NCBI RefSeq assembly: GCF_020382885.2
Contig: NC_058513.1
Location: 13,417,641-13,481,640 of the forward strand
Length of the DNA stretch: 64,000 nucleotides
Direction: 5' to 3'
From: Scatophagus argus
Lineage: Eukaryota; Chordata; Actinopteri; Scatophagidae
In this document: piece by piece, positions 1 through 64,000 of the stretch
Numbering within the stretch: position 1 is the stretch's first letter
Layout of the letters: each line of letters opens with the position of its first letter
Notes under the pieces: generated by a model
The model's input: the letters and a program-made list of their open reading frames with translations, nothing else
Told to the model about the DNA's origin: nothing
Database searches by the model: none
Translations under genes and position numbers: made by a program

Positions 1-3000
1 TGTGGGGTGTTGTTTAAGTCTTTTGCAGGGATTTTGTAAGAATGTTAGAATTATAAATAGTGCTATATCAAACTTTGGAATTATAACAACTAACATAACT
101 TGTAGATGCTGCATCAACTTAATTGTTTTTGGAAATCTATAACAAAAATCAAGGAGGGTAATAAATTATTTCTTGCTGTGTACATTTGCACATTTGAGGA
201 TAGAGGTGGTGGTGATGGATCCTGTTTAGAGCCCCTAAAAAACCTGGGACCGGCCCTGGCCTGGCCTGGATGCCGTCAGCTCAGCCTGTCGGTGTCCCAG
301 ATCTCTGTGCTGCTGAGTCTATACAGTGATGATCTAGCAATGATAACTGGATCAATACCACCAGCCATGTGGACAGCCGGCTGGGAGCTGCATCACTACC
401 CTCACAGGCGACTGAATTGCAAACACTTCACCCCCACCACCGCCGCCGCCGACCCCAACCCCAACCCCTCCTGCTGAGACTATGAGCTTCACAACTCCTC
501 TGACACACTTCATCTTATAATTTGATCAAGAAAGTGTCACATTAAGCAGATCTTACGGTCATAAATGAGAAATATGTGGATTTTATGATCTGTAAATGAG
601 TGCCCCTTCATGGATGGTTATTTTAGTGTCAAAATATATTAAATACATAGGAAGGAAAGCTTGTACCTGATCACTGATTCCATACAGTCAGCACTACACT
701 GTGGTTGTTTATCTTGTTATACCTTCATTTAAAAAAAAAAAAAATCATCTTCAGAATATTTTAGGATAACCAGCCACGACATAACCAGAATAATCTAAGA
801 ATACATTTTTTTCTAAATTCATCAAAATAATAATCAAATACATGTTACATATACAAAACACTAGGAATAAAAGTGAGCCAACAGCATAGGTAAAACCAAT
901 GGGATGTTACTTGTAGAGGAATGAAATTGGTTAATACAAAGGCATGTCCGTAATAACAATGTCCTTTCTCCGGTGACAAAGACAAAGTGCCTGCATTTGG
1001 AGCGTACAAGCACAAGAGACAAGTGATGGCTGAAGGTAGACTTTGGGAGAGCATTTGAATTTCATGTCCAAGAAGAAGCAGCCCATCATTAAAAAACCCT
1101 AATTTCTGTGTCAGGTAGAGTTACAGGTAATCGATCATCTTGTCACACCGATTTATTTTTTTTCTGCCTGTTCAAAGTGAATTCTACTTCTTTCCAATTA
1201 AACTTGTTGCTGAAAAAGAAAATGTCTCTGGCTATTAAAGGCACATTTTGCCATGTTAGGTCTTTTTCCACCTAAAGGTAATTTCTGAACATTTGAAAGA
1301 AAGCAGCCCAAGGGAGGCTATGGCTTCCAGGCAATTCTTCATGTAGAGCTGATCTGAACAAAGCAGACTGTTTGAGGTTAGCCTTGGATGTCTATTAATG
1401 TATGTGCATAGTCTTGTGTGATCATGTGTTTTGATCTTAACTGGTAGTTGAACAACACGGAAATGCTATGGCTACATTTCCTGCTCCAGTTGTACTAATG
1501 TCATTTGCAATGTTTGTGTGCATCATATAAGATATTAAAATACATCCTCAAGTAAGTAGCTTCAGTATCAAAGTTTTATACATTAAGTGGTGAAAACAAG
1601 AAGCAGAATTTCAATAATTATTCTCAGTTATTTAATTGCAGCAGCAGGTAAGAAAGGAAACTTTGTTAAGCTAGAAGCTGATGCAAAGTGTGTAAATAAG
1701 TTTAGAATGACTCCAACACAAATTGAGGCTGTCGTGTGATTTTACTAAAGGACCGATGGGTGCTTTCAGTCTCTACGGGGACTTATTTTGATGAGGGCTT
1801 TCCCGCTCTGACAGCTTCACTCAACCTGACACTCCTGAACAACGGCTCTGGCCCTGACACTGTGTGCCACCAAGGCACTGGGATATGTCTGCATAAAAGC
1901 CATTTATTGGTACATTTCTAAGTGTTAACGGTTGTCAGCTTCACTTTCTTTAAAGACCCCTGGTTCACCAGGGGGATAAAATGCCTGCGCTGTTCTGGGG
2001 GAAATGCTCTTCCGTCCCTGACAGACAGTGACAAAAACGCCACAGCTTTTGGCCTCCGCCACTAGCACTGAGGTTTCACATGGGAGTGAGCGCTCCTTTG
2101 TCCCTGGGTCTAATTTATTTACGCGGCTAATCTTCAGGGGGTGGAGCGGCCATGCTTGGAGGTGTGTCATTTTACAGGGGGAGACCCACCGGAAGGGATC
2201 ACCAACCTTGCACAGACATTGCGTGCAATTCATTTCAATTAGCACACAAGATCTGTCTTAACTCGCAATCGCATAAACGAGGATTATCAAAAAGTTCGAG
2301 AAAGTTCAAACTGCAGTCCATCACCTATCACAATGGGGCACTTAATTCCTCTCCTGTCCATCATTTAGAGTTGTACTCTGGAGATTCTAAGCAGAGAAGT
2401 TAATTAATCAAGTTACTCAAAATAGTTAATAAAAGTAAGTTTAAAGTCGGCTGTGCCTTTGACAGCTGTGGTCTGGTTCAACATGGCATGAGAGCTGCAT
2501 CGCAGAGCTCCCTTAAGACTCAGTGTCAGAAGCAAGACTGCATTCATCCTCACCCAGCAGCATCTATTTGGACAGAGGTGCAATGGCAGCAGAAAAACAG
2601 TGGAGGAGATGGAGCCTTGATTAGCAGCAGCCTTCCCAGCATGCTCAGCTATGACAAATGACTGACTTCGAACAATATCTAAGGCGATCAGGATAAAGTA
2701 CCAACCATTTCAAGGCTCAGCAAAATTCTAATTTTAATTAGACTTCGTACCACACACCAAATAAAAATTGTTCCCATGGCATTTTGGGCTATCAACTGTT
2801 CCTCCTATCGCTGAAACAAAACGAATAAAGAAAATGATTAAAGTGATAACAAAGGCATAAAATTTAAATTATTGAGGCACCACATCTGGGATCTGTATGT
2901 CACTGAGCTGCCATTTTTACCCTCTCATTCAGCACTCCATTCTCTCTGCATGAGAGAGACTGCAAAACCGGGGGAAGCCAGGAAAGGGAGTGAAGGAGTA

Positions 3001-5616
3001 GGAAGAAATTGTAACATTAAAAGGTAGAAGGCGAGAACGCAAATAGGCCTTCAGCTTTAGCGTTATTAATGACTCTTCAAAGATCTCCGACTTTTCCAAT
3101 CTCTCAGAGAAGCGCATGAAGGAGTCTGCAGATGAAGCTGACCTTCAAAATGTTCTTTGGTCTTTAGTTAAGAAATTCACTCGCCATTATGGCATCATTA
3201 AGGAAACAAGGATAAAATTACTCCATGGTTAATGGCCTATAGGATCCCCCACCAAAATTTGTTTCAGATCTAATAAAACTGTGCTTAACACACTTGAATG
3301 AATTATGAGGACTGTTATGCAGGGTATTAAAATGTGGAAAATAGATTTTCGAGAGCTTGGAGGACTGGACTTTTCAAATCAGATAGTAGAATGGGATTTT
3401 CTGGGCTATAAATTCCACCATGTCTCAATTTAATTTTTTTCAGCTCTTAAATCTGAAGGTATGATTTATCGTTTCGTTTTGACCATCTTTAAAATACATT
3501 GTTCACAGTAGCCAACTTTGCTTTTTCTGCCAACAATAAAAGTGTGCGTTCACATGTTTAACTCTACATACATGAGCTTGTAGAACAGTTTGTTTTCAGC
3601 CCTTACCTACAGAACTACATTTAGAAAAGCCGTGTCATTAACAAGGTAAGGTTTGAAGTATATTGAACTGAGCTGTGCATTTACATTTGTTAACATGATG
3701 CTGAAAGAAAGGATGCAGAGCTGCTTTTTAACATGTCGCATCAGAGGGTAGAGAAAGCAGGCAGGAAGCTTTTATAGCGAAAAATTAAGCTGCAGGCTAT
3801 TGAGGCTCTTCATTGTCTCATATACAACCACATCGCCAACCTGCAGAACTGTGTCATTTCCACCACTTATTGCCTGCTATTGTAATCCAGACCTCAGTGC
3901 CATCATGAAATACAGACTTACTATAAAAAGGGGGAAAAGTTAGCCCAAGATGGTGCCACAGAGAGGTGGTTTGTGCAGTAATGGTATTTGCTCTCTTTAA
4001 ACTTTAATCTTTCCTATTAATTCCCTGCAACTGGAGAATGTACGAGAGTTAATGTTCCATGAACGTGTTTCTCACTCCGCAATCTCTTCAAGCTAATTAC
4101 CTTCAGGTGCTAAATGGTGGGAAATTGCCATCCATTTGGATGAGAAAAATTTCACCTCCTGCTCCCTAGTGAAACATTTTTTTGCCGGGCACATTAAGAA
4201 AAAAAAAAAAGAGGAAAAAAAGGCAGGCCTCCACCAAGGTAAACAGTGGTCATAAAACCACCTCTTCATAGTGTTTTCAGTCCTCCTGCTTGAAATAGGA
4301 AACCATAGTCCCTCTCTCCCATCATGTTGCTTACCGGCAAAGGTCAGGTAGAGGTCAACAGGTGCTCCTCTTGACAAGGGGAATACAGAACAGATGTTTG
4401 ATTGGCATGAATCATCGAAACTGCCCATTAGAAACTTATGATGTGAAAGGATAGGACTCCTGGTGCTAGGGCACTTTTTAATTTGACGTCCAAACAGAAA
4501 AGAGATCGTGAAGTTGCTGCATATTTGAGGAAACTCAGCCAATTGGAAGTCCAGTATCACTGCAGGCATTTGGTCAAGAATTTAAGGTTCTCCATCATGT
4601 CTGTTGAGACAGCATGTTTTATTGTATTTGTCATTGACATGAACATAAATAGGCAATGTCCTGGGCATAATTTAAAAAGTTTCACTGTCAATCCTACTAG
4701 CAATAACAACCTTTTGCTGTAGCAATAGCTTTGATACTGAGATGTGTGCATATTGTGAGATAAGCCATGTTTCCAACCAAATGTAGTGCAACCTTTAACC
4801 AGATTTCCAGAAAACCAGAAATAGAAAATGCTAATTAAACCTGTTACCATTACTGTGAATATCACCAGTTGGTTCATCAAGACAAACAGCAGGTGCCACA
4901 AATTCTCCACAAGGGTGCAATGAAACCATTGCAGAAGGATGAGGAAGCAACAAGATGTCGGAATTAAAAGAGTGCCAGTCAAAGTACGGCAATGATTGTT
5001 TCAAGTCTGTTTTCATTGCACTTTATCACAAACATTTTCATGTTTCTATTTACTGAATCTGAGAGTGAAAACATCAATGGCTGTATCTGAGATGCCTGTT
5101 ATAGTTAAACAGTTGCATAAACCCAACAGTGGTAACTGCATTAGGTTGAAAACTGAAGTAGGTCAGCAATTCTACAATTGGGAAATAATGTTCCAGTTCA
5201 CTTTTTTTCCACTTTAAAACAAATAAATAAAGGACTTGGTGGTGCTTCCATTGTTCACAAAAAAGTCTGTAAGTAGCATTAAAACAAAGGCCAAAAGTGC
5301 AGCAGTAAGACCCAGATTCTTAAGTAAGAATAGAATTGGCTCCTAAGATTTCTGCACTAACCATATTCAATGATTCAGTTATTTTCATTTCTAATGCAGA
5401 ACCAAACCACTATGGAAGCCCATCCAACTGTATTGAGCCCCATGTGAACTCCATATGAAACCCTCACGGTGCAGTTCAGCGGGTTCTCCGAAAGAGTCAG
5501 GAAGATGCATCATACGAAGGGAGTAAAAAGGCCAGCTGGGATGGGTGGGCCACATTGTGATCACTCACCTTCATCCCTGATTTGTAGTCATTATCCCTAC
5601 CAGCGTTTGAAGATCA
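1..5616. other. Gene-free non-coding DNA
   Basis: No exon, RNA gene or complete mobile element is recognised here. Open frames are short, lack recognisable domains and look like chance. Parts of about 1600-3600 have AT-rich, TAATTA-containing sequence of the kind seen in conserved non-coding elements, but conservation cannot be judged from one sequence. The stretch at 230-475 is GC-rich and open in one frame, but resembles repeat or leader-like sequence rather than a known protein. Confidence 0.5.
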
Positions 5617-5712
5617 AAAACAAGGACAGGGAGAGTGATGGGGGACAGAGAGAGGCAGCCGGAGAAAGAGAATGGGGGAAATGAGTGAAGGAGGGAGGGA
5701 CAAAGAGACGGC
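5617..5712 (+). repeat. Polypurine tract
   Basis: The plus strand is about 90% purine over roughly 95 bases, with runs such as gggagag, ggaggga and gagaaagag. It directly abuts a TG microsatellite. Confidence 0.6.
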
Positions 5713-5716
5713 TGGA

Positions 5717-5747
5717 TGTGTGTGTGTGTGTGCGTGTGTGTGTCTGT
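5717..5747 (+). repeat. (TG)n microsatellite
   Basis: An almost pure TG dinucleotide run of about 31 bases with a single C interruption, immediately downstream of the polypurine tract. Confidence 0.95.
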
Positions 5748-8700
5748 CCCAGTGACTGCCATTTGCCCCTGTTTGGTGGATATAGGAGTGTAGGTGGCAG
5801 CGATGTTGGGGAGTGGGTGGGGTTGGGAGGAGGGTGGATAAGGGTGATAGCACCTTAAAACCAACCAAGCTGCAAAAGCAATGAATATTAAATTCACGCC
5901 TAAATAGCTGGGTCTATGTGAAGCATTACTGTATTATAATTTTAGATTTGTCACCGATGGGATGCAGGTTCGAGTTGGAACAACAAGGCACGTCAGGGCA
6001 ATCTTTACTCCTCTGATAACTGCACAGCTGTAAATTGATAATCTTATCATGAATTATTAGGAATCTGGCTTTTGGTGGTGTTGCAGTTGGACAAATGCAA
6101 ATCAAATGTGTTTTATTTGTGCTGGGAAGTGTGATAAGGTAAGACAGTAAAAATAAATACATATAACAATTAGAGGCAAATATAATTTCTCTTTACCCAT
6201 CCATGTCCCAGGCAGAGTGTAAATGTTGAAGGACTCCCATCAGGCCATTGTATAAATTAGCCAAACCCTTACTGTGCTGAAATCTATCCCCAACTGTTTG
6301 AGTGAGAAAGCAGAGATTTTTCCCTCCTTTTTTAGATTTAATTATCTTTTGTTGTTCTTTTTATCTACCTTCAAGGATTGTCCTCAGTGGGGGGTTAAAA
6401 GAATGGGAAGTGGAAAAGACGAGGGGGGTGTCTGATAGCGAGCTTTGGGTATGTAGGGCTAGTTTGTCCTCTGTTTGATCTGATTCCTCACAATGACACA
6501 GCGGGAAATTAAATATGAAACCGAATTAAAACCACTACTTAATGAACAACAGGAAAACAAAGTTGGCTCCATTCCAAATTAAGCCAAAGTCTAACTTCTC
6601 CTCGGAGCATTATCTCTTTAGTTCAGCTTAGTCTGAGGTAATTTTCGCTTCATTTAGACCCAACATTTGAGGATGTGTCTGAAGATTTGTAATAAAATCC
6701 AAATTTCAAACCATTTATCTTGTAAATAATTCTCACAACAGTACACAGAATATGCACTCTGCACTCACTTTTGATGCTTTGAAGTGTAAAATCCTGCAGT
6801 TTAATTACTTACTTCATGTTTTGTGTGATGTATTGGAGGTGAGTTATCCACACTAGCAAACCTTCCCACATATTGATTTAAAAGACCTTCTGAGAAAGCT
6901 TTTCTCCTCTGAGAGAAGCAACACTTGTAGAACATTAGCTGAATTGACGTTGTTAAATAATTTAGCATCAACCTATACTGTATGTGCAGTCATTCAAGTG
7001 AAGGCTGAGGTATAGTACAGAAATAAAACATTGTTATTGGCTGTTCCGTTTGTTTCTTTTCTCTGGTTTGTTGTCATGTACTTCTGCTACTCTTAGCTTT
7101 TGTTTGTTGCTCTTTAGAAAATATTGCAGCCATCCAAAATATTTGGATGTACTTGAATTTTTACATTTTTTAAGTCTTTAAACTTTTGCAAAATATGAGA
7201 ATGACTCAAGTGCATGAGTTAGGGGATGAATAACATGAACGAGGAAACCAAATCATGACGAAAATGGTCATACAAACATAATCAAATACATTTTTTTCCC
7301 TTTCCATCACCAACAATATCATTCTACCTGTCAGCACATCAGCAGATTGTTTTACTCCTGACAGGTGGAAATAAGGGAGAATAATTTCAAAGTGAAAGAA
7401 TACTGAATGCAACAAATACATTGTCGACTGATGCCTTTGGCAGGTGGAACTGCTCCCCTGCCAAACTGTCACCATTTAGGCCCCGATAACGCAGGTAATT
7501 GCATTTCCAGAAGAGCAGGAGCAGATGAAACATGCTGTGGACAGATACTGCTGGCACACTGGCCCCTTCTGTTGGAAAATTTCATTTTTCCACAAGGAAG
7601 CCATGAATGCTAAGGCTGAATCCAAATCCGTTTTTCCGCACTTTATCAGTGTGTGGCCCACCAAGTGGGGAGATGGAGGTAATTCATTCAGCTGAGACTC
7701 ACCACCCTAATCCAATTTCCAGCCTCCCCCAGCAAGAGATAATTACAAGTATTAAAGCTGTTAGGACAGGGGGGAAAGGGCCCTCTCTCTGAAACTCTGC
7801 TGCAGGCCCTGGAAATATCGACTGAGCGGGGGGATTTCTGCTGGGAGAACTCAAGCTAAGGTATTGTTCAAAACTAAGAAAGTGTGTTAACTAATGAGGC
7901 AAAGGGAATCTCAAGGTATGAAAGGACACCCATAGCCACATGTCATTACAGACCCCAGGACTTTTTTTTTTTCTCTCTTTTGCCTCGTGCATCACTTAAG
8001 CCTGCACGAACAATTGGTCATTTCATGTGTAAAGACAAGTCGGGGTTTCCTGCACAATCAGTATGCATATAATAGTCCTTGGAATGTCCTGTTGCTTTTA
8101 AATCTGTATGAACTTCAGGATCAGATGTACAGCTCTCCACTATCATTCCAGCTCTTTAAGAAATACCCCAAACTCAAGATGTGACCACTAACTTGTTACT
8201 TAAAGCTTCTAAAATTACCATAACAGCACACACAGCGCTGTAGTTTATCATTGAGTGGAAAAATCTCACTCTTCACTGTTTGTCCTTGCCCCAGCCACTT
8301 TAACATTGCAATCACCTGTACGCCAAACATTGGTAAATTATACCTTTTCATGTCTTTGAAGGCACAATGGAGAGCTGAGATTGGAGCAGCACAGAGGGTC
8401 TCTTTTTTTTTCCTTAAACATTGACTCCTCAAGGAGCGGAAGCTGCAAAAGGCTCTAATTAACGGAAGCAGAGACGCTCCTGCGCTCGCCCATTCAACGC
8501 TCCACAATAGACAGACCTATGAAGCAGAACCAGGAATGGAATATTGAAGGAATGAATGGAAACGCACCCAAATAAGAGACCCGACGTCACCCCTGTCCAC
8601 TCTTAGTCTCTGCTCTTTATTGTGTAGCTTTGTTGAAGAGGGTCTGCCGCATGAGTCCCATTCTCTATTAATTACTGAAGATCAAAGAGGCATAGAGAAT

Positions 8701-11700
8701 AGGCATGTAAAGAAATGTGTTACTGAGTTTATATCATTTCAGACTACTTTTCTATAAAAGTCGCACACAGATTTGTCAATTGCAGAATTTCCAAAATCCC
8801 CACACTCCTTTTTTAAAACTAGCACTAAAGCTGTACAAGCCTCTAAATGTGTTATTTTATAGTAGCAGTGGAAAGCGTTGAGATGTTTTTACTCTGCATC
8901 ATGAAATGTGACTCTGCTTGTACATAGTGATTAAAACAGCCTATGTGTGCAAGATTTTATTCAAGTGAGTTCACTTTTATTTATTAAGTTAGTAAGTAGA
9001 ACATAAGAAACTAGAATTTAAACGTTGCAGTAGAAGTAGTAATACTTGCACCAAAAACCAGACACTTGTTCCTTGGCCCCTTGCTTAACCTCACACCAGA
9101 GAAGAGAAGAGGCACACACAATAACTAACAAAAAACATAACCAAGAAAAAACAAACTCACAAAAACACAGAGGCACTGAAGCAAGTTCTTCTAGGGGGAT
9201 ATTATAGAACAAGTTGGCTTTTAATGCTTTTAAGTGGCACCTTCCTGCTTTACAAGAGTCAGTACTTTGTTACTAATGTGCAAGGCTTCTACATATTTAT
9301 GTGCCACAACGTAACTGATTCAACTTTGGGGTAAAAATAAATATTCAAGATTGTTTTCCTTAACTTAGGTTTTAGAGACTTCCCACAGCTCCATGCATAT
9401 TCATACCAGCCATTTTAGAAAGGTGCTAATAGAGTTAATGAGACTCTCCTCATTACTATTTAGGTGTGTTCAGGATCAGTCAGTTGTCTCTGTTTGAATG
9501 TTGATGGTAATTCAAGGAATAAGCTTTACATGTTTGGTAAACAGGTCCCATTAACATGTTAAGAATGCAACGTTCTTCTCTTCATAATGGTATAATTCTG
9601 CTCTGACCTGCTTTCAGTGGAAGAAATCACCTCCTACAGCCATCCAGATTTTTAGGTCATTTTGTTCCCAGAGTATAAACAATTAAGACTTCAGAGTCAG
9701 TGATGAATGTTGTTTCAAAAGGTAATAAGGCGAGGCAGCTTTATATGTATGGCACCTTTCAATAACAGGCCATGTTAATAGATAGGCCACATAATAGATA
9801 AACAGGAGAGCAAAAGTTTCAGCCCAACTACAATTTGGTGCAAGATGGGAATAAACAAAATTTAATTAAATAAAACACTGTGATGAGAAGCTTTAAGCCA
9901 AGTAAGCCACAATACACTATACTTCTAAGTGATCACATATTACATTCATATGATTAAAGAATGATCTTACAGTAAGCAGTGCATGTCTTTGAAAAAACTG
10001 GCATGTGCTTATTATCATTCTCATTTAAAGTAAACCTGAAGAGGATCTAAGAATATACACTGCATGTACTGTATATTGTTGCTAAAGGGGCAAAACCAGC
10101 CTCGCTGCTCATGTTAACTGAAATACTGACACTTCTATTCTTTACCAAGAATGTTTACTACTGTTTGCAGGCTTTATTTCCTTGAAATATTACATATGCT
10201 CAGCGCAGGGTGGAGGAAACTGCACGGAGTCTTGTGTGAAGTTTTTTAATATGTCACAGGCATAGTGCTGTTTGGGAATGCAGTGTATTTTACTCAGCCC
10301 CCCAATAATCTATTCTGTTCAGCCAGGCGCACACATTGACAAATGTTTCCAGCATTAGGTATTTACCTAGTGGAATGTAATGGATGTAAAGAGTTTGAAA
10401 ATGCCTGGCGCACTAACAGCATGGGCAGTAGCAAGACTATCTAGACTGAGGAGAAAACCCACCATTCAAAACAGAATCAATGGTTCTGAAGGATGGTGTG
10501 GATGGGTGTGTGTGTGTGCATGGTCATGTGCATGCATGCATATATGTGCATATCTGTGCTGTGAAGCGCTGACTGTTAACCTACCATAAGTCACTCTAGA
10601 CTCAGTAATAGTTTCAGCAAAATCCATACAGTGGAAATGCAAATATTTTTCCTAACGCAAAGACAAAGTAGAGGCATTAAGTGTCACAGAGTCTTCCAGT
10701 CTGAAAGAATGAATGTGCATTGCTGCCCAAGAGTTTAGTGTTGAGAAGTTATAAAAATAACTGAAGACTGCAGGGGGGTGATGCTAAGTTCATTCACCAC
10801 AAGAACAGGAGGAATTTTGACGGGACAAAAAAGGCGTATTCGTTTGTTTTGGGTTTTTTTTTCACATTTAATCAATTCAGTCATTGCTTACCTGCATTTT
10901 TTAGCATACAGCTCTACACAGAAAATCTACTGATAGTCACAATGCTGCTTTCAAAGTGTCATCTAAACATGGCCAGGAGTTTACTAATTTAAGGACATTT
11001 TGACATCTTTTTAAGGCTATAGCCCACAAACTGTCAATAGTCAGTCCTCAGTAGACAAAATAGTTCACTTGTATCTTTCAGCTGTAAAATGTAAACCACG
11101 TCAGATCACAAAATCCCTGGATTTCCTTTGAGAAATACCAAGTGCAGCACCTAAGCTTGTGTCATCAGGGCGTGTTTTCAATAGCATTGCCAAATACAGA
11201 GTCTTCATTTCTTTTTTTTTCCTCTTGCAAAGTTAGTTCTCCATACTTTTGTATTATAGCAGCTACATAAGGAAGGTTTCTAAATAAAATTTGCAAAATA
11301 ACAAAATGCAGGCAGGAAATGTCTGATGAAATAATAGGTATGCTAAACTAAGAACTGGACAAAGCATTTAATATCAACTTCCAGCAGTCTCCAGTTAGCG
11401 ATACCTGATGCTACAGACACATTTTGTCTGTACTCAAAGCCCCTTAACGTGGTGGATGTACATCACTGAGGCAGGCTGAGAAATGAGACTTTCTGCTGGG
11501 ACAGAGCTCTGCTTTGGGACAGTTTGAAGGGGCTGATCCACGGTTCAGCTTGGATTCTCTGCTCCACATCTGTTGGCTGATCTTTCTCCCTCTCCCTTTC
11601 CCTGAAACTACTTTTCAGCCCGATGGAGGCCTACATCCAGCCCATCTCATTCATTACATGCGCCATGCATCCTGTCAGACGTACAGGCGGGCAGGACACT

Positions 11701-12620
11701 TTCACACAAAAAGAGGGTAAGCTCATTTCAAGTAAAAGGATTTTAAAGGTCTGCTAGCTTACTAACACTGTACTTATCCAAACAGTAGCAACATTATTTA
11801 CTCTCTATGGGAAAAACTGGATCAAATGTTTAATTACCATACATGTAAAATACTTTTCAGTGACTTTAAAGTCGACTTTGAAACTGATTTGGGAATAATG
11901 TGACTGTAGATGGGGTGGAGGTAAAATCAAACATGTGGTTAAGTTAAAGAAAAGGCAGGTCTGACACATCAAAAGTCCCATATATCTTCTAGAAATGGGA
12001 TTTATAATCCAGACCACAACAGGAGGTCTGCTGTGATGTGCCGTCAATATATGGGTGGCACTCCCCATAAAGGCCTCGGCCTTCTTTCTGCATTTGATTT
12101 ATTGTCACAGCAGCACAGCTCAGACGACCTCATGAAACCTTTGTCAGGGCGCTAATGACACTGTTTTTATTATTATTTATTATTATTTTTGTCTCTTTTG
12201 CCCATTTACCGTCCCTTTTAACTATTATTCTCTATATTCCTGCACCAAAGGAGTCACTGTTTTCTCTTCTTCATGCAGAAATATAATATGTTTTTAAACC
12301 AAGGATAGCAGACTAGTTTAAGAGGCAGACATACATTTTATTTAGCATTTTATGATTATTCATATCACAAACTGAGTTGTTCTGCTGGAGGAGATCTCTG
12401 AAGGGAATTACTGAAGAATTAATTGCTGGGGGTTTTTTATGCCAGTGAGGAATAATGTCTTAAAAACTGATTTAAAACTGACTCACATTCAAGGGTGTGG
12501 TTTACGTTACTTACAATCACACACATCCTTCCTCAAGTCTTCTACTTCTGCTCTACTTTTAAATGACAGTGTTTCATTATTGTTAAGTAAGTTTTGTTTG
12601 GGGGGACTGGTTTAAACAAA
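5748..12620. other. Gene-free non-coding DNA
   Basis: Nothing recognisable as an exon or RNA gene. It contains a mixed TG/CA/TA simple-sequence patch near 10499-10560, a TTA-rich patch near 12164-12190 and a short inverted repeat at 7436-7465. The rest is unannotated intergenic or intronic sequence of an unidentified locus. Confidence 0.5.
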
Positions 12621-12679
12621 AATGGGTAAAGTTAATATGTTCAAATTCACAATTAAATCAACTGAAATTTTATGTAGTC

Positions 12680-12791
12680 TTTTTTTTTTTTTTTTTTTTG
12701 TTATTTATTTTGAAGAATTAGCGACTTTTTACAATATTTGTTCCTTTATTTTTAGACTTAGACTTAGAGACTTAGACTTAGACTTAGACTT
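12680..12791. repeat. Poly-T run and AGACTT hexamer repeats
   Basis: A T-run of about 19 bases near 12680 is followed at 12754-12791 by tandem AGACTT/GACTTA units. On the minus strand these units form the simple-repeat 3' tail of the adjoining non-LTR element. Confidence 0.8.
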
Positions 12792-13600
12792 TCTTTATTT
12801 GTCATTTGGATTTTCATCACAAACGAAATTTCGGTACAGTGGCTCAAGCATAGCAGGAATTACCGACATATTCTTTATAAAAGAAAAAGTAAAAAATATA
12901 ATATATACACAAATAAATATGCAGTAAAAAGTACTTGAAAGTGAGGTAGTTTGTATAAAAAAAAGTCAGTCAGCATATATACATATGTAATTATTATTGC
13001 ACAGTGAGTATTTGTAATAAATAGTACTTTTGTGGATGTACAGAATATAAATATATTGCACAGTAAATAAATGGGCTGTAGTCCTGAGTGGTGTTTGTGT
13101 GGTTGAGGAGGGGAAGTGATCAAGTAGAGTTAAGTAGTCTTATGGCATATGGAAAGAAGCTGTTTGCGAGTCTGGCTGTTCTGCACCGCATGCTGCGGAA
13201 TCTTCTGCCAGACTTCAGCAGTGAGAACAGACCGTGGTGAGGGTGGGAGGGGTCACTGGTGATGTTGTGGGCCCTGGTCAGGCAGCGTTTCCTTGCAATG
13301 TCCTGGAGAGGAGGGAGTGGAGTCCCAATGATTTTCTCCGCTGTCCTCACCACCCTCTGTAGTGATTTCCAGTCAGAGGCACTACAGGCCGCTGACCAGA
13401 CTGAGATGCAGCTGGTCAGGATGCTCTCTATAGTTCCTCTGTAGAAGGTGGTGAGGATGGGAGCGGGTAGTTGTACTCTCCTCATCCGGCGAAGAAAGTG
13501 CATGCGCTGCTGGGCCCTCTTTACCAGAGTGCCAGTGTGATTGGACCAGGTTAAAGAGTCAGTTATCTGCACCCCCAGGAACCTGGTGCTGGTGTAGCAA
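12753..13600 (-). mobile_element. 5'-truncated non-LTR retrotransposon (LINE), 3' end
   Basis: On the minus strand, 13120-13600 is open and encodes the end of a reverse-transcriptase ORF. It reads TRFLGVQITDSLTW, then RAQQRMHFLRRMR, YRGTIESILT, the WSAAC core and the ARKRCLTRAHNI C-terminal motif, and ends near RLLNST. This is the post-fingers/C-terminal region typical of jockey/L2/CR1-type LINEs in fish. About 370 bases of 3' untranslated sequence follow, ending in the TCTAAG repeat tail. The frame is intact over about 155 residues, so the insertion looks fairly recent; the rest of the element, including endonuclease and most of the polymerase, is absent. The 5' boundary is approximate. Clade assignment is by impression and would need a repeat-library match. 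Confidence 0.85.
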
Positions 13601-16600
13601 CCGAAAGCTTCAGAAGTGGCTGCTTTATGTAGCCAACCTTTGCCAAAAATCCCCTTGTAATTTGAGCTTAAAGTTGCTCCAGACAAATTAAGTGCAAGGT
13701 AATGATTAAGCTATGAATCTATCAGACACTCAGTATGGGAAAGTTTTAGGGAGGTACAGCCTGGCCCGGCTCAGCAATCATTAAAAAGTGCTGACAGCGA
13801 TGGGAGAACAAGTTCCCACTTTGATCCGGTGACAGACCTGAGCTCAGTCTAACGTCATTCTCCTGCTCTGTCTCTTCTCTCTCACTTTTATTAACTCTGA
13901 GGTTCACGCCGCCTTCCACTCAAAATCTGGCAAATACACCCTTATAATACTCATATGAAAGGACTTATGGCATATGAGGAGCATAATCCACCCAGAGAAA
14001 ACTGTGTTGCTTTGTTTGGCTTTCTTCATTTTATAGCGTCATTATCCAGTGAGATGCTTGTATTTAGTATTTTACATCTAATAATCACACCTACTCTTGT
14101 CTCTTATTATTTTCAGTGTTCTAATCCATTTTTTTAATCTTATATATCAGGTTTGCATACATAAATAAAACTGATATGTAATGGGACTTTACATGTAGTT
14201 CTGAATATTTGCATTAAGCAAGCTTTTGCCATTAGGTAATACTTTATCTGTTAGCAATACTGAAGTCTTCGTTTGAGATCTGACAAGGACAGAATAAGAA
14301 ACAAAGGAGTCTCTATAAAATTGTTGCTTGTGAGAACAAACTTTGATGTTTCTTTTGGAAGGATTTATAAGCAGCCCGAGTCGTGTGCTGACTTGAGCCT
14401 CAGCAGTAGGTGACAGTTGGTGTAAGTCAGCCATAAGCAGCAGCACAGATGTAGAATTGAAGGTCTTCTGCTGCCCCCCAGGGGTTTGCAAGGGAGATCA
14501 CAGGCAATCCTGCAGCCAGCAGCCCTCCCTGCTTTACACAGGACTTTCTTTGGGTGACACAGCTTAAGTACATGTGTGTGGTCATGCTGAGGGAACCTAT
14601 CTCAGAACAGTATGGTGGGCATTACGTGCTTTTAGGAAATTAAGTGCAAACAAGTGTAAAACTAACTGCCAATACTCATTCTTCCCCCTTTCAGTATATG
14701 TGAAAATCCAAATTATTTTATTACACTGTAGTTGTTAGGGCTGCACAGTTTTCTATTTCTATTTTCATCAATTTTTTTCTGTTGTGTTACAGTTACAAAT
14801 AAAGCGTATAATGCAATAGGATAACATTCTGTGCTTTCTTGTGGCTGTTCTGCAGCTGATTTTCACAAGAGAGTCAGAAAAATAAATCAAATTGGTATTT
14901 AAATGACAATTAGCACATCTGCGTAATACCATAAAAACAGTCATGGCCTATATTGCTGAGTAAATATTTACTCAAGCTGCAGGAAACAAGGCCTTAACAA
15001 CAAACCATTTGCAAAGACTTCCTATTGAATCGCAGCGTGCAGCCTCAATTCACTGTAAAAAGACGAAACGTTGAAGTGCATTAGGACACAGAAATGCTCA
15101 TAACATCTGTTTCCTTTGTGTTACAGAGGATATCACAATGTAGCAAGCAATATGTGCCATCAGTGACTGGTAGAACAATATTTGTGTTCCCCCGCTCAAA
15201 CAGACACACTGTCACAGAAGCACTTGTCTACATTTTGTAGTTGCTCGAGGAAAATAATTGCCTTATCTGCAACTGTCAAAATGATGAATGCCCTGGAGAG
15301 CACCGAGAATTGACTGATGGAATTGGGGGAAAATCTAATCCCTGATCTGAACACTTTGTATAATACATTAACCCCTCTGGTACAATAGGCTGCACAGAAA
15401 CAGATTTGTATAGACTTGTAGAAATAAATTCAACGGAGGCTGAAGGATCGATAAACATCAGGAGTTATGGCCTCGTCTGTACTGAGTCAACCAGAGCGTC
15501 AGGAAACATTAAGTGCATTGAGATGTATGCAGGAGATGAGTCAAAGAACAGATGCAAAATAAAATATGATGCAGTGCAAGAATATGTGCATTATCCACAT
15601 TATATATTTCAAACAAAAATGAGAATACCTAAGCACCAAAGTAAAATTTAAAAGCCAAAAAAAAAAAAAAAAAATAGACTAAGAAACATGGATTAAATAA
15701 CGAACGTACATGTACTGAATATACACTGAACAATAAGTCTTTCAGAGTTGCTGTATTTGAATGTTCAGTTTTAGTTTTTAGTTTTTCATCCACCAGGAGC
15801 CGAGACACAAACAGAATAACTTAAATTAAAATTAAATATAAACTGATCTGTTTTATGTAGAACAAAATGGAAAGTTAAAAGATGAATGAGAGATACATTA
15901 AAAACAAGGTTAAAATGAATTATACAAGTGCAAAATCACATAGAAAATAACCAAACTGGTTTTCAGTGCAGTTATTGTGTTCTACTGTTTTGCACTACTA
16001 CAACAAACCCCTTTGAACATTTAAAACTGAACTGAACAGCAAATCGTTTGTATTACAGTTTGCTTGGTATGTTGAATTTGGACAACAGAACTCTAATATA
16101 AAAACATACTGTTTTCATATCATCCCAGTACAGTTCCAGCAAAAGTCAAGAAATGCTAATATTAAATTATCACCCTGCCCCAAACACACGCACTGTACGA
16201 ATTCATTCTGAAGTCACTAATAACCACTTTTACAAAAGTTCTTGAATGCAATCTTAAGTGTGATATGCACAGGCGGAAGATGGGAAATTATCTTGTACTC
16301 TTCCTCCATCGGTTCACAAGTGGCTGAGAGGAAATCTCCCCCAGATATGAAGGGATATCTCTCCTGATTAAAACCATATTAACTTTTCATAACCTAACGT
16401 CCGAAAATGAAGTTTTCTAAAAATGAATGGCTGGCACCTACCTGAGAAAGAGTTCTCCCTCTTTTTGTCACACTTGGGTGGAATACATTATCCCCAATAT
16501 TAGGAGAGAACATACCTGTAACAGGTTAATGACCTCACACTTTCCACACCATTTCACTTAGCGGGCCATAGCCAGGAAAAGCTAAACGCTTCACTCCCAC

Positions 16601-19600
16601 TTCACTAAATTATGAATTAGCCAAAAGGTGAGGCGATTAAAGATTCAACATTTTGCGGTTCAACCAATGGAAGGTCTCCTTGTTGAGTGTGGGTGGGATA
16701 TCTTTGACCATTAGCTGAAAGGTGTCTTGATATCCATCACACAGGGCATAAATATTGGAGGAGGAGAACAAATAATTCAGAAATTACCAATCAAAGTGTT
16801 TGCAACCTTGGAGCGAAATTACTCTCTGTAGTATAAATACAACCAACAGCGCAATCTTCATCTATATACATTAATGAATAAATGTATATATCACATATTG
16901 GAAATCACTGAATCATGGGGAGGTTAAATTATTTGTCATGAAGTAGTGGAAATGTTTCAACAGCTGTCATTTTTATCTTGTAATTTTAGATTATATTATT
17001 ATAATCTATATTAGATAAATATTATTTTCAAACCACAGTTATCAACATTAACGAGCATCTTCTGTACACAACACCTTGAATTTGCACTAAGCTGGTAGCA
17101 AACACTGGCATTTTGGAGCACCTACTGTGGCCTTGGCATGTCACACTTCTCCGCCGCACACACTGCGATGTCGGAATAATTTGAACAAATGCTAAATCAT
17201 TGCAAAGCAGCCAGAGAGATCAGTGATGTGAAAGTGAAGTGTTTGCGCTTCCCCAAGGCTCAGTGGCATCTGTTCTACATGTGTGCAGCAGCAACATCCA
17301 TGTTTCACAAATTAATTGTGCTTGTATTAGAGTAAATATTTGACTTTGAAGCACTAAAGCGGTAATTGGAGTCCCTTTCTGTAAAGACGTTTATGCGTCA
17401 GTACTCAACAGGAAAATTAGTTATGTCATGGAAAACCTTTTAAATGATCTTTACAAAATTTGTATTCGATATCGGAGATTTTTAACTTAGCAGTAGATAG
17501 ACAGGTAGATAGATACTTTATTGATCCTGAGGGAAATTCAAGAGGAATCAAGTAAGCCTACATTTCAGAATCTCAGTTTTCTTTTTTGTCAACCTTTGCC
17601 TTGGAGTCTGTCTTGTAAAAAGTGTTTGTTCTGAGCACAAATCAGCAGAATAAGACAGGCTGAAAGCTGCTCTATTTCTAACGTTCTTAATTCTGTAAAT
17701 TGGAGGGTTGTGAGCCCAATTACGGTCTGATGGTTCAGCTCGAGGCCACCAGGGAGAGCTGTGCTTGTTTCTCAGAGTGACTGGAACAAACCACCCAAAC
17801 GGCCTCAGCCCCGTCATAAGGAAAGTTATCACTAATTACTACTGCGTTCTTTTTTTCATTGTCAAAGTGAAAGAGCTTTCAGAATTCCTGTTTTTTTCAA
17901 ATGAGGTTTTGAGTGTCCCTCCACACGTGCCTTTGAACATTGTGAACTTTCATCACGAGGAGGAGGTACAAATGTTGTCATTTTTGCATTTATGCTAGCT
18001 GATGTATTTTCAAAGTTTGGACTCGCTCTTTCTTTAACCTGGCAAAGGAATTATGTACATGAGACCTCTGCAGGATGTGAGGTTGTTGGGGTCTGTTGCC
18101 TCTAATGGCCATTAACTGGGGATTAGTGCTGGTGGGGGCACACATCCCTTTGAAGAGGTAATTCCTCACACTTCCTTACTATAGAAAATCAGGAAGCAAT
18201 CATAGAAGAAACCGTGCAGATGGTCCAGACACGGAAGCCCGTAACCATTTTTTTTTCCTCAGTCACAATTAAGACTTCGAGTAGCCGCTACCATTGTGAA
18301 AGCTTAGCACATCAGAAAATTCAAGGGGACATCAGAATTAGCAGGAAATGCTTAACGCCTGGTCAAACAACTGTGTGTAAAACTGAAGGAGGGAAAGGGT
18401 AATAGTGAGATCAGACTTTGCTTTTTTATTTTTCCGATCATAGTTAAAGTGTTTACAAGCTTGTGGAGTCACTGCAACTCAGTACAGTCACTTTGCAGTT
18501 TCCTGTATTTCTGTCAGCCCAATATATCAAGGCTATAAGACTATAAAAATTGCAAGAGGGGAGAGCAACATGAAGTCACACTTGTAAATGACATATTGCA
18601 TGTTAGTGAGAGTGAAACTGGGCTTGAATCGTTGTACTGCAGCTGGAAGAAAGAGAAAGTGCTCAGTGTTGTACAGTGGAGCACACTGACCTCTACAGGG
18701 ACAAAAGGTTACGAGACAAAAAGGTTACTGTGTCCAGTGGCAGTCTGAGGCTCTGCTGACATTTTACTTTTCAAACAGAGGAAAGTCTTCGGTTTATAAC
18801 ATCTGAATTTTACAACAATTTTCTCAGTAATTCCCAAGTTAAGAAAACACATACAGAAATGTTTAGTGAGTCCTGCACAGCAGCAGGTTTTACATGTTTC
18901 TCTGGTTTCCTCTGGTGGTCTCTCTGGTAAATTGTTAGCATGTCGTCCAAGCCATCCAGACGGTGTTGTATATAGCACAGGGGGGTTTGTTCACTCTTTC
19001 CAAGCTGTTTCTGTATTTTTGCTCTCAAATCACTGACTTTGTAAAACCAGGGGACACTTGCAGAGCCAAATTGAAGGCTGGGGAATGCACTCGTATTTAA
19101 AGTTTGCACGTAAACCGAGAGTTTTGAGGGAGTTGAAAGGGCTGCAGTTGTGATGTGGGGCTCACAGTGGGTGTTTACCCTGATCGTTTGACGTGCAAGT
19201 CAAAACACAAACATATGAATTATCTCTTTTATGAGGTGCAATTCTGCCTTTATAGAGTTCACTTTGGTTTCTCCCAGTGAGCGCGCCATAAAGGCAGTCA
19301 CTTGGCACATATTATGTAGGTTTTGTCTTTGTTTTGCTCATGTCATTTAAACAATTTTCAGATCATGTCAAGTAAATTGTGATATCTCCCCAGTCTTTGT
19401 ATTTTCTGATGGTTTTTTCTGCTTTTTTGCCTCCAAAAACTAAAGCTTAACCTCTTTAAAGTAACCCTGAGAGAGACGTAGTCGGGGCAACCGTTCACCA
19501 AAATACCAAAATAAACATGAGAAGGAATGTTTGTACAGCAGAACATATTCAGTTTCATTAGATTCTTGATTCAGTAAGTTTACGACATACAGAAACCAGC

Positions 19601-20120
19601 ACAAGTGTTCTTTTCCTATTTTCATATTACTGTACATTTAATGATTAATACATGAACCCTGTACTGTGTAGATACTATATAAACTACTTCGAAAAGTGTT
19701 TTATCCATATCTTAAATATCAATATAATCTTAAGTGAATCAGATTGAAATTAAAACAGGCAAAGTTACTTTACAGGTAAAAGTGACAAACCATATTTGTC
19801 TAAATGGTTAAGTTAAGTCAAATTACACACAATGCACATTTGGTCATTTGTTAAGGAGCCAAACAGACAACCTGTACAATTAATTCAAGATGGCAAATGG
19901 TATGTAAGTGCATCTTTTTTTGGTCAGGGTCCTGGATTTTCTACATACATAACATTGTCTGAATTTTTTAACAGCCACATTACATGGCATGGCATAATTC
20001 AAAAATGTAGGTAGACTCACGCTAAAATAATCCCTCTCAGTCATTACTTATGACCCACTAAGTGTGTGGGGATATTTTCTCATTATCTAATTATTTTGCT
20101 GTGTTTGAGATATTGGGTGA
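13601..20120. other. Gene-free non-coding DNA
   Basis: No supported gene. It contains a short A-tract at 15657-15674 and a LINE-type tail at about 17493-17540; otherwise nothing is recognised. Confidence 0.5.
17493..17540. repeat. Remnant LINE/SINE 3' tail
   Basis: GATA-rich repeats are followed by tttattgatcctgagggaaa, a sequence I recognise as the 3' terminal signature of abundant fish non-LTR elements. Only the tail is present, so it is a strongly 5'-truncated copy or solo remnant. Confidence 0.55.
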
Positions 20121-20126
20121 TTCCAA

Positions 20127-20206
20127 AGAAAGATGGCTGAGTCTCATTTCCAGGTTATCAAATATTGACGACCTGGAAATGAGACTCAACAATCTGCTAT
20201 CTTTCT
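20127..20206. repeat. Perfect 17-bp-stem inverted repeat (hairpin)
   Basis: Left arm 20139-20155 (GAGTCTCATTTCCAGGT) is exactly complementary to right arm 20171-20187, separated by a 15-base loop. After an asymmetric internal loop (4 versus 11 bases) an outer 8-bp stem follows, agaaagat at 20127-20134 pairing with 20199-20206. It could be a small MITE, a structured RNA precursor or a chance foldback; no known family is recognised. Confidence 0.8.
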
Positions 20207-20681
20207 CCACAATCGCTTAATGATTTGTTTACAAACAGCAACCAAAAACTGCCGCGTATTATGACTTTGGCTGAAGAGCACAAGCCGGTCGGTCAGCCGG
20301 TTATCTGGCATTTTCAGATGATCAGCATCAGATGCCTCATGAGGCCAATAAACAAAAAATGTCAGTGTCCCAGCTGTGGAACGATGTTAGCGCTCCTTCA
20401 TGTGAGTTTTGAGAAAGTGGTGAAAAAGTTAGTTTTGAGATGGATTATAATTCTTACTGTCTTTTTGACATGTTAACACGTTTCTTCCAACCTGATGGTA
20501 AGCATTAAATATATTATCTTATAATGCAATGAATAATATGACATCACTTCTGACATACCCCCTACATTAAATACCAGTCGTTATCCAGTGTATTTTTCTT
20601 TTTAATTAATTACTAATAATTCCCTCCCAAACAACTGGCTTACTGGCTATAATAACTATGCAGGTATATTAGACTGTAATA

Positions 20682-20684
<3 letters not shown>

Positions 20685-20724
<40 letters not shown>
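20685..20724. repeat. (AT)20 microsatellite
   Basis: An uninterrupted AT dinucleotide run of 40 bases, self-complementary and likely length-polymorphic. Confidence 0.97.
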
Positions 20725-20727
<3 letters not shown>

Positions 20728-22460
20728 ATGTTATGTTATAGCCAAACATCAGATGTGTCCCAGCTGGAGGGGCCCTAAAGCCACAGTCACAGCTTCCTCT
20801 GCTTTATGGTGCATCCATTAGATTATCGGATCCCACGTCAGTCTTCCAAAGATCCAGCTGGCAACATCTGTGTGAGCAACTGGTCGTTTACAAGCATTTG
20901 TAAAAGTCTCACATCTATCACACTCACTTTCCTCATTTAGTGCATAAATTACATTTGTTAATGTTAAAGCTGACCTGCTGTGATTCCACTCCGTGCAGTA
21001 CATATCTTGATTATGTAAAACCCAGATAAAAGTGGCTTTAAGTCAGTATTTTCTACCTGCACTGAAATTCCCAAATGCTAAATACGAGAAACAAGGTGCT
21101 GCATCCATCTTCAAAGTTCAGCTGTGCCCTTGAAAAAGTAAAGATTTGTGTCTCCTCCTCCTTTGGAGGGGCCTCCTTCCTGCACAAACAAACAAAGAAT
21201 CAAAGGTGGCTGAAATGCACAGAAGCAGACATGTGGGACACTGTGAAATAAATACAAAGGTTTTCAAACAGGCAGATATTTTCTGCTTTCAGTGCAGTCA
21301 GTTGGTGCTCATTTGTCATCAGGCATTAATGAAGGCTCTTGGCCTTACCACCTGTTCTGCAGAATCTAGTGTCACACAGATGTTTGTGTAGCTCAGGGGA
21401 CGTTGCTCTCAGACCAGCGGTGGTTGTCCTGTGCAGTATGTGCGGCACCTGTCCGGCTCGGCCTGCCTAAATAATGTAAGTCTAAGTCTCTGTTCTTTGT
21501 TTAAAAGGTATGCACACCTGAGCCTGTCCTCGCCAGGACAAGCAGGTGCACATAAAATGTCACAAAAAACAACTTTTTATTATACTGCCCTCCAAAGTCA
21601 GAGAACAATTGATAACAAAAAAAAGGGTTGGGAGTTTTCAGGCCAGCTAGCAAACTATATAACAGACAGAAAGGTTTTAAGGCTGTTATTTTATTCTTCT
21701 TTTATTCTATAAAGACGTAATTCCCATAGCGCCCCCACAATACCTGTAAGTCTTATGTTTATATTGAAATAATATAATACAGAAATTAATTTACAGTTGT
21801 CTAAATTTAGAGATGTGGTTTACCAGCTTGATTTACACGTAGCCAGAACCAGTTCTTAGGATGGGAACAATGTGAGCACATATTTTAGGTGCACTGTTGA
21901 GTTGAACTCATTTTTTTGATAAGAATCTTGCAATAAGAGAAGGTAAATCTAAGCTTGTTAGACGCACTGGCCTCTTTATATAACGTGCTTTTCTCTAAGG
22001 GGAATTCTACCGTGGCAAAAAAACCCACTTTATCTGCACCCACCATCTGCATAAGACCACATCCTTGTGCATTAGAAATAGAGTAGCTTTGTGTACTAGA
22101 CATGGCCAAGGTGCAAAAGGTATGAAAATGTTCCCCTTCCTGCTGCCCCAATCAAAGGGAGTGAGAGCCTGCTGTGGAAAGAGCTGACCTGTTTCCTGCT
22201 GGCTTGACTCCTCTCACAGAGTATATTTAGAGGTGGCAGGGAAAGAAACAGGACAAAACAGAGAAGAAGAAAGCCAGGAAGTGGTTCATGTCTCTCTATT
22301 GTAAAACTGAATTTCACCGGATGTCTTTGAAATTTCTGCCCAGGTGATGGTTTGAGTTCTTTCCATCATCACTTAAAACAATTTAAATATCACTTTAAGT
22401 TCATTTTTGTCATATTAAACTTGACAAATGACCACATTCTCCTTGTGTTATTCTTTTACG
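20725..22460. other. Gene-free non-coding DNA
   Basis: No exon, RNA gene or repeat is recognised in this stretch. Confidence 0.45.
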
Positions 22461-22463
22461 GGA

Positions 22464-22778
22464 TACACTATATAGACAAAAGCATTCATACACACCTCTT
22501 TATGGGGCTGTTTTTCAGGCGTTGGGCTCAGTCCCTTACTTCCAGTGAAGGGAAGTCTTAATGCTTCAGCATTCCAAGACATTTTGGACATTGCTATGTT
22601 TCCAACTTTGTGGCAACAGTTTGGGGAAGGCCCTTTTTTAGTCCAGCATGACTGTGCCCCAGTGCACAAAGCTAGGTCCACAAAGCAAGTGGCCCTAGCC
22701 TCAACCCCACCAAGTTATGTTTTTAGACTGCAGTCCCTGTTGGTGGAATGGTCAGGTGTCCCAATACTTTTGTATACA
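22464..22778 (+). mobile_element. Deleted Tc1/mariner element, copy 1
   Basis: It starts with the terminal inverted repeat cactatatagacaaaagc and ends with ggtgtcccaatacttttgta, the opposite terminus. Between them lies a piece of Tc1-type transposase. The frame from about 22545 reads ASAFQDILDIAMFPTLWQQF and then the QHDCAPVHKARS segment that precedes the last catalytic region. The N-terminal DNA-binding half and the C-terminal end, including the DLNPIEHLW-type motif, are missing. The element therefore cannot move by itself. It shares a deletion junction with the copies at 51966-52446 and 52611-52695. Confidence 0.88.
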
Positions 22779-25700
22779 TTGTGTACATTCAGGACAGCAT
22801 TCATTATTTAAACTTAGCTCTGTCATTTGGGGTCAAATATAGACATATCATTTAATACAACACATAGCTCTATTTCTGACACTAACCCATATTAGAAGTA
22901 TCACAGCTGTGACAACTTCAAATTCTGAATCCCACAACAGGCTGCCACAGTCTGTAATTATTCTTCTACTTGTACTCAAAATAAACAGTCTCCATTCCTC
23001 GGTTAGTGGTGCATGATGCTCAATGACTAACACAAATCGTTCTTTGTTTCTGTAGCTTCTAGTTTTAGACGAGACAAAATTCAAGGTGAGGCAAAAGGTG
23101 GGAATGAAAGCCCACAATTTTGATATTTTTAAACGGCTGCAGTTCAGTTTCTCCACCATCATTTCCTACGTGTAAAAATAGATATTGGTAGTCCTGCTGG
23201 TCTGCTTCACAAACATTTTTTCAGCAGCTTTAGCTGATCCTTTCATCTGTGGCAACCATGTAACACCATCACGTGGTCGCCGCTTCTCTTCGTCATCTGT
23301 TACATCAGAAAGAAGAAGGCCTGTTATTACGCAGCTGAGGCAGGAGATTAATCCATAATTGGTAAATGCATCAGCATCAGATTGGCATCAGCATCCTTCT
23401 GCTCCTTTTAGCCCTAAGCTGCAGTGCCTGTTTTATTGTGACTAATAGTGGCAGTAGAAAGGCACTTACTCTGTATTTGGAGCAAAGCCAGCAGAGGGGG
23501 ACAAATGGAGCGACCCATTCAGTACTTCTAAAGTTTTTTTTAAGACCTTTTCGCTCTAGCTTGGTGCCCACACAAAAGGAGGTATTGATGTAAGGGAAGA
23601 CTGAAGCTTTGTGTTATACCCACCAGCACTGGCTCCGGAAGCAGTTCTTTCACAGACCTCAATTCAAAATGCAAATGGTGGCACATCTTGTACTCGGGGA
23701 GCCTACAGTAAGCCTGTAAGCTCTGCAGCACTTTACTAACTCACAGCAATTTCAAGAAATGATGCTGTGTTGTATGTGATATTATGATATCAAGCAAAGA
23801 TTAACTGCTGCAGTATACAAATTTTCCTTCCTTCAGCAGAAGCCAAACTAAAAGTGATTTTCTGGTATCGCAAAAAATTATTTTATGTCTTTGAAATGTC
23901 TCAGGTAGGAATGCGACTCTGGGTTTGAAACACATGAATCAGGAGAGTAGACAAAAAAGAAACGGTAAGTAAAAACAGGAACAACACCAGTTCACTGAGA
24001 ATTAGAGCGATGCATTGCTGTCTTGTTTTCTTTACACCACCTGCTGACCTAACCTCAACTATTTACTTAACCTCTCCCCTCACCCACAAAACCGTTGTTT
24101 AAACTGCAGGGGGCTGACTGAAAACTAAATGTCATGTTAGATGGCTAAAACCACGAAACATGCATGTTATTTCAAACTGGAATGAATATCTAAATTTAGA
24201 GCGGGAGTACTGCTTTTTGTTTTCTTGAGGGACTGGGTAGAGGGGTTGGCCGTGCTATGCATAAACACTGAGCTCACAATCAAAATGATAACGGGTGTTC
24301 CAGGGAAAACAAATGCAAACCCAGAGAAAACCAAGTAGGGAAGTCAGAGATTACGCTGAAAATTCCTGGTGTTTCTCACAAATCACATGCCTTCTGATAC
24401 ACCAACAAGCCTTCTATTTGGATGATTAAAGCATCAACAAAGTTCAACCACAAACAAACTGAAACACAAATGCCTTTTTTCCTTGGTAAGAGTAGACATT
24501 TTTCTAAAGAAGAAGAAGGAATTTCAGATCATTTTTAACAGAACATTTTTGTCATTTGTCACATTTGTCACACATTTGTCACATTTCTTCACAGAGAGGA
24601 TCCAGACAGTATTGTAAGGATGAAAACTAGTCACTGATTTTTTTTTTAAAGCTACCACAGTCATCACAATTATTGTTATTTTGTTCTTTTATACATTTCG
24701 GTGGCTGCAATGGTCAGACAGCTTGATCCTCTGCCCACGTCGCGGGGACTCTTCGCACATGTTTTGCTGAATCTAAATCCAGAGAAAATGGGCATCCATT
24801 TCCGTTCTGTCAGTGACTTTTATGGTGTGGTCAGCCACAAGAGAGTACTCAACAAACAAAAAAAAAAAAAAAAAAAATTGCATTGTGTGTCAAGTTAGAA
24901 GGCAATTAAAAAATTTTGCTCAGCAGTTCAGTGACACGTGATGAAAATACATTCATACTGTCAGCGCGTAGTTATGATTTCAAATATGTTATGAGATGCA
25001 ACCTGTTGAAACCAACTTCCTGCTGAAAGATGAATGGAAAACGGATAAGGAAGACAGCGAGGGACACATATAGATAAATTTTGAGCAGATCCTGAATAAG
25101 CCAATGCAGTTATGGTCATTTGTGTGTGAGAAAAAAAAGAAAGCAGTGTCCACTCTCATTTCTACACTGCTTTTCACTGTATTGACAGCAAACCATATCA
25201 GAGCTTTGATGTCTCTCTATGGCTGTACATGTTTTTAAAAAAGGCACTCATAAATCCCCAGGTTACCATTTCCTGTTTGAGCTGAAAAATGTCTGGCTTT
25301 AATAGCAACAAGACAGCTCATGTGACATTTGATCCCATGTCAATAAAAGCCTATGAAACAGGTTTTATTGCCAGCGCTTAGTTGAAGCAGCATGACACTG
25401 GCTGAGAAATCCTTCCAGTGTGAAGTTTGCCACAGAGCTTCATGCAGCTTCTGCTGATATGCTGGAAAACAGCATGGATTTTATGTACAGTTTGGAAACA
25501 GTGAGAGATGAGTGAAAACTCAATAACAGTGACATTTACAATACAGTAGTTTTATATGAGAGATAAAAACTGCTTAATTTGTCTCTCCATCGCTCATCGG
25601 CTGTAAACAGAGAGAGACATTGAAATCCTGTGCCGACTCCTTGCAGTCACTCATTATCGCAAGCGACAACCTGAGTTTTATGAATTGCATTCCACAGTCT

Positions 25701-27187
25701 GAGATAATTTACTGCGTGTTTACATTTATGTCTCCTGTTCAGCCATCATTATCATCTGCAACAGTTTAATGTGTAGCTTTGGGACACGTCTGATTTAACT
25801 CGGTTTTTTGTTTGTTTATCACGTCAGCGCAGTGTCGTTCAGATCCTCTCCTCTGGCTTTTCTTTTGCATATGTCAGACCCCTAAAGGTTGATGTGGCAG
25901 GGTACCATATAACAGAGCAGGAGGGTGGGGTTACCCAAATGCCCTCATTTTACCGCAGAGGGGGGTGGGAAGGCTTTAATTCAGTGGAAAGTGGTTATTC
26001 TATATTTGCTCCAACCATACAGTTACTCCACCCTCCACACGTCCCACATAAATCCACTCCAATATAAGAGTTTATGAATGCTGAATCTCTCCTCATTAGG
26101 TTTAAACTCAGACGCTGCAGACCCTTTAACACTCGTTTTTTTATTGAAGCAGAACAGCCAGCCAAAAACAACCAGATAATAATCTGTTGATATGAGTGAA
26201 CATACTTCAAAGCTTTGCTTCAAGCTGTGCGAGAGCTCAGATGAGTCTAACAAAATGTATTTAAACAAAAAGGTCACTTTTGGTGTGAAAGATAATGACT
26301 GCAGTGGAAAGAGAAAGACTATATAAAGGACAGCTTTCCTGTGTTTCTGTAAGCGGGTGGGGTCAGGTGGACCAAAATTACTTGGACCACATTATATGTA
26401 AAGTTGAGGTAATTACTAGGTTTGCAGACTTAAATAGCTGGGCCCACAGTGGTGAGCACGCTGGAAGTTAAGGAAGCCTCCACAGTGTGCTTGCTTCTTG
26501 CCTCCTCAGGGACAAACTAGTCAGACTGCAGGCAGTTTAAACATTTGGTTTAGGTAGAACAACAAAGAGCCGGAGACACTTCAATTAACCACTCAAAGTG
26601 AAGTTTTGGAAATCAGCGAGTGGTTGTGTTTCACAACTAAAATGATGAAATTAACTGTGAATGGTTCTTTTATAGAGCTCTTTCCATCTTGTGGCAATAA
26701 GAGGTCAAAATTTCAATTAGTCAATTGCTTTGCTGTGTGACCAAATAACCATGGTGTGAACAGCTTAAACATTACACTTGATAAACGTTATGCTAGCATT
26801 GTCACGGTAACCATGTTAGCATGCCACATTACGGCTGTAGACTTTTAGGTCATGTTAATACTGCTAATGTAGTGTTCCTGCATTTGGTACATGCTGTAAT
26901 CGCAGGCAGACCCCGACTAACGATCAGTGAAGCGTCATACTCCATTAGAAGCTTTATGAACGTCTTTATTTAATGCAGAGGAACGGTTGACTGTGTATTG
27001 TATTGCGTTCCTTATATTTTACACCACCTGGATAAGTTCTTAACATCCTCTACGCTGATCTGAAAGATAACTGACAAACATGACAAAATGTGAAAGTTAA
27101 ATGAAAAACTCTTTCCGCTAAGAGTTTTGATGGAGACCGAATTTTCATGCCAAAAGCAAGATGTTTTACAGTAAATGCAGAAGAACA
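22779..27187. other. Gene-free non-coding DNA
   Basis: No supported gene. A short TTTGTCACA tandem patch lies near 24550-24590 and an A-tract near 24859-24878. Nothing else is recognised. Confidence 0.45.
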
Positions 27188-28141
27188 TTTATTTTAACAA
27201 ACAAAAACGCAAAAGGCACAGACTGGAACATCAGCAAACAGTTTGGCAGGCCAGCGTATGGGGGGTGGGGGTGGGGGGGGGCTCTTTTTATCACCAGCCA
27301 AGAGACTTGTGTCAACAGACAGAGACTTGCTGACCAACCTCACACAATCCTGCAAACCAGCTGCAGTTGGAATGTTTGCATACAGTGGCAGTGTAAACAT
27401 CTGTTTTTACAGAACGGGTCCTTACAGTCCCAAGGACAACTTCAAACAACTTTTAGCCAATTACAAACATGCGTGTGCAGCAAACTACAGTATAAATGTG
27501 CAAGAAAAGTACCCCTACAGAGGGGGAAAGAACACACAGAGCACATTCAGAGCTAGAGTCATTATGACTTAGTAAAGAGAAGAAATAAATAAATAAGCAC
27601 GGGACATACTTGAAAATCTCATGTATAGAAATTACCTGGCAACACACTGGCATTTCCTCTTCCTGCCATGAGAACTTGTATACAAAGCAATCAATATTTT
27701 GTTTTTGGCTATGCAAAATATTTCATAGTTTCAAGTTTCTTTGGCGTAAAAGCAGCTTATGTTGCTGACTCAGGAGTTACTGGTTAAAAAATAACTAATC
27801 GAGATTCAGGGATGTGTTCGAAAGAGCTCATTATTACAGAGAAAACAGTGCAAAAACAAAGTTAGTTTTCTATTTTCACTGTTATACCCATATGTACAGT
27901 TTCCTTTAAGAGTTAAAAGCTTTATAAGTGTTTTAGGACCAACCATACATTTTCTTCATCAAAACATTTTAAATAGTAAAAAGCTTTAAATACCACACTG
28001 TCTAAATACCACACTAAATACCACAAAATATATAGCTCTCAGTATCAGGATAAAAGACCCTAATAAATATAAGTCATTCCAGAGTTTTCTGAAAGGTTGG
28101 TATTTCCTGCACCAGGGTTCAGAGTTCATATCTGTCAAAGT
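27188..28141 (-). other. Probable chst3 3' untranslated region
   Basis: This follows the chst3 stop codon on the minus strand and has no coding signal. The nearest canonical minus-strand AATAAA signals are at 27188-27193 and 26965-26970, so the UTR may be about 0.95-1.2 kb. It includes short direct repeats of taaataccacac near 27988-28025. The extent is inferred only from these signals. Confidence 0.4.
27260..27281 (+). other. G-quadruplex-prone G-run
   Basis: Runs of 6, 5 and 9 guanines are separated by single thymines, enough for four G-tracts on the plus strand. It lies about 860 bases downstream of the chst3 stop, possibly inside its long 3' UTR, where the transcript would be C-rich. Confidence 0.75.
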
Positions 28142-29660
28142 CTATAAAAAGTTGAACACTTTGTCCTCAATCAAACTAACAGATTTATCGGTTAGCATTT
28201 CTTCACTGCTTATGGATTTATACCCAAAAAGCTTCAGCGTTGGCCCACAAACTTTCTGTACAACCTGAGCTATTTTGAATGGCAAGCTGAACCTCCATTT
28301 CTCTACTTGCTCTGAGGAGTTCTTCTGTGTCGAGTAAACACTGCTGGTCTTCTTAGAGGCCTGGGTGTTCCTCAGGATCCAGGATTTTGCTTGTGGAGTG
28401 AAGGGGATTCCAGTAAATTTGTACATCTCCATGGCCTTCCTCATGGGGAACCGAGCAATGTCCTCGTACCTCACCAACATGTAACGCCCACGCAGCCACT
28501 CTGGCTGCCTGAGGCCCACCTCAGCGGACATCCTTATGTTGTCACAGTTGCCTTTCAGCTTTCTCACTTCATCATCACCAATGGGAACATCCCCATCGAT
28601 AGCCCACTGTTTCCAGTTCCTGTATTTGGCTTCAAAGGCCACCATGCGTGAGGCAAGTACAGCCCGAGGATCTCGAACAAGCTGAATGAACTTTATGTCA
28701 AGGCGTGGGTCCTCAGCCAGAGGATGGAGGGTCTCCAGCTGGCGCACCCTCACTGACTTGATTACTCTGTGCTCCTTTTGGAGACAGGACTGAGATGCCA
28801 TGGTCAGGTTCAGGGGCCCACAGCGCCTGGTCCTGCAGTGATAAGGCTCAAAGACCCCTTTGATGAAGGGGCTGCAGACCGACTCCTCACACAGAGAGCT
28901 GCTGGACTCCCTGCGGAAGAGGGCAGTGGTGATGTGGTCCACAGGGAGTGGTTCAATGAAGCTCTCCAGCAGGGAGAAGTCACACAGGAAGAGCTGCTGG
29001 ATTACATCACGGTACGTCTTGGCTGCCACTGTGGCGTTAGTGCCACCGGTCTGCAGCGTCAGCATCTTCTCCACATGCCACAGTGGTTCAAACAGGTAAA
29101 ACATGTTGTCTCCCTGCTGGTTGAAAAATTCTCCCACAAAGGAGGAGCCTGTCCTGGTGGTGGCTAACAGGAGGATGTGTTTTCTGCTGCCCCCTCTCAC
29201 CACCGCCTGGTGCTCGCTGTAGTTCTCCAGGCGCCGCTTCATCAACATGAAGGCCAAGTCCATCTTGCTGAGTGATGGTAAGGAACCATTGTGCTTCAGC
29301 AGAATGTGTGAGAAACCACTGGGCGGTTGAGGGGTCTGGGGGGTCTGTTTTAAGGAGAGTTTATCTGACACCCTGGAAGTGTGAGAGAAATCACAGAGTT
29401 ATATAATCTTTCAAAGTTGACTGAAAGAAATCATACCCTTGTTTTTCAACCTGACATTTGCAGTAATTTTGTTTTGCTCAAGGAGCTTTTGTAACACATC
29501 TGTTCCGGGCTGGGAAGAGATAAGCGAGATAAAAGAAATAAATAACAAAAGCACTCCATTCATCACTGAAATGGACTTACCTTGAGATAATGTTGTTTTC
29601 CTTTTCAATGATAACAAGTGCCACAAAAAAGACGATGGATATTGTGTATTTGATCCTCAT
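28142..29660 (-). CDS. chst3: Carbohydrate sulfotransferase 3 (chondroitin 6-O-sulfotransferase)
   Basis: Two coding exons on the minus strand, 29581-29660 and 28142-29372, give 436 residues (human protein 479). The product is a type II Golgi enzyme that moves sulfate from PAPS to C6 of GalNAc in chondroitin. A membrane anchor (about residues 5-18, [14 protein letters not shown]) is followed by EKENNIIS, as in vertebrate CHST3. Then come a short stem, the 5'-phosphosulfate loop [13 protein letters not shown] (from residue 98), the 3'-phosphate motif [12 protein letters not shown] (from 258) and the C-terminal [17 protein letters not shown] block. The start at 29660 is firm: an in-frame TAA lies at 29691-29693 with no ATG between, so the protein lacks the roughly 19 residues found before this methionine in human. 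The exon junction splits an Arg codon (AG|G). A good acceptor at 29797-29798 suggests that the first coding exon begins at 29796 with a 5' leader. Paralogue a versus b is not resolved. Confidence 0.95.
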
Positions 29661-29799
29661 TCTTGGATGTAGCTGTGCCTGGATATGCGTTTACAGACTG
29701 CTTCTTAATAGGATCTGCCAATCTTGCAAGTCTCCAGTAGCCTTCTTAAAGAGACCTCCAGTGATTTGTATTCCCCGATGTAGGCAATGTTTTATCCTG

Positions 29800-32700
29800 T
29801 AAATGAAACAAACATCAACCTGCCAGTTACACATTTTGCACATTTGAGCACGGCTGTGAGTACCTGCTTCGGTCTCAATTCTTTCTGTCAAAACTCGTTA
29901 AGGTATTTCTTTTAGCTACTCGTGGATATGGAAAACCTGACAGCTTATTGTTGCAAATGTAAAACTGTACTGTGATATGCAGCCTGTTTTCTCCCTGTAT
30001 TTGTTAGGTGTGTAAAACTGCAAAAGCAACCTTCACCACAGACCAAAATATCCTGTCTTAAGAAGTTAAGAACAGAAAATATCCGAGTATGCTGTACTGG
30101 AATCTAAGCCAAATCTTCCCACGAGGAAGTCCTTGTTATCTTTAGGTGCACCAGTGCATTTCAGGAACATGCCCACCCACCATGCAAGACTAAAGTCTGG
30201 TGCACATGGAAAATCAGTGTTTATGTGTCAGCCTTTGTAATAGCTATTTAAAAATAGGGGGGAAGGGGACAACTGCAATCAAGAACAATTTTATAATTAA
30301 ACTGTACCTCCACAACTGTAAAGCTTCCTGCCCGCGTTAGGGTGATAATTCTAACTCCCACTGATAGGTAGCAGAGCTGCCTGGTGTCCAGAATGCCAGC
30401 TGCTTCTCCGTGTCAACACTGGGAGGAGATCTCTTCAACAGAGGCCCCTCAGCGACACAGAGCTACTGGTACAGTAGACCATCTGGTGGTGGGCTAATGG
30501 CTTGCTGCTCCCTCATAATTTGCTTTTGTGCTTCTAACACACTGACTGAGATTGAGGGGTACACATGTCTAAACACCGAGAAGTATAACTGCACAGTGCT
30601 GAAATTGAAGGGGAAAGCCTGCGTGCCGTGATTCCATAAATTGTAGTGCTCGGAGCCTGCAGGCCATTCAGTACCTCCGTGGGGCTGTAGAGGGCAGGAA
30701 GGTGGGCAGTCAAATGAAATTAGAGTACATTCAGTGGTGTCTATTTGGGAATGTCTTTGAAATTCCTGAAAGATTGATGTTATTTCAGTTTAATGGCAGC
30801 TTGGTTCAAATCCCTGACTAATCTTTGTGTTTCAGCATAATCCTGCTTTGCCTCCTCTGTCAGTGAAACAGTCAATAACACAGCAAGACTAAATGAGACA
30901 GTCGCAACCCTGAGGAAATTGGGAAAGTGTCAATCTAATTTGTGCCCACAAAAATGTTGAAATTATGGGGTGTTCAGTCTACCTTTTTGAATCCCAAATC
31001 AGACGTCTAGGATTGTGAGAAGCATTTGTTTATTGGATCTATCAGGTGCAAGACACAGAGTGTGTCAGAGTGTGTGTGATTTCTTATGGATCAACTGTTA
31101 AACGATTGCAGGTCTAGCTTCAGGGGCTGACACATTAGTGAAACTGCTGCTGTTAATCAGCACAGCCACAAGCAACAGACCAAACTTTAAACTCAATACA
31201 GCAAAGGAGGCGTGCGTTTGACACGAAACAAGAAGTACTGTGGAGGAAACGAAAAAGCTGATACGTGTCCAGGTATGGAGGTCCAGTTCTCACATCCTGT
31301 TGTGACCTCTCTCAAGCACAGACACAGACACCAGGCCAAATGACTGCAGTCTAAACACAGTGAACGGTTGGCTGCTGCCTGCGAAATTCTCCGAGAGTGA
31401 ACGGGAAGTTTAAAGCTCCAACAGAGAGCACTGTTGACGTGGAACGGCGTGTAATGAAAAGGTGAACAGCCTGTGCACTGAGACACGTTTTCAGCAGGAG
31501 GAAAAATCAGCTCCGTCTTGCACCACACTGCCGCATGCCACAGCCACAAAGGTCTCTTTGCACAGGAGCGGCTCTAAACCTCCTCTGGGCTGAGAACATA
31601 AACTGCCAGGTCACTCACACGTCACAGGGTCAGAGACGAATCCCCTGGATGTTACAAGTCATGTTGAGCGAGTCTGATAGTCAGCCGCATCACAGGAAAT
31701 CACAGTCATAAAGCTGTCAGTGCTCGTTTAACAAGTGCAGTCACAGTTTGTCCGAGTAAACCAACTGAACATCTGTGTACACCTACAGTTATAGTACAGC
31801 ATATTTATTCTGCAGTTTATTTTCCACTATGACTGTACGTGAACAAATTAAGACAAGCACCAAAAATGATTTGCCCGTCACAAAATAAGACGTGAGTGAA
31901 CGACTACTGTTGAAAAACTTGATCTGACATAAATTTGAAGTACACCACAGTTCTGTGGGATTGAATATTAAGTAGTTTTAAGGTCTCGCCATATGTGATT
32001 TAAAATAAAAACGGTTACCTCCACAATTCATCAAGAAAAATAAGTCTTCTGGGGTTTTGTCATTTATATGGTAAATTAGATGCACACCAATTATCTCAGC
32101 TTATTGCATCTGCTGTGTAAAATAAAATAAAAAAAATCCACGAGCAGACATTCTCACAAACCACTGAGGCATGTGACACTTTTGATCATCTGCTCATAAC
32201 AAAACCACCACTACAACATTTATCATCTCGCTACAAATGCTTTTAATAGCTGCCTTTTATTTAATATCAAACCTTATGTGAAGGCAAATTAAACACCAAC
32301 CGGCCAAACCCACTTCTGTCTGAGATACTGCAAGTACATACTATAGCATTGTTTCTGGAATATCCTGTTCCAAGCCCATTACACTGTTTTCACTTGTGGC
32401 GAGCAAATAAACGGATGCTCTCCCAAATAAAGTAAAAACACATGACAATTACAAGATGGCGGCTGACAACAGAGGAAAAAATAGAGAAAAAATTAAAAAA
32501 AAATTTTTTATATAAAATATGTCAGTCATCATTTTCCATGCCGGTTTATTGTGGTATCTACCTGTGTAATATTTTTGTTTGAAGTGATTGTGAGCAGATT
32601 AATAAATCACTGAAAGACACATTGTACAGTACATTTATAATCCACTACCTTTACGTCATAGTTGTAGTTACTATAGTCACATATTATCAACATATAAAAT

Positions 32701-34440
32701 AAGATGCATCGTTATTAAACTATTTCTATTATCACGGTCTTTACTTTTGTGCTTTAAGCTACAATTAAAAACTACCAGTCTATTCATAAGTGCAGCGCCG
32801 GATTGACGTGATAGCCAAGGAGGCAGTTCATCTGAATCAGTCAGGGTGTCCAGGGAGGGATGGAGAGCAGGACAGAGGAGGATGGCGTGCAGGCAACAGG
32901 TTTAACTAAGCTCGGAGTGTAGGCGAAAGTCAGGCTTCTGTCTGAGTGGTGATTTTCCTCTTAGAGAGCAGATACACTGGCCATGCAGCACATCTGTTAA
33001 TAAAATGTATCAAACTTACCACTGTAAATCTTTGCCGTTATTTCTAACCCGGTGTATAAACAAAAAAACTTTAATGGGAAAAAGCCCAACTTCTACAGTC
33101 CCACAGGACTTGTGGTCTGTAGAGAGCATGTGCTGCATTTAGAAGGTCAAAGGGCCAAACTGGCCAAAGTGGAGTCATGCTTTCTTAATAAAAAGCCCAA
33201 GAAAAGTCACTTTCCTTTAAGTGACATGTATACGAGAACCACAACAGTTTTATGGTGATTTCAAGGATGTTATTAGAGCTTAACAGTCCGCCCATGTGAT
33301 ATTATCACTAGGTTTCAAAGTTTTTAGTCATTTGTAAGAAACAATTTGTCCACTCTCCATACCCACCAGCATGATGAGCTGCAGTGTCTGAAGACGTCTC
33401 TGCTTCGGCTCATCCGTGAAGTTGATCAGCCTTTCCTCAAAAAGCAGCTCCGGATAGAAATTAATTCCATTACTTCCCAAGACTGCTTCACTTGTGTGAC
33501 AAAAAACAATGCAATCCAAATGAAGCTTGACTGCTTTTACTAAGTAAAGCCCGTGGATCAGAAGGAATCATGTTTGAGAAGGAGGAGGAGGAGGAGGGCT
33601 GTAGGTCAGTCTGCCCGGTGAACTGAATGACAAGTCGGTGGCGACTCGAGTGAATCACATGGGAAAGTTTGGTCCAAAGGAGCGGAGCTTCAGCCAGGAG
33701 GTGCGCAGTCACAACCTCTCACGGACCATCTGTTTCTAGTCTGTAATAATGAATAGAGGAAAAAAAAAAAAAACTTTTTATACATTAATTTGATGAGAGA
33801 CAATGTCAGGGTAAACAACGAGGTGCTGGCCCCGAGCCTAATGGTGAGATGTGCTGCTGTGATTTTGGCCTAATTTATGTTTTTAGAAGTCTAGTTATTG
33901 ACGTAGTATCAACAAAAGAAGTAGCAAGAGCTCCATCTAGTGGAGAAACCACAGTGTGTGCGTCTCTACCTTTGCTGATAGGACGTGATTACAAAACATT
34001 TCCAGGTTCTAATTCATGGAGAAATATAGCCTCCGTTACGTGCATTTGACAGCTTAACATTGGGTCTAAGATTAAGATCCTGATCAGTTCTTTAAATATG
34101 ATCATATTAAGACTATTTTTAAGTTGTGTGTAAAGTGTTTATCTCTACATATGTCACTTACAACATTGGTAAAGAGTGGTATGTTATACCACTCCAATTA
34201 TATCGTCAGTAATAATAAAACAACAACATAGTATGTTATGAAGTAAGGCTCTGAAAGGGGCCACTGTGCATCCTTTGCTGATACAACATTTATTTTAACT
34301 TAGACAAAGCGAAAGGTGAAATGCAGGATTTTCCTTGTGCAACATTTTTTTTTACATTTTGATGTTGTTATTTGCTAGGATCTGAATACTTCCCCAACCC
34401 CCGATTATGGTGTTATCGGATTATGAAACCGATAACCGAT
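29800..34440. other. Intergenic region between chst3 and ghitm
   Basis: The two genes are divergently transcribed, so this probably holds the chst3 promoter and upstream regulatory DNA. No exon or known repeat family is recognised. A GGA-rich patch lies at about 33573-33597 and an A-tract near 33760. Confidence 0.45.
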
Positions 34441-34452
34441 TAACGATTTAGA

Positions 34453-34582
34453 ACTACAATTCCCATCAAACCTGTCGCAGGATGATGACGCAAGACAGAA
34501 TTTTCACGAAGGTTGCTGAACACTTGCGTCAGAAACTTGCGCACTTATTTCTGGAAAGGTGAACGACGAGCCTTGCTCCTCG
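34453..34582 (+). promoter_or_regulatory. ghitm promoter and non-coding exon 1
   Basis: ACTACAATTCCCAT at 34453-34466 matches the ZNF143/THAP11-bound promoter motif typical of housekeeping genes. Near 34482 there is tgatgacgcaag, an ATF/C-EBP-like site. A leader exon is inferred to end at 34582 with donor cg|gtatgt and to splice to the acceptor at 34967-34968. There is no TATA box, which suits a broadly expressed mitochondrial gene. The transcription start is not directly visible. Confidence 0.55.
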
Positions 34583-34985
34583 GTATGTAATGTTAATTTT
34601 GAACAATTTTTCCTGAAATTACCAGTCACGCACCAGAAAATTAGATGTTAATGGTTAAAGTTAATTGAATTATCAAGACTAAACACCGATAGCCACCAAC
34701 GACTTTATAACGAGTCAGTATTTAATGTTACGTAGTTGTGTGCTGTTAGCTAACGTCAGGTAGCTTAGTCAACTCGCTTGACATGTTATGATATGAAAGC
34801 TTATTGTCTTTACTGTGTGGCCAGTGTTAATACGACAATGCGATACCTAACTGGCTGCATGACTTTCATCGCAATAAATTAACTGTTTGTCCCAACTTTA
34901 CGTTACGTCCCTCGACAGTCTGTCAGTTACTGTACCTGCTGTTCTGTTTATCTGTCACACCGATTCAGGATAAAACATTGTGATC

Positions 34986-37900
34986 ATGCTGGTGGCAAGG
35001 TTGGCGTGCCTGAGGAGTCTTCCTCTTGCTGGGCTTCGTCCTGTCCTCTCGCAGGGCTCCCCGGCGCTGAGGGCCCCCATCTTGAAGACTTGTCCTCCCC
35101 TGCTCAGGCCCCAACAGGTACTGTCAATGGCTGTCCTACATTTCTTTAAGCTTTCTGATTGCTGCATTCGCTTTTCATTATGAACCCACATGTACCACAC
35201 ACATGCAAGTACTATTACTATATACCACTAAGACTAACTCTTACTAATCTTGAGTCTTAACATGAGATAACAGATAGTGGCTATTGGATGTAAACACACA
35301 CACCAGATCATAGGGGGGCTGTCATCGGCCAAAATCGTGTGGCTTATTCCCTGACTGTCTTTAGTTTGTTAATGATTGGTGAACTCCTAGACATTAAATC
35401 CACAACAGCAGTTTGTGTTGAGTTTATTTTTCGTTCACCAGGGCTTTGCCTCTAAGACCAGATTTGGTTTCCGCCGCGGGAGAACAACCAGAGACCAACT
35501 CCAAGAGGCAGCTTTTGAGCCAGCGACAGATACTGCCATTAAAAGTAATCACTATTACATTTACTAGTTAAATAAACTTTTGCACACTGTTGCTTATGCT
35601 GTCCAGTCTCAGTCAAGCCACAGTTGTGCCAAAATGAGCTCACAGTTTGGAGCGTTCTTTGATGACTAAATTGCCATGTGTGTGACTAAAGTAATTGTGA
35701 TTTTGCCCTCAGTTGACAGCATGGCAAAAATGTTTCTGGCTGGATCTGCAGCAGTTGGCCTTGGAGCTCTGTGCTACTATGGACTTGGCATGTCAAGTGA
35801 AATCGGTGCCATTGAGAAAGCAGTGTGAGTAACAGCTTTTTGTATCGGCAGCTCTTTCATTTTGTTTTGAAGGACAGGTCTGTAGAAAGTGTTTATTTTT
35901 TTAGCCCCCTAAGAATGCTCCATATTTACCTGACTCTTCCCTTTCTGTGCAGGATCTGGCCCGAGTATGTGAAGAACAGAATCCACTCCACCTACATGTA
36001 CTTTGCAGGCAGTGTTGGACTGACTGCTTTGTCAGCTGTAGCAGTGAGCAGGACCCCAGCACTTATGGGTCTGATGATGAGAGGATCCTGGCTGGTAAGC
36101 TTCACGACTCAAGTGAAGTGTGAAAGTGAACTGCAGCATTTATTTTCAAATTAAACTGAACATTACTACACCATGGAGCTGGTTTAGTCATAAACCTATT
36201 TTACATTTTAGGTGTATTTGATTGCCTTATGTTTTTTCTAATCCAGGCTATTGGAGCAACTTTCGCGGCTATGATTGGTGCCGGCATGCTGGTCAGGTCC
36301 ATTTCATATGAGCACAGCCCAGTGCCCAAACACCTCTCTTGGATGTTACATGCAGGTTTGGATGATAGTGTCTAGTGGAATATTACTGTTCTGTTGTTGT
36401 CCAAGCACGCCCCGTTATTTCTGTTATGTAGTTGCCTGAATTGAACAATAGAGGGCGGTCATGTAAAAGCTCAGAGTAACAGCAGATATTGTATTTGAAA
36501 CTAGCACAGTACATCTAGACCAGGCATGTCAAACTGGTCCACAGGGGGGCCGGTGTGGCTGCAGGTTTTCTTTCCAACCAAGTAGCAGCACACCAGACTT
36601 GACTCATTTAATCAACTGATCTCCGTCTTCAGACAGTTGATTGGTCAAACGGTGTGCTCTTGGTTGGTTGGCACAAAAACCTGCAGCCACACCAGCCCTC
36701 CTGTGGACCAGTTTGACATATGTGATCTAGACGTATGGCTCAGGCCTTGAATGCGGTATTCACTTATGTTTTTGCTTTCTGTATTGACAAGGTGTGATGG
36801 GTGCCGTCATCGCTCCCCTCACTCTCCTGGGGGGACCTCTGATGTTGAGGGCTGCCTGGTACACAGCAGGCATTGTGGGAGGTCTGTCTACTGTGGCCAT
36901 GTGTGCCCCAAGTGAGAAGTTTCTCAATCTAGGAGGGCCGTTGGCCGTGGGCTTTGGAGTCGTCTTTGCTTCCTCTATTGGTTAGTACAGTGCATTTTCA
37001 CTTCATGAGCCCTGTCTCAGGAACACTACACATTGTACAAAATGCCACGACTTAAAAACTACTACTGAGCGCATGTTCGAGTAAACCATGTTTTTACCGT
37101 GATGATGTCCCTGTGGTGCCATGTAAGAAACTTCACTTCTCAAGATAAAAATCCATCCACCCGGTTGATTTGGTTTACATAACACAATGGGAGAATATCT
37201 GCATTCTGCATGAATTCATTTGCATTAACCGCAGACATTAACTGGTGTCAAATGACACATCATTTAATCTTGTTTTGATCATGCCACATGTTGTAGTACA
37301 AGCAAGCATTCTTGAATTCTACCAAAGAATTTCATACTATAAAATAAATGAGGCAGTGCGGTCAATGTAATGAGAAATTAAAAGTAAAGACTTTCTCAGT
37401 TGGACTTTCCTATGTGTGTGCTTGTCAGATAGTGTAACAGCACTTTATGTATCAGTTCAACAAATTTATGAGAAAATTAATTTGGTATTAGCTATGGATG
37501 GAAATCTGCCAGACCAACTGCCACTGCAATGGCTCAATACGTAACAACTGTAGGAGTATATATGTTCACATATGTATGGATTTGTTAATAAATTTGATTA
37601 ATTAAAATTATTTTAGTTAATAAGTCAAAATTAAGTATTGTGCCATGCAGCTAAACATCTCAATAGTTTTAGGAAGGTAGCTGATCTGTCACATATATTT
37701 AAATGACTGGCTAATAATTACTTGGGTATGTATGCTGTCACTCTGAATCTATGGCTGTCCTGTCCTCCTCAGGATCAATGTTCCTGCCGCCCACCTCAGC
37801 ATTCGGAGCAGGCCTGTACTCAGTGGCCATCTATGGAGGCCTGGTCCTGTTCAGCATGTTCCTCCTCTATGATACACAGAAGGTCATCAAGAGGGCAGAG

Positions 37901-38139
37901 ACATATCCACTCTACGGTGTACAGAAATATGACCCCATTAACGCGTAAGTCACTCGAGGCAATACTCAAGTAGGCTTTTAAAGCAAGTTTCTGCAGACTG
38001 ATGTCAGTGGTGGGCAAAGATATGGATCTCATAGTCTTTTGAATCCTGCAGGTGTATGGGGATTTACATGGACACGCTGAACATCTTCATGAGGCTGGTG
38101 ATGATCCTGGCCAACGGCGGCGGCAGCAGAAGGAAGTAA
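34986..38139 (+). CDS. ghitm: Growth hormone-inducible transmembrane protein (TMBIM5)
   Basis: Eight coding exons: 34986-35117, 35442-35544, 35713-35824, 35953-36094, 36247-36355, 36792-36980, 37773-37944 and 38052-38139. All have GT-AG borders and matching phases, giving 348 residues (human 345). It is a BAX-inhibitor-1/TMBIM family protein of the inner mitochondrial membrane, linked to cristae organisation, cytochrome c retention and cation exchange. Residues 1-44 form an Arg/Leu-rich mitochondrial targeting region (MLVARLACLRSLPLAGLRP). The body follows with RRGRTTRDQL, the first membrane segment (LAGSAAVGLGALCYYGLGM, about residues 87-105), IHSTYMYFAGS, GGLSTVAMCAPSEKFLNLGG and LYDTQKVIKRAE. 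The C-terminus is basic, RRK. Intron 6 carries a hAT-type MITE and intron 7 a dispersed repeat. Exon assignment rests on near-continuous similarity to the vertebrate family. Confidence 0.97.
36521..36724. mobile_element. hAT-type foldback MITE with 8-bp target duplication
   Basis: The element begins CAGGCATGTCAAACTGGTCC and its other end, read in reverse complement, begins CACATATGTCAAACTGGTCC. The arms stay paired for about 45 bases, and the interior also folds (AATCAACTG against CAGTTGATT). Direct copies of ATCTAGAC flank it at 36513-36520 and 36725-36732, the 8-bp target duplication expected of hAT superfamily insertions. It has no coding capacity, so it is a non-autonomous element inside ghitm intron 6, sense-neutral to the gene. 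Confidence 0.9.
37205..37355 (+). repeat. Diverged dispersed repeat, copy A (ghitm intron 7)
   Basis: It shares tgaattcatttgcat exactly, then GTGTCAA, TGATCATG and CTTGAATTCTAC blocks in the same order, with 38693-38866 about 1.5 kb downstream. The two are direct, diverged copies of one repeat of roughly 150-170 bases whose family I do not recognise. Confidence 0.75.
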
Positions 38140-38650
38140 AGGGCGGTTTGGACTTTAGCTTTTGTTTCACCTTCCACGGAGCTAAACCAAATCGTGTTTT
38201 ATTAATAGCAGCATATGCCAGATGTTATCACTTAGTGACAAGTCTCATCTAACTGGTAAATAAACATGAATGCTTTGTAACTGTGCGAAGAGGTGGATTG
38301 CACAGGAAAAGTTGAGAGCTCTTACCTTGATTGTGGAAGTATCTTGTTTATCCCGGGGGTTACAGACAGGTTATAGCTGTCTGTCAGCATCATTTCGCCT
38401 GCCCCAGATGTCCTCACTTTTCTCTTTGTTTTATATTTATTTCCACTGGCTGGTATTTCTGTTTCTAATAAGAATCAAAGTTCAAGAATAATTGAAATAT
38501 GCATAGAGTGGTCCAGACTTACAGTACCATAAATGACAGTGTTGTATGCACTTCTGTGCTGGATTAAACAGGTTCACACTAGTACATACATTTCTGAAAA
38601 AATGTACAGTAATTTCAACGACAAAATCACTCAATAAACAAGTCAAACAG
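38140..38650 (+). other. ghitm 3' untranslated region with two poly(A) signals
   Basis: Directly follows the ghitm stop. AATAAA hexamers at 38259-38264 and 38633-38638 would give short (about 140 nt) and long (about 510 nt) 3' UTR forms. Extent inferred from the signals. Confidence 0.6.
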
Positions 38651-38692
38651 GTCAGATTGTTGTCACTCTTCTAAATTTGTCTGTTCGGTCTG

Positions 38693-38866
38693 AGAATGAA
38701 TTCATTTGCATGAATTACAGAAGTTAAATAGTGTCAAGTGATGCGTTGCTAAATCTGATGATCATGGCACTTGCTGAAATACAAGAATACATTTTCTATT
38801 CTGATTGCACAGGCTTGAATTCTACTAATGAATGTCATATTTACAATAAAACTGAGGTTAATTGTA
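38693..38866 (+). repeat. Diverged dispersed repeat, copy B (downstream of ghitm)
   Basis: The second copy of the element at 37205-37355, in the same orientation, with similarity running from TGAATTCATTTGCAT to the final AATAAAACTGAGG-like end. It starts about 55 bases after the distal ghitm poly(A) signal. Confidence 0.75.
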
Positions 38867-38900
38867 CGATCCCAGTACCAAAAAATGTAAAAATCTAAAT

Positions 38901-39025
38901 AAGAACAATGCAATGATTTGTAAATCCTTTTGACCCATATTCTGTTGATTACAGTACAACAACATGCTACTTAAGGTTCAATCTGTTAAACTCTATTGTC
39001 TTTTTGTAAACACTCAAAATTTTTA
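38901..39025. repeat. Fragment of an abundant teleost dispersed repeat
   Basis: The text caatgatttgtaaatcctt, followed by tacaacaacat and gtctttttgtaaacactca blocks, is a diverged match to a repeat I recall as very common in fish genomes. The name and superfamily are not certain from memory. It is non-coding and decayed. Confidence 0.5.
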
Positions 39026-42000
39026 TGTCACAGTAGAAAAGCCATATTATTAATCCTGAGTCCTGTTTGGTTGCCTCAGTGTCACAGTCCTGGTTTTGTG
39101 CATGCTGGCTCGCTGTCACGACTTCCTCAGACACTTGGAGACACAAAGTCTTTGTTTATGTTACGTGTGATGTGCTTTTGCTGCTGTAGCAAGTGAAAAT
39201 AATGCGTAAATTGCCTATTGTCAAAAAAATTAAATTAGATATTTTTGTCTTCATAAACATAAATGAAAGTATGTTTATCTGCTGTCACCTTTCAGTGTAA
39301 TACATTTTGGGTGCTTTAATATGAGGATAAGTCCTATACTATATTATAGTATGACCTTGTGGTCTAATAAGTTTAGGGGGTAGTGGTTCTTGTAAGTTCT
39401 AATTAAATCAATTATTACACTTTTTTTTCCTGGTTAGTATTCTTTTTGGAAAGCCACACCACGGACCAATAAATTACCATAAATTTGCATTGACCCTGGT
39501 TAATAACTGAGGTTTAGGTGTATCCACAAACCACCAGCAGTATCTAAAATCAGTGTGATGAAATGTTGGTGTTACTTTTTTTCCACTGTTGCCACTAAAC
39601 AAACCAAAACTTACATATTTTAACATTTGCCACTCGCTCTCTGCAGCCATGAGGGACCAGCGGGGGTCCACCTTGTATTTGCAGATAAACACTCAGTGTG
39701 TAGCAGCAGATGACAAAGGCTTAGCGTAGTAATCCTCTTGTCCACCATCTGGCTGCTCCTCTAAAATTAAACCTTCCAAACCAGGGCACTTGCAACAGAT
39801 GCTAACATCTGTAAATGTGCAGGTGCTTCATTAAAGCACATACACGTGGAGCACATGGCTGCACAGCAGTGTTTCAATCTCTCAGATAATGTTCACGTTT
39901 AGGACACATATGATTCATACATACTGTGTATCAAAAAAGCCTGCAGATGGGAGGGATAAAGAGGGCAATAATGGATGAGATTGGGGAAAGCTTCTGCATG
40001 TGGAGATCTGGCATTATTGGGGATAAAAGTTGCTTTCTGTCTGTCCTTTTCAGATTGATGACCAATATTTGGTTGGGGTCCAAGGTTTTCACTGCTTAAC
40101 GTAGGCTTGACGTGCTGTGTGAGAGAGAGAAAGATAGAGAGGGAGAGACTTTAAGCGAATTCAGAGGACAGTCAATCCATGCAATGCGCTATTATGCGTA
40201 GACTTTCAGCAATTTATAATAACTCAGTCCTCACCTCTTGTTGTTCTTTTTCTCTTCCATAATCACACACCTAAGGTGTTTTCATGTTATCTCAAACCTC
40301 TTGGCCAGTACAGGGGTTAAAGCTGTAGGGCTTTAGCTGCATAGTTTTTTTAGTTCATTTTAAGATTGAACACCTTGATCCAGAGTGTACTAAACTTTTT
40401 GAAATTTCCTTTTGGGACAAAATTTTGTGTATTTCATACAGACATTCATGGTTCTAAGACAATGATCTAATGACTTTTGCAATCCCCTAACTTCCTTTAG
40501 CGCCGTTATGAGGTTGACCTTTGCGGGTTTAACTGAAATGCCTTGATTACTGACAAATTGACATCTAAGTATTAGCAGACAAGTGAGTTACTGACAAAGT
40601 GTATGGAGAGGGTAGTCAGTACACATCTCCCTCCATCTATAGCACAACACAGTTGTTTATAAAACCATAGAGGGACTGAGGATGAGTTTGTTCAACATGG
40701 CTGCCTGTCACCTGTGAGAATAACATACACCTTATATGCTGATTTTACTTTGGCTTTTAACACAATGAAAATTCAAGTAGTCTTGCAACAGTCTTCTGCT
40801 TTAGTTCTGTGTTGCACTTTCAAAACTGGCATTTAATTTCTTTTCCTGTATTATTGATGTAGGCTCACTTCTACTTTAACTGAGTATTTTTTTTCACTTT
40901 ACTTTATTCTTCATAAATATCATAATTTAAAAATAAACTACTCCACGACTTCTACTTCTCTACTCTCACTTTTTATCCCACTACATATAAATCACTTCTT
41001 TGCAGAATCAGATGTGAAAATCCCTGTGATTAACTTATGAAATATGCTTTCTTATTATAAAAGGAAGCACCCAAAAGTGAGAAAGTAGTCAGCTCCACCT
41101 CAGCCAATTACAGCGTTACATGTCAGTGAATTAGTAAAACTAATCCAGTATTAAAATCCATATTATGACAATCTAAAAGGGGACATTCAGCTTAATGTGT
41201 ACTTGTACCTTCAATACATAAGTATATTTAATACTCAATAATATACATTTTTTAAATTTTGAATATACACATAAGTGTTCTGCCTTAAATCTCAAGTATT
41301 CAGTGACATTAAGTCTTGGGTCTTCTCTGCACTACAGTCCTAAGCTCTGAGCAGTCCATGGATTTTGTGTTTATTTTAGTAAACAGAGCAGATTTACCAT
41401 TGGCTGCAAACCAGTAAGATGCATGAGTGTGTCACTGAACGTCAGACACTATTTTTATACCTGTGAATACAGGAAGTGCACAAGTCTGCACCTCTAAGCG
41501 ACTAAATCAGTACACCTCGCTGAAACGTGCCCTCGCGGACAAACATGCACTCGCATGACACCTGCATCTAAGCGGATCTGATTTTTTTGAGAAAGGTGCA
41601 AAACTCTCCCATGGCCAAAGTAGGATTCATGTTCAGAAATAAAAAGTATGACGTTCTTGACCACGTCAGATACGGGCAGAGTTGCAAGATCAAAACATCA
41701 TACTCAGTTTTCCACTTTGGCCTTCAGAGATTGTCACTTTTTTCCCCGTCTTTTTATGTTTTCATCAGAACAGCTTTTTATTTCTCGGTCGTGTCTCTCA
41801 GAATTTGAGAGATAAGCTGCAAGTGATTCATACCAGGAGGATTTCTTACCACTTTGTGCTTAGTGGCAAACATCTCTGGCAAAACGACATGCGCACATTA
41901 AGCTGAGCGAAAATTACCAAGTTAAGTCAAACAATGCTCACTGAAAAATACTGTTTGTAAAAGCCTGGCTTTGTGTCCTGACATCACAAGGTTTCCTGGG

Positions 42001-42470
42001 GGAAAGTGGACTGTAAAGTCTAAAGAAAGCCTCTTGGCTATAAATGCATCACAGATCCACAAGTGCAGCTGAGGCTCGTGTTGGTCAGTAAGCTGCCAAG
42101 GAGAGCAGCCACGGGAAGCTTAGGCCAGTGGGACTCGCTACATGTGACTTGGTGGAACCACTTAAAATACCAGTGAGAGGAGCCAGATGTGCAATTTGTC
42201 CATACAAATAAGCAAACAGAAATGAATGTGCAGCACATGACAGAAAGGGTGTTTGTGTGAGGTTTTAGTACTCAATGCACCCCTGGTTCAAAAGTCTAAA
42301 GTATATGATGTCACAAAGTCTTGATTGATGATACACTGTCGCATGTGTGAAGAGGTGTGATGATCACACCATATTGTGCGAATTCTCTCTTCCCTCCTCG
42401 TGTAGTATTTCGGGAGAAACTGGAGTGAGAGCATTGTGGTAGGAGATGTCTGCGGAGGGAAGGGATGCGT
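39026..42470. other. Intergenic region between ghitm and cdhr1
   Basis: No exon is recognised. Positions about 40861-41000 resemble a common fish repeat built from TACTTTTACTT/ACTTCTACT-like units. The last few hundred bases before 42614 presumably hold the cdhr1 promoter. Confidence 0.45.
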
Positions 42471-42474
42471 CACT

Positions 42475-42480
42475 GGATTA
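42475..42480 (+). promoter_or_regulatory. CRX/OTX-type GGATTA site upstream of cdhr1
   Basis: A GGATTA core lies about 135 bases 5' of the cdhr1 start codon, in the expected promoter or leader zone of a photoreceptor gene. CRX and OTX2 bind this core. A six-base match is weak by itself, so the call depends on the location. Confidence 0.4.
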
Positions 42481-42613
42481 GTGCCTGAGAATCTGTCCCA
42501 GCCTCTTCCTCCTGAGCTGCTGAGACGCCTCCAGAAGGACTCGACAGTCCCTGCTCGCTTTCCCTCCACCAAGCCTTCCACATGAGCCAGCCGAGCTTTG
42601 CCTCCCCACCAGG

Positions 42614-45600
42614 ATGAAGAAAGAAAAGAAAACACATGCTTTACTGTTTGTCCTCCTAATTCACTTCGGCTTCGGTAAGGCTCTGATTTTCATATTTTAT
42701 TTCTTTTGCTCTTTGTGTGTGTGGCTAAGACTTCTTGCCTTGCTCTTATCTTGTTAATCCTCTAACACCCAGAGGGCATGTCCATCTTAGCTTGGACTGT
42801 TCATGCTGCCTGCACCTCATGGTTAAAGGTGTATTTGTATGTTTGTGTTGAGATAGTGGAAACTCAAATGTGCCTATATTTATAATTCTTCTCCATCATC
42901 TTCCTCCTCCCTGCTTTCGTTTCCTGCCCGTTTTAGCCAGTGAGTGCAACAGTAATCATTTAATTACACAAGCATTTCTATTAGAAATGTAACAGAATAT
43001 ATGCAAATTTTCCCAATGTGATATTTTTCAGGTGTTTGCATAATGCACAGTAGCTTACTAACAGGTTTTGACATTATTTTGTCACATCTCTTCTGCTGAA
43101 ATAACTTGGAGCATGTGTATTTATTTTCCCATAAAGGGCAATCAGACTATGCTCCATATTTCTATGATAATGGCCCCAGCAGTACAAATGGGAACATGGC
43201 CTTGTTCAGCATCCCTGAGGATACACCAGTTGGTAAGTGTCATGTGTAACCTAATAGTGACTTTAACAGTCACAGATCTGTTTAAAATGATAGAATGAGA
43301 TCAAGTTTACTGTGGTTTAAAGCCATTTATTTTACAGGCATAGGTGTAATGATGAAATCATCACACCAGTAATGAAGCTCCGACTAATCACTATAATACC
43401 TTTTGGATAGTGACGTACATGAAGACTTACGGGAAGAAAACAATATGGATGGTGGCTCATCTGACCTGATTATTAAACAGCCAGAGTAACGAAGGAGAGG
43501 CATTTGTACCTGCACTGCGTGATTTTAAAGAACGTTGAAATTTAAGTGTTTCTTTGTCGTTTTTAGGGACACAAGTGTACATTCTGAATGGCACAGATCC
43601 AGAAGGAGATCCAGTACGATATGGTCTGACTTTTGAAAAAGGTTCCAAAGAGTATTTTAGGGTGGACTCCAAATCAGGGAACGTGACTCTAATTCAGGAG
43701 CTCGACAGAGAGGTGAGCCTGTTGATGAGGCTCTTATTTTGAAGAGACCTGCTGTAGATTTGTCACCAATGTGGCTCAAAATGACTTTTACCCTTTCTTT
43801 GTAGAAACAAGGTGAAATCTCAGTGCTTGTGAGCATAACGGACGGTCGTAACAAGGTACGTTTTTACTGTCGATGTGGTTTATTTTTGTTTGTGCTTTGT
43901 CTTCAATCATCTGCATGAATCACACCATTTTTAGTTTCATAAATAAAAGGAATTAAACATTAAAATGAATTCCAATTTGTGCAGCTGTTTTTATTTGCAG
44001 CTCAGAATTTGTTTTCTTGTGGTTTTCAGGTTGTTGAGACCGTGAGAGTGTTTGTCACTGATGCCAATGATGAACCACCTGAATTTCAAAACCTGCCTTT
44101 CATCATTGATATCCCAGAGGTTCAGTATTTCCCACTGTTACACCAAATACAACAAATTTCAATAAATAATTTCTATAGCTCTTCCTGGACCACAAACAAT
44201 CTCTAAATCTGCTGACTGAGTCAAACAAATAGAAAAGGATAAAAGGGGTTAAGGTTATAAAACCTTTTGTTTTTTTCCTTTACTAGGATACTGCCCCGGG
44301 AAGTAGCATCTACAGAGTCCAAGCAGTGGATAAAGACATGGGCTCCGGGGGCAGCGTCTCATATTATCTACAGGTAACCCCAAAGCTTCATTTTTATGCA
44401 GAAATGTTTGTTGAAAAATGTTTTTGCAGCTGAATTAAACCGAGGCTGCCCAGGACTATTCCTCACTAAAATGTAATTTGTGCTTTACTCTATTTCTACA
44501 CTGGAATTAAGAGGAAAAATCTCATGACTCAGTGACTTCAAGTGACCTTGACAAAAATATTAAAACTATTTTAGGCCTCATTCAGAGCAAATCAGGTATT
44601 GTGATGATACAAGTGGGTGTGTCACCACATGAGGCCTTAGTCTTACTGCACACAGTGTCACATAATCACATGTAGAGCTGTTAATAGCTTGGATCTCACC
44701 TACACTGGACTTCTTCACTCCTACACACTGAAACAGACTCTGACATCTGCCAACAAGTTTATCCTCTCAGTTCCCCAAACCTTAATTGAAAGCATGAGCA
44801 AGCATTTCTTTTCACAGCTTCTAGCTATTTGTATCTCTTTACATTTTCACGTGTACTTTTTATTGATGGTCCTCAATAGTTCGATTAAAACGGCGCAATC
44901 ATCATCTACATAGTGATACCGTTGACTTGGTATGGCCTTAACACTCTGGGGGTAAGACCAAAGGTTGAGCTGACATCATGAGAGCCATGTGGAGGGTAAG
45001 AGAGGGCATCCAAATGATGGGGCTGATTAATCTTGTACCAGAGAGCAGCCTGGAAATGGTGTTACTTTAGTGGATTAAATTTCAATTACATTTGAGCAAG
45101 GCACTGAAGGCTTAATAGTGGCTTAGGTTTGGCCTGGGCCAACAGCTGACAGCACAGTAGTTGTTACTGTCCACGTGTCAAAGCTATACTGATGAAAATG
45201 TGGTGAAAAATGTCAAGGTTGAAGCGAGGTTAGATTAGGACTGATTAGAAGTGTCTTTGAAATTAGCATGATTGCTCTTCATTGCTAAATTCAAGTAAAA
45301 ATGAAATGTGTGCTTACTGTTACCTAAGTACAGCTAATTGTATGGCTTTATACATTATCAGACCTCGCCATTTGCCAAGTTTACCATCGATGGGCACAGT
45401 GGTATCCTAAGAGTCAAACCTGGTGAGACTTTGGACTACGAGACCACACCCACACACTTTGTTACGGTGGTTGCAAAGGTAAGAGGTCACTGTTGCCCTA
45501 AACACACATTCACACTGTGAGCAGCAGGGCTTGCGGATTTATCCATCCTGTGAAATCCATGTGAGAAGTTTCAGATTCGTCCGTGTTGTAGTTTTCAGTT

Positions 45601-48600
45601 GTGTTGTTCTTGTAAGCTAACATGGCTAGAGAGCAAGACCTGAATTTGAAGCATTAATCAAATCTGAGTGGAGAAAATTTGCGAAAGTACTGGAATTTAA
45701 CAGTAGCCCCAACAACTTTTCTCCAAGAGGATCACTTTTTGACACCTTTAATCTAGTGGTCCTCCAAATAGAGTCTGTCAGGAAAGTTTTTAATGGGCTG
45801 GGATCAACTTCTGAACCATTTTGCACAGGAAACATATAACATAAGCAGAAAGGCAAGGAAGCATAGGAACCCATCTGCTCATGGCCAAATATAACAAAAA
45901 CTTCAGTCGTGACTAAGCTTTCCACAGTCTCTGTACGTGAAATAAATGGCTATTTGGTGAAGTGTTGACAGTGTTGCTCCCAGTGTGAGTAGTCTGAAGT
46001 GTAATCCTTCCATTGTCGGTAATAGCATGATGGAGAGGGCTGATTTTTTTTTCTAGGCACAGCTCTGTGTCTGAGGAATAATAAACAGTGCATACAGCTT
46101 CTTAAAAGTGTATACAGCTTCTTAAAAGTGGATTTGATTTGCTCTCACTGAAGCATAATAGCATAATTAACATAGCCATGCAAATAAAGCTAGAGATCCC
46201 ACTGTTTCCAATTATACTGGATTTGAGATGTTAAATATGGATTAAGAGGTTTATATCCCATTTTTAAACAAATAGGGTTGATATAATCTTATTAACTACC
46301 TAATTTTGATTTTGTTTTTATCTTCTACACTGTTTACCTTGTTAACAGAAAAATTCATCAAACCATTTCAAGCTAGACATCTGGTTATACTTTCAGCCAG
46401 TAGGAGGCCACTAATCCTATTATATTAATTTATATTTTAAAATCTTTGATGTGGGGGGGCAGCTAACACAAAGATCACACGATGCCTTTGTCTAGCATTG
46501 TGTGAGTCCATTAACTGCCAGATATAAAATAAAATGTCCTTTATCAAGACCTTTTTTAAAAAAAAAAAATCATAATTTTAATTCATATAAGCATCATCCA
46601 AAGTCTGCGAATGTGTATTACTGTAAACATAAAATGTGCTAACTCTGCCTTTTGCCTGACTCCTTGTTTTCTCAGGACGGAGGTGGAAAATACAAGGGGA
46701 AGCACCAGGTGTTGACCTCCACAGCCACCATTACAATCAATTTAATTGATGCCCAAGACATGCCTCCATCCTTCATAGGAACCCCTTACTTTGGCTATGT
46801 ATACGAAGTCTCAGTTCCTGTAAGTCATCTTCTGTACAGACTGTGAAGGTGATCAAAATCACTGATTTGGTTTACATGCAGGAAATATGAATAAGGTTAA
46901 TTATACTTGTTTTCCTTTCAGGGTTCTGAAATATTCACTGTGTACGCTAGAGATGGAGATCAAGGAGATCCCAACCCAATACATTACTCCATTATGAATG
47001 GTAAGAGCAATGCAATGAGACATAAGATTTGGTCTGGTTTACCGCTTTCAGCTTGTTTATCAGCCACATTTACAGAATTTCTTTCATCACCTCTCAGGTA
47101 GTGATGGTGTGTTTGACATAAATAGCACCAGTGGATGCATCACCCTGGCAACTTATCCATCTCTGCTGAAAAACGAATTGTATGAGATTAAAGTGAAGGT
47201 AATGATTTTTTTCTCTTTGAGTTCCTCCCCAGATGTTTCTTGAGAATTTAACCCACTGAATGTGTTGACCAATTTTATTTCTCAACCCAGGCCTCTGAGG
47301 TAGGACCAAACAATCAACTGCTGGACTACGACGTCACAACAGTGACGGTGCGGGTGGTGGATCTCAACAACCACCCTCCGACATTTTATGGAGAGAACGG
47401 CCCACAGAACAAGTTTGAGGTCACCATGTATGAGCATCCCCCTGCAGGGGAGATCCTCAGAGGTTTTAAGATCACCGTCAATGACTCCGATCAGGTAGAT
47501 TTACTCCCAAATTTCACTTGTGGCTTAGTGACCTTGTCTGTGTGCGCCTGCTGCACATTGAAACATTCATCAAAATCATCATCATTATTCATAACTAACT
47601 CAATAATTGTGACAAAAGCTGTTGCTCTCTTAACAAAAAGTGTTTTCATGATTTGTGTTATTTTGTTTAATCCTCTGCTGACAGATACCCCCTCAAAGTA
47701 CAACGTTGCATAAATATCTGTTAACACAGCCACAAAATATGTACAGTTATGCAACACTACTTAAAAATATTCATGAAGTCTGTTCATTAATTCAACATAA
47801 AATGGCATTCATTATGCCATTATGATTATTTTCCCCTTTCTGCCTCAGTGACTCATAAAGCAGTATCTGCCAGAATTTTTTAAAAATCAAACAAGGTTTG
47901 CTGAAGCTATCTTGAGTCTGATGAACCAGTTTCTCAACATGAGTTGTCTTGTTTTTCTGGGCAGCTACGTCCTTATCTATTTACTGATTCAAGGTTTCTG
48001 CATTTTGCTGTTTATTCTTCCTTGCAGGGTGCAAACGCTAAATTTAAACTGAGACTTGTGGGGCCGAGTCGAGTGCTGCGAGTGGTTCCCCAGACGGTGC
48101 TTAATGAAGCACAGGTGACCATCATTGTGGAAGACACATCTGGCATCGACTATGAAAAGGGACCGACCCTTTCTTTCAAGGTTAGTTGTCATATATCACT
48201 AAATTGTCAGCGAGTGATATTGGAGTGACGCCAGTATTTAACCTAGCGCTGCAGCTATTTGTTGTCTTCTTTTCTTTGTGAGATGATGAGATGTTCCCTC
48301 TGACCATCGGAACAAAACCCAAAGATGTTCATTTTGCAATTATGTAAAAGTTGTATGAGTTGTATAAGTAGCAAACTCCTAGAACTAGCAAATGTTTTGT
48401 CAGTCTCGTTTAGTCCAGACTGAAATGTCTCAGTAACTATTGAAAGAATCATGAAATGTTCCACAGACATTCATGGTCCCCGGAGAACAAATCCCACCAA
48501 CTGTTTTCGTCTAGCAACAGGTTGACGTTTGTGACTCGGAGGAAAATGTCTTATATCGTCTTATGATATCTAAAATTAGTTTTCTTGTTTGTCAATTATT

Positions 48601-51600
48601 CAACCGTGTTTCTGCAGCTGCTGGCTGTGGAGATCGACACTCCAGAGAGGTTCAGCGCCACAGCTGACATCGTGATCAACCTGCTGGACACAAATGACAA
48701 CATCCCCAAATTCACGTCCGAGTATTACATCGCCAGGGTCCCTGAGAACTCTCCTGGGGGCTCAAGCGTTGTGTCTGTAACAGTGAGTCCATCAAGATTA
48801 AACAAGATTAAACTTTTACCCAACAGAAGTGATTATATAATCCATCAATCCTCCATCAGATGCATATTACTCAGTGCAGTTCATCAGATGAAAGCAGGTT
48901 GTGGCCAGACTAAAAATAAAAAACAGTTCCTGGCTTTGTCTTTGTTGGGCCTAGCTATGAAATTCACGTCTGGCGTGTGCTCTGTGTTATACCTCAGGCA
49001 GGAGTTTTATTAATAGAAACACTGGCACATGTGTCTATCCACTGTATGTATCCCGTAGCCAAGCAACACGTTCAAGCCACACAGTGTGGAGCATAAAGCT
49101 TAATTTTGCCCCAGGGTTAATCATGCTGACCTATACCTCCATCCCCTCTCACCACAGGAGGAGCCTTATAGCCTGCCCCACCCACATGAGCTTAAGACCC
49201 TAGCTGGTTATCCTCTAATAAAAAACAAGATCAACAATCTACGGTCACCTTGGTGCAAAAATTGAATTCATTTTATCCGATTATGATCTTGCTTACAAAG
49301 TGTACGTTTTTCACACTTTATTGTATGTGCTATAAGTACTGGACTTCTAATCTCTGTCCTGTTTTTTTTTTTTTTAATCCAGGCAAATGATCCAGATTCA
49401 GGGCCTTGGGGTGAAGTCAAATACACGATTTATGGATCAGGATCAGATTTGTAAGTGAAAAACCTTTCACTCCTGCCAGGTTAAATTTAGTCAGATCACA
49501 TACTTAACTCTTGCATTTCCACAGAACACACTGCATTGATTGTTGTTTTATGTGTATTAAGACTCAGCACTTCTCGGGGTGCTCAAACTCACGCAGCAGG
49601 ACACCAGTCTTGATTCATCTTTTGTCTCTTGCAGTTAGCATGAAGCCAGTTTCACCGGCCCCTCTGCTTCACAAACATCTCGCTCTAAAATGGCTGCAAG
49701 ATGCTGGTTAATCTCCTAATTGGATTGGAGGTTTAAAAATAGCAAGCCTGGCCCGTCTCACATAGGGAGAGCCAATTAACATGTAATGTGACAGCTGGAG
49801 CTACAGACATGGCAACTCTGAAAAGCAGCATGCAGCAAAGGAGAAGTGAGAATTTATGCAAGTCTTCCGGCAGCGACCTGAGTTAATTGTGCGAAAGTTA
49901 TCAGTTTCAAGGCAACTTGTGAAATTTCACAGTGGAAAACAAGACAGAAAAGATGGCCGAATAAAATGGCAGTAAGCCTAATACTGAACTAGAAAGCACT
50001 CAGAACTCAACACAAACCTACAGCAAAGCTGTTGAATTCTCTAAATTTATTTTTGACATTAAAAATACTTATATAGTATAGTATTTATTGTATTAGAATC
50101 GACAGAAAACCAAATCAACAAATATTCTTGAAAAAAGATGACAAAATTGGCAGAGATTTTATTGATGTTAGTATCTACTTAACTTTATTTATCCTTAGGG
50201 AGAAAAGTCATATTTTACAATACCATAAGGAAGAAAGTGGGAACCAAATAAAAGAAAAAAAGAAAAGAAATTCTACTACTTAAAACAAAACAAATAAAAT
50301 TTAATTACACCATAGACGGACTAGAGGAGACATTCACTTGTTTTTGTGACATCTTTGTGTGAGACAAATGGTGAAATTTTATATTAACTAAGCGTTCCTC
50401 TTCCTGGAAATCAGATTTTTACAGTGAATTATAAAAGTTAATCATGTATTCACAGGAGAGTCACAGGATGTGATGTAAATGTTACTCGTGCTATGAATGA
50501 GGACGCAATATTAGAAGCACCTGATGCGCTGGGTTAAAGTGTTTGGTATGGCGTGGACATCTGCTGTGACTCATTCTAACTGTCTGAACTGTTCTGAACC
50601 TGCAGGTTTACGATCCACCCGTCATCAGGCCTCATCTCCACGCAGCCGTGGACCAGCCTGGACGCTGAGGTCAGGTCTAAATATAACTTTTACATCAAGG
50701 CTGAAGATTCAGAGGGGAAGTACAGCTTGGCTGAAGTCTTTGTCACCGTCCTTGACATGAACGACCACTCACCAGAATTTGATGAAGAACTCCTGGAAAA
50801 GACAATGATTATTGGTACACCTGTCAAAGTGGAGGTACAAAACATTAAATCATCCCCCAACCCCCAGCACTGAAAAATTATTTTTAAATCAAAAGATAAA
50901 TACACTAGCTGTTTGTGATATTTGGAGATTATATGGAAGGCCAGGACTGCAAATATCAAAATAGAATCATCTAAAGTGATTGGAATATTAACGGCCATTT
51001 ATGTGCATTTTGTATATAACAAAAGTGATAAATTAATGTTAAAAAAAACGTAATGTTAATAATAAAAATTTAGAAAGCAAGCCTTATTCTTTAGAATAAT
51101 AAAAGCTCAACTGAAAAATAAATCAGTCTGTTCTGTCGCATAACCTGCCATGACTGTAAGGTGAAAACAAAAGTGAAAACTTTGCTTAATATGAATATAT
51201 TATATGAATATGAAGTTCTGTAATATTTTTCACAAACATAAAGCGAATCATTGAATAAGGCTTTTTCTAAAGTAATTCGTGGAAACCACAGGGTGGGATT
51301 AGACAGCCAGTTGCCATTGATCAAAATATGCAGCTGTTTTATGCTATTCTGCTACGCTTTACAGGCAGTGGATGAAGATGCAGAGTCTCCAAACAACGTC
51401 ATTGAATACTCAATCATGACAGCTGACCCTGACAACGCTTTTGATATCAATGCTGACACTGGGGAGATTAGGCTGAAGCCTTACATCAAGTCCATAGAGA
51501 TTGTGCAGAACATCACCAAACAGAAGGACTGCAAGTGGTCTGTGGTGGTCCAAGCCAGGGACAGAGGCTCTCCATCCTTCAGCACAACGGCTGTGGTCAA

Positions 51601-54342
51601 TATCGACATCACCGAGGCGGTAAGACCTGCTATGAGGTGCAGCATGCTACAGCGCTCTCCTTTCCATGCCTGAGCTTTAGGCAGCACAAGCTATAGATTA
51701 AAGCATTTTAGCATGCGACGACAAGTGTTGTCGCCATGTTACGAAGCTGCTTATTCAGCGTCCTTGTTCAGTCAGTCACATTTCACTGACATCTTTTTTA
51801 AAGGATAATGCTGTGTTTCATTTATATGCTTTTGTTATTATCAATAAGTTCCACGAAGAGACAAAAACTAACAATGATTTTAACCCACTAACAAGTGATT
51901 TGGGCAATACTGGAGTTTCATGGCACACAGAGGAATAAACCAAATGGCTATGGCTACAGCTAATACACTTTATAGACAAAAGTATTTGGAAACCTGACCA
52001 TTACACCAACAGGGACTTAAATGAAATTGCATTATATAGACAGCTTTGCAACTATAGCAGCTTCAACTTTTCTCTGAAGGCTTTCCACAAGATTTTGTAG
52101 TCTTTCTGTGGGATATTTTGTCCATTCATGCAATAGAGCATTTGTGAGGTCACACACTGATGTTGGACCAAAAGACCTGGCTCGCAATGTTCCAGTTCAT
52201 CCCAAAGGTGTTGGATAGGGTTGAGGTCAGGACTCTGTGTGGGCCAGTCAAGTTCTTCCACACCAAACTCATCCAACCACGTCTTTATGGAGCTTTGATT
52301 TGTGTTCTAGGAGCATAGCGTTGTCTAAAATGTCTTGGTATGCTGAAGCATTAAGATTTCCCTTCACTGGAAGTAAGAGGCTTAGCCCAACTCCTGAAAA
52401 ATAGCCTCATAAAGAGATTTGTCTGGATACTTTTGTCTATATACCGTATATGCTTTCTAGGTAATATAGAGACAGTCAAGTCAGGCAGCAGCTCTACCTC
52501 TAGTCTTGTCTACATTGTTTTACTGCTCCTTCTAGTCCTTCATTTGCATTCTAAACCACTCATGCATGAATTCTGCACAGCTGGAAACTGATTCAACAAA
52601 ACAACAGTAAAGGGCTTAGCCCAACCCCTGCAAAAAACAAAAACAAACAAACATAAAGAGGTTTGTTTGGATGCTTTTGTCTATATAGTTTACACATTAG
52701 TAGGATAAATTCATAGTGGTTTTTGTCTCTTTAGTAAATTTGAAGATATAATCCAGCAGAATTATCCTTTAAAGTTTTCAGTCATTACATAAAGCCATAT
52801 TTTTCTGATGCTCTGTCTTCACCATGTCTTCATTTCTTCACTCTGCATGATGAGATGACTTCGTGTTTTTGGTGTTGTTTCTGTGTTGTGTATCGTGCAT
52901 TTCAGGTCAAAGGTCGAATTATTTCATACGTCATGGGCCTCAGCAAGCGTCCGCTGACTGTTTTTGGAATTTTTTTCAGCATTGTTACTTCCCTCATTTT
53001 ACTTACAATCTGCATATCTACAATACTGTACTGCAGCGCAGTGAAAAAGTCCAGAATCAACCCGGAGAGTAACTATATTAAAGTAGTCCGCAGAATCAAG
53101 TGAGAAATACTTAACGCTGGTACTGGTACCTTATTCATCTGTAACCTTTAAAAAGATGTCTATTTTTTTACTAGTTACATAATGTCTGTAAAAGAGTCCT
53201 GGAGCACATTTGAAGCAGTTTTTTTTTCTATTTTGCTTTTTATTTATTTGTTATTTGCTAAATGCAATATTTTTTCACTAATTTAGTTTGATTTTGATAC
53301 CACCAAAACCCCATCTTTGATAATCTAAAATACTTTTTATGTCTAGAACGTGACTGTCAAAGTGACTAAGACGGAGCCTTTTACTTTGGATTTAAACCTG
53401 GATTTGCTCACATAATCTCCATTTTCCACACACAAACATGTACTTCACTCCATTTTTTTGTGTTCATGAACTGTCACAGTTCTTGTTCAGCTCTCATCAG
53501 TCACATGCCAAAGAGAAATCCTAATGCACAGCACTGCCAGACGCATTCCCAGCAAGTAGTGTTGTACATAGCTGTTAGCTTTGCATCAGCAGTCTGATAC
53601 TGTAGGAGAGAGGAGGACGAATGACTGAGTGTGAGTGTGGGAGCGTCACATTGTTGGTAGACATGTTGTCTGGGCCTCTTCTGTCAGTGCTTTGCTCATC
53701 CATCTCTTGTGCTTGCATGCTTTAGACAAACTCTGCGTGAACACTTGGATTCAGTCCCTTGGACTCGATTTAAACTGTTTTATTTGTGCTCTTTTACAGA
53801 CTCCTCTCAAGGGGCCTATGGCAGCCTTTTTAATGAAAAGTAGGGACAATCCTATGAAAGCTCTAGGCATGGTCACTGTTATCATTAGCTTACTGGTAGG
53901 GATGACGGTCTTGATCTCTACAGCTATGTACATGCGCAACTCAAAGTCAAACAGGATCATGCCGGCACGTCGCATCATTAAGAGGCGACCCAGGGACCAG
54001 CAGCCCTGGACTTTCAGGATGCCCATTATCAAATTCAACGACCCTGCAGATAAGTTTGTCATCAACAACCCAGAGAGCGGCCTGCAGAGGGGCACCAGCA
54101 GCCCCCGGCCAAAGCCTCCACCCCCCAGCGCTCCTTGTCTGCCCCCTCCACCACCATCTAACGCACGATCGAGTGAGAAGCCCCGGGCGGTCCCAACAAT
54201 ATCTGGTGCTCTGGCCTCCAAAGGCTCCAAGAAAGCTAAACCCAGTCGCCGCAAAGAGGGAAATGTCAGCTCTGCTTTAGTGTCAGAGCTTAAAATGAAG
54301 TTGGAGCAGAAAATTATTGAGAGTAACCAAGGTTATTATTAA
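42614..54342 (+). CDS. cdhr1: Cadherin-related family member 1 (photoreceptor cadherin), long-tail form
   Basis: Seventeen coding exons: 42614-42674, 43137-43232, 43567-43712, 43805-43855, 44030-44119, 44287-44373, 45362-45478, 46676-46819, 46922-47000, 47098-47198, 47291-47494, 48028-48180, 48618-48782, 49383-49450, 50606-50834, 51365-51619 and 53800-54342. Phases are consistent and give 862 residues (human 859). A signal peptide (about 1-20) is followed by six extracellular cadherin repeats. Their boundaries are marked by calcium-binding DANDEPPEF (128), DAQDMPPSF (241), DLNNHPPTF (348), DTNDNIPKF (467) and DMNDHSPEF (571). One membrane helix spans about 703-725, and the basic, proline-rich cytoplasmic tail ends in ESNQGYY. 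In vertebrates the protein sits at the base of photoreceptor outer segments at nascent discs, and its loss causes cone-rod dystrophy. The gene is convergent with lrit2. A second membrane-anchor exon lies at 52906-53103. Confidence 0.97.
46091..46130 (+). repeat. 20-bp tandem duplication in cdhr1 intron 7
   Basis: Two adjacent copies of a 20-base unit, [c/t]atacagcttcttaaaagtg, differ at one base; apparently a recent small duplication. Confidence 0.9.
50178..50215. repeat. Remnant LINE/SINE 3' tail in cdhr1 intron 14
   Basis: The sequence actttatttatccttaggga is a diverged form of the tttattgatcctgaggg tail at 17510. It is a solo terminal remnant. Confidence 0.4.
51966..52446 (-). mobile_element. 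Deleted Tc1/mariner element, copy 2 (cdhr1 intron 16)
   Basis: Bounded by cactttatagacaaaagta at the left and atacttttgtctatata at the right. On the minus strand the remaining transposase carries [20 protein letters not shown] followed by HLWDELE, the C-terminal catalytic region of Tc1 transposases. Internal sequence between that and the other end is deleted, and the frame is degenerate. It lies antisense to cdhr1, between exon 16 and the alternative exon. Confidence 0.9.
52611..52695 (-). mobile_element. Tc1 terminal fragment, copy 3
   Basis: The block gggcttagcccaacccctg, an A/C-rich insertion, then ataaagaggtttg and cttttgtctatata repeats the right end of the element at 51966-52446, about 165 bases beyond it. 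Only one terminus is present. Confidence 0.75.
52906..53103 (+). CDS. cdhr1: Alternative cdhr1 membrane-anchor/short-tail exon
   Basis: A strong acceptor (catttcag at 52905) opens a phase-0 frame compatible with the exon 16 donor at 51620. It encodes 65 residues ending in TGA: a juxtamembrane segment, one hydrophobic helix (about [20 protein letters not shown]) and a 24-residue basic tail ending KVVRRIK. Spliced after exon 16 it would give a 747-residue receptor lacking the proline-rich tail. The first 53 residues align without gaps to the start of the canonical last exon (53800), with about 16 identities including KG, the P and G before the helix, IST, RI and P, so it looks like a duplicated exon. 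No AATAAA or ATTAAA occurs before 53800, and a possible donor (CAA|GTGAGA) overlaps the stop. Expression is unproven. Confidence 0.75.
   Translation, partial: VKGRIISYVMGLSKRPLTVFGIFFSIVTSLILLTICISTILYCSAVKKSRINPESNYIKVVRRIK
53104..53799 (+). other. cdhr1 last intron
   Basis: Separates the alternative and canonical terminal exons. It has no canonical poly(A) hexamer and no repeat that I recognise. Confidence 0.6.
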
Positions 54343-55540
54343 TCACGCAAATGTTTAAGATTCCCTGGTCTGTTCTTTGATGACTCAAATAGTGCAGGAG
54401 AGTTGTCACCTGAACCTCATGTGATGATCTGCTAATGTGGGCCCACCTTCAGATTATTTATGAGTGGTATGGGGAGTATTTCAGGAAGGTTTACAGATAT
54501 TTATGTCTATAAGATGAGATATTAAACATGTGGGCTCCACTGCATCCTCAGCTGACCTGGAGAAAGGGGAGAGCTTGACTCTGTCACCGGTGCAGTCGAA
54601 GATAATTCACCACACTGCCATCTTGAGGAGGATTACATCATCTTAACATTTAGAAGCACCAGTGCAAATTGTCCAGGAAGAGGATTACTAAGACTTACTG
54701 TGAATACATAAGTTACATAACTTCCTGAAAAGTGTAATGTTCATGACCCTGTAATGTTTTCAACACAAAATTCAGATTTCACCAATTAAATCGTATTAAA
54801 ATAAAACATTTCTTCTCGCTAACTGGAGCGTGCAGCTGAAAAACACAGTCATGAAAATCAACACTGCATCTTTTAAAGTGCTAAAGGACCCATGTTTTAA
54901 TATTTTTACTGTGTTGCATCAGCCGCTTGAGCGCTGAGAATTTGCTCTTTTGTATGATTACAATGTGCCACTGTAGGTTTTCACAATAACACAAGTTAAC
55001 AGAGTTGCTTTTATTTATGAGTGTGTCATTCTAGAAAAATGCTTTTATATAAACACCATGGGTCCATTTTAATGTACAGTATTGTGTTATTTTTATTATT
55101 TTGAAAATACATGTATGAAAAAATATCAATATTTACCAGTTGTATCTTGCAGCAGTAAACAAACATAAAGTACAAATGAAACCATCTAACACCGCTAGTC
55201 GGACATTGTTACAACAAATTAGTCACATGCTTAAGATTTTCAAGCACAGATAATAATGTATATAACCTACTTGGACATTTCTTTCGTAGATATAGAGTGT
55301 GGGTTGAACACACCGTTACTTTCCATGTTACTCTTCAATGCCTTCAAATTTAGGCAAATAAAAATTCTTTAAATGCTGTAATACATATCTTGTATCTGAA
55401 TATATCATAACTATATTGAATAAGTTGAGATAAACGATACATGTTAAATATAAATTACATTTGCCTGGTCCTACGAAATATCATATTTGTACCGTCTTTG
55501 TACTGTCTTGATTTTGAATAAATATTTGAAAATAATTTAG
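54343..55540 (+). other. cdhr1 3' untranslated region
   Basis: AT-rich sequence after the canonical stop codon. AATAAA hexamers at 55357-55362 and 55517-55522 would place poly(A) addition near 55.38 or 55.54 kb, giving a 3' UTR of about 1.0-1.2 kb. Inferred from signals only. Confidence 0.6.
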
Positions 55541-57075
55541 CCTGAGCTTCATTTTGTCCGAAGGCCATATTAATTTAGTTCATCTTAGTTTAGTTGGATA
55601 AATGCGTATTTTCTGATCTGAAACACCTCAGTTGAAGTGAGAAAGGAGTGCAATGTTTTCAATGGATGCAAACAAACGGGAAATTAAAGTTAATATTTAT
55701 GAATAAATATGAATATATGTCAAACGTAAATACAGTTCTGTGCTTTACCAGAGTTATTGTAGTTTCTTTTACTTTCTACTTCTACTTTCTAACAGTAAAA
55801 CAAATTTTCAGCATATTCAAATATATCTTTTTAAATGTTATGTGGATTTTAATGGATAGAAAGGGAATTACTATTTTAAATTGGACTGAACAATCTAATT
55901 GAAATTATAGACAAACCCTCTGTTTAGCTGTACAACTGACGTACGGACACAGTGAGCTCAGAGCTGTCATTAAATGGAAATATCATGTCATGCTGACTAG
56001 GATTCAGATAGAAAATCACTTTAATCTGCTTACGAGTGTATGTATAAATGCACGGGAAAACGCTGCTTATGTAACAAATCCTCTGAGTGATTGTACTAAA
56101 AAAATCAGAGTATGTCTCAGCATTCATCTTTGACTCCCCTTTAATCCACATCAGACATCAATTCATTCCATTACAAGACAGGAAATCTGGAGTCTGTAAA
56201 AAGACAAACAATAATAATAATACTTTAAAAAAAAATCAACATAAAGTGGATAAAATAAAAAATGAACCAACAAAAAATACATATGATTAGAATTTAGTTT
56301 GGTGAAAGAACAACAAAATTATATACAAAGTATTCATATTTACATTTTCAGAAATTAGGACTGCCTGTTTTTACATTCAGTATCAAAACAATGATTAAGA
56401 ACAAAGATGACCACAAGAAATATCAATCAATCAATCAATATCATTTTAGCAAAAAACATTTTGTTGTACATGTACATTAACACAGATAATATGAAACTGT
56501 CATAATAAGGAAGAAAGGCATCTCCACTTGGAGCTGATTAATAAATATATATTTACATACATGAATTTATATGATTTTACATTCAAAAGAGCCCCAGGAT
56601 GGGCCTCTCATGTATTGGTCTCACATTTCAGTGAGAGCTACAGCTAGCATCCAGTTTTCTGACAAATAAACACCTTTCTGAAAATCCCAGAAGAACATTT
56701 AATACAACTTATCTGTATTTTATGACTCCTCAAAGACTTTCTAATCATCTGGATGTAAAAAAACAAAAAATCAGTTTGATGTTTGTTTTACATTTAAAAT
56801 AGGATTTTTTTTTTCTTTCCTAAACAAAGTTGGCAATTGGTTATAACATATGTAGTCACCAAATTTGGAAAAAAAAGAAAAAAGATCACTTATATTTATA
56901 GATTTTGATTTTCATTACCTTATGTGTTCAAAGCAAAACAAGAGAGGTGTGCAACTTCTGTATTTCTGAAAAATCTTTTCTATCTTGCATGTTCCATGGA
57001 ATATGAGAGAAGCCCAAACTGAGACAGAGAAAACTGTACAAATCACACATTTATGTACATTTCTTGACTTTGATG
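55541..57075. other. Convergent intergenic space and probable lrit2 3' UTR
   Basis: No gene is recognised. The part nearest 57075 is expected to be the lrit2 3' UTR on the minus strand. A minus-strand ATTAAA lies at 56698-56703 and I see no closer AATAAA. The region is very AT-rich. Confidence 0.4.
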
Positions 57076-59176
57076 CTAGTACAGATGAGCTGCACTTCCT
57101 CCTTTGCACCTATCCTCGGACTTCCGCTTCCTTTGGGGCTTTTCCTCCTCCTCCCTGCACAGGCCTTCATCGCTGGTCGCCTGCAGGCTGTCGAAGGTGC
57201 CTTGCCTCTCCATCCCTTGCAGGTTCTCTCCAGGCAGCCTGCGTTTCCTCCACAGATCCACACAGCGATCCACACAGCTGAACCTGGCCTCGGTGGTGCA
57301 GGCGTACATGCCTGTCGGCACTGCCAACACCATGGCACACACAATGACAACAATGTGGATGAGCCTTTCTCTTTGCTCCAGCTCACTGATGTCGCTTCCT
57401 GTCACAAACACAATGCACTGGCCATCCCTTGGTGGATGGTTCTTCAGGGTCACACATACTTCATATTTGGTGACAGGAAGCAGGTCGTTGACTGAGTAGC
57501 TGTTGATGCCGGGGCCGATGTAGATTGTCTCCTTTTTGGGTGAACCATATTTGCCAAAGTGGATGGTGAACCAGGTTTCTGCTGGGTTGTCCGTTGCTGC
57601 ATGCCACTCCAGGGTGATGCCGTAAACTGTCTGCTTGGCAATGCGGATTTCAATATAGGTATTCTCATCAGACGACAACATGGGGACAGGTGGAGGGAGA
57701 GGAACCGAGGAACTGAAGGAGCTGACGTTCACTGTGATGCTGACAGAAGAGCTGCCAATGAAGTTGTTGGCCATGCAGGTGTAGAGTCCTCGGTCTGCCA
57801 GATGAAGAGAAGGGATCACCAGCTGGGAGGTGATGGTCTCCTCATTTATTTGAGTCTCTGTAACTGCAAGGAGAAAATATGAGATCAGAGTGTAAGACAT
57901 TCAGATCTAAGGTTTCTTAACATTAGATTAAGGCAACCTGAAAGCAGGTACAGTATTATTCCTGTCCCTTCATTAAACAGATGCAGCCTGAGAGTTCAAC
58001 ATATACCACACTAAGTGCTCGCACAGCAGGTTCACAACAGTCTAATGGATGGTAGTAATAAAAAAAAAATCTTACCCGCAAATCCTCTTATAATCTTCAG
58101 ACTGTACATCCAATGAATGGCCGGGCCTGGTCTGGCCTTGACTAAGCATGTGAGAGTTGCATTTGCTCCAAGAGGTAAAGTGATGTTAGTCTCTGGGGCA
58201 GAGGCCTCTGGCTTCATGCATGTTTTTAACTGGATCTCATGAAAAAACTTGTCAGCTTTGGCGGCGGGGCCCGAACACATCAAATAAGAGTTCATCAGAA
58301 TTATGGGAGGGCCGACTTCCCGAATGAATTCGACAAAGCCTTTGAGGCGACAGTCGCATAACCAGGGGTTGTCATGCAGCCCCAGAACCACATTGGAGAC
58401 CAGCCCTTCTTTTCCCCATGCTTTCTCTGCCGTTTGGTAGAGAGGCCAATCAATGAAGACATCTTTTGATATGACACTAAGTTGGTTGAAGGATAAATCT
58501 AAGTAGGTTAGTGTAGGTAAGTGTCTCAGAGCACGTTCAGGCAGGACATCCAGTCGATTGTGCTTCAGGTCCAGAATTTTCAGTTTCGGGGTATCCTGAA
58601 ATGCCGTCCATGGTACTGAAGTCAGCTTGTTCCCTTGTAGCCTGAGCTCAGTCAGGTTAGCCAGCCCCTCCAGGCTTTTAATGTTCATCAGGGTAATCTC
58701 ATTGAAATTCAGCCAGAGGAACTCCAAGGTACTAACTTTAGAGAAAGATCCTTGTGGTAACTCAGTCAGGTGGCAGTTCTCTATTCGGATTTTAGTGAAA
58801 TCATGTGGGATGTCCTCTGGAATTTGTCCCATGGAGGTTTCCATACATAGCAAAGACCTAAAATGGTAATATGAAAAAAATAAGATGCGTTTAGACAAGA
58901 GAAGCAAATAGCTACTCATGTATATGCACCATTAGTGCAAATGTATTGATTATATTTGTTTTTAGGTTTTAGAGCAATGTGGTTACCAAGTTAGATTTAA
59001 AACAACCCTAAAGGGCTAACATAAAACCTACTTTAAAGAACATATACAGTTTCAGTGGTCACTTACCTTCCCAAGTTATCATCTGTGCAGGAGCATCCGA
59101 TCAGACAAGTTGCTGATCCAGGGGTGACGAGATAAAATATCAAAGTGATATGCAATGTGGCATGAAAGGCATCCAT
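57076..59176 (-). CDS. lrit2: LRR, Ig-like and transmembrane domain protein 2
   Basis: Three exons on the minus strand, 59067-59176, 58076-58857 and 57076-57863, give 559 residues (human 550). A signal peptide (about 1-22, [20 protein letters not shown]) leads into the LRR N-cap cysteines TCLIGCSC. Leucine-rich repeats follow, for example [20 protein letters not shown] and [19 protein letters not shown]. Next come an LRR C-cap ([15 protein letters not shown]), an Ig domain (about 250-345, ending [14 protein letters not shown]), an FN3 domain (about 365-453) and one helix ([20 protein letters not shown], about 465-484). The cytoplasmic tail is cysteine- and charge-rich. LRIT proteins are retinal synaptic and photoreceptor membrane proteins; the specific role of LRIT2 is less defined. 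The exon junctions split Arg (AG|G) and Val (G|TT) codons. It lies tail-to-tail with cdhr1 and in tandem with lrit1. Confidence 0.96.
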
Positions 59177-59254
59177 ATTCCTGGAGGAGTTTGTGAAGTA
59201 GGCCTGTGAGGGCAGGACGAGCCCATGGGCTGCATGGAAGAAAGCCTATTACCT

Positions 59255-59325
59255 TAATCCTCCTTGACGTAACACTTAAGACACCAACTGACATGAGACA
59301 CACACATAGGTAAGGACTATTTATA
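59255..59325 (-). promoter_or_regulatory. lrit2 core promoter: TATA box and CRX/OTX site
   Basis: On the minus strand, TATAAATA occurs at 59318-59325, about 140 bases before the start codon. This would place transcription initiation near 59290. A GGATTA core (59255-59260) lies just inside the predicted leader. A TATA box fits a tissue-restricted retinal gene, unlike the TATA-less ghitm promoter. Inferred from motif and position only. Confidence 0.45.
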
Positions 59326-59326
59326 G

Positions 59327-59825
59327 CAATGGTCTAGTTTGTCTGGAAAACATTGTCCAATATCCTAAAAGCATGAAAACACTCCACACCACAGCATTGC
59401 TCAATCAATATTCAGTGAGCTATGATTGATTGGAATGTAGCTACTTTCAGGTATGACCCCCAAACGGCTTTCTAATTTAATTTATTTGCCCCCCCCTTCC
59501 AAAGCACCAGCATTGACATGACAGGAGGCCCATCATTAAATGGGCCAGAGCCCATCAGGCTTAGCACCACAGAGAGGGAGGGCTGCAGAGAGACAGAGAC
59601 AGATGTCTGGAGAAGACTGTAATCTGACCTGAATAATCCGAACACTGCTTGTCTCACAGGTTCTTATAGGCCAAATCAACAAGTGTGAAAACACACATTT
59701 ACAACACTGTAGAATCAATCTTTCTAACAGAAATTTGTCCTTTAATGTCCAAGCTTCTTATAGGTGTACATCCCAAGAGGTGAATCTGGCATTCAGTAGT
59801 CTAATGTGGAAACAGTAGACTGCAT
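59327..59825. other. Upstream region of lrit2
   Basis: Non-coding. Further TAATCC-like cores occur, for example near 59629, and could extend the lrit2 promoter. No exon is recognised. Confidence 0.35.
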
Positions 59826-60060
59826 ATGTGTCAAACTCACGGCCTGCGGACCACATCCGGCTCGCGAGCTCATTTCATATAAATCTATTATTATTGTTAC
59901 TAATGGGCCGCCAATATGAAGCGCTGATAACACACAAACTACAGATCCCATAATGCAGCGCAACTGCCGCCTTGCCTTACTATTGGCTACCTGGGAACAT
60001 TCCCGCGTCAATCAAGTCGAGCTCTGTTGCCGTATACAACCGAGGCTGTTGATTTAGTTG
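59826..60060 (+). mobile_element. hAT-like repeat terminus (truncated)
   Basis: The text tgtcaaactcacggcctgcg, then cggctcgcgagc, matches the start of a GC-rich repeat class (hAT-like, with a TGTCAAACT terminus) that I recall as frequent in fish and other vertebrates. It contains ACTACAGATCCCATAATGC at 59938-59956, a near-consensus ZNF143/THAP11 site. No matching opposite terminus was found downstream, so it appears truncated. Superfamily call tentative. Confidence 0.5.
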
Positions 60061-60308
60061 GCCTAGTTTGCTCTTTTATTATTGTTTTCAACACAACAAC
60101 AACGTCTCTACTTGCGCAATTAGCGCACTGCTCCCTCCGGTCGGAAAGCGGTCACGACACGCCCATCTGTGCCGCCCCGAGCTCGAAAGGGTGATGTCAC
60201 GGAGTGGGAAAACCGCAATGCATCGTGGGCTTTGCAGGCAACTGAAACGCCGGCTGCATGCGCGATGCTGCTCTTGTGTTCTGTTGTTTTGTTTCAACAA
60301 GTTAAAAC

Positions 60309-60382
60309 ATGGTGCCAGCGTGCTGTGTCGTTAACTGACACAATCGTTCACATGATCGCTTCGGTAAAACAAACGATCGGGT
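60309..60382 (+). pseudogene. Decayed THAP-domain first exon
   Basis: Reading from ATG at 60309 gives MVPACCVVN, then TGA at 60336-60338, then HNRSHDRFGKTNDR before a GGGTGAGT splice-donor-like sequence. THAP zinc fingers start M-x3-C-x4-C. The second zinc-binding cysteine (residue 10) is exactly where the stop lies, one base from a Cys codon (TGC/TGT). With the CpG-rich upstream DNA and the ZNF143-type motif at 59938, this looks like a dead copy of a THAP gene or THAP-type transposase first exon. No downstream exons were found. Confidence 0.6.
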
Positions 60383-60389
60383 GAGTTTT

Positions 60390-61600
60390 TGTCTCATTTC
60401 CTACGTGCACGCAAACCCAGAGACGCCGAATGGCCTGGAGAGCAGCCGTGAGTCGACCTAACATCACTTTCAGCACAATCAGCCGACACATGTTGGTGTG
60501 TTCACGGCATTTTCACACTGGTGTTGGTGGTGTTTTTCTGAAAATGAAATGAATGGCTGCTTATTCCTGTTTATCCTTAACATGTCATTGTTATGTCAGG
60601 CACAGGAAAATCTCCTCATCTGCTACTTGCTCATATGGCGACAAACACCAGGCCTGCACTTTACAAAGAAAGTTAATAAAAGTATCTCTAATGGTGATAA
60701 TAAATATTGTAGTTCACTAGCAATATATGAAACTGTATTCCAACTACTTTAATTGAGCCATAAGAAGTCCTCTGTGAAACCATGTGCCATTTAGTCAAGC
60801 AATAATGTCTGAGCACTTATTGTTTTAAAGTCTTTTCAGTTTATTACAAACATTCTTGTGAGAAAAGCCCTTTTTTTCAAGGTTTTTTGCCGCATGTTCG
60901 TATTTCTAAGTTGTTTTGACAGGAGATTTTATATATATGCATATAAATGAATTTTCTTCAATTAACCTTGCGTCATTGGTGATATAAATATTAATTTATT
61001 TTATTTATTTTGGAATGATATTCCTGTCTGGTTTTATTCTGTATGTTTAAAAATGTGTTCAAAGTGTTCACTTTAGATCAGCCTGTGATCTAAAGTGTGC
61101 TTTGAGTTTTGGCCCCCTGTGCTGTGACCTAGAGACTAAAGGCATATTTTTTCCTGGAGCAACAACACAAATTGCTCCTAAATTGATTAGGCATTTTTAC
61201 TGAATGAAATATCTGAGGCTGAGCTAGTCGGCATATGTATTCTAGACTCGTTCATTTGAATTGTTTTGTTAGATCTAAAATCTTTATCAGAGATCCTCCA
61301 CTTTATGTGCTAACAAGAAAGATGATAGCTGCTGTGTGAGGCACAAATGTGCTTTAAGCAAAATGCTAATGTTAGCATGTTAACATTCACTTTATCCCAA
61401 ATCAGCTCATCTATTTACGACTTAAAGAAGGTTATACAAAACATTTTAGTTTTAAATGCTACTTGACCTTGCTCAGATTAGCTGTGTGTTGTCCTGATTT
61501 TTCAGCAAATTAACAACAGACTAATTTTTTGCTTCAGTCAAGATGAATATTGATCTATTCAGAAATCAGTATTCTAAGAGGGTAGAGAAAGACCTTGAGA
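60390..61600. other. Intergenic region between lrit1 and lrit2
   Basis: AT-rich, non-coding. No exon or recognised repeat beyond the THAP relic upstream. A stem of gatctaaagtg with its near-complement lies near 61074-61100 (ttagatcagcctgtgatctaa), a short local palindrome. Confidence 0.4.
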
Positions 61601-62203
61601 ACATGTAATGTAAAAAATATTTATTTATATACAGTACGTCCATACATACACATAGGTCACAAATATTTACACATTATAAAATACTGTATTTTAGGTTTTT
61701 GACCCAACAGTAAACCTGGCACATTAACATCATACATACAAAATAGACCATTAACTGCCAGTTCATCTTTTCACTAAATAATATAAATAAAGATTTAACA
61801 CAATGCAGATGTTACATCTCGGAAAAAATTAAAACAACTGGGATTTAGACAGTTTAGGACAACATTTCAAGACATTTTCTTCTGCAAAACGTCATATTTA
61901 AAAGTGCATGATGAATTTTATTTTAAAAAAGTTCTTTTTACACATTTACACCACATGCAAATATCGAAACTGTGTCACTGTGTATATTTTCCCTTTTTGC
62001 TGTCCACCAGTTAAATGGTGGTTTTTATTCCCACAAGGCTGTAAAACATTTTCATACATCCAGTGCTGACAGAGCTGTCCATGTCAACTCAGACGACCTA
62101 CCCCCAAAAGAGGAGTCGTTTGAGTCTCTGAGCACGGTGGTGTATCTGGTCACATCACAGGCCCTTCGAAAACAAAGTGCATCCTTTAGAGGTTCATTTG
62201 GTT
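61601..62203 (-). other. Probable lrit1 3' untranslated region
   Basis: Follows the lrit1 stop on the minus strand. A minus-strand AATAAA at 61620-61625 suggests a 3' UTR of about 600 bases. No coding signal. Confidence 0.55.
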
Positions 62204-63712
62204 TTAGCAAAAGTACTCGTTAGGTGCCCCCTCAGTCCTAGCTGTGGCCTCCGAGTCAACACTAGACCTTGCTGAAAGCAGCCTGTTGGATTCGTCAGGA
62301 TTTAGTCTGGTCAGATATTCGCCCTCCATCCCTTTAGCTTTTCCCCCAGGGCCAAGGGTCTCAAACGTGACGTACGAGTCCTGCATTTCCTTGGACTGCC
62401 GACCAAGCAGCTTTTGGCAGCGCTTCTTTAGAGCCCCACAGCACACAATCAGTGTCAGAGGGACAGCAATCACACATGCAACTGTTATCACCACCACATT
62501 AATGAGCTTCTGAGTTCCACTAGCACTGGCTGCCTCATCTGTTGAGAAGATTACACACTGCTCCTTTTTTGGGATCAGGCCTTTGACGCAAACACAAGCA
62601 ATGTACTTTGTCTTTGGTACAAGGCCATCAATGGTGATCCGGTTCTTTCCAGCACCTACATTGATCCGACGCATGTCTCTCTCGCCAAATATGGCATACA
62701 GGACGCTGAATTCTGTGGTGTTTGTGGCTGTAGGGGCTCGCCAGTTCAGAGAAACAGTGTGGTCGGTGTCGCCAATCACCTTTACCGAACGCACTACTCT
62801 TTTCTCTGGTGCTTGCTGTAAGGATGAAGCGTTGGCTGCTAAGTTACTCAGAGCATCCTGCCCCACCTCCGATGGCTTCTGAGGGTCTGACACCTTGCCT
62901 CGTCCCTGAGAGGCATCATTAGAGATGCTGTAGCTCTCGATCTCATACTTTCCAGTCACACCTTTACCATTTAGAGGTTCAATGATGGGCTGGCCGGCAG
63001 TGGTGGTTGGCGGAGGAACATATCTGGCAATAAGCTTCTCCTGGTATGCCGCTCTTCCAATGCCACCCGGTTTCTTCCCTCTGGTTCTCTTAGAAACACC
63101 TACACCTGCTTCCTCAGACCGAAAGGAATCTGTGATCACCAAAGAGATTATGGCATCTGCTGTGCCCACGAAGTTGGTTGCTTTGCAGACATATTTCCCA
63201 GAATCTCGGTAGGAGACTGCAGGCACACTCAAAATTGACCAAATTATGCCCTCCTTTGAAATCTCTTCCTGGACTGAAAAATAAAAAAACGGAGACATCC
63301 AGAGAGTTAAGCATGATAATCTTTAATCTCATTGACACTGTGACTTGGACAGAAATAAATACTGTTCTAATTTAGGCACATCTGGGCTTAGTTCAGCAGA
63401 ACTTACCGGTGCCATTCATTCTCTTGCCATCAGCACGACTCCAGGACAGCTCAGGGATAGGGACTCCAACTGTGCCACAGCGAAGCAGGACGTTGTTGCC
63501 CAGTGAGCTTCGTACACGAGCCACGGCCGTGTGGACCCGAGGGCCCTGACACCTCTGCAGCTCTGCTTCAGTGAAAAGAACCCCTGACAGGCTCTCCGGA
63601 TCAGCGCACCTCAGCCTGGTGTCGATAAGAGCCACAGATGATGATGGGGTTTTCTGAAACTGCACCAAATCATACAGCCGGCAGTCACACAGCCACGGGT
63701 TGTCATGCAGAC
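62204..63712 (-). CDS. lrit1: LRR, Ig-like and transmembrane domain protein 1, 3' part
   Basis: Two minus-strand exons are visible, 63407-63712 and 62204-63273; the signal peptide and LRR exons lie past the right edge. The first carries the LRR C-cap ([18 protein letters not shown]) and the start of the Ig domain (NVLLRCGTVGVPIPELSW). The second finishes the Ig domain (DSGKYVCKATNFVGTADAI), then has a linker, an FN3 domain (SVKVIGDTDHTVSLNW to KTKYIACVCVKGLIPKKEQC), a membrane helix (INVVVITVACVIAVPLTLIV) and a tail ending RLLSARSSVDSEAT and EYFC, as in human LRIT1. The protein is a photoreceptor synaptic membrane protein that tunes transmission to bipolar cells and associates with mGluR6. 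The intron inside the Ig domain has the same place and phase (G|TC) as in lrit2, consistent with tandem duplication. The exon 63712 acceptor is phase 1, splitting a Gly codon. Confidence 0.95.
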
Positions 63713-64000
63713 CTGCAGAGGAAACCAAGCAAGACAAGGGGCCTTCAGTGATTTTATTCAACTCAGTGTCCTTGTATGAACTAATGTTATTACCATCCAG
63801 TACATTTCCCCTTGCACAACACAAAGCCATTTCAAGACCAAAAACTTGTGGCTGTGAGTTAAATTAAATAGAATTAGTGAGACAACTTGACACACAATAA
63901 CTAAAATTAGACTAATCCTTAGCTTTAAATCCTTCTGGTGTCAAAGAAGTGGTCATCATGCAAGGCAGATTAAAAAGAATATGTTCCAGTATCCCAATAT
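63713..64000 (-). other. lrit1 intron (runs off the window)
   Basis: Sequence 5' of the LRR C-cap exon on the minus strand. No further lrit1 exon is visible before the edge. Confidence 0.7.

Follow-up and report, generated by a model that had tools for sequence, protein, structure and literature searches.

Does the fish cdhr1 gene in this window (the whole 64,000-nucleotide stretch of DNA analysed here) have two alternative 3' ends that attach different membrane helices and tails to one cadherin ectodomain, and does the DNA between these ends hold anything that could select one of them? The parts of the gene that the question concerns, numbered by window position, are:

51365..51619, plus strand: exon 16 of cdhr1, cadherin domain, 85 codons, with the shared donor GTAAG at 51620
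52906..53103, plus strand: short alternative exon, a juxtamembrane part and one membrane helix, 65 residues, TGA stop
53800..54342, plus strand: long alternative last exon, a homologous membrane helix and a proline-rich tail, 180 residues, TAA stop
54785..54805, plus strand: poly(A) signal cluster ATTAAA, ATTAAA, AATAAA, which may be common to both forms

These exon positions (end at 51619, starts at 52906 and 53800, 65 and 180 codons to the stop) are as the initial annotation of this DNA had given them, and the expected splice boundaries lie beside them: GTAAG follows 51619, TTTCAG precedes 52906 and TTTTACAG precedes 53800. Exon 16 matches the Pfam family Cadherin (PF00028, E 5.4e-10), the short exon has just two Pfam matches, both below the cut-off and to families of unknown function, and at E up to 1 the long exon matches nothing in Pfam. 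The 19-residue hydropathy peaks of the two tail exons are 2.62 (short) and 2.53 (long) and lie at matching places; either end would complete the architecture of CDHR1, in which a cadherin domain precedes a single membrane helix and a tail of non-classical type. Upstream open reading frames resemble GHITM and downstream minus-strand frames resemble LRIT proteins (both named by eye); human CDHR1 has GHITM, LRIT2 and LRIT1 as its neighbours.

Are the two tail exons related to one another? The gap-free alignment of their first 53 residues with 16 identities, on which the claim of exon duplication had originally been based, was reproduced exactly, and the best-scoring alignment is somewhat longer (59 ungapped residues, 18 identities, 32 positives including the identities, BLOSUM62 score 83). 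This score was reached by none of 3000 shuffled sequences of three kinds, one of which kept the hydrophobic segment in place (maximum 59), and on the fixed diagonal with the helix kept in place none of 20,000 shuffles reached 16 identities (maximum 14). Judged from these sequence comparisons, the likeness of the short and long exons is homology rather than a common helix composition. Duplication rather than chance is borne out both by the shuffles and by the presence of the two exons in a second cdhr1 copy (below), and the same two lines of evidence support the gene model of one common ectodomain with two different membrane helices and tails. The exons are adjacent, homologous and in the same phase, which is the layout of mutually exclusive duplicated exons. 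Two outside relatives suggested by PDB sequence matches were discarded: adhesion GPCR L2 for the short exon (one weak match, E 0.0024, with no stretch that passes alone) and ZBED3 for the long exon (two weak matches, both E 0.043).

The second copy, which the initial annotation had not noticed, was found by searching the genome (570.7 Mb, 48 contigs). With the short exon as query there were six matches at E up to 10, namely the exon itself, the two long exons, a site at position 10796422 of contig C10 (52%, E 2.3e-12) and two weak ones, of which the match on C16 (E 0.765) has nearby stops and no comparable exon and that on C8 is weaker still (E 3.76). The long exon gave 14 matches at E up to 10, of which that on C10 is 48% identical and the rest are weak. 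Counterparts of the exons from 43133 onwards occur on C10 in unchanged order, and a neighbour beyond them is conserved too; exon 16 is 86 codons long there, and an intact short exon (66 codons, AG|ATC, phase 0) lies ahead of the C10 long exon. When the four tail exons are aligned together (with the C10 long exon, which has one extra residue, set manually beyond that residue), they all agree at nine positions, and the identities are 31/59 for short with short, 31/59 for long with long and 14-18/59 across kinds. Because the within-kind identity exceeds the across-kind identity, the exon was duplicated before the gene. Zebrafish carries cdhr1a and cdhr1b, and in the excerpts of the papers concerned cdhr1b is reported to be absent from the retina (PMC7719784, PMC13090022); we infer that the gene duplication was that of the teleost genome. 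A 12-residue block at the end of the long tail (54274-54312; C10 near 10797734) is kept in both copies although the middle of the tail has diverged; its conservation suggests a short binding helix.

Frame-breaking changes in relatives and the dN/dS ratio had been named initially as checks on the short exon, and it passes through both: its frame is intact in one relative, the C10 copy, and its dN/dS between the two copies (0.24-0.45) is well below 1 and similar to that of the long exon (0.27-0.38). The underlying dN and dS values are 0.361 and 1.263 (NG86), 0.386 and 0.854 (LWL85) and 0.374 and 1.559 (ML) for the short exon, and 0.466 and 1.42 (NG86), 0.456 and 1.211 (LWL85), 0.471 and 1.552 (YN00) and 0.464 and 1.726 (ML) for the long exon; for exon 16 dN is lower (0.12-0.13, with dS from 1.8 to beyond estimation), and the ratios are rough because dS is high in all three exons. 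In a simple neutral simulation of the short exon with one change per site, 985 of 5000 runs were free of stops and 3 of 5000 matched its protein identity without a stop. By these sequence measures the short exon is genuine and of old origin.

Human CDHR1 also has two ends. Isoform 1 is 859 aa and isoform 2 is 745 aa long, and their first 680 residues are identical (PMC6201214), while the splice-site variant c.2040+5G>T leads to skipping of human exon 16 with loss of 86 residues, and the membrane domain begins at Gly703 (PMC5539332). Since 2040/3 = 680, the human isoforms part at the end of exon 16, and the tails beyond this point are 65 and 179 residues long, compared with 65 and 180 here and 66 for the C10 short exon. 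The rest of the human anatomy, as far as these excerpts give it, is found here as well: exon 16 has 85 or 86 codons (86 in human), the junction corresponds to that after residue 680, and Gly23 of the long exon, one of the nine positions shared by all four tail exons, falls at 680 + 23 = 703, the human Gly703 position at the helix start. By length and junction, the short exon is thus very probably the counterpart of the end of isoform 2 (NP_001165442.1) of human CDHR1 (PCDH21), which likewise parts after residue 680 and has its own 65-residue tail. The initial annotation had supposed that such an alternative end was undescribed in fish cdhr1; at least outside fish this does not hold, since human isoform 2 is stated and splits at the same junction (PMC6201214), and it is stated rather than studied in the portions of PMC6201214 and PMC5539332 that were available. 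Those passages on isoform 2 mention no RNA element, whereas the fish cdhr1 gene studied here has a candidate element complementary to an acceptor, which the initial annotation had not noticed either.

The two gene copies were compared by blastn, using window 42900-55200 (from the earliest coding exon recognised to beyond the 3' end) and 12.5 kb of C10. Of 17 matches at E up to 0.01, 16 are exonic and the remaining one is a 26-nt element (C10:10796720-10796745) about 80 and 98 nt past the short-exon stop codons of the window and C10, respectively. The element and the site to which it is complementary are:

53183..53208, plus strand: conserved non-coding element, 26 nt, 24/26 identical in C10, complementary to the long-exon acceptor
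53184-53196, plus strand: perfect core of the element, 13 nt
53785..53801, plus strand: acceptor arm TGTGCTCTTTTACAGAC of the long exon, the same in both gene copies, predicted to be paired

A wider blastn (38300-55200) gave 20 matches at E up to 0.1, including a non-exonic one at 39078-39127 (E 4.5e-5) and a marginal, non-collinear, non-exonic one at 50869-50895 (E 0.082). Because 39078-39127 is conserved too, the element is not unique as a conserved sequence outside the known exons; its match to the acceptor is independent of this. That stretch (52 nt, 79% alike, C10:10781030-10781081) lies 4-6 kb before the first recognised coding exon and could be a promoter, first exon or enhancer.

How unusual is the complementarity? 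In both copies the element is the reverse complement of the long-exon acceptor over the 13-nt perfect core and a second half-site; its two inter-copy differences fall between the half-sites and the core is without changes, the two copies not being independent of one another. Thirteen consecutive pairs were reached by none of 1000 dinucleotide shuffles per copy (longest shuffled runs 10 and 11), and the duplex energy is below that of all 300 shuffles per copy, though by a narrow margin in C10 (-36.5 vs -36.1). When 17 acceptor pairs of the two copies were compared, there were six conserved complementary 8-mers at the long exon and none at the other 16, the longest complementary run within 1 kb upstream was 13 at the long-exon acceptor and at most 9 at the others, and the identical run up to the AG was 15 nt compared with 2-7 nt. 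(The 17 include the exons near 43554, which has no AG at the matching offset, and near 43805; the exons near 43133, 44290 and 48624 have two AG candidates each, of which one was taken.) The pattern CTGTAAAAGAGNNNNNGAGCACA has two exact matches in 570 Mb, both within the cdhr1 copies, and when up to two mismatches are allowed it has 93 (91 inexact, two of these with one mismatch), compared with 42 for the reversed pattern used as control. The element and the acceptor are in short a conserved complementary pair beside the exons, as in RNA-structure-controlled exon choice. A docking site with competing selectors was considered and rejected, as the element pairs well with the long-exon acceptor (-27.6 and -33.8 kcal/mol) and poorly with the short-exon acceptor (-14.8 and -9.9 kcal/mol). 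In raw energy, its best pairing inside intron 16 reaches -27.7 kcal/mol for the window (1286 nt), as strong as the narrow-arm pairing with the window acceptor (-27.6), and -20.9 kcal/mol for C10 (612 nt).

Folding was predicted for a stretch that begins at the short stop codon and reaches slightly into the long exon (757 nt in the window, 680 nt in C10). Both predicted folds contain the stem: nine of its 13 core pairs in the window, and twelve in C10, have a probability of at least 0.94. In the 757-nt window fold every acceptor-arm base is at most 0.04 unpaired and four core pairs out of 13 face competition from an alternative register (0.06-0.46); the C10 helix is predicted to extend to 16 pairs, one of them G-U. 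When longer stretches are folded the window (1195 nt) keeps the stem and C10 (1121 nt) loses it (probability 0.001). As a whole, the window interval folds no more stably than shuffled sequences do (z -0.67, six of 20 as good), and because the interval energy is so ordinary, the support for the stem is the conserved complementarity and not overall stability.

Our main reading of these data, to which we give a probability of about one in two, is that cdhr1 has two homologous alternative ends and that the choice between them is likely steered by an RNA stem over the long-exon acceptor. The exon 16 donor would join either the proximal acceptor at 52906 (the 65-residue exon with its basic tail) or the distal acceptor at 53800 (the 180-residue exon with its proline-rich tail), and the element, about 80 nt past the short stop codon, would pair with the distal pyrimidine tract, the AG and the first exon bases. 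Pairing that covers the pyrimidine tract and AG should prevent U2AF from binding; while the stem stands, U2AF would be kept off the distal acceptor, the proximal acceptor would be used and the short tail favoured, and the long form would be made when a protein, a helicase or folding kinetics opens the stem. Use of both junctions, formation of the stem in cells and repression of the distal acceptor are what we infer from the model, and the two forms would presumably have the same ectodomain and different cytoplasmic partners.

Where would the short form end? None of 18 poly(A) hexamers occurs within 53104-53799, the 696 nt between the window exons, and the short form may therefore rely on the shared 3' end; it would read through to it and keep the stem in its 3' UTR. 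Past the long exon there is a lone ATTAAA at 54521, then the cluster at 54785..54805 and further poly(A) signals downstream of it. C10 has AATAAA at 10797030, between the two arms. Because the window interval is without a signal and the C10 interval has one, the copies may end the short form differently.

Could ordinary regulators and splice-site strength choose between these last exons, the element serving the short form as a site of 3'-end formation or protein binding and its complementarity being incidental? The proximal and distal acceptors, ending TTTCAG or TTTTACAG, both look usable, the element contains UGUA, the CFIm site, and in C10 the weak signal AATATAAA starts at the last base of the element and is followed by the AATAAA at 10797030. 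An element with a single working arm would, however, not be expected to have a 13-nt perfect complement in both copies, which no shuffle reached, nor to be accompanied by a long-exon acceptor whose own conservation far exceeds that of the other 16, and the window copy has none of the 18 poly(A) signal types nearby; we therefore regard this explanation as unlikely, though as one to be taken seriously. It is improbable that the stem acts instead in the mature short-form mRNA, as a 3' UTR hairpin for stability or localisation: the lack of any of the 18 signals between the window exons means that the short form may carry both arms, but the pairing covers the AG and pyrimidine tract exactly, and the AATAAA between the C10 arms, if used, would leave the short mRNA without the distal arm. 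The same lack of a signal between the short exon and 53800 is what might be expected if the short exon were a relic gone out of use in the window gene copy, which we think very improbable given a frame and splice site that are intact in both copies, a dN/dS well below 1 and a human counterpart by length in the sources cited above. Least probable is that the short exon is a cassette whose donor CAA|GTGAGA (53097-53105, overlapping the short stop codon, with 7/9 places fitting the consensus) is spliced after 53099 to 53800 to give a frame-shifted short tail, as C10 has no donor at that place at the same threshold and the human isoform 2 length, as stated, fits reading to the exon's own stop.

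The stem over the long-exon acceptor, the reading that we prefer, resembles known systems in part. Mutually exclusive exons with competing RNA structures are tandem duplicated exons with adjoining long-range pairing (PMC6071210), likewise the arrangement here. In the docking-site model one site pairs with several competing selectors; cdhr1 has one predicted pairing, directly over the distal acceptor. RNA pairing has been linked to terminal-exon or 3'-end choice in the fly PGRP-LC 3' variable regions, fly Nmnat and the human FGFR1OP2 terminal exon, which are presented as cases of competing structures, of a splicing/polyadenylation switch and of a looped-out exon (PMC9013439, PMC8052449). In cdhr1, unlike these three, the acceptor itself lies within the predicted stem and the two duplicate ends swap a membrane helix. 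Among open-licence papers we found none on CDHR1 and RNA structure and none that prints an acceptor-covering element of this kind, and the CDHR1 papers there that concern a terminal exon, as listed, give no sign of the CDHR1 ends. The alternative tail itself is known from human records, judged by its length and junction; the acceptor-covering element is the new part, and is worth testing.

CDHR1 is expressed in olfactory-bulb neurons. A broader proposal, which we hold tentatively and with the odds slightly against it, is that vertebrate cdhr1 chooses its helix and tail through an ancient stem, in which the 26-nt element covers the whole long-exon 3' splice site and predates the gene duplication, and which may exist in human CDHR1 and set the tail of photoreceptors and olfactory-bulb neurons. 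If the two tails are vertebrate-wide, damaging exon 17 changes would leave the short form unaffected; this form would go undetected by antibodies to the long tail, and gene replacement that uses isoform 1 alone would supply one form only. The stem, if true, would be a simple, testable vertebrate case of a duplicated terminal exon selected by hiding one complete acceptor, and variants inside such an element could act on splicing.

Two further features of the locus were observed. The intron before the short exon contains a repeat at 51970-52440, whose ends read TATAGACAAAAGTATT and AATACTTTTGTCTATATA; it has no blastn match with C10, and a minus-strand frame within it (52052-52306) resembles Tc1-type transposases. 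Downstream of cdhr1, minus strand 57076-63863 has leucine-rich, Ig-like and fibronectin-like stretches (by eye) that resemble two LRIT genes, one of which has a paralogous neighbour beside the C10 cdhr1 copy.
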